DNA of 37,615 nucleotides, taken from the IMG/VR virus record IMGVR_UViG_3300036652_000706, positions 1 through 37,615 of that record. One strand, given 5' to 3'. Shown piece after piece: positions 1-37,615 of this stretch (its first letter is position 1; the number at the start of each line of letters is the position of its first letter). This stretch comes from a virus. The position numbers were made by a program, and so were the translations under genes. The notes under the pieces are model-generated. The model ran no database searches, was not told the DNA's origin, and saw only the letters and a program-made list of their open reading frames with translations.

Positions 1-126
1 TTCTTTAAGCCAGGGTATGAAGTATGTGGCTTATCTACAAATAATCAGTATTTGGTTATTGCCGTAGAGCGTCGTTCGAGTAACAGTAATCGTAACTTTC
101 AAGATGGGGCGCTTTACTTCTGGGAT
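1..126. repeat. Terminal redundancy, copy 1 (pairs with 37489-37614)
   Basis: The first 126 bases are identical to 37489-37614. The next base differs (G at 127, C at the last base, 37615). The split tail gene stays in frame across the join, so the molecule is circular or circularly permuted. The short overlap fits an assembly k-mer overlap better than a biological terminal repeat. Confidence 0.95.
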
Positions 127-960
127 GGCACAACGAATGCCCCGAACATGGTTATAGATATTCCGATGGGTTCACCGTATGGACTATACACATTTAACAA
201 TGTTACGTACTTCGCTTGTGCCGGCTCACTGTTTGCGTGGAGTGGGGGACAGACGGTTATTAAGGTACGTAAACTTGCATATCAGAGTACTGATTATCTG
301 AATACAGTAGACAATACGATAGTTAATCCTAATATGTTCACCTCTCGCTATAACTTGCTTGAGATGGGCTACCCCAGTAGTACGACTAATGTAAATATCA
401 ATTACGGCGTATGGACATGGGGAACGGTGGAACTGACATTTCCTAACTCATACGGGTTGTCTTACACTTTAGCAAACGGGTACTTGAATAATACTAGTCC
501 TATTTCTGGGCTACAGATCGGTTGCGTACAGAACTTCGTTGATACTATGTACATATCCTGGCAATACACTGATGCAAATAGTCAGGTTCATTACGGTTTG
601 GATGTGGTAGATAATACTTCTGTTTCTGCTCCTGCTTTCAGTTGGCAATCTCTTATCTGGGATGGTGGTGTTAGCTACAAGATTAAATTTGGTGCGCGTA
701 TTAAGATAACGTGTTTACCCGTTCCAACCGGTACAGCGCTACAGGTAGGGTACTCGCTAGACAGAGGTGCGTGGGTGTGGGGCAATAGTGCTGCGGTTGG
801 AGATGTTGGCGTAACGATAGATGTTAATCAGCGTTTTCACGAAATTCAGTACGGGTTTAAGGGTACTACAACTGGTACGCTTACGCCGTGGACTGGGATC
901 GGTGTTACCTTTGACGTTGATACCCTACCGCGTGATGAACAAATGACGAAATCACAGTAA
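1..960 (+). CDS. Tail tube/hub-like protein, C-terminal part (gene split by the contig ends)
   Basis: This is the last 319 codons of a gene that begins at 36382. Position 1 corresponds to 37489 and the frame is continuous (1107 nt upstream, 2067 nt in all, 688 residues). The sequence is rich in Gly, Thr, Asn, Tyr and Trp with alternating hydrophobic strands, typical of beta-rich tail proteins. No membrane segment is visible. It follows a tail-adaptor-like gene (35479) and precedes two small fibre-like genes, the position of a tail tubular protein B-type component in podoviruses. That role is inferred from position and composition; I see no diagnostic motif. The in-frame ATG at 52 is internal and should not be used as the start. 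Confidence 0.8.
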   Translation, partial: FFKPGYEVCGLSTNNQYLVIAVERRSSNSNRNFQDGALYFWDGTTNAPNMVIDIPMGSPYGLYTFNNVTYFACAGSLFAWSGGQTVIKVRKLAYQSTDYLNTVDNTIVNPNMFTSRYNLLEMGYPSSTTNVNINYGVWTWGTVELTFPNSYGLSYTLANGYLNNTSPISGLQIGCVQNFVDTMYISWQYTDANSQVHYGLDVVDNTSVSAPAFSWQSLIWDGGVSYKIKFGARIKITCLPVPTGTALQVGYSLDRGAWVWGNSAAVGDVGVTIDVNQRFHEIQYGFKGTTTGTLTPWTGIGVTFDVDTLPRDEQMTKSQ

Positions 961-974
961 GGTATACTAAGCAT

Positions 975-1307
975 ATGTACCCTGGCGGATCTAATTTTGA
1001 AAACGATTTATATCAGAACATTCCTTCTATGGCTCTTGCATTTACGATGTACTCTACAACATTTGGTAATGGTGCGTTTGTCGTGCAGCCTGCTAGCCCA
1101 GGTGAAGTACAATCAGGGTTCCCTTCAGTTCCATATTTGCCACTTGAAGCTATGATTTATCAGCAGCAAGCTTCTAACCCCCTCTCAGCACCCGTGAACA
1201 CGCTTAGCGGCTCGAATACTGGTCAACAGGTGATTAGTGCAACTCAAACTGCAAATGACTCTACAGGCACTCCTAGGGTGCTTCTAGGCAATCAACAGAC
1301 AGGATAG
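975..1307 (+). CDS. Small structural protein, tail region
   Basis: A 110-residue protein rich in Gly, Ser, Asn and Gln with no membrane segment or catalytic motif. It lies 14 nt after the tail protein and 2 nt before the next gene, so it is part of the tail operon. Its C-terminus (PRVLLGNQQTG) resembles the segment VPTVLLG in the following protein, hinting at a shared assembly motif. The start is the ATG after AAGGTATACTAAGC. Likely a minor virion protein by context only. Confidence 0.65.
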   Translation: MYPGGSNFENDLYQNIPSMALAFTMYSTTFGNGAFVVQPASPGEVQSGFPSVPYLPLEAMIYQQQASNPLSAPVNTLSGSNTGQQVISATQTANDSTGTPRVLLGNQQTG

Positions 1308-1309
1308 AT

Positions 1310-1963
1310 ATGGATAATTCTCCTACGGGCAATCAAAACAAGTTTTTTGGAACCAAAGTTTCCATCCCTGGTATCAATGTAAACAATGCCGGCGATAATC
1401 AGCTTGTTTTAAGGGATGATTATTCCAGTCGGATCTACTATAACAATAGCGGAGTGCCGACTGTTTTATTAGGATTGCGTAAGTCAACCACACCAGTACA
1501 GCGGGGATTGTTTGTGAGTCAGGATGGCATTGATGTGACCCAAGCTACTGATGCACAACTTGTGTTTAACAGTAACCAGAATATCTTTAAGATTGTAAAA
1601 AGTGGTAATACTTCCATTCCACCGGTGAGTTTTGACAGTAGTGGGGGGCTTATCTTTCAGTCAATTATAATTCCTCACGGCTTCTCATTTATCCCGGTTT
1701 TACAAGCTTATGCGCAGATTAAATATATCAATTTTCCTACAGGAGTATTATCATCCAATACCATACCTGCTTATGTAACACTTCCTTATAACGGTAATGC
1801 TGGTTTCGCTCCTAATGGTAATTATACCTATTATATTGATGCAGCTATTGATAATACGAATATATATTTTACTTATTATTACTTTTCTAATAGTGCGTAT
1901 GGTGCAGCCAGTTTTCCAACTACCCCAATAAAGTACAATCTGCTGCAGAATACAGTTAATTAG
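1310..1963 (+). CDS. Fibre-like virion protein
   Basis: A 217-residue beta-rich protein. Residues 30-110 carry segments such as LVLRDDYSSRIYY, GVPTVLLGLRKS and QLVFNSNQNIFKIV. These recall small fibre or baseplate-type proteins of environmental phages. The C-terminal half begins IIIPHGFSFIPVLQAYAQI and is rich in Tyr and Asn, a pattern seen in receptor-contacting domains. Last gene of the tail operon. Its 3' end overlaps the convergent minus-strand gene by 8 nt. The function is inferred from composition and position. Confidence 0.65.
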   Translation: MDNSPTGNQNKFFGTKVSIPGINVNNAGDNQLVLRDDYSSRIYYNNSGVPTVLLGLRKSTTPVQRGLFVSQDGIDVTQATDAQLVFNSNQNIFKIVKSGNTSIPPVSFDSSGGLIFQSIIIPHGFSFIPVLQAYAQIKYINFPTGVLSSNTIPAYVTLPYNGNAGFAPNGNYTYYIDAAIDNTNIYFTYYYFSNSAYGAASFPTTPIKYNLLQNTVN

Positions 1964-2312
1964 AAGCAGGAACTAATATGCAAGTGTCGTAGGCAGCAAT
2001 TTGTAGATTATATTGGTCAATTAACTTCTGTAATGCTGGGGTTGTAGCACCATAATATGGAGCGTCAGCAATTTGGCTTTCTACTTGCTCTTCCTGTTTA
2101 ACAGTAACAATGATAGCTTTTTGCTGATTAATTGTATTAGCAGTCTCAGGTTGCTTTGGTAGGCAAAAATTGTTTGGTTTATTAGCCAACATGTCACCTA
2201 CGGTATTGCCAGCTGGCGGTCTTACGTCAGCCAGTGAAATAGTTGACTGAGATGTTAGGGGCACAACAACAATTGCAAGTAAAAATACAACTACTCCTAA
2301 TATTTTCTTCAT
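1956..2312 (-). CDS. Small secreted protein of unknown function
   Basis: A 118-residue protein with a clear signal peptide: MKK, a hydrophobic core of about 17 residues, then a polar region near residue 25-28. The mature part has two cysteines (FCLPKQ and DTCILV) that could form a disulphide, and a Gln/Glu-rich middle. It is alone on the minus strand between two rightward late operons and has an AGGA ribosome-binding site 6 nt before the ATG. An isolated, exported gene in a virion region is typical of a moron: superinfection exclusion, host surface modification, or lysis accessory. No family recognised. Confidence 0.7.
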   Translation of the reverse strand: MKKILGVVVFLLAIVVVPLTSQSTISLADVRPPAGNTVGDMLANKPNNFCLPKQPETANTINQQKAIIVTVKQEEQVESQIADAPYYGATTPALQKLIDQYNLQIAAYDTCILVPASN

Positions 2313-2331
2313 ATCACTATCCTATCATATT

Positions 2332-2365
2332 AAAAAGACCCCTAGTTCGAGCTAGAGGTCTTTTA
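2332..2365. terminator. Bidirectional intrinsic terminator
   Basis: The arms AAAAGACC(C)CTAG and CTAG(A)GGTCTTTT flank the loop TTCGAG. The hairpin has an A-run on one side and a T-run on the other, so it can work in both directions. It lies between the tail operon and the promoter at 2376. Confidence 0.8.
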
Positions 2366-2375
2366 TTGCAATCGA

Positions 2376-2446
2376 TTGCAGAATTCAATATAGGTTGCTA
2401 CAATTATCCCATAAGGCCTGAGCCATCATAGCGGTGGCTCTTTTTA
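2376..2446 (+). promoter_or_regulatory. Late promoter plus leader hairpin, copy 1
   Basis: The -35 TTGCAG (2376-2381), a 17-nt spacer and -10 TACAAT (2399-2404) predict a start at about 2411. The transcript begins ATAAGGCCTGAGCC (2411-2424). GAGCCA then pairs with TGGCTC (2435-2440), followed by TTTTT: a terminator-like hairpin within 35 nt of the start. One of five copies of the same arrangement. It precedes the ejection-protein operon, and no Shine-Dalgarno sequence is visible between the hairpin and the ATG at 2454. Confidence 0.8.
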
Positions 2447-2453
2447 TTTACAT

Positions 2454-3377
2454 ATGAACCCTAATACAACAGCGATGGCTAACCAAGCCTATCAGCAATC
2501 GCAACAGTTACAGAACCAGTACAATAACCAAGCGAGTCAATCGCAGGGTCAGTATCAGAACAGTTACGGGCAGGCTAACCAAGCACAGCAAAATCTGCAA
2601 GACTTTACAAAAAACATGCTGAATGGTAATCAGCTGTATGGGCAGGATTTAACTGCTGCGCAACAGATGTATGGATTTGATCCTACGCAGCTGCTAAAGG
2701 CGAATCAGGCGTTAGCCAATACCAACACGACCCTGGCTAACTTGCCGCAGGCTATTCAGCAGCAAGGTAATTATTATGGTACGACTGCTGGACAGGAAGC
2801 TGGCAATTATTCTAATTTAGCAGGCAATCTTAATACTACGTTGGCAGGGCAGGGTAATGCAGTAAATGCGTTTCAGAGTGTCTTAAATGCCACACAGAAT
2901 CAAGCTAATCAGCAATCAAGCCAAGCACTTACTGGTCAACAGCAACAGCTAACTGGCTTAACTTCATCTGCACAAAATGCAGCTACTATCATGCAGACCT
3001 CACAGGTAGCTATGAATAATATTGAAACGCTGCAACAACAACAGGGGTTTTTGACTGCTCAGCAACAACAAGCCTATGCGCAAGCTAAGGCTAACTATGC
3101 CTCGGCACAAAACTCTCTGGCGCAAGCTGGTTTAGCCGGAGAGCAGACTAGCCAAGTTACTCAGCAGGTTCAGCAGTTACGGGATATTCAAAATGCCTTT
3201 AAACAGATTTACGGTAATAACTGGGCAGCTGCGCTTACTGACGTACAAAATGGTAGAAGCCCGACTGAAGCTACGACTAACGGTTCAGGTGGGATTACTT
3301 TAGGACTTGGCGGTCAGACTGCCTCACCTCAGATTAGCTTAGGTGGATTGCAAAGTGGAGGGGTAAAACTACAATGA
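2454..3377 (+). CDS. Gln/Asn-rich internal virion (ejection-type) protein
   Basis: A 307-residue, extremely Gln/Asn/Ala-rich protein, predicted mostly helical with low complexity throughout. The C-terminal 50 residues turn Gly-rich (GLGGQTASPQISLGG). It is the first gene after leader copy 1. Its stop overlaps the next start (ATGA at 3374-3377), so the two are translationally coupled. Long Gln/Ala-rich helical proteins next to a large glycine-zipper protein fit the internal or ejection proteins of podoviruses. This is inference from composition and context; no domain is recognised. Confidence 0.7.
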   Translation: MNPNTTAMANQAYQQSQQLQNQYNNQASQSQGQYQNSYGQANQAQQNLQDFTKNMLNGNQLYGQDLTAAQQMYGFDPTQLLKANQALANTNTTLANLPQAIQQQGNYYGTTAGQEAGNYSNLAGNLNTTLAGQGNAVNAFQSVLNATQNQANQQSSQALTGQQQQLTGLTSSAQNAATIMQTSQVAMNNIETLQQQQGFLTAQQQQAYAQAKANYASAQNSLAQAGLAGEQTSQVTQQVQQLRDIQNAFKQIYGNNWAAALTDVQNGRSPTEATTNGSGGITLGLGGQTASPQISLGGLQSGGVKLQ

Positions 3378-5263
3378 ATCCAACTACCTTAACAGTACCT
3401 CAGCAAGGTGCAAACGCTATTGTGCCTCCAGTCAGTGATACAAGTGTACCTTCCGGTGGGCAGCCAAGTTGGTGGGAGCGGTTGCTGCCAACTGCTGGAA
3501 GCGTAGTAGGAGGAGTGCTTGCTGCGCCACTTGATCCTTTTACGGGTGGTTTAGCTTCTGTTGCCGCAGCAGGACTAGGTAGTTCTTTAGGTAAGATGGG
3601 TGAAAACAGCTTAACGCACCAAGGCATAGACAATGGTGTATTAGGGGCTGCTGCAGGTGGTGCTTTAGGACAGGGAGTTGGTAAGATCGCTGGAGGCGTA
3701 TTAGGTAAAGCTAGTGGTTTACTTTCAAATGCAGCAGATAAAGTAGAGAGCAATGTTGCTCAAAAAGGTGCAGATGCGATATATCGCAATATACCTAAAG
3801 GGCTAAGGCAGTCTTATGACTTAGCAGGTACGACTAATCTTGCAAAACAGCTAGGCGTAGATGTTACTAACCCGAGTAACCTTACGGGTACTGCACAAAA
3901 TGCAATAGATATTTTAAATAACAGTGTGAATGACGCATTGGGGCAAGCTGGGCCAGTAGATGCTAGTACGTATAACGATATTATTAAAAGTGCAATTGCT
4001 GACAAATCGGGTGTGTTGGGGAGTTATGACCCAGTAGCAGTATCGAGAGGCAGATTAGGGATGGCAAATACACCTGCTGCAAAATTGTTACAGCAGTTAG
4101 AAGGCTATGGCGCAGGAGTTGCTAAAACAGATGCCGATCCAACGGCAGTACGAGCATTATTACAAAAGGTTGGATCAGCTTTTAGTGACGCGAATCCCAC
4201 GGTAACCGCCGCTACTGGTGCGAAAGATCCTGTTCAGGTTGCTACTCACGATACTTTAGGTGAAGTATATAACAATCTTAAGAACTTACTGTACAATCGT
4301 CCTGAAGTAGCCCAAAACTTCGGTAAGCTAGAGGGTAACCTACAAGCTGCTGACGTAGGTGGTAACCAACAGCTTGCTGATTACTTAAACAATATTATCC
4401 TAGGAGCAGATAATCATCAGCCAGTACTCGATACTTTGCAGCAGTTTGGGAATATGAATAGTCTTGGCAAAGCGGCAATATCAGCAAGTAAAGGTATGGT
4501 AAGTGCTCCAGCTGTTGCTCCAAGCACTTCTTCGCTTGTCGGTAACCTTGTAAAAGGTGCAGCTGGGGGAGGGCATATTGGCATGGGTGCAGCACTCGCA
4601 GGACATGTTGTAAACGGGGGCGCAGATGTATTGGGTGCTGGGGGTAGTATATTAGATCGCATTGCTCCATTGGCACCTTCTGCTGGTGCGGCATTAGGAA
4701 GTGCGGTAACAACCGGTGCTGATACGCCTTTACAAACTGAACCCTTAACAAGTACTATGCAACAAGGAACAAGTATGCAACCACAATCTACAAACATTTT
4801 TGATGCTTTAACGAATCCGGGTAGCGGAATGAGTGCTAATTATGCTCCTATTGCGCTACAAGCTCTAGCGGGCATGTTTGACCCTAATTTGCTTAACCAG
4901 TATTCCGGTGCTGCGAACAATGCAGAGAAAAATATTCAAGCGGCTCAGACGGCTTCTTCGACACTTCCTAATCTTATGAACGAGTTTAATCAGGCTGGTG
5001 GTGGTCAGGGTCTAGTAGGTGGCGTACTTAGTAGACTGAGTGGTTTGTTGCCAGGTACACCTGCTTCTAATTATGCTGCACAAGCCAATGAAGAAGCTCA
5101 GGCGCTTTCCAGGGCTACAGGCGTGCCTATTACTGCTGCAGAGTTACCGCAACTTACTCAGAATAACCAGACTGCATCTGACACGATTGCTCGTCTTCAG
5201 AGCCTTCTCCAAACGCTTGGCGCTAATACCTCTGGTAGTGTACTAGGCGCAGCGATTCAATAA
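3374..5263 (+). CDS. Large internal virion (ejection-type) protein with glycine-zipper region
   Basis: A 629-residue protein. Residues about 37-120 hold hydrophobic Gly/Ala stretches (VVGGVLAAPLDPF, GVLGAAAGGALGQGVG) like membrane-penetrating glycine zippers. A second such stretch lies near 395-450. The middle and C-terminal parts are Gln/Ala/Leu-rich and helical. Such proteins are packed in podovirus heads and thought to form a trans-envelope channel for DNA entry. The start overlaps the upstream gene (ATGA). Last gene of its operon. A tape-measure-like role is the alternative, but no long-tail genes are present. Confidence 0.7.
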   Translation: MNPTTLTVPQQGANAIVPPVSDTSVPSGGQPSWWERLLPTAGSVVGGVLAAPLDPFTGGLASVAAAGLGSSLGKMGENSLTHQGIDNGVLGAAAGGALGQGVGKIAGGVLGKASGLLSNAADKVESNVAQKGADAIYRNIPKGLRQSYDLAGTTNLAKQLGVDVTNPSNLTGTAQNAIDILNNSVNDALGQAGPVDASTYNDIIKSAIADKSGVLGSYDPVAVSRGRLGMANTPAAKLLQQLEGYGAGVAKTDADPTAVRALLQKVGSAFSDANPTVTAATGAKDPVQVATHDTLGEVYNNLKNLLYNRPEVAQNFGKLEGNLQAADVGGNQQLADYLNNIILGADNHQPVLDTLQQFGNMNSLGKAAISASKGMVSAPAVAPSTSSLVGNLVKGAAGGGHIGMGAALAGHVVNGGADVLGAGGSILDRIAPLAPSAGAALGSAVTTGADTPLQTEPLTSTMQQGTSMQPQSTNIFDALTNPGSGMSANYAPIALQALAGMFDPNLLNQYSGAANNAEKNIQAAQTASSTLPNLMNEFNQAGGGQGLVGGVLSRLSGLLPGTPASNYAAQANEEAQALSRATGVPITAAELPQLTQNNQTASDTIARLQSLLQTLGANTSGSVLGAAIQ

Positions 5264-5355
5264 TGACCACGGGTTAACCGTAGGTGTCGTCCGTATCGAC
5301 GTAGAGATTCAAGAATTGCAAGAATTACAATTATTGTAAACATATCTAGATTATA

Positions 5356-5646
5356 CTAAACTTCTTTATTTTTGTCAAGCGCGTCATCTTCAGCGGGGCC
5401 GGGGATTTCTTTAACTTTCAACTCTCCCTTGTTATCGTTTAAGTCGATATGAAATTCCAAGTCTTTCTCAGGCGAGAATCCTAAACCAACAGATAGAATT
5501 TTAAGATATTCAGTCTGTGCTTGAGAAATATAATATTCAACCGATCTTTTAATAGTATCTAGGGAGCGAAGATATTGTAATTCATAGGGGCGAATAGTAA
5601 AGGTTTTTTCCGTATCTTCCAGTTGTTTTTTAATCTTATCGCTCAT
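5356..5646 (-). CDS. Hypothetical protein, chaperonin operon
   Basis: A 96-residue charged protein. The N-terminal 55 residues look helical (RPYELQYLRSLDTIKRSVEYY) and the C-terminus is acidic/basic and Pro-containing. It is the last gene of the leftward operon with GroEL. Its start overlaps the stop of the gene before it (ATGA). No family recognised. Its position suggests co-expression with the chaperonin, not proof of interaction. Confidence 0.65.
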   Translation of the reverse strand: MSDKIKKQLEDTEKTFTIRPYELQYLRSLDTIKRSVEYYISQAQTEYLKILSVGLGFSPEKDLEFHIDLNDNKGELKVKEIPGPAEDDALDKNKEV

Positions 5647-5912
5647 GATAATTTCCGATCTGCAGAATCAATGTCTGCTTGTTTAAAATACCTATTAGCT
5701 ACATCACCTCTATACACGTCTACAAACTCAGGATTTGGCTTACCATCTGAAGTGTAGGGCTGTACGATATCTGCTGCTAAGCGTTTCCGCTGGTCGGCAT
5801 GGCTCCATGATTTCCATTGCGTATCTACATCATTCGGTAATGGCACGTCTACCCCTTTGTGGTACTTGCCATTTTCATCTATATAGCCGGCAGTCTTACT
5901 CTTTTTCGACAT
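5643..5912 (-). CDS. Hypothetical protein, chaperonin operon
   Basis: An 89-residue hydrophilic protein with a basic N-terminus (MSKKSKTAGYIDENGKYHKG) and a region of Asp, Trp and Arg (TQWKSWSHADQRKRL). Its 5' end overlaps the 3' end of the GroEL gene by 17 nt, and its 3' end overlaps the next gene by 4 nt (ATGA). Tight coupling in the order GroES-like, GroEL, this, 96-residue protein. It resembles small soluble phage proteins of unknown function. Confidence 0.65.
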   Translation of the reverse strand: MSKKSKTAGYIDENGKYHKGVDVPLPNDVDTQWKSWSHADQRKRLAADIVQPYTSDGKPNPEFVDVYRGDVANRYFKQADIDSADRKLS

Positions 5913-7428
5913 AACTTAAGGATACTCCGGCAGTAATAAGTCCAGCAACGATACTCGTTGCATTACGGACTACTTCCTTAATGACAAGTGAGGGGTCGAT
6001 TACGCCTATTTCCAGGAGGTCTACGGGTTCTTCTGTGATGGACTTGAGGTTATATCCATACCAAAGCTTAGAAGCCTCTAAATAGGCTAGATATTTGTCA
6101 GGATTAAGCCCTGCGTTGCTGGTAAGTTGGCGAAAAGGTTCTTTGAAAGCGTCGTCGAATTCAGTACCTGTTACACGAGCAAGTGTCGTACCACCTCCAG
6201 GCACGACGCCATCTTTCATGGCAGACTGGACTGCGCATACGGCGTCTTGGACACGCAGTTTGGTTTCTTCGCGTTCCAGTTCTAATGCACCGCCCACTTT
6301 AATAATTGCCATTCTTCCAGTCAAACGACCTAACCGATCCTTAATAAACTGTACGGATTGCGGATGGTCTGATTCTTTTAACTGTTCTCGCAAGGAGGCA
6401 ATTCGTTCTTTTACTTTGTTTGTATCACTGTCGCCGCCCAAAATAGTTGTAGCATGTTCGGTAACTACCACTTCTTTAGCGAACCCTAAATAGTCAGATG
6501 GATTAAAGTCGCTGCCTTCGTATACGATGGCACCGGTCATAATAGCACAATCGTCCAGGAAAAGTGTACGTCCACCGACAACGAAGGGAGGGTCAACAGG
6601 GATGCCCATAAAAATACCATTTGATTTAGACATTTTAAGGACTGCTAATGCTTCATCTTTGACCTCTGCTAAGATGATACATTCCTTAATACCGTCGCTT
6701 ACCATTTTTTCCAATACTGGTTTGATATCGACAGCAGTAGCAAATACTTTAGAACTGATAAGAATAGGAATGTCTTTATGGTCAGATTGGTTTAAAGATA
6801 CATCGTTAATCAAGTCAGTGTCTTTGTAGCCCTTTTCAAAGTAAAAGCCGTCAATGAGTTCATTGTGAACACCTAGACCTTCGTACTGTTCAATGATTAC
6901 GCCGCCATCTTTACCAACTTCTTTCATAATGTCAGCAATCATAGCGCCTAGATTTTTATCATTTGCTGAAATGGTAGCGACTTTTTGCAAGAATTCTTCG
7001 CCTTTAACTGGCTTTTTGATTTTATCTATGTAGGCAATAGCCACTGTTTGGGCTTCGTTCAGCTTTTGGGCTATCTCCATTGGTTTGAAGCCTTTACCCT
7101 CTAGTTTTTGAGCCGCTAGAAGCAGGTGATGTTCAAGGATAGTTACTGCAGTCGTACCGTCGCCTACCTTTTTATTGTTCTTTTCCGATGCTTCTTTAAT
7201 GGCTTGGATAATGTCATCTTCGTGCGGATCTTCACTGCGTACCATTTTGATGTTCGTAACACCGTCTCTGGAAAGCATAGGTGGCCCATGTCGGAAGCCT
7301 AGGATAACATTACCGCTGCCTGGGCCGTAAGCGCTTTTAGCTACGTCATATAGTGTCTGAGACGCTTTACGAATCTTTTCTTGGACAATATCACGATTAG
7401 TTTCTACTTTAGGTATCTGTAGACTCAT
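5896..7428 (-). CDS. groL: Phage-encoded chaperonin GroEL (Hsp60)
   Basis: A 510-residue group I chaperonin that would fold proteins in an ATP-driven double ring. Nucleotide-site features are in place: AYGPGSGNV near 34-41 (the TLGPKGR loop, altered), DGVT at 55-58, GDGTT at 89-93, the catalytic Asp in RVQDAV (D395, equivalent to E. coli D398) and the VVPGGGTTLAR motif near 408-418. Equatorial, intermediate and apical parts are all present. The C-terminal Gly-Gly-Met tail of cellular GroEL is absent, and the protein is about 35 residues shorter than E. coli GroEL. It overlaps the upstream GroES-like gene by 20 nt. It probably folds the capsid or another virion protein. Confidence 0.95.
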   Translation of the reverse strand: MSLQIPKVETNRDIVQEKIRKASQTLYDVAKSAYGPGSGNVILGFRHGPPMLSRDGVTNIKMVRSEDPHEDDIIQAIKEASEKNNKKVGDGTTAVTILEHHLLLAAQKLEGKGFKPMEIAQKLNEAQTVAIAYIDKIKKPVKGEEFLQKVATISANDKNLGAMIADIMKEVGKDGGVIIEQYEGLGVHNELIDGFYFEKGYKDTDLINDVSLNQSDHKDIPILISSKVFATAVDIKPVLEKMVSDGIKECIILAEVKDEALAVLKMSKSNGIFMGIPVDPPFVVGGRTLFLDDCAIMTGAIVYEGSDFNPSDYLGFAKEVVVTEHATTILGGDSDTNKVKERIASLREQLKESDHPQSVQFIKDRLGRLTGRMAIIKVGGALELEREETKLRVQDAVCAVQSAMKDGVVPGGGTTLARVTGTEFDDAFKEPFRQLTSNAGLNPDKYLAYLEASKLWYGYNLKSITEEPVDLLEIGVIDPSLVIKEVVRNATSIVAGLITAGVSLSYVEKE

Positions 7429-7669
7429 CTGGCGAACTCCCTAGTATATCTTTAATTTCTATCAAGGCTTGATTATTACTAACACGCAAATCATCTTTAA
7501 ACTGTCGCCAGTACCCAATACGGTGTAACAGGTAACTTTTCAGTTTCATATCTTCTGGGTGTAAAGCGATAATACGTCCACTCATCACTGAATCATAGCT
7601 TTTTTCCGGTGTGGGAATACTACTTTTAGAGAGTTCGACTAGCGCGGTTCCAACTTCTGGCTGAATCAT
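7409..7669 (-). CDS. Putative GroES-like co-chaperonin
   Basis: An 86-residue protein encoded just before GroEL with a 20-nt overlap, the usual groES-groEL order. The size fits GroES (about 95). Residues 21-45 (EKSYDSVMSGRIIALHPED) resemble the segment after the mobile loop that reads GxVIAVGPG in GroES, and residues 65-75 (NQALIEIKDILG) resemble its C-terminal strand ending in DILAV. The mobile loop itself is not obvious. I chose the ATG at 7669; extension further upstream would run across the hairpin at 7691-7714. Identification rests mainly on context plus weak similarity. Confidence 0.6.
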   Translation of the reverse strand: MIQPEVGTALVELSKSSIPTPEKSYDSVMSGRIIALHPEDMKLKSYLLHRIGYWRQFKDDLRVSNNQALIEIKDILGSSPDESTDT

Positions 7670-7690
7670 TGTTAGCAATATAACATATAA

Positions 7691-7714
7691 AGCGCCCTGT
7701 TGGAATAGGGCGCT
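7691..7714 (-). promoter_or_regulatory. Leader hairpin upstream of the chaperonin operon
   Basis: The perfect 8-bp inverted repeat AGCGCCCT/AGGGCGCT encloses an 8-nt loop and is followed on the minus strand by TTATATGTTA. It lies 21 nt before the GroES-like ATG, downstream of weak minus-strand -10 candidates (TATACT near 7720, TATAAT near 7760). It may be a 5' stabiliser or a weak attenuator. Confidence 0.5.
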
Positions 7715-7734
7715 GACAGATAGTATACAAGATT

Positions 7735-7802
7735 TTGCACTTCCGTTGTTTTGTATTATACTAATCGGCATAAGGCCTGAGCCAGATAACTGGCTCTTTT
7801 TT
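7735..7802 (+). promoter_or_regulatory. Late promoter plus leader hairpin, copy 2
   Basis: -35 TTGCAC (7735-7740), a 16-nt spacer, -10 TATACT (7757-7762), then ATAAGGCCTGAGCC at 7770-7783. GAGCCA pairs with TGGCTC (7791-7796) and a run of six T follows. It drives the lysis cassette. The -10 overlaps a minus-strand TATAAT, so this is a divergent control region with the chaperonin operon. Confidence 0.8.
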
Positions 7803-7808
7803 ATTGAG

Positions 7809-8006
7809 ATGAAAGATATTAAGGAAGTTCTCAAGAAATCAAAACGTTCTAAGATTGTCAAAGAAGCTAAAAAAGGGCATGACTTTGGTAAGAAGGGGAA
7901 GAACTTCTCTAAGGTTGCTGCTAAAGCTACGAAAGAATACGGATCAAAAGAAGCTGGTGAGAAAGTGGCTGGAGCTGCGTTTTGGAAACAAAGGGCAAAA
8001 GGATGA
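7809..8006 (+). CDS. Small basic protein
   Basis: A 65-residue, very Lys-rich protein with the segment GKKGKNFSKVAAKATKEYGS then KVAGAAFWKQRAKG. Short proteins of this pattern are common in phage genomes and in some bacteria, but no function is known to me; binding to nucleic acid or membrane is possible from the charge. The start is the ATG at 7809 just after leader copy 2. Upstream in-frame codons lie inside the promoter and are not used. It overlaps the next gene by ATGA. Confidence 0.7.
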   Translation: MKDIKEVLKKSKRSKIVKEAKKGHDFGKKGKNFSKVAAKATKEYGSKEAGEKVAGAAFWKQRAKG

Positions 8007-8221
8007 ACAGCAGTAGTATCCGTAGTGTGCTACGTCAGAGTGATGACTACAAGCCTTCAATCACATTTGATGTTAAGGAACTTCCAGAGATCAAGGACTG
8101 GAAAATTGGCGGCAAGTATAAACTCTTACTAGATGTTGAAGAAGTCAGCATGAGTAAAGATGAATACGAGCCACGGTTAACAGCTCGCTTTAAAGTAATG
8201 AAAGTAAAAGTTGCTAAATAG
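8003..8221 (+). CDS. Hypothetical protein, lysis operon
   Basis: A 72-residue protein with a predicted alternating beta region (GGKYKLLLDVEEVSMSKD, RLTARFKVMKVKVAK) and no membrane segment. I chose the ATG at 8003 (AAAGG before it, ATGA overlap with the upstream stop) rather than the TTG at 7982. It sits between a basic protein and a membrane protein at the start of the lysis cassette. Unrecognised. Confidence 0.65.
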   Translation: MNSSSIRSVLRQSDDYKPSITFDVKELPEIKDWKIGGKYKLLLDVEEVSMSKDEYEPRLTARFKVMKVKVAK

Positions 8222-8223
8222 CC

Positions 8224-8535
8224 ATGAAACAGAAACCACCGACTCGCTGGGCGCTGGCACTTGCAGAAGCAGCAGGTAAGACAGGCACCTTTTACTTCTT
8301 GGTGTTATGGATGGTTGGCTGGATGACACTTGCGACAATTGGGTTCTGGGTGTTTGGCAAAGACAAGTATCCCTTTATATTTCTTCTATTTTTAAGCAAC
8401 CTTGTACAACTGTGGTACTTGCCTCTTTTACAGATTAAGGCGGTGCATGATTCACAACAGCATCAGCAACATCATGAGTTACATATGGCAAAGCTGGATG
8501 CTATTCATAAGAGCGTTACAGGAGAAGAATCATGA
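8224..8535 (+). CDS. DUF1003-like membrane protein (holin candidate)
   Basis: A 103-residue protein with two transmembrane helices, residues about 20-45 (FYFLVLWMVGWMTLATIGFW) and 50-70 (YPFIFLLFLSNLVQLWYLP), then a His/Gln-rich cytoplasmic tail. The pattern of a small loop with KYPFIF between two helices and a charged C-terminus matches DUF1003 proteins. It overlaps the endolysin start by 4 nt (ATGA). Together with the membrane protein at 9982 it could serve as holin or pinholin; which one makes the hole is not visible. Confidence 0.65.
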   Translation: MKQKPPTRWALALAEAAGKTGTFYFLVLWMVGWMTLATIGFWVFGKDKYPFIFLLFLSNLVQLWYLPLLQIKAVHDSQQHQQHHELHMAKLDAIHKSVTGEES

Positions 8536-9971
8536 TCCAAACTGACTGGAATAACGTTGTTAATGGTATCGTGAATCAATATACAGGACATCAGGTAGCG
8601 TATCATGGCACATATCTTGGACAATGTACTGTACCTGTTGCCTATTATGTTGAGTCTTTAATCGGTAGTCGTGCACCGAGTATGTTTGGCGATAGAGCAG
8701 ATGGATGGGGAGTTGATTTTCCTGCTGTATTTTCTCCGTTCTTTACTCACGAAGCATATCAGCCCGGCAAAGCGTATCCTAAGGGAACAATCCTTATGTG
8801 GAACTCGCCACATATTGCTATTGTATTGGGTTCAGATGGTGGTAATACGGTAGAAGTGTTTGAGCAGAATGCCGATCCCGATGGAGCACCTTGTAAAAGT
8901 ATTAGTCGAATGGTGAACAATCAGTATCATGTCTGTACCTATGCACTTGTGCCTGTTATAGAAATACCATCCCCAGCACCTGTGTTACCACCTCCCCCTC
9001 CCTATACTGTTGAACAAATTGATCCCAAACAGGTAAAGACTAACAAATCGCCTACCTATAAGTGGGGTATGAATTACGACAATCTGTCAGCTATGGAGAA
9101 CAACCCTGTTTCAACGGTTTCTGAAGGTACTATTATGACAGTTGTTGCTATCGTGCATCATAATACTGGCGGACAATACTACAAAACTTCTTTAGCGGAT
9201 CCTGATGGCTTTAATATTGTGGATTGTGACAACTACACACCCGATCCACCACCTCCCGCACCAGAACCTGCTCCGTATGTCCCCCCTACCGCTGCATTGC
9301 CCGTCCCCACTACCGAACAAAAGTATCTCGTTGTTAAGACAATCCTGTACTTCAGGGCTGCTACAAAAGCTGCTAGTCATCAAGATGCTGTTGGCACTGT
9401 CAAACCAGGTAGTTACTATATTTTCAAAACAGATCCGAGCGGTATGCAGAATATTACTAAGACGAAAGGTGCACCAGGGTTTTGGATTAACCCCGAAGAT
9501 AATGTGCCTGATGTTCCCCCTCCTCTTCCGGTTGCGGCAACGCCGGCACAAGTGGCAGATAACACCTGGAAGTCTACCTATTCCAGTTTTTCAGATGATC
9601 GTACCCCACTAAAGTATACGTTTGTTAAAAATTACACTATTACTGACTTAGGAGGTCAACGACCACCGATTAACGCGACTATTGGGCAGGATATTTTCAT
9701 CTACGGTACGTTTATCAAGGATGGCGTTATGTATTACCGACCTAAATTGCAAGCTGATACCAATTTTGCCTACTACTACGGTATTGAGACGGTTGAACCG
9801 ATTACCGGCAATATCATCATTGAGCCATATGAGGATGTATATGATCCCACTACTACCGTGGCAAGTCATGTAGCAACAAAGACGGTTACTTTCGAGGATA
9901 GAGTCGTGATAGCGGTAACAAAATTTCACCAATGGATAGACTTCATTCCTAATTTAATCAAAAAACTATAA
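8532..9971 (+). CDS. Endolysin: N-terminal CHAP domain and proline-linked SH3-like repeats
   Basis: A 479-residue modular lysin. Residues 1-140 form a CHAP amidase/peptidase domain: catalytic Cys32 in GQCTVPV, His94 in SPHIAIVLG, and E111/N113 in VFEQNAD. Pro-rich linkers follow near 143-157 (PPPPP), 236-258 and 327-335. They separate three beta-rich modules of about 80 residues that are likely SH3-type cell-wall binders (for example YLVVKTILYFRAATKAA). No signal peptide, so release needs a holin. It is flanked by membrane-protein genes on both sides, a typical lysis cassette. It is larger than most CHAP endolysins, so a virion-associated lysin is an alternative. Confidence 0.85.
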   Translation: MIQTDWNNVVNGIVNQYTGHQVAYHGTYLGQCTVPVAYYVESLIGSRAPSMFGDRADGWGVDFPAVFSPFFTHEAYQPGKAYPKGTILMWNSPHIAIVLGSDGGNTVEVFEQNADPDGAPCKSISRMVNNQYHVCTYALVPVIEIPSPAPVLPPPPPYTVEQIDPKQVKTNKSPTYKWGMNYDNLSAMENNPVSTVSEGTIMTVVAIVHHNTGGQYYKTSLADPDGFNIVDCDNYTPDPPPPAPEPAPYVPPTAALPVPTTEQKYLVVKTILYFRAATKAASHQDAVGTVKPGSYYIFKTDPSGMQNITKTKGAPGFWINPEDNVPDVPPPLPVAATPAQVADNTWKSTYSSFSDDRTPLKYTFVKNYTITDLGGQRPPINATIGQDIFIYGTFIKDGVMYYRPKLQADTNFAYYYGIETVEPITGNIIIEPYEDVYDPTTTVASHVATKTVTFEDRVVIAVTKFHQWIDFIPNLIKKL

Positions 9972-9981
9972 GGAGAATACT

Positions 9982-10395
9982 ATGCTACATTTACTAACCG
10001 TTGTCTTACATTGGGTAAGCCTACACCATACACAACTTTTGGCACTCGTAGGGGGTGCAGGAGCGCTTTCCGTGTTCCTAGAGAGTGTACTACTTAAACT
10101 TAAGAACAAATGGCATATAGACAGCAAGAAACTGGCATTCAGCCTACTACATGTCTTGACACTAGTAACAACTGTTACGACGTATTATCTGAGTAACATT
10201 GGTAATAAAGATGTATTGCCAGTATATGGTAGTTTAGTTATCTTTGCGGAATTCTGGCATCGGTTTGCGGTCAGTCCGGCATATAACCGCTGGGTTGTTC
10301 CCTTCTTGACCTGGTTATCTACTCAGAGTAAAACGTATGTCGCAGAAACCACTGTGTCAGTTGCTCCAGCTCCCAGTACGACTTTCGAGTCATAG
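9982..10395 (+). CDS. Holin-like membrane protein
   Basis: A 137-residue protein with three hydrophobic segments, near residues 15-38 (ALVGGAGALSVFLESVLL), 50-70 (KLAFSLLHVLTLVTTVTTYYL) and 78-92. The C-terminus is polar with Ala, Pro, Ser and Thr. A strong AAGGAG lies 7 nt before the ATG. It directly follows the endolysin and is the last gene of the rightward lysis operon. Its stop overlaps that of the convergent gene at 10390. The holin role is inferred from topology and position. Confidence 0.7.
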   Translation: MLHLLTVVLHWVSLHHTQLLALVGGAGALSVFLESVLLKLKNKWHIDSKKLAFSLLHVLTLVTTVTTYYLSNIGNKDVLPVYGSLVIFAEFWHRFAVSPAYNRWVVPFLTWLSTQSKTYVAETTVSVAPAPSTTFES

Positions 10396-10596
10396 AAACA
10401 CACATTCGTCTTGTTCACACCGTTTAATAGCGGTTTTGTGATGCCAGACATGGTGTTCTAGGATTTCTCGGCGTTCACTGTCAATGTCTTTCCAGATACG
10501 TTTACCAAGTTTAGCTGTCGCCCAAAACAATGTGTGTGTAACAGTGGTTAGGACGTAGGCTGTAGCGAGCGCATCGGTATTAAGGTGGATTGTCAT
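10390..10596 (-). CDS. Small membrane-anchored protein
   Basis: A 68-residue protein. Residues 8-27 (DALATAYVLTTVTHTLFWAT) can span the membrane and are followed by a charged, His-rich tail with two Cys. It is the last gene of the leftward early operon and converges with the holin-like gene, overlapping by 6 nt. No terminator is visible between them. Unrecognised. Confidence 0.55.
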   Translation of the reverse strand: MTIHLNTDALATAYVLTTVTHTLFWATAKLGKRIWKDIDSERREILEHHVWHHKTAIKRCEQDECVFL

Positions 10597-10617
10597 TGTT
10601 TATTTTTAAATTATATT

Positions 10618-10860
10618 TTAGATTGTAACAGATTTATTATTGTTCTGCTCTTTTTTGTATATCTCTTTCCAGTTACTGATAGTACTACTGATAAACGGCT
10701 TTTCTTTTCCAGCTTTGCGGGCTAATACTCTCCCAATAACCGTGTCGGGCGTTTTGACTTTAAGCATGAGAATAAACAACGGATAATCTACACCCATCTT
10801 TTCTAGATAGACCTGTAAACCGCCCTGTTCCTCTATAGAGAGTAATTTATGTTTTGCCAT
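10618..10860 (-). CDS. Hypothetical protein, possibly DNA-binding
   Basis: An 80-residue, Lys-rich, mostly helical protein. The second half (TVIGRVLARKAGKEKPFISS then TISNWKEIY) could form a helix-turn-helix, but the match is weak. It sits just downstream of the SSB-like gene in the same orientation (18 nt gap), so it may take part in DNA metabolism or regulation. No family recognised. Confidence 0.55.
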   Translation of the reverse strand: MAKHKLLSIEEQGGLQVYLEKMGVDYPLFILMLKVKTPDTVIGRVLARKAGKEKPFISSTISNWKEIYKKEQNNNKSVTI

Positions 10861-10878
10861 AATGTTATTAAACCACTT

Positions 10879-11706
10879 CTAGAAGGGGATGTCGTCTAAA
10901 TTAATTTCATTGCCCAAGTCTTCGACTACGGCGTCTTCTTCTTGTGGATTCATCGGATTGTGCACATGGATGTTATCTTCGGCACTGTCTGATAAATCAA
11001 GCTTTGGCTCTTTAGCAGCAGCCTTTCGTCTTTCATAGTCCGCTTGTTGTTCCAGCGTAGCCTTACCTAATTCCGGATCAATTTCTTCATCTACATGTTC
11101 ATCGAACTTGGGAGCTGATAAGTATTGGCTAAGGTATACTTGCAGTTCTTTATCAAGTTCAATAGCAATCTTGTTCTCATCACTGTCAATATGGTCATAT
11201 TCAAAGGTGGGAATTTGATACGTGGTAGCACCCTTCTTGCCTTCAATAGAGCCGGTTAGACGGATTTTTCCATTCTGGGTGATATATTTACTGCTTAATT
11301 CAATCCAAGCCGTGAGAGCAGCTCCAGAAGCTTTAATATTTCCAATAATATACTCACCTGCTTTGTTTTTATGAGCTATGTAGATAGATTTGGCATACTT
11401 TGCCCCTTTAGAGCGTACATCTGTCAGGTCTTTATACAGACCTACTTGTTTTGTACCACGGGAAGTTTTCACGATAAGCTCATCACGAGTTGTGCTTCGG
11501 ACTTCATTGCTCCAATAACTGGAACTATCTTGTTCGCAGAAGCCAGTAATGGTATTTAATTCATCAAGCACCATAAACTCAAATGGCAATGGTACCTTGA
11601 CACGTTCCTGCTTTTCTTTGTCATAAAATTCCAACTGTCCCTTAGAACCACTCCAAGTAAAGAAGTGCTGGGCAGGATTAGTTGGTGTTGGGTTGCTGCG
11701 TGACAT
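10879..11706 (-). CDS. Putative single-stranded-DNA-binding protein with SSB-type acidic tip
   Basis: A 275-residue protein. The first 190 residues are mixed alpha/beta without a motif I can name. From about 195 it becomes an acidic linker, and the protein ends NEINLDDIPF, very like the DDDIPF tip of bacterial SSB that recruits replication and repair proteins. Many phage SSBs carry an acidic tail of this kind. Its start overlaps the stop of the small gene before it (TAATG), placing it in the early operon from the promoter at 12352-12380. Function is inferred from the tail and context. Confidence 0.65.
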   Translation of the reverse strand: MSRSNPTPTNPAQHFFTWSGSKGQLEFYDKEKQERVKVPLPFEFMVLDELNTITGFCEQDSSSYWSNEVRSTTRDELIVKTSRGTKQVGLYKDLTDVRSKGAKYAKSIYIAHKNKAGEYIIGNIKASGAALTAWIELSSKYITQNGKIRLTGSIEGKKGATTYQIPTFEYDHIDSDENKIAIELDKELQVYLSQYLSAPKFDEHVDEEIDPELGKATLEQQADYERRKAAAKEPKLDLSDSAEDNIHVHNPMNPQEEDAVVEDLGNEINLDDIPF

Positions 11707-11903
11707 TATTCATCTTCCTTCCATTTATCCCAGCCTGCCTGTTCAGGGTCGCTGGGTAAGTTATCGCTATCTTCAAACATACTTGGTGTCTTATAGAATT
11801 CTTTTATGTGTTGGATATCTGGTTTCTGAGTGCCGATGTAATGTCGTTTGTGTTCTGGTACTTCCTCCGGTTCAGAAGGGCGGATCGGTTGACTGCGGCT
11901 CAT
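11706..11903 (-). CDS. Hypothetical small acidic protein
   Basis: A 65-residue hydrophilic protein rich in Pro, Glu and Asp, ending AGWDKWKEDE, probably disordered. The start MSRSQP resembles the start MSRSNP of the SSB-like protein that follows, which may reflect a duplicated 5' end or shared translation signal. Overlaps with both neighbours (31 nt upstream, TAATG downstream) support a real coupled gene. Confidence 0.55.
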   Translation of the reverse strand: MSRSQPIRPSEPEEVPEHKRHYIGTQKPDIQHIKEFYKTPSMFEDSDNLPSDPEQAGWDKWKEDE

Positions 11904-11997
11904 TATCTACTCGTAAATCATTAATCTCTGGCGCATCCTTCTCGGTGTCAAGTAAGTCGTTTAAATGACGTTTGCCTTGTGGATCATGTTCATCCAT
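11872..11997 (-). CDS. Hypothetical micro-protein (41 aa)
   Basis: A 41-residue hydrophilic, Asp/Glu-rich peptide beginning MDEHDPQGKRHLNDLL. AGGGGG lies a few nt before the ATG. It overlaps the next gene by 31 nt in another frame and follows the 76-residue gene closely. The good ribosome-binding site and position in a gap-free operon support it; function unknown. Confidence 0.5.
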   Translation of the reverse strand: MDEHDPQGKRHLNDLLDTEKDAPEINDLRVDNEPQSTDPPF

Positions 11998-11998
11998 A

Positions 11999-12229
11999 TT
12001 ATAGCCCCCTTACATTATGCCAATAAGTTTTTATCGATGGAACGCATTTCCGGCAGTTACAGAGTAGATCGTGTGTAGGACGCATGTAGCGTCGATTTCT
12101 TGCCCGTTGTCGATCAACATCTGCTAACCAATCTTCGATACGTTCATTTGTTTGTTTTAGGAATTGGATAATAAACAATAGTTTAGTATTCAATGTACTG
12201 CCTCCACCATGTGTTTGTCGTTGCGCCAT
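11999..12229 (-). CDS. Small basic protein with Cys cluster
   Basis: A 76-residue protein with a helical middle (NTKLLFIIQFLKQTNERIED) and an Arg-rich region followed by LLCNCRKCVPS. The three close cysteines could help bind a metal, but a fourth ligand is not obvious. It overlaps the 36-residue gene upstream by 47 nt and lacks a good ribosome-binding site of its own, suggesting coupling. Unrecognised. Confidence 0.55.
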   Translation of the reverse strand: MAQRQTHGGGSTLNTKLLFIIQFLKQTNERIEDWLADVDRQRARNRRYMRPTHDLLCNCRKCVPSIKTYWHNVRGL

Positions 12230-12293
12230 GATGTAATTGTACTTTTTGTAAATGTCCCAGTTTCCGGACGTTGATCTTTATGACTTTCGCCAT
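12183..12293 (-). CDS. Micro-protein, first gene of the SSB operon (36 aa)
   Basis: A 36-residue basic peptide (MAKVIKINVRKLGHLQ at the start) with a near-perfect AGAAGGAG ribosome-binding site 4 nt before the ATG, the best in this operon. It begins about 50 nt after the predicted transcription start and overlaps the 76-residue gene in another frame. It is either a real small protein or a leader that delivers ribosomes to the next gene. Confidence 0.5.
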   Translation of the reverse strand: MAKVIKINVRKLGHLQKVQLHHGATTNTWWRQYIEY

Positions 12294-12351
12294 GTAGCTC
12301 CTTCTGGTAAGTTGGTTCATATCTTTTACCCTTGTTTATGTTTACCTAGAT

Positions 12352-12380
12352 ATTCTATACCCTCATATTATCTATGTCAA
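12352..12380 (-). promoter_or_regulatory. Early leftward promoter of the SSB operon
   Basis: Consensus -35 TTGACA (12380-12375), a 17-nt spacer and -10 TAGAAT (12357-12352) on the minus strand. Predicted start near 12345, about 50 nt before the first small gene. No leader hairpin, unlike the late promoters. Confidence 0.8.
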
Positions 12381-12462
12381 CAAAAAATGTTGGTAAAGAT
12401 ATTATGTTTCTATGTCGCTTATGACTGTATGTACAAAATTCGTGAGTTGATATACTGGAATT

Positions 12463-12603
12463 ATGAGAAATATTGGTGATTATATTAGTTTCAACAATAA
12501 ACCTAAAGTATCCGAAAGGCATTTCTTAGCAGTCCCAGGTACAAAGGTTTTTTTCGTAAAGTTCATCGAAAGCGTTACACCACTCAACGTGCAAGTGGCC
12601 TAA
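12463..12603 (+). CDS. Hypothetical small protein (46 aa), probably leaderless
   Basis: A 46-residue protein beginning MRNIGDYISFNNKPK with a hydrophobic stretch (HFLAVPGTKVFFVKF). A TATACT box at 12451-12456 is only 6 nt before the ATG, so the mRNA would start at the start codon. No clear -35 is present. It is followed on the same strand by a small membrane-protein gene. Modest support. Confidence 0.4.
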   Translation: MRNIGDYISFNNKPKVSERHFLAVPGTKVFFVKFIESVTPLNVQVA

Positions 12604-12656
12604 CTCGTTTAATTAAGCGTATACTGAAATCATAATTAAACAAGGAACTATACATT

Positions 12657-12836
12657 ATGGGTCTTGCAAGTTTACTACTCGGTATATGGTTAGTCTTAGT
12701 TGGTTTAAGTTGGGCAGCGCTTGTTGTAATAGATAGTAAGTTTCTTGGGTTCTGGGCATTAATCACCGGTATTCTGTGGCTTGTCGAACAGTGGCACCCA
12801 GTTGTTATCCCAGTACGTCGTAATCCAGCTGCATAG
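12657..12836 (+). CDS. Small membrane protein (59 aa)
   Basis: A 59-residue protein with two hydrophobic segments (LASLLLGIWLVLVGLSWAAL and FLGFWALITGILWLVEQW), then a short basic tail (VRRNPAA). AAGGA lies 10 nt before the ATG. It stands in a small rightward island between two leftward early blocks, so it is probably a host-takeover or exclusion protein rather than a virion part. Function unknown. Confidence 0.6.
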   Translation: MGLASLLLGIWLVLVGLSWAALVVIDSKFLGFWALITGILWLVEQWHPVVIPVRRNPAA

Positions 12837-12850
12837 TGGGTAGACGTGGG

Positions 12851-12925
12851 TTATTGTCGCGGTGAATTGTTACTAACAATGAGCCAAAAGGCACATGCAA
12901 ACAAAATAATAAGTAGCCATAACAT
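12851..12925 (-). CDS. Possible membrane micro-peptide (24 aa)
   Basis: A 24-residue reading frame starting MLWLLIILFACAFWLIV and ending in a polar tail, just downstream of the nuclease gene on the same strand. No convincing ribosome-binding site. The hydrophobicity is suggestive, but the frame is short enough to arise by chance. Confidence 0.25.
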   Translation of the reverse strand: MLWLLIILFACAFWLIVSNNSPRQ

Positions 12926-12958
12926 ATAGGTACTTTGTACCACTTCCCTGCCCTCTCG

Positions 12959-13375
12959 TCAAAAAATCATATCCCCTAACACCTTAGAAGATTTTTTCTG
13001 TGACATACTTGACGAAGCAGGAGAGTGAGGTTCTAAGAACTTTTTTACTGTATTAATAGCTTCATTAGCACCACGGCAGATAAAGGTTTCAACGCTAGGA
13101 ATCTCATTTAATCTATCTAGCCATTCACGTTGAGTCGGCGAGACAACACCACCTTTCTGACGTTTCATTTCAATTGCAAGTAAACCGACACGGGGAATTA
13201 GTACGAAGAGATCAGGTACGCCGGGACTAACGCCTAACGCTTTATTTTTATTTTTCTGCGACCATGATTTGGTATACGTTTCATTTGGTACACGGAAGTG
13301 GGAAAGCCCTTGTAGGCGTAACCACTGCACAAATATGCGCTGTTCAGTATCTTCAGTCGGCAAGGGAAGTGTCAT
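12959..13375 (-). CDS. VRR-NUC domain nuclease
   Basis: A 138-residue endonuclease of the VRR-NUC (PD-(D/E)xK-like) family. It has N-terminal Glu8/Glu11, PGVPDLFV at 51-58 (D55), IEMKR at 68-72 (catalytic E69 and K71) and Gln82 in SPTQREWL. The standalone phage form usually acts on branched DNA such as Holliday junctions. The C-terminal 30 residues are Ser/Lys-rich and probably disordered. The start overlaps (ATGA) the end of a 34-residue Cys-rich gene. A TATACT box 9 nt before the ATG could give a nearly leaderless mRNA. Confidence 0.85.
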   Translation of the reverse strand: MTLPLPTEDTEQRIFVQWLRLQGLSHFRVPNETYTKSWSQKNKNKALGVSPGVPDLFVLIPRVGLLAIEMKRQKGGVVSPTQREWLDRLNEIPSVETFICRGANEAINTVKKFLEPHSPASSSMSQKKSSKVLGDMIF

Positions 13376-13476
13376 ACTTTTTTAAGTATACACTTACAAT
13401 AACTATACTGGTGGGGGATGCAGTACTCATGTATACATATCTTCGTGTTAGGACATTCTGCTTTACAGTGTTTCAT
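13372..13476 (-). CDS. Cys-rich micro-protein coupled to the nuclease (34 aa)
   Basis: A 34-residue peptide with six cysteines (CKAECPNTKICIHEYC then YCKC) and two histidines, able to bind zinc as a miniature finger. Its TGA overlaps the nuclease ATG (ATGA). No Shine-Dalgarno sequence is visible. The Cys density and exact coupling are unlikely in random sequence, but the gene is short. Confidence 0.45.
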   Translation of the reverse strand: MKHCKAECPNTKICIHEYCIPHQYSYCKCILKKV

Positions 13477-13507
13477 AATAAATCGCAGCCAGGAGTGGGG
13501 CATAAGG

Positions 13508-13810
13508 TCATACTAGACTCTTTATAGCTTGTTCGATTACTGCTACAGGTACGGCTTGAATAAGCGTACCGCCGGGTTGCTGTTCGTTGGTTAGCGTGAT
13601 GGCTTGCTCCAGCACCCTTTCCAGTACTGCCCTTTTTGCTCGTACTTCTGCTTCACGGATATGGTGGGTAATGGCAGCTTTAGCTTCGCTTTGCAGCCGT
13701 ACAGGATAGACCATACCCTCCTCACCCGGTCGTGGCAGCCACCTACCCATTAACAGACCGCCAAACTTATTAAGTATCTGGTCTAGCTCATCTTCGTTAG
13801 TAGTGTTCAT
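13508..13810 (-). CDS. Hypothetical protein, early operon
   Basis: A 100-residue helical, Ala/Glu-rich protein (EAKAAITHHIREAEVRAKRA and ERVLEQAITL). Last gene of the long leftward operon from 16302. Its start overlaps the stop of the 98-residue gene (ATGA). Similar short helical proteins occur widely in environmental phage genomes without a known role. Confidence 0.65.
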   Translation of the reverse strand: MNTTNEDELDQILNKFGGLLMGRWLPRPGEEGMVYPVRLQSEAKAAITHHIREAEVRAKRAVLERVLEQAITLTNEQQPGGTLIQAVPVAVIEQAIKSLV

Positions 13811-14103
13811 ACCTGCTCATCCCCCTCAAGCTGCTGGTTTTGGTTGGGGGATGGGCTTTCAGGAACTTCAATCTCATTCCACTCAACCCCCTCAAAACTG
13901 CCATTATACGGTTCGGGCATATATAGCAGTTCATGGTAGTTGCTCTCGTCAAGGTATCTTGGCGCATATGTGCGGTGCGTGACTAAGAACTCTCGCAGTA
14001 GTTCCATGACGTCGGGCATACCTGAATATATAACATCTGTCTGGCCTATCCATATATGCTGCTTGCAATCAAGGCAACACAGGTGCATATCTCTGCTCAT
14101 CAC
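13807..14103 (-). CDS. Hypothetical protein with N-terminal Cys cluster
   Basis: A 98-residue protein beginning MMSRDMHLCCLDCKQHIWIG. The pattern C-C-x2-C-x2-H followed by an acidic, Pro-containing C-terminus recalls small phage proteins with a half zinc-binding site. Residues 30-60 look helical (MPDVMELLREFLVTH). ATGA overlaps on both sides show translation coupling. Function unknown. Confidence 0.65.
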   Translation of the reverse strand: MMSRDMHLCCLDCKQHIWIGQTDVIYSGMPDVMELLREFLVTHRTYAPRYLDESNYHELLYMPEPYNGSFEGVEWNEIEVPESPSPNQNQQLEGDEQV

Positions 14104-14474
14104 ACCCGCTCGCTTTCAGTGGTGGGGGTGGCTAACTGAAAGTCAATCATGCCAGGCTTACGCACATACATAGGTTTCTTACGTTTCTGTAAATTACGCC
14201 TTATAAGCTCAGTGGATTTCCACCAGCGAGCATCTATACTTTCCATAAGGGTCGTTATCATATCAGCTGTAGTGGCTTCACCATCTTTCCAGCGCCTTAG
14301 CATCAATTCATTACGAAGTATGCTATCGCTGGGGCTGTCAATGCTTTCAGGCCATTTCTTGCCACAGAACGAACACATGGATCGCTTCATTCCGGGGCTG
14401 CTGAAGTCTTCGGGGTCTTCCATAATCTCTGCTAAGTGACAATCCGATAACCCTGTTCTGCTCATCTCATTCAC
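14100..14474 (-). CDS. Hypothetical protein with CxxC motif
   Basis: A 124-residue hydrophilic protein. SMCSFCGKKWPES at residues 32-44 is a zinc-knuckle-like CxxC, then comes a helical region with ELMLRRWKDGEATTADMI and a basic stretch (IRRNLQKRKKP). Coupled by ATGA to the next gene. No family recognised; nucleic-acid binding is plausible from the charge and CxxC. Confidence 0.6.
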   Translation of the reverse strand: MNEMSRTGLSDCHLAEIMEDPEDFSSPGMKRSMCSFCGKKWPESIDSPSDSILRNELMLRRWKDGEATTADMITTLMESIDARWWKSTELIRRNLQKRKKPMYVRKPGMIDFQLATPTTESERV

Positions 14475-14504
14475 TCTCTTTCTAGCTCGCTTGGCGGGCT
14501 GGGG

Positions 14505-14774
14505 TTACTCATCGTATACTGGTAAGTTTTCTAAATCAGTTATTGGTACGATTCTCCACTGTGAACTTACGGTAATGCCATTTTTCTTATATTCCATTGG
14601 GTTCTGTACTCGAATCATGGCGTACTGTGTTACGTCTTTGCCCGCATACGATAGTAAGTCTATAGCGCACTTTAGATAGGCGTACACGGCAGAATCTTCC
14701 ATATCAGCAAGTTTATGAGCATACTGATTTGTGAGTGTATTCATAGTTTCCTGAATGTTTAGTTCTTTGCTCAT
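14505..14774 (-). CDS. Hypothetical protein, early operon
   Basis: An 89-residue protein, helical in the first 50 residues (ETMNTLTNQYAHKLADMEDS) and beta-like in the last 40 (GITVSSQWRIVPITDLENLP). AAGG precedes the ATG. It starts one base after the 53-residue gene ends. Unrecognised. Confidence 0.6.
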   Translation of the reverse strand: MSKELNIQETMNTLTNQYAHKLADMEDSAVYAYLKCAIDLLSYAGKDVTQYAMIRVQNPMEYKKNGITVSSQWRIVPITDLENLPVYDE

Positions 14775-14775
14775 A

Positions 14776-14937
14776 TTAGTTACCTTCTTCGTTAGTAGTA
14801 GTCATGACTTCATCCTTAGCCTCACCACTGCTGGGGGTAAGTAGCTTTCTTGGGCAATCTTCTAGCCTATGCCAAGCACCAAGCCATTTATAACACCAGC
14901 CACAAGTCATCAGCCCTGCAATATCGTCTTCGCTCAT
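14776..14937 (-). CDS. Small Cys-containing protein (53 aa)
   Basis: A 53-residue protein beginning MSEDDIAGLMTCGWCYKWLG. CGWC, a His and a third Cys (HRLEDCPRK) could bind zinc. Its start overlaps the stop of the 123-residue gene (ATGA) and it ends directly before the next gene. The Cys pattern and gap-free packing support a real gene; function unknown. Confidence 0.6.
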   Translation of the reverse strand: MSEDDIAGLMTCGWCYKWLGAWHRLEDCPRKLLTPSSGEAKDEVMTTTNEEGN

Positions 14938-15305
14938 ACCTCTCCTTTATTATTAGGGGGGCTACTTAAAGCGTTCTGGCCACCCTCAGTTTGGTTAACG
15001 GTCTTACTAAGCCGCTGCGATAACCTAACCCTCAGCTCTGCGACATCGGCCTTAGCACGGGCTATGGCATCGTCTTTATTGTCAACCGAGGAAGTTATGA
15101 GCTGCCCATTAAATCCAGCTTTCCAGGCCTTATGAGACTTCTCTGCAAAAGCGGAAAGCGGCAATTCTTTAAGTCTAGCTAGCCGAGCCTCGGCATCCAC
15201 GAGCTGTGTTTTTAAAGGTACGCTTCTGACTCTGCACTTATCGACTTGGTTGCGTGAGGACTTTGAGTGTCTAAATAGTTTTGCTAATTCGCCCATTTCA
15301 GTCAT
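14934..15305 (-). CDS. Hypothetical helical protein
   Basis: A 123-residue basic, mostly helical protein with a likely coiled-coil (VDAEARLARLKELPLSAFAE and DDAIARAKADVAELRVRL). The N-terminus reads MTEMGELAKLFRHSKSSRNQ. ATGA overlap with the 53-residue gene. It could be an adaptor or DNA-associated protein; not recognised. Confidence 0.6.
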   Translation of the reverse strand: MTEMGELAKLFRHSKSSRNQVDKCRVRSVPLKTQLVDAEARLARLKELPLSAFAEKSHKAWKAGFNGQLITSSVDNKDDAIARAKADVAELRVRLSQRLSKTVNQTEGGQNALSSPPNNKGEV

Positions 15306-15319
15306 CTATTCTCTCCTCT

Positions 15320-15487
15320 TTAATCTTTAAATATCGTTGACCGAACTTTGAGACAGCCATAGCATATCTGCGTCAGGGCATCGTGGAAGGTTGAGTAGAT
15401 TGCCTGTTGGGTGTGGTGGCCTTCGCATTTTTGGATATGCTCCCTAACTTCTTCCTGGGTAGGACAGTATTCGTATTCAAAAGTCAT
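15320..15487 (-). CDS. Small zinc-finger-like protein (55 aa)
   Basis: A 55-residue protein with Cys8, Cys21, His24/25, and CYGC at 42-45, a spacing compatible with one zinc site. It begins MTFEYEYCPTQEEVREH. The ATG overlaps the TAA of the Ala-repeat gene (TAATG), so the two are coupled. Function unknown; regulatory or DNA-binding roles are common for such proteins. Confidence 0.6.
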   Translation of the reverse strand: MTFEYEYCPTQEEVREHIQKCEGHHTQQAIYSTFHDALTQICYGCLKVRSTIFKD

Positions 15488-16302
15488 TACTGTATCTCCT
15501 CTAGTTTCTTAATGTGGCTTTTCATGTAGCGGTTGATTTTAGCTTTTAGCTCGGCATAGGCGGCACGGGCGGCATCGGTGGCATAGGCGGCATCGGCGGC
15601 GGCACGGGCGGCATCGGCGGCATAGGCGGCATCGGCGGCGGCACGGGTGGCATAGGCGGCGGCATAGGCGGCATAGGCGGCACGGGCGGCATCGGCGGCA
15701 TAGGCGGCATAGGCGGCACGGGCGGCACGGGCGGCATCGGCGGCATCGGTGGCATAGGCGGCACGGGCGGCGGCATAGGCGGCACGGGCGGCATCGGCGG
15801 CATCGGTGGCATAGGCGGCACGGGCGGCGGCATAGGCAGCATCGGCGGCGGCATAGGCAGCATCGGCGGCACGGGCGGTGGCATCGGCGGTTTTCTTATT
15901 CGGTGTTTTTAGATACGCCTTCGCTGCTTTAATAGCATCACGGGGGCGACTATCGTTCGGGTACTTGTCTTCGTATATTTTAATGACCTGCTCGGCTGCA
16001 TAGATGGCAAGCGCGACACTATCCAGCGCCGTCCACTTGTACGCCTTGACTATTTTCATGGTACGGAAACATATCTTATCTGTGTCGCTGTCTGAATCGC
16101 CAGAGCCTTCGACAAGTGCTAAAACATCACCATTCACATAACCAAGGGCGTCCAAGGGTTCCTCTGAGGCATGGAAACCGTTCTCACATTTCACAATCTT
16201 GCCTTTAACGGAATACTCCTGCCCGATTTTCCAGACATGATTGCCGTGTTTGGAGGTAATTTTCCTCTTGTTCAGGTTTAGGAACTTATAGTATTGCTTC
16301 AT
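15487..16302 (-). CDS. DUF7666-like protein with long Ala-rich repeat domain
   Basis: A 271-residue protein. Residues 1-130 resemble the DUF7666-type phage/bacterial domain (GFHASEEPLDALGYVNGDVL, KICFRTMKIVKAYKW). Residues 139-250 consist almost only of the pattern Ala-Ala-X, with X mostly Asp, Tyr or Arg (AADAAYAADAARAA). The last 20 residues are a charged helix (KINRYMKSHIKKLEEIQ). AAGGAAAA stands before the ATG at 16302. The function of the family is not known to me. The repeat DNA has much higher GC than its neighbours and probably varies in length. Confidence 0.75.
   Translation of the reverse strand: MKQYYKFLNLNKRKITSKHGNHVWKIGQEYSVKGKIVKCENGFHASEEPLDALGYVNGDVLALVEGSGDSDSDTDKICFRTMKIVKAYKWTALDSVALAIYAAEQVIKIYEDKYPNDSRPRDAIKAAKAYLKTPNKKTADATARAADAAYAAADAAYAAARAAYATDAADAARAAYAAARAAYATDAADAARAARAAYAAYAADAARAAYAAYAAAYATRAAADAAYAADAARAAADAAYATDAARAAYAELKAKINRYMKSHIKKLEEIQ
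15553..15888 (-). repeat. GC-rich minisatellite coding for the Ala repeat
   Basis: About 336 nt of degenerate tandem units of 9-15 nt built from GCC-GCC plus TAT, GAT or CGT codons (on the plus strand, permutations of GGCGGCATAGGCGGCATC). Larger blocks recur, for example two near-identical copies around 15745-15780 and 15790-15830, evidence of recent unit duplication. Confidence 0.85.
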
Positions 16303-16339
16303 GATTTTCCTTGTTTAATCTGTTATGTAGTCAGGTACG

Positions 16340-16436
16340 TTTGGTGGGCTGAGGTTCTAGTGGGAAGCGTGTGTTATTCAGTAGCCGAAACTAAAGTGGT
16401 CTTCGCGGACTTCCCACTAGATTTCAACTCACCAAA
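16340..16436. ncRNA. Long imperfect hairpin, candidate structured RNA
   Basis: Arms 16340-16367 and 16410-16436 pair over about 27 positions, including a perfect 11-bp block CTAGTGGGAAG/CTTCCCACTAG. On the plus strand the outer part uses three G-U pairs and one mismatch, which favours plus-strand RNA. The loop is 42 nt. To the right, 16440-16560 has further short hairpins. On the minus strand AGCC-GUAA-GGCU there is a GNRA-type tetraloop. No gene lies in 16303-16575. The RNA class is not recognised. Confidence 0.5.
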
Positions 16437-16575
16437 TTGTTAAGACTGGGCTGCTTCTGAAGCTACTTCTACGCAAGCCTTACGGCTACACCCATTGGAT
16501 TGTCAAAGATCAAGACGTTGGAGCAGTTTTACGCCAGAAAACAATAAGTCCTCTTTTTATACTCCAGGGCGTACA

Positions 16576-16656
16576 TTACTCGTCTATTTTCCACATTGCC
16601 AGTATACAACTCACACCGGCAAGAATGGTGAGGAGAAGGATTAGATTATTACTCAC
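16576..16656 (-). CDS. Possible membrane micro-protein, GTG start (26 aa)
   Basis: A 26-residue frame reading MSNNLILLLTILAGVSCILA then MWKIDE, a single membrane helix. The GTG overlaps the TGA of the 18-codon frame (GTGA), as in coupled genes. No independent ribosome-binding site beyond GAGTAGAA. Confidence 0.35.
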   Translation of the reverse strand: MSNNLILLLTILAGVSCILAMWKIDE

Positions 16657-16709
16657 AATTCTACTCGCAAACCTTCACGCATCAATGAATTAAACAGTTC
16701 CTGTGTCAT
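16653..16709 (-). CDS. Possible micro-peptide (18 aa)
   Basis: An 18-residue frame (MTQELFNSLMREGLRVEL) directly after the 29-residue gene, with GGAGGG 8 nt before the ATG. It may mainly act as a coupling bridge. Confidence 0.3.
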   Translation of the reverse strand: MTQELFNSLMREGLRVEL

Positions 16710-16799
16710 CTATTTACCCTCCAATAATTTTTTAATTGCTTTGTCTTTAGGTGTTATACCTACGATGTCATACACTTGTTTGAGAATATCGTTACTCAT
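16710..16799 (-). CDS. Micro-protein (29 aa)
   Basis: A 29-residue helical peptide starting MSNDILKQVYDIVGITPKDK with a strong GGAGG 8-9 nt before the ATG. Its ATG overlaps the TAA of the 50-residue gene (TAATG). The ribosome-binding site and coupling support expression; function unknown. Confidence 0.5.
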   Translation of the reverse strand: MSNDILKQVYDIVGITPKDKAIKKLLEGK

Positions 16800-16951
16800 T
16801 ATCTATTCCTCCGGTTAACATACAGGTGATCGTAAGCTCGTTGGGTAGCGTTGGCAAATGAGTAACCTTGATCAATATAATATTGTCTATCTTCGATAAA
16901 AGTCTTAATCTCTTTAATTGTACCAATGGGGCGGGGAATAGTAGGATTCAT
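16799..16951 (-). CDS. Small hypothetical protein (50 aa)
   Basis: A 50-residue basic protein (MNPTIPRPIGTIKEIKTFIE, then DRQYYIDQGYSFANATQRAY). GGGAGG lies 8 nt before the ATG, which overlaps the TAA of the 51-residue gene. Part of the same early operon as its neighbours. Unrecognised. Confidence 0.55.
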   Translation of the reverse strand: MNPTIPRPIGTIKEIKTFIEDRQYYIDQGYSFANATQRAYDHLYVNRRNR

Positions 16952-17106
16952 TACTTAACCTCCCCAACAATAACTTTGTTAGCCGGTACGCCATGTGTTT
17001 CCAAGTAGTCGTACGCAAAAGCAGTGGCTTCTGCCATAGTGCCTTTGAAGTCTACACAATGGACAATCTTGTTAAAATTGGTATAGGTGATCTTGTAATT
17101 TTTCAT
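16951..17106 (-). CDS. Small hypothetical protein (51 aa), first in the early accessory operon
   Basis: A 51-residue protein with an alpha/beta pattern (MKNYKITYTNFNKIVHCVDF, then FAYDYLETHGVPANKVIVGE), resembling small phage proteins of unknown function. It is preceded by an 8-codon frame (MMKDVKAS) whose TGA overlaps its ATG, so that frame may be a leader peptide. It lies about 35 nt after the predicted start of the promoter at 17149-17177. Confidence 0.6.
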   Translation of the reverse strand: MKNYKITYTNFNKIVHCVDFKGTMAEATAFAYDYLETHGVPANKVIVGEVK

Positions 17107-17148
17107 GATGCTTTTACGTCTTTCATCATTTAGTTGTTAATACCTCTT

Positions 17149-17177
17149 ATACTACTCTTACATAAATACTATGTCAA
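17149..17177 (-). promoter_or_regulatory. Early leftward promoter
   Basis: -35 TTGACA (17177-17172), a 17-nt spacer, -10 TAGTAT (17154-17149), minus strand. The -35 lies in GGTATTGACATAGTAT, similar to one half of the palindrome at 17426-17440, so the same regulator may bind both. Confidence 0.8.
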
Positions 17178-17184
17178 TACCTTT

Positions 17185-17346
17185 TTAATTACTTATGTTT
17201 ACTTTTTCTTTTTTAGCTTCTTTTTCTATAAGGTACTCAAGTGTGCCACGTAAAGTACGCTTTTGCTTAGAAGCAATCACCTTGGCAGCTTCTTTGTACG
17301 GAATGCCAATTAAGACAGTGCGTTCGTTTTGTGGGTTGTATGACAT
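17185..17346 (-). CDS. Ribbon-helix-helix (Arc-like) regulator
   Basis: A 53-residue protein starting at the ATG after a perfect AAGGAG; longer upstream extensions lack such a site. Residues 8-16 (ERTVLIGIP) form a beta strand. Two helices follow (KEAAKVIASKQ and TLRGTLEYLIEKEAKKE) with a turn around KRT, the fold of Arc/MetJ-type repressors. It is divergent from the 89-residue gene, with overlapping -35 boxes, and lies just upstream of the early promoter. Likely a transcriptional switch protein that controls both directions. Confidence 0.75.
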   Translation of the reverse strand: MSYNPQNERTVLIGIPYKEAAKVIASKQKRTLRGTLEYLIEKEAKKEKVNISN

Positions 17347-17407
17347 ACTAAACTCCTTTTCGTGTTCAAAATAATACTGCTGATAAGTTAGGGAAGTATC
17401 TGAATAC

Positions 17408-17458
17408 ATTATAAGGTACTTATATAGTATTGACAATACTTGCATTATTTGCTAGTAT
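17408..17458. promoter_or_regulatory. Divergent promoter pair sharing one palindromic -35 operator
   Basis: Plus strand: TTGACA (17430-17435), 17 nt, TAGTAT (17453-17458). Minus strand: TTGTCA (17436-17431), 17 nt, TATAAT (17413-17408). Both -35 boxes lie in the perfect palindrome AGTATTG-A-CAATACT (17426-17440). One bound dimer pair would block or tune both promoters, like a genetic switch. Confidence 0.85.
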
Positions 17459-17464
17459 ATGTTC

Positions 17465-17734
17465 ATGAACAAAAACACTCAACCATTAGAACTAATCGTC
17501 ATGCGCGACGGCGAACTGGACGCAGACTACTACAATGCCCTCAAAGCCCGTGAACGTGCCGAGAAGCTAGAACACACAGCTAATCACGTAAAACACGTTC
17601 TAGCGGCATCTGCTGCAGCCACAGGACATTTTATCGGACGACAAGTACTTGAAACCTATTCAGGTATGTACGACATGGTAACGGGTGAACACACCTTACC
17701 TGAAATACGTGAACTACTGGCTGTAGATCGGTAA
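17465..17734 (+). CDS. Hypothetical protein from the divergent switch, leaderless
   Basis: An 89-residue helical protein (DYYNALKARERAEKLEHTAN; HVLAASAAATGHFIGRQVLE). Its -10 box ends 6 nt before the ATG at 17465, so the mRNA would start at the start codon; an in-frame ATG at 17459 would lie upstream of the start. It is transcribed opposite to the RHH gene, the place of a cro-type or antirepressor gene, but no DNA-binding fold is recognised. Confidence 0.65.
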   Translation: MNKNTQPLELIVMRDGELDADYYNALKARERAEKLEHTANHVKHVLAASAAATGHFIGRQVLETYSGMYDMVTGEHTLPEIRELLAVDR

Positions 17735-17851
17735 CTTATAAGTATGAATTACTTTCTTATACCGGCTTAACGGTTCATCTTTTGGTGGTTTCTCAATATA
17801 GGGAATAGTACGAAGTAACTTATTCTTAGATATTTTTGGTACTTTAGGCAT
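17714..17851 (-). CDS. Small basic protein (45 aa), probably leaderless
   Basis: A 45-residue Lys/Pro-rich peptide (MPKVPKISKNKLLRTIPYIE at the start). TACAAT ends 7 nt before the ATG and there is no ribosome-binding site. It overlaps the convergent 89-residue gene by 21 nt. Moderate support from the promoter spacing and composition. Confidence 0.4.
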   Translation of the reverse strand: MPKVPKISKNKLLRTIPYIEKPPKDEPLSRYKKVIHTYKLPIYSQ

Positions 17852-17922
17852 AAGCAAAATTGTAACATATGCGTGAGATATATTACTGCCTGTTCTTATT
17901 TTGTTCTTTTATACTATATGTC

Positions 17923-18003
17923 ATGAAACGTACATACACCCCCCGCATGGTCATGAACAGGATCTTGTTGCTTGGTGAGCATCCCTATTTGTTTAAGCAT
18001 TAG
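17923..18003 (+). CDS. Possible micro-protein (26 aa), leaderless
   Basis: A 26-residue basic frame (MKRTYTPRMVMNRILLLGEH) with TATACT (17910-17915) 7 nt before the ATG. No clear -35. It opens the roughly 600-nt non-coding control region. Confidence 0.3.
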   Translation: MKRTYTPRMVMNRILLLGEHPYLFKH

Positions 18004-18113
18004 AGCAATAATGTTTGTTGTAATTTGTGACTATATAGTTTGTCATAATAACAGTGGTGATTAGTATTGACACGTGTGGTATATAGAGCTACCTGTTATC
18101 CTGTCTCTCTGTC

Positions 18114-18181
18114 CGGTGGTACCATTTAGTGTCCGTCTGAACGTTCTTCTCACAGGTCAGACTCCTGTCTAGGTACCACCG
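18114..18181. ncRNA. Compact stem-loop, candidate RNA or recognition site
   Basis: A perfect 10-bp inverted repeat CGGTGGTACC (18114-18123)/GGTACCACCG (18172-18181), extendable by TAG/CTA across a 3-nt bulge. Inside, GTCTGA (18135-18140) pairs with TCAGAC (18157-18162). The right arm is followed by TCCA, recalling a tRNA acceptor end, but no canonical D, anticodon or T arm can be drawn. It lies in 18004-18234, which is otherwise without genes. Confidence 0.5.
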
Positions 18182-18234
18182 TCCAGTTTCAACGAGGTTT
18201 CCAGTATTGCCCTTTCAATTTGGATAAAAAAGAT

Positions 18235-18306
18235 TTGACAAGTAGAAAACTATTCGCTAAACTATTTAATATCGTTAAATAGCCAGCCCCCAGCAATGGG
18301 GGTTTT
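18235..18306 (+). promoter_or_regulatory. Promoter followed at once by a terminator hairpin; operator-like repeats
   Basis: TTGACA (18235-18240), a 17-nt spacer, TAAACT (18258-18263). The predicted start lies in the palindrome CTATTTAA-5-TTAAATAG (18262-18282). A CCCCC-AGCAAT-GGGGG hairpin with TTTT ends at 18306, so the default product is a roughly 37-nt RNA. ATCGTTAAATA occurs at 18271-18281 and again at 18315-18325, possible extra binding sites. The leader sequence differs from the late leaders but the layout is the same. Confidence 0.65.
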
Positions 18307-18529
18307 CTATTGTTATCGTTAAATAACCAAATAGTGTTTTAAGAATAATCTATGGCTTGTATTTTGTCAACTATTTGTTATTCTACCAGTGGTACATTGG
18401 CAGTGTGGCGCGCGGACTTCCTGAAAGAACTTATAGTGCGTCCGGTAATATTTTGGTAGCCATAAACTCCCGTATAAAATCTCTTGCCGGCAAAATGGAA
18501 GCTTTGTACCATCGGCCTCCTTAAGCTTG
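18307..18529 (+). other. Non-coding stretch ending at a strong terminator
   Basis: No supported gene. The candidate promoter TTGTAT, 16 nt, TATTCT (18357-18384) could make an RNA of about 170 nt ending at the terminator at 18530. Possible long-range pairing: GTGGTAC near 18387 with GTACCAT near 18507, and GGAC near 18417 with GTCC near 18438. A minus-strand 67-codon frame here has no ribosome-binding site and runs through the terminator. It lies near the terminase genes, so a packaging site is an alternative. Confidence 0.35.
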
Positions 18530-18562
18530 CCACCCTAGAAGTAAAACTAGGGTGGTTTTTTA
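18530..18562 (+). terminator. Strong intrinsic terminator
   Basis: CCACCCTAG (18530-18538), an 8-nt loop, CTAGGGTGG (18547-18555) and six T: a 9-bp perfect stem. It insulates the RHH-terminase promoter from upstream transcription. Confidence 0.9.
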
Positions 18563-18565
18563 TTG

Positions 18566-18594
18566 TTGACAATGATATCACGTACTGATATCAT
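18566..18594 (+). promoter_or_regulatory. Autoregulated promoter with palindromic operator
   Basis: TTGACA (18566-18571), 17 nt, TATCAT (18589-18594). The spacer and -10 contain the perfect inverted repeat ATGATATCA-CGTAC-TGATATCAT (18572-18594). The ATG of the RHH gene is 7 nt after the -10, so the transcript is predicted leaderless. The operator position implies repression by the product. Confidence 0.85.
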
Positions 18595-18601
18595 CAGCTA
18601 T

Positions 18602-18739
18602 ATGAGATTAATTGATGACAGCACATTGGTCCGGATCCGGAAGCCGTTAGTACAATTACTGAATGTACGTGCAATCCGGAATAAGAGCAGTATCCGGCAA
18701 GAACTGGAAGTTATCTTGCGGAAAGAGTTTAATCTGTAA
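18602..18739 (+). CDS. Second ribbon-helix-helix regulator (45 aa)
   Basis: A 45-residue protein: strand STLVRIRKP near 7-15, helix PLVQLLNVRAIRN, turn NKSS, helix SIRQELEVILRKEF. This is the beta-alpha-alpha order of Arc/MetJ/CopG-type repressors. It is first in the rightward packaging operon and directly downstream of a perfect 9+5+9 palindrome, probably its operator. Its stop overlaps the next ATG (TAATG). No Shine-Dalgarno sequence; leaderless start predicted. It probably represses the terminase operon and itself. Confidence 0.7.
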   Translation: MRLIDDSTLVRIRKPLVQLLNVRAIRNKSSIRQELEVILRKEFNL

Positions 18740-19095
18740 TGGCACACGTTATCCTCCAGGGCAATATTAAGCAGAACCTGACACGGGAGCAGGGATTAAA
18801 GGTCTGGAACATCTTACAAGGCACGGCTGAGCCTGAGGATGAGAAACAGGCCATGTATTGTAACAAAGTCGTAAAGATTTACTTGAACTGGCGGGAAGCT
18901 CCTGATGATTATGTACGACAGCACCTGCACGCTATTATTCCGCTTGCCCTCAATGAGTGGCGGGTTGACGAACAGAGAGTACCGGTCAAACCAGCAACAG
19001 AGTTCGCGTGGGACTTTGCCCGCAGGCATGAGTTATGGGCACATGGCAGGGCAAACATGAAGCTGATTAACGGTCAGCCGGAGTTAGCGGTATGA
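18739..19095 (+). CDS. Hypothetical protein upstream of terminase
   Basis: A 118-residue protein, helical and Trp-rich (REQGLKVWNILQGTAEPEDE; FAWDFARRHELWAHGR). TAATG overlap with the RHH gene and ATGA overlap with the next gene. No family recognised. Genes here often encode replication or packaging accessories, but nothing in the sequence decides. Confidence 0.65.
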   Translation: MAHVILQGNIKQNLTREQGLKVWNILQGTAEPEDEKQAMYCNKVVKIYLNWREAPDDYVRQHLHAIIPLALNEWRVDEQRVPVKPATEFAWDFARRHELWAHGRANMKLINGQPELAV

Positions 19096-19346
19096 TGTTT
19101 AAACGTAAATTGCCATATTCTCAAGAAGAAGTAGCGTTACAGATAGGGGTGATAACTGATCTTATGAAGCAGCGGGATAAGAGTATGCAACTCGCAGTTG
19201 TGATGCGGCTGAGTGATAGTAAACAGCAGCGATATTTAGAAGAGCAGGATACAGCTACTGATAATATTGATGTATCGCAAAAAGTACTAGGTTTTATGCT
19301 GGAGAGCAATGAGGCGTATTTAAAAAAGAAAGTAGGCAAGTCATGA
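19092..19346 (+). CDS. Hypothetical helical protein
   Basis: An 84-residue helical protein (SQEEVALQIGVITDLMKQRD; SQKVLGFMLESNEAYLKKK) with ATGA overlaps on both sides. No motif recognised. Member of the pre-terminase operon. Confidence 0.6.
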   Translation: MMFKRKLPYSQEEVALQIGVITDLMKQRDKSMQLAVVMRLSDSKQQRYLEEQDTATDNIDVSQKVLGFMLESNEAYLKKKVGKS

Positions 19347-19552
19347 TGACGAAAGCAGGGGGCAGTAAGTTAGTTAAGTCGATGGTACACAAACATGGTA
19401 GTTACGAAGCGTGGTGCGAACACATGGCGAAAATGGGTAGCAAAGGTGGAAGCAAGTCGCATGTACGCCCGTTTCAAACTGATAGGGAACTGGCACGACG
19501 AGCAGGACGCTTAGGCGGCTTGGGACGTACTGGGTGGCGTAAGTATTCTTGA
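19343..19552 (+). CDS. Small Gly-rich basic protein with KGG-like motif
   Basis: A 69-residue protein with HMAKMGSKGGSKSHVRPF and then ELARRAGRLGGLGRTGWRKY. The GSKGG and AGRLGG repeats recall KGG (conidiation/stress-type) motifs found in small bacterial and phage proteins. The role is not established here. Its start overlaps the previous stop; the terminase promoter begins at its 3' end. Confidence 0.6.
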   Translation: MMTKAGGSKLVKSMVHKHGSYEAWCEHMAKMGSKGGSKSHVRPFQTDRELARRAGRLGGLGRTGWRKYS

Positions 19553-19575
19553 CTCTTTTTAAAGTGTGGTATAGT
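19549..19575 (+). promoter_or_regulatory. Promoter of the terminase genes
   Basis: TTGACT (19549-19554), a short 15-nt spacer with TG upstream of the -10, TATAGT (19570-19575). The ATG is 10 nt further, so the leader is only a few nt and has no Shine-Dalgarno sequence. Confidence 0.6.
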
Positions 19576-19585
19576 AAGTTTAACT

Positions 19586-20044
19586 ATGGCACACGCTGGC
19601 GGCAGACCTTTAACATTTAAAACTGTTGCTGAATTAGAATCTAAGATCAATGAGTACTTTAAGGCTCATGCTTTTAAAAATGATGTGCCTACGATTACAG
19701 GGTTAGCAGTATATCTTGATGTTGATAGGAGAACATTATATAACTATGGTGAGAAGGATGAGTTTTTTCCCGCAATAAAAAGAGCATTAAGCAAATGTGA
19801 GGCTGCAATTGAGCAACGAGCGATGTTAGGCGGTCTAAATGCAACGATGGCAATATTCAGTTTGAAGAATAATTATGGCTGGGTGGATAAGACTGAGACA
19901 GATGTTACGACTAACGGTGAAAACTTAAACGTAGGAAGTGGGTTAAATGCCGCCGATCTCGATGCAAGACTTGCAGCACTTGTCGCTGGAGCAAAAACTG
20001 GAAGCAATACAACTCCTAGAGGCAAGAAACAGGCTAAGAGCTAA
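19586..20044 (+). CDS. terS: Terminase small subunit
   Basis: A 152-residue protein that would recognise viral DNA and load the packaging motor. It starts GGRPLTFKTVAELESKINEY, then TITGLAVYLDVDRRTLYNYG (a helix-turn-helix), EFFPAIKRAL, and IFSLKNNYGWVDK: the typical order of a widespread TerS family. The C-terminus is Ala/Lys-rich. It overlaps the large subunit by 98 nt. Its mRNA leader is nearly absent. A cos or pac site would be expected nearby but is not identified. Confidence 0.85.
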   Translation: MAHAGGRPLTFKTVAELESKINEYFKAHAFKNDVPTITGLAVYLDVDRRTLYNYGEKDEFFPAIKRALSKCEAAIEQRAMLGGLNATMAIFSLKNNYGWVDKTETDVTTNGENLNVGSGLNAADLDARLAALVAGAKTGSNTTPRGKKQAKS

Positions 20045-21578
20045 AGAAGACCCGGTATTCTTTATTGAGACATACCTTAAGACCTTTGATCCGCGCCCTG
20101 AAGCCTATCCTCATCATCTTGATTTTATATTGTACGATTTTCAGAAGGACTATGTTACAGGACTGGTGGAGGCAATACGAACCGGTTATGACATCTTCGA
20201 TGAGAAGTCTAGAGACATGGGTGTATCATGGCTGGCATTGGCTGTCCGTTTCTGGCTATGGCTATCTGAAGATGGGTACCAGGGGCTGCTTGGCAGTCGT
20301 AAAGAAGATTACGTTGACAATGGTACATTAGATAGTCTGTACGGTAAGCTGGATTACTTTATTACTCACATTAAAGATCCGTTGGTTTTACCAAAGGGAT
20401 TTGATGTTGCGAAACACCGCACCTACATGCGCCTCATTAATCCTGAGAATGGCAATGTGTTGAAAGGTGAGAGTAGCAACAAGAACTTCAGCCGTGGTGG
20501 ACGTTATAAAGATGTGTTTTTTGATGAGTTTGGTTTCTGGCCTGATGCCCGTAACAGTTGGACGGCAGCTGGTGATGCAACTCGCTGCCGGCATGCGGTA
20601 ACGACACCCCCTGATGAACCAACATTTGCTAAATCGTTGCGCTTTAGCGATAAGGTAAAGGTACGCACTTGGCATTGGACGCTACATCCTCGTAAAGATG
20701 CAGCATGGTACAAGTATGAGCAGAGTAGGCGTACTGAAGAAGAAGTATTGCACGAACTTGATATTAGTTGGGAATATTCCAGTACTGGTAGACCATACCC
20801 AGAGATTAGCCAGGTTGCATTTGGGCAGTATGAGTACGACAAAGAGATGCCGTTGTACATGAGCATTGACTTAGGGTTAGATGCGGTGGCGCTTGGGTGG
20901 TATCAGCCACTTAAGAATAGTGATTGGGTAAATATGGTAGATGCGTATGAAGCCAGTGATAAGATTATCGAGTGGTATTTTCCATTCTTTGGTTTAAGTG
21001 ATTGCGTTAATGTATCGCAGTGTTCTTATTGTGGCAAGACACACAGTTTTGATTATTCGGATAAAGATCTAGCTGCTATGCAGAAAGTACAGCACTTTAA
21101 GCGGGCTATCTTCTTTGGAGATCCATCTGGTAAACAGCGGCACGTGGAAAGCGGTGTAGCACCATACACTATCCTTGAAGAGCATGGTATTGAGGTACAG
21201 ATCAACGAACAAGAAAATAACTGGACATCTCGGCGTGATGCTACAAAACGTTTGTTTACCCACATGACGGTGAATGATACTCAAGGCACTCGCTGGTGGA
21301 GTGAATGTATCAAAAATGCTCACTATCCAAAACGTGAAGAAACTAGTCAGGCAATTACGCCCCTTACAAAACCGGTGCATGACTGGACTTCTCACCATAG
21401 GACACAGACAGAATACTTCAGTGTCAATTATAAAAGTGATTATGGTATTAGTGATGAACCGCGTATGGTACAGGTGCCTGCTAAGCAGGGATTCTATGTA
21501 GCACCAAGTGGTGAACCAGTGGGGTTAGGGCTAAATATCCAGAAAATTTTAAAAGACGCTAATAGGAGGCATAGGTAA
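19947..21578 (+). CDS. terL: Terminase large subunit
   Basis: A 543-residue ATPase-nuclease that packages DNA into the prohead. Deviant Walker A KSRDMGVSW at 87-95 and Walker B DVFFDEF at 189-195. The nuclease acidic residues are D308 (MSIDLGLD), D392 (FFGDPSG) and D479 (HDWTSH). The nuclease part has an extra Cys-containing loop (SQCSYCGKTH near 357-366) that may hold a metal. The start at 19947 follows GGAAGTGGG and overlaps terS by 98 nt; ATG 19962 is an alternative. Full length, no frameshift. Confidence 0.93.
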   Translation: MPPISMQDLQHLSLEQKLEAIQLLEARNRLRAKEDPVFFIETYLKTFDPRPEAYPHHLDFILYDFQKDYVTGLVEAIRTGYDIFDEKSRDMGVSWLALAVRFWLWLSEDGYQGLLGSRKEDYVDNGTLDSLYGKLDYFITHIKDPLVLPKGFDVAKHRTYMRLINPENGNVLKGESSNKNFSRGGRYKDVFFDEFGFWPDARNSWTAAGDATRCRHAVTTPPDEPTFAKSLRFSDKVKVRTWHWTLHPRKDAAWYKYEQSRRTEEEVLHELDISWEYSSTGRPYPEISQVAFGQYEYDKEMPLYMSIDLGLDAVALGWYQPLKNSDWVNMVDAYEASDKIIEWYFPFFGLSDCVNVSQCSYCGKTHSFDYSDKDLAAMQKVQHFKRAIFFGDPSGKQRHVESGVAPYTILEEHGIEVQINEQENNWTSRRDATKRLFTHMTVNDTQGTRWWSECIKNAHYPKREETSQAITPLTKPVHDWTSHHRTQTEYFSVNYKSDYGISDEPRMVQVPAKQGFYVAPSGEPVGLGLNIQKILKDANRRHR

Positions 21579-21580
21579 GT

Positions 21581-21805
21581 ATGTATCCCACACAGATAAA
21601 CATCATTCTTTCAAAGCAGATAGTGGTGCAGGCTATCCCATATTATTGTATGCGCTGCAAGACCCGTTTATTTGATATTAACCACGATATCCTTGCACTA
21701 TGGATGGGGCAGGGATACCCGGCACATGAGATACCAAATAATATGGGCTGGGTGCGCCACCAATGTAAGGGGTGTAAGAAAGAATACAACTGGTACTTTC
21801 AGTAA
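21581..21805 (+). CDS. Zinc-ribbon protein
   Basis: A 74-residue protein with YYCMRCKTR and, 35 residues later, HQCKGCKKEYNW: two CxxC knuckles forming a likely zinc ribbon. It lies 2 nt after terL, in the terL-portal gap. Small zinc ribbons at this place are common in phages, perhaps as packaging or transcription accessories. Function not shown. Confidence 0.7.
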   Translation: MYPTQINIILSKQIVVQAIPYYCMRCKTRLFDINHDILALWMGQGYPAHEIPNNMGWVRHQCKGCKKEYNWYFQ

Positions 21806-21843
21806 CATAAAAGCTTATTTATGCAAGTTTAACAGGGTTACAT

Positions 21844-21870
21844 TTGCGATAAACATAAGTATGGTATTAT
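21844..21870 (+). promoter_or_regulatory. Promoter of the portal gene
   Basis: TTGCGA (21844-21849), 15 nt, TATTAT (21865-21870). The ATG is 8 nt further, so a leaderless transcript is predicted. The spacer is short, so the match is moderate. Confidence 0.5.
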
Positions 21871-21878
21871 AAGCAATA

Positions 21879-24071
21879 ATGAATCCCAACCTCTACGAAG
21901 CTCCTCTATCCGATCCGGTAGTTGATGACATTATCAACAAAGACGGGGTGCTGGAGAATTTGCCATTACTGGATTTGGATTTGCCAGATGAACGAATAGT
22001 CCAGACATTACACACCCGCATACAGAATTCGCTTGATTACTTTAATGATAAAACTGGTTTCAACCTACATGATGTACGGGTTAAGAACCTTAATGCGTTT
22101 AAGGGCGATCATGCACAGCTTAATCCGTTATACACCTACGATGATACGTGGACGGATAATGAAATCTATGTTGGTGTGGATGCCATCGTTGCTTACACTA
22201 CAGCTGAAACTTCTCGTTCAGAAGTTTATCCTGCGTCAGGGAGTCCTGAGAGTAAGATATTTGCAGTTGACCTAGAGAAGTATCACTATGCACATAGTAA
22301 GAGATTTTTCCTAGCAAAGAAAGTCGAAGCGTCAATACTTAATCTACTTACTCAGCAGTTAGGTGTTATCAAGTTGGTGTGGGATCCGAATTATGGTAAA
22401 ACTGGTGAAATCCTACCTAAGATTGTTAACCCTAGTCATTACTTCGTAGACAAAAACGCCAAACTGGATGAAATACCAGAGTTTGAGGGTGAGGTGTTAA
22501 AAGACAGTGTGGAGGGTTTGATTGCTCGCTTTCCAAAGAAGGAGCGGGATATTATGAATCTCTTCGGTATTAAGCGCAAGGGTGCGCAGAACATCAGTAA
22601 AGAGATAGCATATCGTGAAGTGTGGTTCACCTACTATGATGACAACAATAAGCCACAACAGGCAGTTGCATGGTATGTGAATCGGTTAGTGTTAGACAAG
22701 AAGCGTAATCCCAACTGGTTATATGAGGATGAGGGAGAGAACTTCTTAGATACTCCTGCACGACCCTATGTACGTTTTAACCTTATAAACGACGGCGAAC
22801 ACGCTATAGACTTAACTGGGCCATTAGCTCAGGCATTGTCAATGCAGAGCAATTTGAACATTGAAGGTCAGCAAGTTGTTGAGAACTTGCGTACTGCTAA
22901 TGGTTCTAAACTTGTAGCAGCAAGTGCTATGACAACTGATCAGATGGAAGACTGGGATGATAAACCTAACCAGACCATAGCTCTTAAGTTAAAGCAAGGT
23001 CAAACTATTAATGATGTTGCTAAGCAGTTTGAGCCGCACATCGTTTCCCAAGAGTTGGTTAACGATAAGATGGACAGTCGTAATACGGTACATGGCATAC
23101 TTGGTACTCCTAGCCAATTCAGGGGTGATGATACTGACCAAACGAAGACGGCTAGTGAAGCGGCACTTATTAAAAACCAGGCTAGTGGCAGGCAAGATAA
23201 GATTATTCGCGCTATTGATTACGCGATGGATAAGTATTACAACTTGCTGACACAAATGATGCTTGTATACTACTCCGAATCACATTATCGAACAGTGAAT
23301 GGTGGGGATGGTAACTTTGACCATATCGAGATGCACCGTAACAAGATAGAAAGTGGCATGACTGTAACGGTGCAAGCTGGTACGACATTAGCGTTTGACA
23401 AGGCGCGTCAAGAAGCTGTGGCGCAAAATGCGGCTGAGTTGGGGCTACTTGCTCCATATGACTACTACCGTCTCATGCACATGGAACAACCGCAGAAGCT
23501 GTACGATAACCTCATGAAGTGGAAAACTAATCCGCAGCAATTAGCAGTTGATTTGGGCAATGAAGAAGAAGACCACGATGCCATTATAGACTTTACGGAG
23601 TTAATCAATGGTCGTGCCGCTGAACAGCGTGAAGATATTACTCCTGCATACATCGAGCAGTTCCGTAAGAAAATGATTACTGATCAATTCTTAAGTGCAA
23701 ATAAGAAAAATCAGCAGAAAGTTATCAACTTCGTATTGAAAGCAGCAGAAGCTTTGGCACTTCGTACTGCTATTGACCAAGCGTCAAGCCAACCTGAACC
23801 ACCCGAACCATTACCTAGCCAGGTTGATAAAACAATGTTACCTATGCCTGCAGTAAATCAACCGGGGGGTGCAATGCCTCCTGTAATGCCGGGCGCACCA
23901 ATGATGCCTCAAGCTGCGCCTCCTGCTGGATTACTGCCCGCTGCAGCTGCACCTGGTATACAAGGCGTTATGCAAATGGCTCAACAACCCGCACCACAAC
24001 CGGCAGCACCGAACTTAAATCCTAGTCAGCCTATGCCACCACAAACTGTCGCTTCCTTGCCACCAATGTAA
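21879..24071 (+). CDS. Portal protein
   Basis: A 730-residue protein of podovirus portal size. It would form the dodecameric ring through which DNA enters and leaves the head. The stem region shows QLGVIKLVWDPNYGKTGE; the wing shows PSHYFVDKNAKLDEIPEFEG and YVRFNLINDGEHAIDLTGP; the crown-side helix follows TKTASEAALIKNQASGRQDK. The C-terminal 100 residues are Pro/Met/Gln/Ala-rich and probably flexible. Placed after terL and before scaffold and capsid genes, as expected. No Shine-Dalgarno sequence, with a -10 box 8 nt upstream. Confidence 0.88.
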   Translation: MNPNLYEAPLSDPVVDDIINKDGVLENLPLLDLDLPDERIVQTLHTRIQNSLDYFNDKTGFNLHDVRVKNLNAFKGDHAQLNPLYTYDDTWTDNEIYVGVDAIVAYTTAETSRSEVYPASGSPESKIFAVDLEKYHYAHSKRFFLAKKVEASILNLLTQQLGVIKLVWDPNYGKTGEILPKIVNPSHYFVDKNAKLDEIPEFEGEVLKDSVEGLIARFPKKERDIMNLFGIKRKGAQNISKEIAYREVWFTYYDDNNKPQQAVAWYVNRLVLDKKRNPNWLYEDEGENFLDTPARPYVRFNLINDGEHAIDLTGPLAQALSMQSNLNIEGQQVVENLRTANGSKLVAASAMTTDQMEDWDDKPNQTIALKLKQGQTINDVAKQFEPHIVSQELVNDKMDSRNTVHGILGTPSQFRGDDTDQTKTASEAALIKNQASGRQDKIIRAIDYAMDKYYNLLTQMMLVYYSESHYRTVNGGDGNFDHIEMHRNKIESGMTVTVQAGTTLAFDKARQEAVAQNAAELGLLAPYDYYRLMHMEQPQKLYDNLMKWKTNPQQLAVDLGNEEEDHDAIIDFTELINGRAAEQREDITPAYIEQFRKKMITDQFLSANKKNQQKVINFVLKAAEALALRTAIDQASSQPEPPEPLPSQVDKTMLPMPAVNQPGGAMPPVMPGAPMMPQAAPPAGLLPAAAAPGIQGVMQMAQQPAPQPAAPNLNPSQPMPPQTVASLPPM

Positions 24072-24108
24072 TATTATGGTAAAGTTTAATAAGTAAAAGG
24101 GGTATAAC

Positions 24109-25101
24109 ATGCCAGAACCAGTAGCACCAGTTGCTGATGCACCCGTAGCTCATGAAGAGCCGAAGGCACCAACAACACCAAAAATAAGCCTTAAAACGCC
24201 ATTGAGCGAGCAAACAGCAGCGCTCACAAAGATTATGGCGAACACGCCAGAGAAACCAGTCGAAGAAGCTGTTGTCGAACCAGTTACGCCTGATCAACCG
24301 AAAGAAGATGAGAAAGTATTAGAGACGGCGGTTGAAACACTCAACGAAGAACCTGAAGAATTACCAGTAGAGGATGATGAGGACGAAGAGCCAATCGTAA
24401 CGGCACCTGAGTTGGGTACATGGCAAGAGTACGTGCTTAAGAATCTACCAAACATTACTGCTCGAATTGTTGATGCTGAGGGTAAGACAAAGACATTGCA
24501 AGTTAAATCAGATGCCGAACTGCCCGCAGGCTTCAGTTTCGTAGATGATGCGGCACGTTCACAGTTCTCAAGAGATATTGCAGGACAAGAAGTGCGAGCG
24601 CAGAAGCTTTTAGACGAGTACAATCAGAAACAAGTTCAGGAACAGGTTCGTCAGTTTGAGGTACAGGAAGCAAAAGATGTTGCCAGTGATCTGAAGTGGT
24701 TGCAGTCTAACGGTTACATTAAGAAGTTTCAGTATGCGGAAGACGATCCGAAGTTTAACAGCGATCCGGCAGTTAAAGAAGCAAATGCTATCTATGACCT
24801 TTACAAAAAGACCAATAATGAATACATGCGCAAATATATGAACACAAACCGAACATTCCGTATTAGTTACCGTGATGCTGCCGACAAGTACTTTGCGCAG
24901 CAGGCGCGGCAGAGTAAAGACAAACCAGCCGACAAACCTGTACCTAAAATTGAAAAGACCCCGACAGAGAAAGCACGTGATGATATAGCACGTAAGCAAG
25001 GTGCGCCGCAGGGCGGTGATGCCGGCGCTGCTAAACCAGCTGCTTTTAAAGGTATGACATTTGATGATATTAACCGCTTAGCGAGAATGGGAAAGATTTA
25101 A
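24109..25101 (+). CDS. Scaffolding protein
   Basis: A 330-residue protein. Residues 1-100 are Pro/Glu-rich and acidic, the middle is helical with a long coiled-coil tendency (DEYNQKQVQEQVRQFEVQEA), and the C-terminus is basic, ending FDDINRLARMGKI. An acidic, helical, mostly disordered protein between portal and capsid fits a scaffold that guides prohead assembly. AAGGGG stands before the ATG. Evidence is positional and compositional. Confidence 0.72.
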   Translation: MPEPVAPVADAPVAHEEPKAPTTPKISLKTPLSEQTAALTKIMANTPEKPVEEAVVEPVTPDQPKEDEKVLETAVETLNEEPEELPVEDDEDEEPIVTAPELGTWQEYVLKNLPNITARIVDAEGKTKTLQVKSDAELPAGFSFVDDAARSQFSRDIAGQEVRAQKLLDEYNQKQVQEQVRQFEVQEAKDVASDLKWLQSNGYIKKFQYAEDDPKFNSDPAVKEANAIYDLYKKTNNEYMRKYMNTNRTFRISYRDAADKYFAQQARQSKDKPADKPVPKIEKTPTEKARDDIARKQGAPQGGDAGAAKPAAFKGMTFDDINRLARMGKI

Positions 25102-25102
25102 C

Positions 25103-25327
25103 ATGAACCAAGTAATACTGATTATTGCAATGCTGACACATCTTGAGTTAATCACAAAAGATCAGGCAAAACAGTTAGTACAGAATTTACGCTATTCAAC
25201 TATCCCTGATGATTACGAACAATGTCATAAGATAATTGCTGATTTGTTCAACAAAGCGGAGATTAACGTGAAGAAGGAACTGAAAGATGTTCTTGTTGAT
25301 GGAAAAAAGGTAACGGTTAAAAAATAA
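25103..25327 (+). CDS. Small hypothetical protein before the capsid gene
   Basis: A 74-residue protein, helical first half (MLTHLELITKDQAKQLVQNL) and Lys-rich end (VLVDGKKVTVKK). It is 1 nt after the scaffold gene, whose 3' end supplies GGGAAAG as a ribosome-binding site. It ends just before leader copy 3. Unrecognised. Confidence 0.6.
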   Translation: MNQVILIIAMLTHLELITKDQAKQLVQNLRYSTIPDDYEQCHKIIADLFNKAEINVKKELKDVLVDGKKVTVKK

Positions 25328-25331
25328 AAGC

Positions 25332-25402
25332 TTGACGTAGCATAATAACTACCATATAGTTATTTCTCGTAAGGCCTGAGCCACATCTGTGGCTCTTTTT
25401 TA
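25332..25402 (+). promoter_or_regulatory. Late promoter plus leader hairpin, copy 3
   Basis: TTGACG (25332-25337), 17 nt, TATAGT (25355-25360), then GTAAGGCCTGAGCC (25369-25382). GAGCCACA pairs with TGTGGCTC and six T follow. Precedes the major capsid gene. Confidence 0.85.
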
Positions 25403-25426
25403 TATCTTAAAAATAGGACGATTAAT

Positions 25427-26518
25427 ATGGCAGGACAGATTTTTACAAACCGTTTAACTGATATAACCTATCAGTACATTTTGCCGGTACTTATCGACGG
25501 CGTGAGCAACTCGAACGTATTTACGTCTCGTATGCTTAGTAATACTAAAGACTGGGAAGGCGTAACATACAACGTACCTGTCCAGACAGCGTTCAGCCCA
25601 ACAGGTGGTTCGTTTAATGGCATGGATCAATTCTCCACAGCTTCTACGAACAACACCCGGCAAGCAACGTTCTACATTACTGGTCAATACCAGTCGATTG
25701 TTATCCCCGGCATTGAAGCAGCGGTTAACAGTGGCACTGATTCACAAGTAATTAAGCTGATGACTGCGAAAGCTGATGAAGCTCGTATCTCTTCGGCTGA
25801 TGCAATTGGTACAGAATTCTATAGCTTCGGCCTTGGTAAAGACTTTGATGGTCTTGGCAACATTGTAGATAATGGTACGAATGCACCTACTTATGGTGGA
25901 CTTACCCGTTCACAGTACCCGTTCTTGGTCGCTGATGTAACATCGGTTGCTAACAACACTATTACTTTAGACTACCTTGGTTCTGAATTCGATAACAGCT
26001 CTGCTGCTTCTAGTACCTCAGAAAGTCCAACAATGGGGCTTGCTCCAAAGAACATTTGGACATTCATTGAAGGCTTGCTTATGCCAATGGTATCAGCTCG
26101 CTACGAAGCTTTGGCAGTCCGTGGTTACAACCGTGTTGACGGTAAAACCCCAATGGGTACAAGCGTACCTGAAGGCGACACGAGTTTGTCTGGTTCAGCT
26201 GGCTTCATTAGTCTTACCTTCCGTGGACGCCCAATTGTGGCAGACGACAAGGCGACAGCTCAGACATTCTTCTGGATTAACGAGAAGTACCTTGCTTTCC
26301 ATACGCAAAAGAGTGCTGAACTGCGTGAAATTAGTTCCACTGTCGAATCAATGGAAGGTTTCTATGAAGATGTTCCCTTCCCGTCAGCTTTTCAGTTCCG
26401 CGATATGATGAGTTCTATTAACCAGCTTGGACAAGTTGGGGTGCTTATCCTCCTCGGTAACTTGATCGATAAACAACCTCGCCGTAACGGTAAACTAATC
26501 GCAATTACAGGAAACTAA
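25427..26518 (+). CDS. Major capsid protein
   Basis: A 363-residue protein in the standard place after the scaffold gene. Starts MAGQIFTNRLTDITYQYILP, contains TYNVPVQTAFSPTGGSFNG, an Asn/Ser-rich middle loop, and a conserved-looking C-terminus (FQFRDMMSSINQLGQVGVLI, then NLIDKQPRRNGK). Size and secondary-structure pattern fit an HK97-fold capsid subunit without a processed delta domain. It has its own late promoter, consistent with high expression. A likely client of the phage GroEL. Confidence 0.82.
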   Translation: MAGQIFTNRLTDITYQYILPVLIDGVSNSNVFTSRMLSNTKDWEGVTYNVPVQTAFSPTGGSFNGMDQFSTASTNNTRQATFYITGQYQSIVIPGIEAAVNSGTDSQVIKLMTAKADEARISSADAIGTEFYSFGLGKDFDGLGNIVDNGTNAPTYGGLTRSQYPFLVADVTSVANNTITLDYLGSEFDNSSAASSTSESPTMGLAPKNIWTFIEGLLMPMVSARYEALAVRGYNRVDGKTPMGTSVPEGDTSLSGSAGFISLTFRGRPIVADDKATAQTFFWINEKYLAFHTQKSAELREISSTVESMEGFYEDVPFPSAFQFRDMMSSINQLGQVGVLILLGNLIDKQPRRNGKLIAITGN

Positions 26519-26529
26519 GGAGAAATATA

Positions 26530-27312
26530 ATGGAATCAGGTTTTCGACAATTAACGACTCAGGATATCACAACCCTCAGTACCACCAAGCAGGAGCAATT
26601 TGGTGCAATGGGTGCAACTCCTGATGGCAGAATCTTTCGGTACGCCGGTTTTGGTGGTACTTCAACAATTGCTCCTTCGCAGCTTCTAGTTGCCAAAGCT
26701 TACACTGCTAACTACTACGGTTTGGCAATTACTGCTGTTGGTACGGGTGGTCAGACTACTGGCAACTTACTTGCTGGCAGCACACAACTTGTACTTACCA
26801 ATGGTGCAACTGCGATTACGCAGGATCAGTTCGCAGAGGGTTATCTGGAGGTTATTCAGACTTCTGGTACCAATGAAGGCCCTGTTCTCTACAAGATTAA
26901 GGGCAACACCGCTGCCGCTGCAACTACTGGTTATGTAACTGTTTTCTTGAACCAAGATGAACCACTTCGCAATGCTGAAACATTGGTTGCTGGAACTGAC
27001 ACAGCAAGCCTTAACCCAAGTCCTTATGCAGCTGTTGCACCAAGTGCTACCGCTGGACAAGTGGCAGGTGTGTCGGTCGTACAGACCCCTAACAGTTCAA
27101 CTGTTACTAACTACGGTTGGGTGCAGACTCAGGGTAGTTGTATCTTGACGAATGATGCAGGTGGCAACTTGACTGTTGGTGAAGGTATTGCGCAAAGCAC
27201 TACTACTGCCGGTGATATCGTAGCAGTAGCTGCAACGACTTACCAGATTGGGCAGACTAAGAAAGCCTTTAACGCAAGCACCGCTGGCCCTTGTACTATT
27301 AACTTAGCTTAG
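26530..27312 (+). CDS. Capsid-associated (decoration/head) protein
   Basis: A 260-residue Gly/Thr/Ala-rich, beta-type protein (LVLTNGATAITQDQFAEGYL; GYVTVFLNQDEPL) directly after the capsid gene with AAGGAG before the ATG. Such proteins in this place are often decoration or minor capsid proteins. No specific family recognised. Confidence 0.7.
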   Translation: MESGFRQLTTQDITTLSTTKQEQFGAMGATPDGRIFRYAGFGGTSTIAPSQLLVAKAYTANYYGLAITAVGTGGQTTGNLLAGSTQLVLTNGATAITQDQFAEGYLEVIQTSGTNEGPVLYKIKGNTAAAATTGYVTVFLNQDEPLRNAETLVAGTDTASLNPSPYAAVAPSATAGQVAGVSVVQTPNSSTVTNYGWVQTQGSCILTNDAGGNLTVGEGIAQSTTTAGDIVAVAATTYQIGQTKKAFNASTAGPCTINLA

Positions 27313-27325
27313 AAAGGGAAATTAG

Positions 27326-27742
27326 ATGGCTACTCAAGATATTGGTCAATACATTTACCCTATCAGGGCTAATGGGTTACGTCTTAAGAGTAATGAACCA
27401 CTTGTAATTGGGGGTACGATGACTTCTGGTGGTATTAGTACGGGTACTCCTGCGACGCTAGCCTCAGCTGCAACGATAGCATTTACTCCTACCAAAGCGG
27501 TAACTACTCATACGCCTACCCAAAGTGAAACGATTAATTTCTCTGCTCCTGGGACGGCTGGAACAGAGATTTGGTTGGAAGTGGTAACATCTGGCACTTC
27601 CACCTATACCCTTACTTTTGGTACGAATACAAAGACGACTGGTACGCTGGCAACCGGTACGACATCTGCCAAGACATTCTTGGTGAACTTTGTTTCTGAT
27701 GGCACGAACTGGGTTGAATCAGCCCGCACTACGGCAATGTAG
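27326..27742 (+). CDS. Small virion protein, possible decoration protein
   Basis: A 138-residue Thr/Gly/Ser-rich, beta-type protein. First 30 residues MATQDIGQYIYPIRANGLRL, then a low-complexity Thr-rich sandwich (TYTLTFGTNTKTTGTLATGT). GAAAGGGAAA precedes the ATG. Last gene of the capsid operon before a terminator. Confidence 0.65.
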   Translation: MATQDIGQYIYPIRANGLRLKSNEPLVIGGTMTSGGISTGTPATLASAATIAFTPTKAVTTHTPTQSETINFSAPGTAGTEIWLEVVTSGTSTYTLTFGTNTKTTGTLATGTTSAKTFLVNFVSDGTNWVESARTTAM

Positions 27743-27763
27743 AGCCTTATCCTACAATAAATT

Positions 27764-27788
27764 AAGACCATATATTGGTCTTTTTTTA
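27764..27788 (+). terminator. Intrinsic terminator of the capsid operon
   Basis: AAGACCA-TATAT-TGGTCTT, a 7-bp stem with a 5-nt loop and a run of seven T. It overlaps the -35 of the next promoter. Confidence 0.85.
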
Positions 27789-27804
27789 TTTGTTATGGTA
27801 TGAT
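27775..27804 (+). promoter_or_regulatory. Promoter embedded in the terminator, leaderless start
   Basis: TTGGTC (27775-27780), 18 nt, TATGAT (27799-27804); the ATG at 27812 is 7 nt further. The -35 is the right arm of the terminator hairpin. No late leader hairpin here. Confidence 0.55.
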
Positions 27805-27811
27805 GCTGCTA

Positions 27812-28030
27812 ATGGATAAAGCCTCTCTGTTGGAGCTACAAAAAGACGCATCACAGCGGTTTGCTGAATTGGCACGTAAGCGTGATGAATTTAAAGCCCA
27901 GTGGGAGAATACTGTACTTGATATGAACAAGGTTGAAGGTGAATACAACGCCTACTCTGCTCTTTTGAATCAATTCCCTGGTGAAGACAAAGTAGTAAAA
28001 CGTAAATCTAAGGAGAAAGTAAATGGCTGA
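27812..28030 (+). CDS. Small coiled-coil protein
   Basis: A 72-residue Lys/Glu-rich helical protein (LLELQKDASQRFAELARKRD) with a basic end (VVKRKSKEKVNG). I chose the ATG at 27812 because the -10 box lies 7 nt upstream; the codons before it would precede the transcript. It overlaps the next gene by 8 nt. A head-completion or assembly accessory is possible. Confidence 0.65.
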   Translation: MDKASLLELQKDASQRFAELARKRDEFKAQWENTVLDMNKVEGEYNAYSALLNQFPGEDKVVKRKSKEKVNG

Positions 28031-28589
28031 GGAATATTACGGTCAGTCCCAAATTAGCGGTAGTATGGATATCAAAACGGTGCAGGAGCGCTGTAGAGAG
28101 TATTACGCAATCAGTGACTTTGTTGTGGTGATGAACATTGATACTGAACCGTTTGCTTATCAAATCCAGCGACCTGAGAACTTTGATTATGAACAACCTG
28201 ATCCTGTAACGATGAATGTTGTAATGACAAAACCACCGGAACGAATTGTATTGCAACCTGGTGAAACACGTTTGTGTCCAGCTTATGAAGCAGATTTGAT
28301 GATTAAGAATCTTATGGATAAGATGATATATCGCAGTCGTGGCTCTGCAATCTCTGAAGCAAAAGAGAAGGGGGAAGAAAACGTCAACATCAAAGAGTCT
28401 GTCATGGATCCTGAAACGCAACATCGCTACATCAAAGAGATTTATCAGGGCAAGAAAGATTTCTTACATGAGTATAACCAATCTATTGACAAGGTAAAAT
28501 CAGATGTAGCAAAGGATTTAGAAGATGACGAACCAGTTACGTCAGAAACTCCCCGCCGCCCAGGACGCCCAGCAAAACAAGCAGCTTGA
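28023..28589 (+). CDS. Hypothetical protein with AT-hook-like tail
   Basis: A 188-residue protein. The N-terminal 110 residues are mixed alpha/beta (FVVVMNIDTEPFAYQIQRP; ERIVLQPGETRLCPAYEADL), the middle is helical, and the end PRRPGRPAKQAA resembles an AT-hook. AAGGAG is 5-6 nt before the ATG. The last 65 nt overlap the next gene in another frame. Minor head protein or DNA-binding accessory; undetermined. Confidence 0.65.
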   Translation: MAEEYYGQSQISGSMDIKTVQERCREYYAISDFVVVMNIDTEPFAYQIQRPENFDYEQPDPVTMNVVMTKPPERIVLQPGETRLCPAYEADLMIKNLMDKMIYRSRGSAISEAKEKGEENVNIKESVMDPETQHRYIKEIYQGKKDFLHEYNQSIDKVKSDVAKDLEDDEPVTSETPRRPGRPAKQAA

Positions 28590-29370
28590 TAAGCGTGAAG
28601 CTGAAGTTGCCCGTCGTGAAGCCTTAGTCAATAACTATCCGAAGTTAATTGCTAAGGCGAAGATTCTTGAAGAGCAAATCAGTTATAAGGAAAAAGAGAA
28701 GAGTAGCCTTGAAGCTGAGCTGTTAGATATTAAACAAGATTATGAAGTGCAGATTACGGCTAACGAAGAGCAAAAAGCTGAATATGCTAAATTAGAACGT
28801 ACTAAAGCAACTTTGTCAAAAGAATGTGATACTTTGTTATCTCGTAAATTGGGCATTGAACAGGAAGTTAGCAAAGCGAAAGATAAGTTAGAAGAAGTTA
28901 ATCATACTATCCTGGATCAAAAGCGATACTTCAAAGAGCAAGAAAAAGTAATCGATGAGACTTTTGCTGATTGGAACGCTCAGCTAAATGAATTCCACCT
29001 TGAGGCAGAACATGAACAGGATAGGAAGAATGTCCTCTCTGGTGACATTATCCGACTTGAACAGGCAAAGGCAGCTATGGTACAGGATAACGAGAATAAA
29101 CACGCTATTATCGCTGAGCTTGATGAAACGTATAAATTGCGGGTTGAACAGTATAAAACTGATCTAAGCAGTAAAAAAGTCGAAGTCCAGAAAGAAGAGC
29201 AGAAATTATTGGAATTGGATTTGAGAAACAAGGGTTACATGGAAGTGCTTGCTAGCAGGGAGCAAGCTTTAACTATAAAAGAAACAGCCCTTAACAAACA
29301 GGAAACGGATTTAAATATGCGTGAACGTAATCTTAAAATGAAACTAGGGTTACTCAATGTTTCACTGTGA
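28525..29370 (+). CDS. Long coiled-coil protein
   Basis: A 281-residue protein that is almost entirely coiled-coil (EEQISYKEKEKSSLEAELLD; DKLEEVNHTILDQKRYFKEQ), with no globular domain visible. The first 22 codons overlap the end of the previous gene in another frame; AGAAGATG supplies a weak ribosome-binding site. A fibrous structural protein, internal scaffold or tail component is possible. Its stop is 6 nt before the extended -10 of leader copy 4. Confidence 0.7.
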   Translation: MTNQLRQKLPAAQDAQQNKQLDKREAEVARREALVNNYPKLIAKAKILEEQISYKEKEKSSLEAELLDIKQDYEVQITANEEQKAEYAKLERTKATLSKECDTLLSRKLGIEQEVSKAKDKLEEVNHTILDQKRYFKEQEKVIDETFADWNAQLNEFHLEAEHEQDRKNVLSGDIIRLEQAKAAMVQDNENKHAIIAELDETYKLRVEQYKTDLSSKKVEVQKEEQKLLELDLRNKGYMEVLASREQALTIKETALNKQETDLNMRERNLKMKLGLLNVSL

Positions 29371-29375
29371 AAATA

Positions 29376-29426
29376 TGATACAATAACGCTGTAAGGCCTG
29401 AGCCACATCTATCTGTGGCTTTTTTA
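29376..29426 (+). promoter_or_regulatory. Late promoter plus leader hairpin, copy 4
   Basis: Extended -10 TGA-TACAAT (29376-29384) with no good -35, then GTAAGGCCTGAGCC (29391-29404). AGCCACA pairs with TGTGGCT, followed by six T. Precedes the fibre operon. The ATG at 29434 has no Shine-Dalgarno sequence. Confidence 0.75.
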
Positions 29427-29433
29427 ATTTCAA

Positions 29434-29850
29434 ATGTTACCAGAAGGCAATCGTTTACCACGTGATAATAACCGTATCCCACTTATGGGGGGGATATCTT
29501 ATTTAAATGCCGCAGTATCCGTACCAGCAACGTTTGATCCAGCAACAGGTGCGCAGTTAGTAACAGCAGTAGCATCTGCCGCAGAGTTACCTTCTACCAT
29601 ACAAAATGGGCAACAGACAGTTACGACAAGCGCTGTAGCACTTCCTACTGGTGCTTTGACACAGGGTGTTATTTTAGAGAGTTTATCAACGAATACAGTC
29701 AGTATTTTTATTGGCGCATCAGGTGTAACAACATCTACAGGAATTGAATTGTTGCCAGGTGCTTCTACTAGCGTGGCAGTTAACAATACTAATCTTATTT
29801 ATGTTATTTGTGCTTCTACTAGCCCAGTAATTTCATGGATAGGAAGTTAA
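29434..29850 (+). CDS. Small virion surface-type protein
   Basis: A 138-residue Thr/Ser/Val-rich, beta-type protein. It starts MLPEGNRLPRDNNRIPLMGG and ends ELLPGASTSVAVNNTNLIYV then a short strand with ISWIGS, a pattern seen in small head- or tail-decoration proteins. First gene after leader copy 4 and 1 nt before the large fibre gene. Related in layout to the protein at 34152. Confidence 0.65.
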   Translation: MLPEGNRLPRDNNRIPLMGGISYLNAAVSVPATFDPATGAQLVTAVASAAELPSTIQNGQQTVTTSAVALPTGALTQGVILESLSTNTVSIFIGASGVTTSTGIELLPGASTSVAVNNTNLIYVICASTSPVISWIGS

Positions 29851-29851
29851 A

Positions 29852-31954
29852 ATGCCTCTGTTGCCCTTTGGATCTGCACCGTTTATTAACCCCGTCCCGG
29901 AAGGTAAGTTTTTATATTTTGGGGATAAAAATACAGGTATTAAAGGAGATGCTACTAATTTTGGTACTGGAATATTTGTTTTAGACGGCTCCAGTGGAGC
30001 AGCCATAGAACGTGATATTGTTGCAACTGGTCAATTTGGCTTATTTGCCAATACTGCTAGTGATGGTTCAGGGACATGGTTACCTTCCATTAATTTTTCA
30101 TCTAGTGGTAGTTTACAACTTTCAACTGCGAATAGTTCTTTACAACTTTCCTCTGCCGGCGGGATAGTCTTTATTGGAAATTCAGGACATAATGTTGTTT
30201 TTGGAACAGACATTACTCCAGGCGGCATAGTAAATACAAATAGTTTTGGCGGTAGTGGAGGCTTGAGTATTGTTTCAAATGTCGCTGGTCATAATGGGAT
30301 ACTGAAGTCTGATAACTTAACTGCTGATCGTACTATCCAGTTACCTGATCTAAGTGGAACAATATCCGTTTCACCCCTAACGACAAAAGGTGATCTTTAT
30401 ACGTATTCAACTGGTGATACTCGTTTTCCGGTAGGTACAGATGGATATGTTTTAAGCGCTGATTCTACACAGACTACTGGACTCAAGTGGATAGCAACAG
30501 GTGGAACTGGAACGGTAACATCTGTAGGTGTATCTGGTGCAAATGGTATAGGCGTATCTGGTTCTCCTGTAACTGCTTCAGGTACGATTGCGCTTAGCCT
30601 TGGCAATATTACTCCTACGACGGTGAATAGTATTACCCTATCTGGCAGCTCAACGCCTTCTCTAGCGGTAACAGGTACAAGTTCTGTTTCTGGTGCTAAT
30701 ACAGGTGATCAGACAATTACGTTAACTGGAGATGTAACAGGTACAGGTACAGGTAGTTTTGTTACAGCGATTAAATCAAGTGTAACGTTGGCTGGGAGTC
30801 CGACAACTACAACACAATCTCCAAGTGATAATTCTACCAAGATAGCTACGACTGCATATACCGATGCAGCAGTGGCAGCTGCTGTACAGGGGTTGTCTAT
30901 TAAGCAATCCGTACAAGAAGCCACAGCTGCAGCACTGCCAACAAATACTTATTTAGCGGGAGTAATTACAATCACGGCTACTGGAACACTTACAGTAGAC
31001 GGACAGACGGTACAGTTAAATGACCGGGTACTGGTCAAAGATGAAGTTACGCAAGCCCATAACGGTATTTATCTTTGTACGACATTTGGCACCACAGGCG
31101 TACAAGCGGTTTTGACTCGGGCAACTGACAGCAACACTTCTGCTGATATAGTTGGAGCTTTCACTTTTGCAGAGACAGGTACGGTAAACGCCAGTTCGGG
31201 ATGGGTAAACACTAACTCTGGAACAATTACAATCGGAACCACGGCAATTACTTACACACAGTTTTCAGGAGCCGGCGAGATAACGGCTGGAACTGGTTTA
31301 TCAAAGTCAGGTAATACTATTTCCTTGAGTACGCCTGTAAGCGTTGCTAACGGTGGTATCGGCACTGGAACAGCCAGTATTACAGCATTTAATAATATTA
31401 CCGGTCTTTCAGCGGCAGGAACCACGGGTACTACTTCTACGAATCTAGTGTTTTCAACTTCACCGGTGCTGGTATCACCTGCACTTGGTACCCCAACTGC
31501 CATTGTGTTGACAAATGCAACTGGCACAGCTGCATCTTTGACAGCTGGTAAGGCGACAATTTTAGCGACAGCACGAGCTATTAACGGCGTAAATTTTGAC
31601 GGATCTGCTGCAATCACCATTCCAGGTACACCGTGGACAAATGTAACGGGTACTACCCAAACTGCGGCAGTAAATAACGGATACATTGCAAATAATGCCT
31701 CCTTAGTAACGGTAACACTTCCTAGCACCGCTGCAATAGGGCAGACAGTATCAGTAGCGGGTGCGGGTGCGGGAGGCTGGAAACTGGCTCAGAATGCTTC
31801 ACAACTGGTACATTTCGGTACTTCTGTAACCACTACAGGCACGGGTGGTTCATTAGCTAGTGTGAACCAGTATGACGCCGTTGAAGTGGTTTGTATCGTT
31901 GCTAATACCACATGGACGGTAATTAATTCTCAGGGGAACTTGACGGTAGTATAG
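29852..31954 (+). CDS. Large tail-fibre protein
   Basis: A 700-residue Gly/Thr/Ser/Ala-rich protein. It has the fibre repeats TKGDLYTYSTGDTRFPVGTD, GTGTVTSVGVSGANGIGVSG, TLTGDVTGTG and TKIATTAYTDAAVAAAV. Then comes QLNDRVLVKDEVTQAHNGIY, a module frequent in phage fibres, and the shaft-like SPALGTPTAIVLTNATGTAA. It probably trimerises and contacts the host surface. AGGAAG lies 6 nt before the ATG. Its stop abuts the next ATG (TAGATG). Long low-complexity stretches may recombine. Confidence 0.85.
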   Translation: MPLLPFGSAPFINPVPEGKFLYFGDKNTGIKGDATNFGTGIFVLDGSSGAAIERDIVATGQFGLFANTASDGSGTWLPSINFSSSGSLQLSTANSSLQLSSAGGIVFIGNSGHNVVFGTDITPGGIVNTNSFGGSGGLSIVSNVAGHNGILKSDNLTADRTIQLPDLSGTISVSPLTTKGDLYTYSTGDTRFPVGTDGYVLSADSTQTTGLKWIATGGTGTVTSVGVSGANGIGVSGSPVTASGTIALSLGNITPTTVNSITLSGSSTPSLAVTGTSSVSGANTGDQTITLTGDVTGTGTGSFVTAIKSSVTLAGSPTTTTQSPSDNSTKIATTAYTDAAVAAAVQGLSIKQSVQEATAAALPTNTYLAGVITITATGTLTVDGQTVQLNDRVLVKDEVTQAHNGIYLCTTFGTTGVQAVLTRATDSNTSADIVGAFTFAETGTVNASSGWVNTNSGTITIGTTAITYTQFSGAGEITAGTGLSKSGNTISLSTPVSVANGGIGTGTASITAFNNITGLSAAGTTGTTSTNLVFSTSPVLVSPALGTPTAIVLTNATGTAASLTAGKATILATARAINGVNFDGSAAITIPGTPWTNVTGTTQTAAVNNGYIANNASLVTVTLPSTAAIGQTVSVAGAGAGGWKLAQNASQLVHFGTSVTTTGTGGSLASVNQYDAVEVVCIVANTTWTVINSQGNLTVV

Positions 31955-32623
31955 ATGGCTACAATAACTACTTCGGTTACGATTAATCAGGGCCTAAATG
32001 GTTACGTGGAGCGTTCGATTAATGCACCTGGAGAAAGTTTCTCTACAATTCGTGCAGGTGCGGGTACAGATTCAGGTTATACTTCGGGGAATAATGGCGT
32101 TGAGATTGCAGGGCTTTTTGCTACTAATACAACTAATAGCTATCTAGCGCTTGAAAGAGTCATTTTGTTGTTTGATACATCTGCACTACCGTCGAATTCA
32201 ACGGTTACTTCAGCAAGTCTAAATCTTTACTTTACGGAAGAAGAGACTTCCTTAGGCACCACTTCTTTGGTTGTTGTTGCTTCAACGCCTGCTAGTAATA
32301 GTAGTCTTATCGCTAGTGATTATGCCAATCTTGGTTCTGTTTCTTTTGGTTCAATTGCACAAACAAGCATTACTTTTAATTCTTTGAATGTTATTTCTCT
32401 GAATTCCTCTGGAATAGCTGCTGTAACTCCAGGTGGTATGACTAAACTTGGCTGTGTTCTTGGTTGGGATTTTAATAATAGTTTTACAGGTACGTGGGCT
32501 TCTACTTCAAATACCTATATAGAATGGAGTTCTGCAGCTTTATCCTTAACATACACTAATCCTGCATTGTCAATTACTGGTATATCCTCACTATCTAACG
32601 TATCAACCATAACAACGGCATAA
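31955..32623 (+). CDS. DNRLRE-like beta-sandwich tail protein
   Basis: A 222-residue protein. LERVILLFDTSALPSNSTVT then SASLNLYFTEEE matches the core pattern of DNRLRE/carbohydrate-binding-like domains of secreted proteins. This suggests a surface-binding module on the tail. No signal peptide. It starts directly after the large fibre gene and is followed by the switchable fibre gene. Confidence 0.7.
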   Translation: MATITTSVTINQGLNGYVERSINAPGESFSTIRAGAGTDSGYTSGNNGVEIAGLFATNTTNSYLALERVILLFDTSALPSNSTVTSASLNLYFTEEETSLGTTSLVVVASTPASNSSLIASDYANLGSVSFGSIAQTSITFNSLNVISLNSSGIAAVTPGGMTKLGCVLGWDFNNSFTGTWASTSNTYIEWSSAALSLTYTNPALSITGISSLSNVSTITTA

Positions 32624-32632
32624 GAGGTAATC

Positions 32633-33316
32633 ATGGCGACAAATAATAGTTCAAATAACCAATTCACAAATGACAGCGATGGTTTTGACATCTCTGGTGG
32701 TACGACGAAACGAAAACTTACCGTTACCGCAGGAGATGTTACGTTAAGCGGTGGAGGCTCCAACACCTACACACTCCCAGCAGCCACCGACACCCTCGTC
32801 GGACGGGCTAGTACTGATACGCTGACGAATAAAGACCTCTCCAGCGCAACGAATGTATTTCCGAACGGTACCCAAGTGCAGGTAGCCACAACCAACTTTA
32901 CGGCATTTGCGACAGGCATGGCATTGATTCCCTACGACGACACTCCTCCTCAGATAACCGAGGGAGACGAGTATATGACCCAGACCATTACTCCGAAGTT
33001 AGCGACCAACCACTTGTTGATTGAGGTAACGGCTATGTTCTCTAGCTCAACGGCGCAGGATTTCATATATGCATTGTTCCAAGACGCCACGGCTAGTGCC
33101 CTGGCGGCTGATTCACAACTAATGTTAACGGCCACCGGCACGATGTCCTGCAAGTTGGCGTATGACATGGTAGCGGGTACGACATCGGCAACTACGTTTA
33201 GGTTCCGAGCTGGAGGTAGAAACGCTGGAACTACAACGTTCAACGGCACGAACGGTGGTCGGTTGTTCGGAGCGATATCAAAGTCCAACTTCAAAATCAC
33301 TGAGTACAAAGCCTGA
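32633..33316 (+). CDS. Switchable tail-fibre gene, expressed form A
   Basis: A 227-residue protein. Residues 1-41 are a constant N-terminus; residues 42-67 are encoded by the 78-bp inverted repeat (TYTLPAATDTLVGRASTDTL, then TNK, a motif common in fibre shafts just before the tip). Residues 68-227 form the A-specific C-terminal domain (for example TQTITPKLATNHLLIEVTAM). GAGGTAATC precedes the ATG. Recombination between the repeats would replace the A domain by the silent B domain downstream in frame. Confidence 0.85.
   Translation: MATNNSSNNQFTNDSDGFDISGGTTKRKLTVTAGDVTLSGGGSNTYTLPAATDTLVGRASTDTLTNKDLSSATNVFPNGTQVQVATTNFTAFATGMALIPYDDTPPQITEGDEYMTQTITPKLATNHLLIEVTAMFSSSTAQDFIYALFQDATASALAADSQLMLTATGTMSCKLAYDMVAGTTSATTFRFRAGGRNAGTTTFNGTNGGRLFGAISKSNFKITEYKA
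32756..32833 (+). repeat. 78-bp inverted repeat, left copy (in fibre gene A)
   Basis: Identical, in reverse complement, to 33718-33795. Begins GGCTCCAACACC and ends ACGAATAAA. The first base is codon position 1 of residue 42. The sequences diverge sharply on both sides. Confidence 0.97.
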
Positions 33317-33387
33317 TATGTGGTATAGAAGCGCTTAATTTGCTATATACGATCGCCAAGCGTGAAAATAAGAGGAAGTTAGTTATG

Positions 33388-33816
33388 TTAATTAGGATGA
33401 GCTGACCAAGTAAAGCCGTTATAACTAGCACCCATGTTACCGCCGTATGAGTTAGTGTACATAATAAAACCAGTGGTAGAAATATTAGTTATATAGGTGA
33501 AGATAACTAATGCAGTACCGATGTTACCAGTAAAATCTGTAATTGATGTAGGTGCCGTACCAGTTTTATAGCCAAGAAGTTGTGCTATTACTATAGGTGG
33601 CGTAGCAAAGGGAACAGGAAACGTGACGGTTGTGTTGACTGTATTTTGAGAGCCAGAAACGGTGGTATAACTCCACCCTGTTTGATAGGGAAAAGTATTA
33701 GTAGAACTGGCTAAATTTTTATTCGTCAGCGTATCAGTACTAGCCCGTCCGACGAGGGTGTCGGTGGCTGCTGGGAGTGTGTAGGTGTTGGAGCCGGTGC
33801 CTGTTGCAGTATGACG
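33388..33816 (-). pseudogene. Silent, inverted alternative fibre tip (form B, H-type-lectin-like)
   Basis: An open frame of 142 codons without a start codon or ribosome-binding site; a TAG lies just upstream at 33817-33819. It begins RHTATGTGS, then the 26 residues of the shared repeat, then 109 B-specific residues. TVTFPVPFATPPIVIAQLLG, ITNISTTGFIMY and the ending FTWSAHPN match the pattern of H-type lectin/fibre-tip domains (VxFpxpFxxpPxV ... tGF ... W.A.P). Inversion of 32756-33795 would join it to the N-terminus of gene A and give a 176-residue protein. It is a stored cassette rather than a decayed gene. Confidence 0.88.
33718..33795 (-). repeat. 78-bp inverted repeat, right copy (in silent form B)
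   Basis: Perfect reverse complement of 32756-32833, in the same reading frame relative to the B domain. The segment bounded by the two copies is 1040 bp. Confidence 0.97.
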
Positions 33817-33832
33817 CTAACTATGCTATATT
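33804..33832 (+). promoter_or_regulatory. Promoter of the small RNA
   Basis: TTGCAG (33804-33809), a 17-nt spacer, TATATT (33827-33832). It uses the same -35 as late promoter copy 1. It sits 9 bp outside the right inverted repeat and so would not move on inversion. Confidence 0.75.
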
Positions 33833-33838
33833 AGATGT

Positions 33839-33911
33839 ATTGATTATGTGTGCCATGGCCTTGCAAAAGGCTTTGGCGTCATGGCAAAGCCTCAGGAAAC
33901 TGGGGCTTTTC
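33839..33911 (+). ncRNA. Structured small RNA of about 73 nt
   Basis: The predicted start is about 33839. Outer stem TGCCATG (33851-33857)/CATGGCA (33880-33886) encloses a GCCTT/AAGGC hairpin. Terminator stem AGCCTCAG (33888-33895), GAAA loop, CTGGGGCT (33900-33907), then TTTTC. No start codon with a frame of useful length. It contains GGCCTT and CTCAGG, complementary to AAGGCC and CCTGAG of the late leaders. The rest of 33912-34066 shows nothing I can support. Confidence 0.65.
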
Positions 33912-34066
33912 TATTTCTTCTAAAAAATCTGTCAAGCCCAATTAAAAAATCTACAACATTATTCTATCCCTCAACAGTGGGGGACGTATGGCCGTGCGAG
34001 ACACATAACATAATCAGTTAGGACTTTCCTACTCTTGAGAAATAACCTATTTTACTGTATTGTTGT

Positions 34067-34137
34067 TTTACCCATAATTCTTACTATGCTATAATCCACT
34101 CATAAGGCCTGAGCCATTGCTGCTCAGGCTATTTTTA
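34067..34137 (+). promoter_or_regulatory. Late promoter plus leader hairpin, copy 5
   Basis: TTTACC (34067-34072), 17 nt, extended -10 TGC-TATAAT (34087-34095), then ATAAGGCCTGAGCC (34102-34115). The hairpin is formed differently: GCCTGAGC pairs with GCTCAGGC (34122-34129), followed by TATTTTT. Changed arm sequence with pairing kept supports selection for structure. Precedes the tail operon. Confidence 0.85.
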
Positions 34138-34151
34138 ATATAAGGACTCTT

Positions 34152-34547
34152 ATGGCCTCATACACATTTATAAAAAAAGGACAAGTAGCAGAACCAGGTC
34201 AACTTAGTAATTTCGGAGGTATGGTTAATGATGGTAATCGTAATACCATGCTTATGGGAGCTGGGCCAAGTACTTCTGATGCTACGGGTACGCCTCAAAC
34301 TTCTCCGCTTACAGTTTCTAACTCAGCAGTAACAGCACTTCTGGTTCCTGCAAATGCGGTGCAATTGGTTATAACAGCCATTACCAATACCATAAATATT
34401 AGTGAAGCTGATCCAACTGTAGCTGCAAATTACTTCACGCTTCCTACGGGATTAGTATTAACAATAGATGTGGCACGTTGTTCTACACTTTACCTAAAAG
34501 CTAATACAGGCGCAGCTACTGTCAGTTTTTACTTTAACGTTGTATAG
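34152..34547 (+). CDS. Small virion decoration-type protein
   Basis: A 131-residue beta-type protein (MASYTFIKKGQVAEPGQLSN; LTVSNSAVTALLVPANAVQL; TGAATVSFYFNVV). Proteins with this N-terminus and a strand-rich C-terminus are common in environmental phage structural regions. AAGGA is 6 nt before the ATG. First gene of the tail operon after leader copy 5. Confidence 0.68.
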   Translation: MASYTFIKKGQVAEPGQLSNFGGMVNDGNRNTMLMGAGPSTSDATGTPQTSPLTVSNSAVTALLVPANAVQLVITAITNTINISEADPTVAANYFTLPTGLVLTIDVARCSTLYLKANTGAATVSFYFNVV

Positions 34548-34556
34548 GAAAATAAA

Positions 34557-34724
34557 ATGGTCAAGCCAAAAACATCTTGGGTACAGAATCCAACCAAATA
34601 TACTACGTTAACAGCGTATTCTAGTTCATCTGTTACATATTCTAGTTCCACGACTGCTTATTCTAATGTCAATGGACAGCAGAATGAGAATAATAAACCT
34701 AAAACAAGCTGGACGGCAGCATAA
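34557..34724 (+). CDS. Small Ser/Thr-rich protein with terminal repeats (55 aa)
   Basis: A 55-residue protein starting MVKPKTSWVQNPTKYTT and ending NKPKTSWTAA; the element KPKTSW occurs at both ends, with a Ser/Thr/Tyr-rich spacer. AGGAAAATAAA precedes the ATG. Its TAA overlaps the next ATG (TAATG). Similar tiny proteins sit next to fibre genes in other phages; a connector or decoration role is possible. Confidence 0.65.
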   Translation: MVKPKTSWVQNPTKYTTLTAYSSSSVTYSSSTTAYSNVNGQQNENNKPKTSWTAA

Positions 34725-35425
34725 TGGCGATTAATTTCCCAACTTCCAAAGACGATGGCACAAGTTTACCAAACCCTTCTGGCACCAATACGCAAAATTC
34801 TCCTGACCATGCTGGACTGCATACTAATGAAAATGCGGCGATAATTGCTGTAGAGACAAAAGTAGGAACTGGTTCGAGTACGCCTACGAGTGGAACAGTG
34901 TTGGCGGGAAGTGGTACAGGTACATCTGCGTGGAGTAGTTCACTAAGTGGTTTGACACTTATTACGCCTACACTTACGACAGGCGGTACATGGGGTGGTT
35001 CCCCTACCATAACTAGCCCTACGATTAACTCTCCGGTTATCACTAATGCTTCCATAACTGTTGATACGATATCAGGATATACAACATCGAATAGCGGTTC
35101 AATTTATGGTATCTCAGTTTCGACTGGTCAAATTAGTAGTGCTCTGACACTTACAAGCACTTTAGCAGTCAATAGCACGCTTTCAACAACCGGTCAAATG
35201 AGTATACAGACTACTACTGCACCTCCTGCCGCAGGTGCTACTACATCTGGTATTAAAGTTTCATCAACGGCGAACTTTGGTATATTCTGGGGTTCTGGAG
35301 CACCGACATTTAGTGCCGCTCAAGGCTCTATCTATTTACGGACTGACGGTTCTTCAACTTCTACTCGATTGTATGTAAATACCACTGGTTCAACAACTTG
35401 GACTAACTTTACGAGTGCCGCATGA
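34724..35425 (+). CDS. Tail-fibre-like protein
   Basis: A 233-residue Ser/Thr/Gly-rich protein. The start MAINFPTSKDDGTSLPNPSG, then SPDHAGLHTNENAAIIAVET and the shaft-like repeat SPTINSPVITNASITVDTIS, is a pattern common in fibre or appendage proteins. The end (IYLRTDGSSTSTRLYVNTTG) resembles C-terminal tips of phage fibres. TAATG coupling with the 55-residue gene. Confidence 0.75.
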   Translation: MAINFPTSKDDGTSLPNPSGTNTQNSPDHAGLHTNENAAIIAVETKVGTGSSTPTSGTVLAGSGTGTSAWSSSLSGLTLITPTLTTGGTWGGSPTITSPTINSPVITNASITVDTISGYTTSNSGSIYGISVSTGQISSALTLTSTLAVNSTLSTTGQMSIQTTTAPPAAGATTSGIKVSSTANFGIFWGSGAPTFSAAQGSIYLRTDGSSTSTRLYVNTTGSTTWTNFTSAA

Positions 35426-35478
35426 TTACTTTTATACAAAGTTATAATATTGGGCTTATCGTGTAGGGGTAATATGAA

Positions 35479-36378
35479 ATGTTAACATTCTCCCAAATCT
35501 CCAGTCGTGCGTTAGACATCGTTGGCAATCCGCAAGATGGCAATGTAACCTCGAATAATATTCAGCAAGATATCAACCAGGGGCTGAAACTCTTTAAGAA
35601 TGCGGCGCGACGATACTGGACACGAAAACAGATTGTTGCAAATTTAGTTTCAGGGCAGCAAGATTATCAGTTACCAGCAGATTTTGTACGAGTAACACAG
35701 GTAACAATTACGGCAAATGGAATTGTGTATCCGTTAGTCGAAGTACCAAGCGAGTACAAGTGGAATGAATTAAACATCATTCCTTCTGTTACCATCTATA
35801 TTCCTACCCGTTATTTTGTAAAGGGTTTCAATGTCATTAGCGTATGGCCTGCGCCGTCTACTGCTAATATTGGTACATTAAATGTGTCATATGAGCCACG
35901 TTTAGTGGATTGGAACGGCGTTGCAGACACGACAGGTACTTGTACCGTAACAAACGGTTCAACGACGGTTACGGACAGCGCTACGAACTTTGCACAGCAG
36001 ATGATAGGGCAGTGGTTCAGCGTAACGGATGGCACCGATGGTAACTGGTATCAGATTGGTGCATATGACAACAATGCTAGTATTGAATTGGCTAACTACT
36101 ATCAAGGTATATCGGGTAGTGGTAGGAGTTACCGGATTGGCATTGCTCCCGATATCCCCGAAGATTACCATATGGCTTTCGTGTACTATCCTGCGTATCA
36201 GTTTTACTTAAAGCGCGGAGATATTGAACAGGCAGAGGCATATTTGGCTATGTTTAATGCTTTACTAGACCAATATATCGAAACGTACTCCAGCAAAACA
36301 ACGGGAGTGGTGCAGACAAAACAGCGTGGTGCAGCCTATAACATCTTCGGATTACCACCAACTAACATCACGGGGTAG
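35479..36378 (+). CDS. Tail adaptor / tail-tube A-like protein
   Basis: A 299-residue protein. The N-terminus (SQISSRALDIVGNPQDGNVT, then QQDINQGLKLFKNAARRYWT) is helical and typical of podovirus head-tail adaptor or tail tubular A-type proteins. QDYQLPADFVRVTQVTITAN follows, and the C-terminal part has PEDYHMAFVYYPAYQFYLKR with helices. It would link portal and tail tube. GGGG lies before the ATG. A TATAAT box at 35443-35448 may provide extra transcription. Confidence 0.8.
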   Translation: MLTFSQISSRALDIVGNPQDGNVTSNNIQQDINQGLKLFKNAARRYWTRKQIVANLVSGQQDYQLPADFVRVTQVTITANGIVYPLVEVPSEYKWNELNIIPSVTIYIPTRYFVKGFNVISVWPAPSTANIGTLNVSYEPRLVDWNGVADTTGTCTVTNGSTTVTDSATNFAQQMIGQWFSVTDGTDGNWYQIGAYDNNASIELANYYQGISGSGRSYRIGIAPDIPEDYHMAFVYYPAYQFYLKRGDIEQAEAYLAMFNALLDQYIETYSSKTTGVVQTKQRGAAYNIFGLPPTNITG

Positions 36379-36381
36379 GTC

Positions 36382-37615
36382 ATGGCAAACAGACAACCTA
36401 CGGGCAACAAGGTAAAGATACATACTAATTACTTTTCGGGTGGTGTAACGATTAGTAAGAAGTTAGGTATTGCTAATTCTTTTTATTACTCACAAGGACT
36501 TGATTTCCGTTCAGATCCGGCACAGATTTCTGTTTTGCCTGGTGCACGTACAGTTGCAACTAACCTTACTGATTTAATCACGGCGGTTGAGCAGGACTTG
36601 AATGGAGTACGTTGGGGCGTCGGTAGCAATGGCGGCATATATAAGATTAATACTTCCGATGTAGTGTCGAAAGAAGCACAATTAGCTACCAATGGCGCAG
36701 CAGGTATTCTCTATAACCAAGTAACTGATCAGCTTTACATACCCGATCAGACAACGGTTTCAATGTATGGACAGGTAACTACTGGTATCACAGGTAATCC
36801 CAAGTTTCGTAAGTCGCAGTTTGCACAAAGCGCTTCTACTTCCAACGGGTGTGTGAACTTATTTAATTCATCAGACGGCTTCTTTGACGGTTTGGCACGG
36901 AATAATGCCCAAAGTATTGGTGTTGGTATAACGAATGTTTCACAGGTAACTACTAATACGACTGCTACTTATTCTGTTCCCATAGCCCTATCTGAGGCTG
37001 TTGGTAACTTTTGCTACTTTGCTCCTGATATTGAACCATTTTACTCAATACCGGTATACATCGTTGCAAAGGGAACAGGAGACTGGACACTGACGCTACA
37101 TGACAGTTTGAATAACAAACTGGCAGCGGTTACGGTAACAAACGTTAACCTTACCAATAATGCTTATAATGAGTTTAAATTCACTTCTCCCGTTCGCGCT
37201 TTAGTCAGTGCTTCGCAGACTGGTACTTCTGCAACCTATCATTGGCACATAACCTCTACAGTGGCAAATGGTACGGTAGGTACTCTTACGGCAAATGATT
37301 TATCGACGGCAGATTTTCTGTTGTTCGCTTATCGTTTAGTGCAAACACAGAATGGATGGCATCCTACGGCACTCTTTACTGGTTCTGGCGTGCCGCAACT
37401 CTGTATTGGCAATGGTAATTACCTTTCAACTTATAACTTTGGTAATGATACGAATCCAACAAACTTTCAATGGGTGCGTCATCAGTTATTCTTTAAGCCA
37501 GGGTATGAAGTATGTGGCTTATCTACAAATAATCAGTATTTGGTTATTGCCGTAGAGCGTCGTTCGAGTAACAGTAATCGTAACTTTCAAGATGGGGCGC
37601 TTTACTTCTGGGATC
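36382..37615 (+). CDS. Tail tube/hub-like protein, N-terminal part (continues at 1-960)
   Basis: The first 411 codons of a 688-residue protein cut by the end of the window; bases after 37488 duplicate 1-127. It starts MANRQPTGNKVKIHTNYFSG, then shows repeated beta-propeller-like stretches (GVRWGVGSNGGIYKI; GAAGILYNQVTDQLYIPDQT), consistent with a tail hub or tube B-type protein. It begins 3 nt after the adaptor stop codon. Motif evidence is weak; position and size support the call. Confidence 0.8.
   Translation, partial: MANRQPTGNKVKIHTNYFSGGVTISKKLGIANSFYYSQGLDFRSDPAQISVLPGARTVATNLTDLITAVEQDLNGVRWGVGSNGGIYKINTSDVVSKEAQLATNGAAGILYNQVTDQLYIPDQTTVSMYGQVTTGITGNPKFRKSQFAQSASTSNGCVNLFNSSDGFFDGLARNNAQSIGVGITNVSQVTTNTTATYSVPIALSEAVGNFCYFAPDIEPFYSIPVYIVAKGTGDWTLTLHDSLNNKLAAVTVTNVNLTNNAYNEFKFTSPVRALVSASQTGTSATYHWHITSTVANGTVGTLTANDLSTADFLLFAYRLVQTQNGWHPTALFTGSGVPQLCIGNGNYLSTYNFGNDTNPTNFQWVRHQLFFKPGYEVCGLSTNNQYLVIAVERRSSNSNRNFQDGALYFWD
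37489..37614. repeat. Terminal redundancy, copy 2
   Basis: Identical to 1-126. The final base of the window (C) differs from base 127 (G), which could be a strain variant where the assembly graph forked. Confidence 0.95.

Follow-up and report, generated by a model that had tools for sequence, protein, structure and literature searches.

A predicted divergent promoter pair with a common palindromic −35 element at a putative regulatory hub of a small tailed phage

In CI/Cro-type regions of phages, such as P22 immC, divergent overlapping promoters lie between two small regulators. Switches of this type use several operators, ranked by affinity for the two repressors. The repressor mRNA can be leaderless, as is that of cI in lambda and PY54 (PMC4488713). 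The immI region of P22 carries the tiny regulator genes arc and mnt, which are divergently transcribed from overlapping promoters, the −35 of one overlapping the −10 of the other (14793–14821 and 14798–14826), and has separate operators for Arc and Mnt. Bidirectional promoters of Escherichia coli described by Warman, Grainger and colleagues consist of pseudo-symmetric DNA that RNA polymerase binds in two orientations; their common element is a −10, which the start sites flank or fall inside, and a single repressor, AcrR, can act on both directions of such a promoter (PMC12825309). In the Pc/Pr conjugation switch of pLS20, a regulator site lies over the core of overlapping divergent promoters whose favoured −10 and −35 elements coincide crosswise, and a tetrameric regulator with two operators forms a loop; overlapping promoters yield a switch only if their basal strengths are unequal and the effects of the regulator differ strongly between the two sides (PMC4207663). 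In phi29, protein p4 represses promoters A2b/A2c and activates A3 (PMC3100819).

The locus described here belongs to a small tailed phage. The window, by which we mean the whole stretch of DNA analysed (37,615 nt), is bounded by a 127-bp terminal repeat with one mismatch (1–127 and 37489–37615), and the phage genome of ~37.5 kb is therefore effectively complete and circular. Leftward genes, probably an early operon, occupy the DNA from 17346 towards 10.4 kb, those in the rightward direction start at 17465, and the locus is the point from which the two sets diverge; a rightward terminase/structural block, in which terminase and portal were identified, begins near 18600. Host assignment through the terminase returned matches of at most 46% identity, from Vampirovibrionales, Patescibacteria and archaeal bins. 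The window also encodes a GroEL-type chaperonin (5896–7428; PHROG 5725, E 1e-99) and a DUF7666 protein (15487–16302), of raised GC content, whose tail is a long Ala/Tyr/Asp/Arg-rich repeat.

Table 1. Positions of the promoters, operator-like sites and small genes at the hub, and of comparable loci in other phages.
Feature	Position	Strand	Remarks
15-bp palindrome AGTATTG-A-CAATACT, AGTATTGACAATACT	17426–17440		Proposed operator over both −35 boxes
Rightward promoter TTGACA-17-TAGTAT, TG before −10	17430–17458	+	Score 10/12; TTGACA 17430–17435, TAGTAT 17453–17458
Leftward promoter TTGTCA-17-TATAAT	17408–17436	−	Score 11/12; TTGTCA 17436–17431, TATAAT 17413–17408
53-aa protein	17185–17346	−	First gene of leftward operon; possible RHH regulator
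51-aa gene	16951–17106	−	Next in leftward operon after the 53-aa gene
89-aa protein	17465–17734	+	ATG 17465 at or next to predicted +1; no recognised family
45-aa protein	18602–18739	+	First gene of terminase/structural operon; leaderless; best RHH candidate in window
Second leftward promoter TTGACA-17-TAGTAT	17149–17177	−	Serves the 51-aa gene and onward
Second operator-like site GGTATTGACA	17172–17181	−	On −35 of promoter 17149–17177
Third operator-like site AGTATTGACA	18063–18072	+	Overlaps −10/+1 of TTGTCA-16-TAGTAT promoter (18040–18067)
12-bp palindrome TGTTCATGAACA	17460–17471		Spans +1 and ATG of the 89-aa gene; weak
CI/Cro-type pairs with shared −35 inside GTATTGACAATAC, −10 boxes conserved	L339 7109–7159; L503 1066–1116

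Two promoters are predicted back to back at the divergence point, each with a 17-nt spacer and with five of the six −35 bases in common (Table 1). Their −10 elements stand ~40 bp apart and the predicted starts, which point outward, ~64 bp apart. On sequence, the predicted pair thus falls in the class of divergent promoters with one common −35, taken here as opposite sigma-70-type promoters with spacers of 16–18 nt each and overlapping −35 hexamers, both of which would be transcribed in the cell. When the whole window was dinucleotide-shuffled 100 times, a single shuffle contained an overlapping pair that reached the combined score of 21/24 (mean number of overlapping −35 pairs per shuffle, 0.81), and the real one occupies precisely the interval between two divergent ORFs, each with a coding signal (z of 3.4 for the 53-aa gene and 3.5 for the 89-aa gene). 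An earlier sequence-only reading had described these promoters, with their spacers and with their −35 boxes inside a perfect palindrome, and all of these elements are located at 17408–17458. A statistical peculiarity of the palindrome as such was considered and rejected, the window containing four perfect 7-1-7 palindromes against 2.6 expected; what is unusual about it is its position, not its presence. There is good support for a pair of divergent, regulatory promoters that have a palindromic −35 in common. Two further arrangements were seen in the window: a second divergent pair with overlapping −35 boxes at 12352–12405, which lies in a gap of 700 bp and scores 20/24 (leftward promoter 11/12, rightward promoter 9/12), and a minus-strand promoter at 5350–5378, TTGACA-17-TATAAT, which fits the consensus perfectly, aims at the 3′-terminal part of a gene running rightward and possibly gives rise to an antisense RNA.

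Like the E. coli bidirectional promoters, the hub consists of pseudo-symmetric DNA that could be bound by RNA polymerase in two orientations, but the element held in common is the −35 instead of the −10. It resembles pLS20 in placing a proposed regulator site over the core of overlapping divergent promoters, without the crosswise coincidence of −10 and −35. The likeness to immI extends to tiny, divergent candidate regulator genes with overlapping promoters and to the length of Arc, also 53 aa; however, it is the two −35 boxes that overlap here, and a single palindrome takes the place of separate operators.

The common −35 divergent layout recurs in other phages, as a scan of IMG/VR with the pattern ATTATA-N-TTGACAA-N-TATAAT makes clear. 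Functional spacings gave at least 120 matches, against 62 with both spacers wrong, and 17/17 was the commonest spacing among the matches listed (55 of 120 raw, 24 of 71 nonredundant). Of 51 nonredundant loci with one promoter intact, 24 had the second spaced at exactly 17 nt, where a third of them would be expected to (p 0.03), a modest excess; a scan restricted to 17/17 returned at least 120 matches against 99 in a control with one spacer wrong, a raw-count comparison in which the 17/17 figure is a lower bound only. Among the matches listed, two 17/17 loci lie between divergent HTH_3 pairs (L157 and L339) and two beside RHH_1-like proteins (L312 and L348). These counts bear on whether the palindrome is a mere by-product of strong promoters that share the near-palindromic TTGACAA, in which case polymerase competition alone would operate, with no dedicated operator. 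TTGACAA is indeed a 3+1+3 palindrome in itself, and perfect 7-1-7 palindromes are, as noted, not rare. The four extra base pairs are, however, not general at shared −35 loci: among the matches listed, the full four-pair extension occurs in 1 of 71 nonredundant loci of the wider spacing scan and in 0 of 41 with exact 17/17 spacing, and therefore does not simply follow from a shared −35. The 9-mer GTATTGACA, moreover, recurs at two further promoters of the window. We regard the by-product explanation as unlikely.

The positions of GTATTGACA are informative in this respect. Its three copies in the window (17172 on the minus strand, 17427 and 18064 on the plus strand) are all at promoters, between 17172 and 18072, and together with TCATGAACA it is the only 9-mer with three or more copies inside 1 kb of non-coding regulatory region. 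Two copies provide a −35 box preceded by GTA, while the third (18064) has no good −10 of its own and falls on the −10/+1 region of a different promoter candidate. Because the 9-mer occupies a −35 position twice and a −10/+1 position once, these mixed placements appear to fit a protein-binding site better than a promoter (−35) preference. The operator-like sites at 17172–17181 and 18063–18072 each contain one half of the palindrome, the former being the half-site that the sequence-only reading had noted over the early promoter at 17149–17177. The copy at 18064, the leaderless start of the 89-aa gene and the small RHH-like protein at 18602–18739 are additions to that reading. A near copy of the 12-bp palindrome TGTTCATGAACA lies at 17948–17959; short palindromes of this kind are common.

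The 13-bp core of the palindrome, which recurs on promoter −35 boxes of other phages, links the hub to CI/Cro-type genes. A search for GTATTGWCAATAC together with a suitably spaced −10 gave 72 stretches, and the spacing was exactly 17 nt in 33 of 42 nonredundant ones. Where the 13-bp palindrome lies on a promoter −35, an HTH_3-type gene starts within 350 bp in 8 of 50 loci, compared with 1 of 48 and 0 of 40 in two control sets (together 1 of 88; Fisher p 0.018 against the first control and 0.0013 against both), a count for which the profile was partly trained on the counted loci, most proteins being independently checked with Pfam, and in which L339 and L503, 93% identical relatives, make up two of the eight. 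HTH_3 genes flank the site on both sides in L464, L477, L339 and L503. In L339 the palindrome GTATTGACAATAC coincides, as here, with a 17/17 shared −35; both −10 boxes there are consensus, and L503 retains this layout. In L514, all 15 bp of the palindrome are present close to a CI-like gene. This suggests that −35-based palindromes recur at phage regulatory hubs, most often beside CI/Cro-type genes, and might serve as a guide to regulators where the repressors of a phage are unrecognised.

The present hub can be compared with CI/Cro-type regions in particular. As in those, divergent overlapping promoters separate two small genes and a palindromic operator-like site covers the divergent promoter elements. 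In contrast to those, neither flanking product has the Cro/C1-type helix-turn-helix (no HTH_3 match; no Pfam HTH in either at E up to 1), no HTH_3 protein is apparent among the scanned ORFs of this phage, and one palindrome, with two half-site matches outside it, stands where the P22 right operator has three operators. In its anatomy the hub matches known phage regulatory regions, even though its own proteins are unrecognised. The earlier description of the switch as different from CI/Cro is accordingly weakened, given the shared −35 and the same 13-bp palindrome between HTH_3 pairs elsewhere.

It could be argued from this likeness that the hub is a lysis–lysogeny type switch, in which the 89-aa and 53-aa products occupy the CI and Cro positions as mutually antagonistic repressors of a plasmid-kept or integrase-less phage. 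Besides the divergent small genes and the palindrome and shared −35 seen between the CI/Cro-type pairs of L339 and L503, this reading can draw on the rightward transcript, which is probably leaderless, since its predicted start is at or next to ATG 17465, like the cI mRNAs of lambda and PY54. Against it, neither product matches HTH families, a lone site that covers both −35 boxes symmetrically gives, taken alone, no means of telling the promoters apart, and the evidence for second operators, from which asymmetry could arise, is no more than suggestive. Nor do the scanned ORFs include an integrase, a partition gene or a plasmid replication gene (Pfam and PHROGs for the integrase), so that the earlier remark that the phage lacks an integrase holds for these ORFs, in contrast to CI/Cro-type phages; an integrase of unrecognised type is possible. 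A lysis–lysogeny switch is thus quite unlikely. It is more improbable still, to the point of being a long shot, that the two proteins form a novel pair of repressors, free of HTH, that converged on the CI/Cro-type palindrome and shared −35 and maintains a heritable two-state switch with no integrase.

The 53-aa gene has a Shine-Dalgarno sequence AGGAG 6 nt before its ATG and a leader of ~55 nt. Its product had been called Arc-like, a label that the searches do not sustain: Pfam RHH_1 (PF01402) and Arc (PF03869) gave no match in the window at E up to 10, although the controls were detected, and the single-sequence model is one long helix with no strand (pTM 0.46), not a ribbon-helix-helix (RHH). 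No significant sequence match links it to P22 Arc, ungapped comparison with Arc and Mnt in a single register scoring at chance level, and no profile names it directly as RHH, the nearest being a weak MatP_C (RHH) match below the cut-off (E 0.08). A PDB sequence search with it produced repeat artefacts only (ubiquitin), which were discarded, and fold searches with the low-confidence models gave nothing usable. The 89-aa protein, described earlier as unrecognised, indeed matches no family, and its structure model is poor. A better RHH candidate appears to be the 45-aa protein, whose leaderless gene directly follows a strong promoter, TTGACA-17-TATCAT (18566–18594). It is the top ORF of the window against a three-sequence profile of Arc, Mnt and the L312 protein (E 0.003; only 0.42 against a profile enlarged from the loci), and it resembles the RHH_1-like, Pfam-supported protein of L312 (Z 4.2). 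As the 53-aa protein in turn resembles the 45-aa one (Z 4.6), it is plausible by transitivity that it, too, is an RHH protein.

We propose, with confidence evenly divided, that one small phage protein shuts off both promoters jointly, providing a self-limiting early turn-off and not a two-state switch. RNA polymerase would engage one of the back-to-back sigma-70-type promoters at a time, and the side that fires more would be set by promoter strength. A small DNA-binding protein, most likely the RHH-like 53-aa product of the leftward promoter, would then accumulate and bind the palindrome together with the half-sites at the next leftward promoter and near 18064. Judging from the anatomy, a symmetric site over both −35 boxes implies that its occupancy would block both promoters, so that the bound protein would silence at once the promoter it is made from, the next one in the leftward direction and the 89-aa gene on the other side, in a role like that of Cro or Arc; AcrR is a precedent for one repressor acting in both directions. 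Joint block and polymerase exclusion would therefore result in competition plus joint shut-off, not bistability, and the single symmetric site thereby speaks against the bistable switch that had been suggested. Several observations count against the proposal: no profile names the 53-aa protein as RHH and its model is helical, the two outlying sites match a single half of the palindrome, the only other copy of the locus is identical, and elsewhere the palindrome accompanies HTH_3 proteins, none of which is apparent here. A bistable or phi29-type early–late switch, though possible, would need an asymmetry that is not apparent in the sequence.

The position of the hub, with leftward genes to one side and the terminase/structural block reading rightward on the other, does recall an early-to-late timing switch in which a regulator at the shared site represses the leftward early genes and activates rightward transcription, for which phi29 p4 provides the precedent (PMC3100819). 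Both promoters nevertheless come close to consensus and do not depend on an activator, the two −35 boxes lie symmetrically within the site, and the structural operon has a strong promoter of its own at 18566, 1.1 kb away. A timing switch of this type is quite unlikely. Under the preferred reading of competition and joint shut-off, the locus offers a compact test case for RNA polymerase competition combined with one operator at a shared −35.

Relatives of the locus are few. Phage GenBank records contain no DNA match to 16.5–18.2 kb and no match to the 53-aa protein, and plasmids gave a single match at chance level. Searches of IMG/VR with both small proteins recovered only an identical contig, with 1 base difference over 17.4 kb; no diverged copy was found, and no phylogenetic footprint is therefore possible. 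Phages with related terminases (57–71% identical) mostly have rightward genes upstream of the terminase, without a counterpart of the locus.

Two minor elements lie between the hub and the structural block. A 26-codon ORF (17923–18003) has its ATG at the expected +1 of a −10-like TATACT (17910–17915) and is possibly a third leaderless start on the plus strand. Within an 830-bp gap without clear genes, the stretch 18065–18310 is structured and non-coding (RNA fold z −3.4) and ends at a terminator (18285–18304); it had no match in an Rfam search and is possibly a phage small RNA.

Follow-up and report, generated by a model that had tools for sequence, protein, structure and literature searches.

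The window analysed here is a complete-looking virus record of 37,615 nucleotides (IMG/VR IMGVR_UViG_3300036652_000706) with a 126-bp terminal direct repeat, in which a tail-fibre gene faces a second fibre end on the opposite strand. The fibre gene expressed in this orientation (32633..33316, plus strand, 227 aa) consists of a constant N-terminal stem, N (32633..32755), a coding neck with GC-rich third positions that forms the left arm of an inverted repeat (32756..32833), and tip A (32834..33316), for which a TNF-like fold of the Pgp3 C-terminal type is predicted. Past the stop codon of A lies a short plus-strand scar, ATGTGGTATAGAAGCGCTTAA (33318..33338), which corresponds to the final codons (MWYRSA*) of a third tip, C. 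It is followed by a spacer (33339..33387) that separates the tail-to-tail tips and is the same in a flipped contig described below. The minus strand then carries the silent tip B (33388..33717), 109 codons and a stop with an H-type lectin domain and no start codon of its own, and the right arm (33718..33795).

The two arms are exact reverse complements over 78 bp, are separated by 884 bp and both encode the peptide GSNTYTLPAATDTLVGRASTDTLTNK, the left one sharing the reading frame of the fibre stalk N and the right one that of minus-strand tip B. Over the next 33 bp inward of the arms, DNA identity drops sharply to 18/33, although the encoded proteins are still homologous (DLSSATNVFPN versus NLASSTNTFPY). 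No second inverted repeat of 20 nt or longer was found in the window, and the 192 phage loci used for comparison (1.24 Mb) contain no exact inverted repeat of at least 20 bp with a spacing above 200 bp, so that chance is not a fair explanation of the 78-bp repeat. Bounded by a TAG that lies a few codons beyond the right arm and by its stop at 33388-33390, the B frame stays open through the arm and the 109 codons that follow. Its first in-frame ATG, GTG or TTG lies only near the end of B, which therefore has no usable start; at this composition, 109 open codons would arise by chance with a probability of about 0.005. Flipping the 1040-bp segment exchanges the 160 residues of A for the 109 of B and keeps the 67-residue stem. 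A first-pass annotation had described the exact repeat at these positions and the divergence beyond it, the startless downstream copy in the same frame and the 160-for-109-residue trade, and all of these figures hold on recomputation. Just beyond the right arm, at 33801-33910, a promoter-like element (TTGCAG-N17-TATATT) points away from the cassette and is followed by hairpins and a T-rich stretch with no evident gene, possibly a small RNA.

Three different folds are predicted for the three tips: TNF-like (Pgp3-C) for A, H-type lectin for B and Gp10_C for C. Modelled by AlphaFold2 with 30 relatives, tip A reaches a pLDDT of 89.8, and the best solved matches of the model are to the C-terminal domain of chlamydial Pgp3 (TM 0.76-0.80; for 4jdn, TM 0.79-0.80 and E about 1e-8 to 3e-9), followed by the TNF-like lectins Bc2L-C and PLTL. 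The A sequence of the window scores 21.4 bits against the Pgp3 C-terminal family, under the cut-off of 25; 21 of 30 homologues match the family at an E of 0.01 or below (best 2e-9), and the homologue in the related phage L019 attains 34.8 bits. The fold recurs in many predicted phage proteins, and at least 157 stretches in IMG/VR encode A-type tips attached to other phage stalks. In L019 (17635-18081) an A-type tip is joined to a different fibre gene; A is therefore a travelling module that moves between fibre genes. Tip B matches PF09458 (H-type lectin) at 26.9 bits against a curated cut-off of 24. The sole PDB match to the N-B sequence, a fluorescent protein, is by chance, and relatives of B were found in IMG/VR only in contig 3300036651_000745. 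The H-type-lectin-like end named in the first-pass annotation is borne out for B but not for A, whose fold is different. Fold prediction, which it had proposed for both tips, was informative for A, while the single-sequence model of N-B, built with no alignment of relatives, has a mean pLDDT of only 32.6. Tip C scores 75.6 bits against Gp10_C (PF21939; cut-off 27) and covers positions 4-138 of the 139 in the profile, and its alignment with homologues from named phages extends through its last residue. That A, B and C are all binding tips is plausible, and their folds point to glycans as the probable ligands.

IMG/VR was scanned by exact pattern using part of the arm, and one other record matched: IMGVR_UViG_3300036651_000745 (hereafter L124), a contig of 19,731 bp. 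Its positions 2-18701 equal window positions 14134-32833 with 0 mismatches over 18,700 bp, up to and including the final base of the left arm. There the contig departs from the window order and continues on the reverse strand of 33717-33318; with the arm included, L124 18624-19101 equals window 33795-33318 reversed, again with 0 mismatches (478 bp). The result is an uninterrupted 176-residue fibre composed of N, the arm and B. Tip C occupies the place of A, on the minus strand and tail to tail behind B, and a 31-bp shared neck stretch joins C to a second, reversed copy of N. At its end (19521-19731) the contig repeats the fibre start over 211 bp in inverted orientation, with one SNP (window 32599) relative to the main copy, which hints at two haplotypes in sample 3300036651. 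The contig holds both an N-B and an N-C junction and combines two molecular forms. It represents either both orientations of a C/B cassette in the sample or two strains joined via the shared B, and could be a chimera of strains; either reading implies N-B molecules, provided that the assembly is correct.

Both orientations are thereby observed at the assembly level, in one flipped contig with C instead of A. The flipped form foreseen by the first-pass annotation exists as the N-B fusion of L124, with no mismatch outside the cassette and with C replacing A. The exact A/B flip (N-B with A behind) was not found, the sole flipped contig carrying C, and a search of IMG/VR with the right-flank DNA returned no additional contig. 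The window and L124 differ both in orientation and in a tip exchange (A versus C). Because the exact last codons of C persist just past the stop of A, A replaced C in the lineage of the window, and this replacement took place without any base change over 18.7 kb. The genome of the window holds A and B only, C being represented by the 21-bp scar. A larger shufflon in this genome was considered and ruled out, as the complete window has no third cassette.

The locus thus presents a constant N-terminus, alternative inverted C-termini and in-frame shared repeats. We are fairly confident that it is an invertible receptor-binding-tip cassette, which would flip by homologous recombination independently of an invertase. 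One fibre gene would provide the promoter, the start codon and the stem N. Behind N, two alternative C-terminal tips would lie tail to tail in opposite orientations, each after the same 78-bp neck. Recombination from neck to neck would flip the 1040-bp segment and fuse N in frame to A, as in the window, or to B, as in the flipped contig; the unfused tip would be silent because it lies on the opposite strand without a start. The flip itself would proceed by homologous recombination across the neck, either of the host RecA type or by annealing during replication, with no dedicated invertase. The tips would bind different surface glycans, and switching would alter which cells are recognised and hence the host range.

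Six-frame searches of the genome gave no match to the serine recombinase family PF00239 (13 of 14 control genomes positive) or to the tyrosine recombinase family PF00589 (14 of 14 positive), in agreement with the first-pass annotation, which had recognised no invertase gene. Pfam and PHROG scans of about 30 ORFs likewise contained no recombinase. Around the cassette, the best candidate for a gix-like site mismatches at 8 of 18 specified positions, and the arms have no strong dyad symmetry. A Gin/Cin system of the gix type is ruled out by the lack of a PF00239 match and of a gix-like site. Since recombinase, gix-like site and strong dyad are all missing, homologous recombination or annealing across the neck via host functions is the favoured route of inversion. 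The phage encodes a VRR-NUC nuclease and an SSB-like protein, the latter called from its acidic DDIPF tail by sequence reading alone. An unrecognised recombinase may be present among the unannotated phage genes.

The main alternative, which we regard as rather unlikely, is that inversion of the same cassette is the work of a site-specific recombinase acting on a short site within the 31-bp core GGCTCCAACACCTACACACTCCCAGCAGCCA. The enzyme could come in trans from the host (of XerC/D type, or an invertase encoded by the host or a prophage) or be the product of a phage gene that escaped recognition. The necks of all three tips have just the 31-bp core in common, and its length is roughly that of a recombinase site. 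For the bifidophages 689b-1 and Bb423phi2, where inversion occurs without a flanking recombinase, an enzyme acting in trans has been suggested as a possible cause (PMC6109161). The arms, however, are a conserved coding neck without good dyad symmetry or a gix-like site, and their 78-bp identity far exceeds what such an enzyme needs and stops where protein homology has diverged. A tract of this length with such an end is a better fit to homology-driven exchange.

The composition of the arms bears on their origin. Their GC3 is 0.62, against a mean of 0.34 in structural genes, and a value this high or higher occurs in just 1.4% of equally long structural-gene windows. The orthologous necks of the related phages L028 and L031 have a GC3 of 0.27 and 0.31, respectively, and are identical to the arm at 53-54 of 78 positions. 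Tips A (0.59) and C (0.49) are also GC-rich, and tip B (0.29) and the stem N (0.34) are phage-like. Judged by base composition, the arms are a foreign-looking, GC-rich neck within an AT-rich phage. Inversion carries neck sequence from one side to the other, and a GC-rich arm that precedes both GC-rich A and AT-rich B is what would be expected if arm-to-arm recombination had copied the arm. On the simplest reading, the neck would have arrived with a foreign tip and then reached the B side by such recombination.

The capsid protein of the phage is common to 24 loci at 65-100% identity, and N has orthologues in L028, L031 and L032 (69-73% identity over residues 1-67). Each of these three fibres ends in a single tip that is not A, B or C, with no repeat and no facing cassette. 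Apart from the window's own locus and its sister contig, the neck motif was found in about 95 phage loci, none of which has a facing copy. The cassette is therefore recent and lineage-specific. Comparison with related phages, which the first-pass annotation had suggested as a way to find the flipped form, succeeded with L124 and returned single-tipped fibres from L028, L031 and L032.

These single-tipped, repeat-free orthologues would also suit a locus that does not switch, in which a few past events (a tip exchange and one inversion) left an orientation fixed in each strain, and the A/C exchange that further separates the window from L124 points the same way. We nevertheless consider such a rare rearrangement improbable. 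Zero point differences over 18,700 + 478 bp mean that changes of orientation outpaced base substitution, the reading frame of silent tip B remains open and intact, and N-B and N-C junctions occur within one contig from one sample. Perfect inverted repeats are a known cause of false flips in assemblies, and the 211 bp at the end of L124 repeat N in inverted orientation; the assembler might have crossed the 78-bp repeat wrongly, with all real molecules in one orientation. This is very unlikely, as the k-mers of up to 127 that JGI is described as using with 2x151 reads in a different project (PMC10604447) exceed the 78-bp arm, just 31 bp are shared at the N-C join, and the window by itself displays a facing, startless, in-frame lectin domain, an identical neck and the scar of C. 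That B is functionless debris of a duplicated fibre end, as its missing start and its minus-strand position outside any operon might suggest, is hardly credible given 109 codons and an arm that have stayed open against the odds noted above, an H-type lectin match above the cut-off and the unchanged B fused in frame to N in L124.

The phage that carries this switch, which the preferred reading takes to be a homology-driven tip cassette, resembles the TM7 phage DolZOral124_53_65 (MG269973) in its portal (40% over 82%), in a phage-encoded Cpn60 and in gene layout. It differs from that phage in its fibres, as DolZOral124_53_65 has pectate-lyase-type spikes and other fibre genes, with no inverted repeat of at least 16 bp at a spacing above 150 bp in the stretches scanned. 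Searched against genomes, the capsid protein found a single match (59%), in a 0.9-Mb MAG from a family whose genomes span 0.4-1.5 Mb. Named annotated phages gave no DNA match to the window. The host is likely a member of the Saccharibacteria or another patescibacterium. An attempt to assign it by CRISPR spacers from 393 genomes belonging to the class of MAG G002 was set aside, the matches being weak and short and mostly in Cpn60 and SSB-like genes.

Several other features of the genome deserve mention. The Cpn60/GroEL chaperonin shared with the TM7 phage lies at 5896-7428. Many genomes in the class of MAG G002 contain matches at 74-96% to the coding DNA of the SSB-like gene (10879-11706), and the DDIPF tail of its product looks as if it mimicked a host SSB tail. 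A highly repetitive, alanine-rich gene built of 9-bp units (15487-16302) has weak PHROG matches. A leader composed of a -10-like hexamer, AAGGC, a short GC hairpin and a T-run before the start of the next gene is repeated at 2396, 7770, 25369, 29376 and 34087 and also occurs in L028 (17275) and L031 (15478); in these relatives the stem sequence varies on both sides.

To our knowledge, the known fibre-tip inversion systems have a dedicated invertase. For the present cassette a coding neck in two copies appears to suffice, and a single duplication could provide a small phage with it; tip switching may therefore be more frequent than surveys of invertase genes suggest. We also know of little work on the phages of Saccharibacteria-type hosts, and a limited search of the literature on patescibacterial phages found no mention of tail-fibre inversion. 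A tip switch raises the question of whether it serves alternation among the surfaces of host variants or between an epibiont and its partner. CRISPR spacers of both Saccharibacteria and their actinobacterial hosts target some such phages (PMC10746230), so a switch in this group poses this question directly. Four points had escaped the first-pass annotation: a third tip, C, at the same site; its replacement by A, recorded in the scar; the foreign composition of the arms; and the Saccharibacteria-type identity of this phage. Combining them, we tentatively propose a broader picture: a phage of ultra-small Saccharibacteria-type hosts may deploy three structurally unrelated glycan-binding tips through invertase-free homologous recombination at a coding neck, where inversion (A/B, C/B) and the import of tips from other phages both occur, so that a short protein motif might double as structural joint and recombination hub.

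In the G segment of phage Mu (Gin) and the C segment of P1 (Cin), inversion swaps fibre C-termini and the alternative is silent on the other strand (PMC12529663, PMC8987985). The cassette described here would operate by analogy with these segments and with the Min and Rin shufflons. It shares with Mu and P1 a constant N-terminus, tip exchange by inversion and a silent alternative on the opposite strand. Mu and P1 encode their own serine invertase and have segments of 3 and 4.2 kb, compared with 1.04 kb and a 78-bp coding repeat here; in contrast to Gin, Cin and Min, this phage has no detectable serine invertase beside the segment and no 26-bp sites of the gix/cix type. With the shufflons of p15B (Min) and bifidophage Bb423phi1 (Rin) it has in common several receptor-binding C-termini per constant N-terminus and inverted forms that appear in assemblies. 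Min has a flanking serine recombinase and Rin a flanking tyrosine recombinase with 11-bp rix sites, each serving several cassettes (PMC6109161), whereas here there are two cassettes per genome and no recombinase was found. As neither the invertase nor the sites of these systems are found, the cassette is not a member of the enzyme-based Mu/P1 and Min/Rin families. The A/C swap at the neck, which left the genome otherwise identical, recalls the modular tip exchange of T-even adhesins at conserved fibre motifs, but here the exchange occurs within an invertible two-tip cassette and the displaced tip leaves a scar. The closest precedent comes from bifidophages 689b-1 and Bb423phi2: between these related phages the 3′-terminal 500 bp or so of a structural gene are inverted, with no recombinase flanking the locus. 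The crossover reported there is 8 bp long and suggests an enzyme acting in trans, and no function could be identified for the genes (PMC6109161). Unlike that locus, the cassette described here has a repeat made of 31-78 bp of coding neck and tips that are recognisable binding domains.
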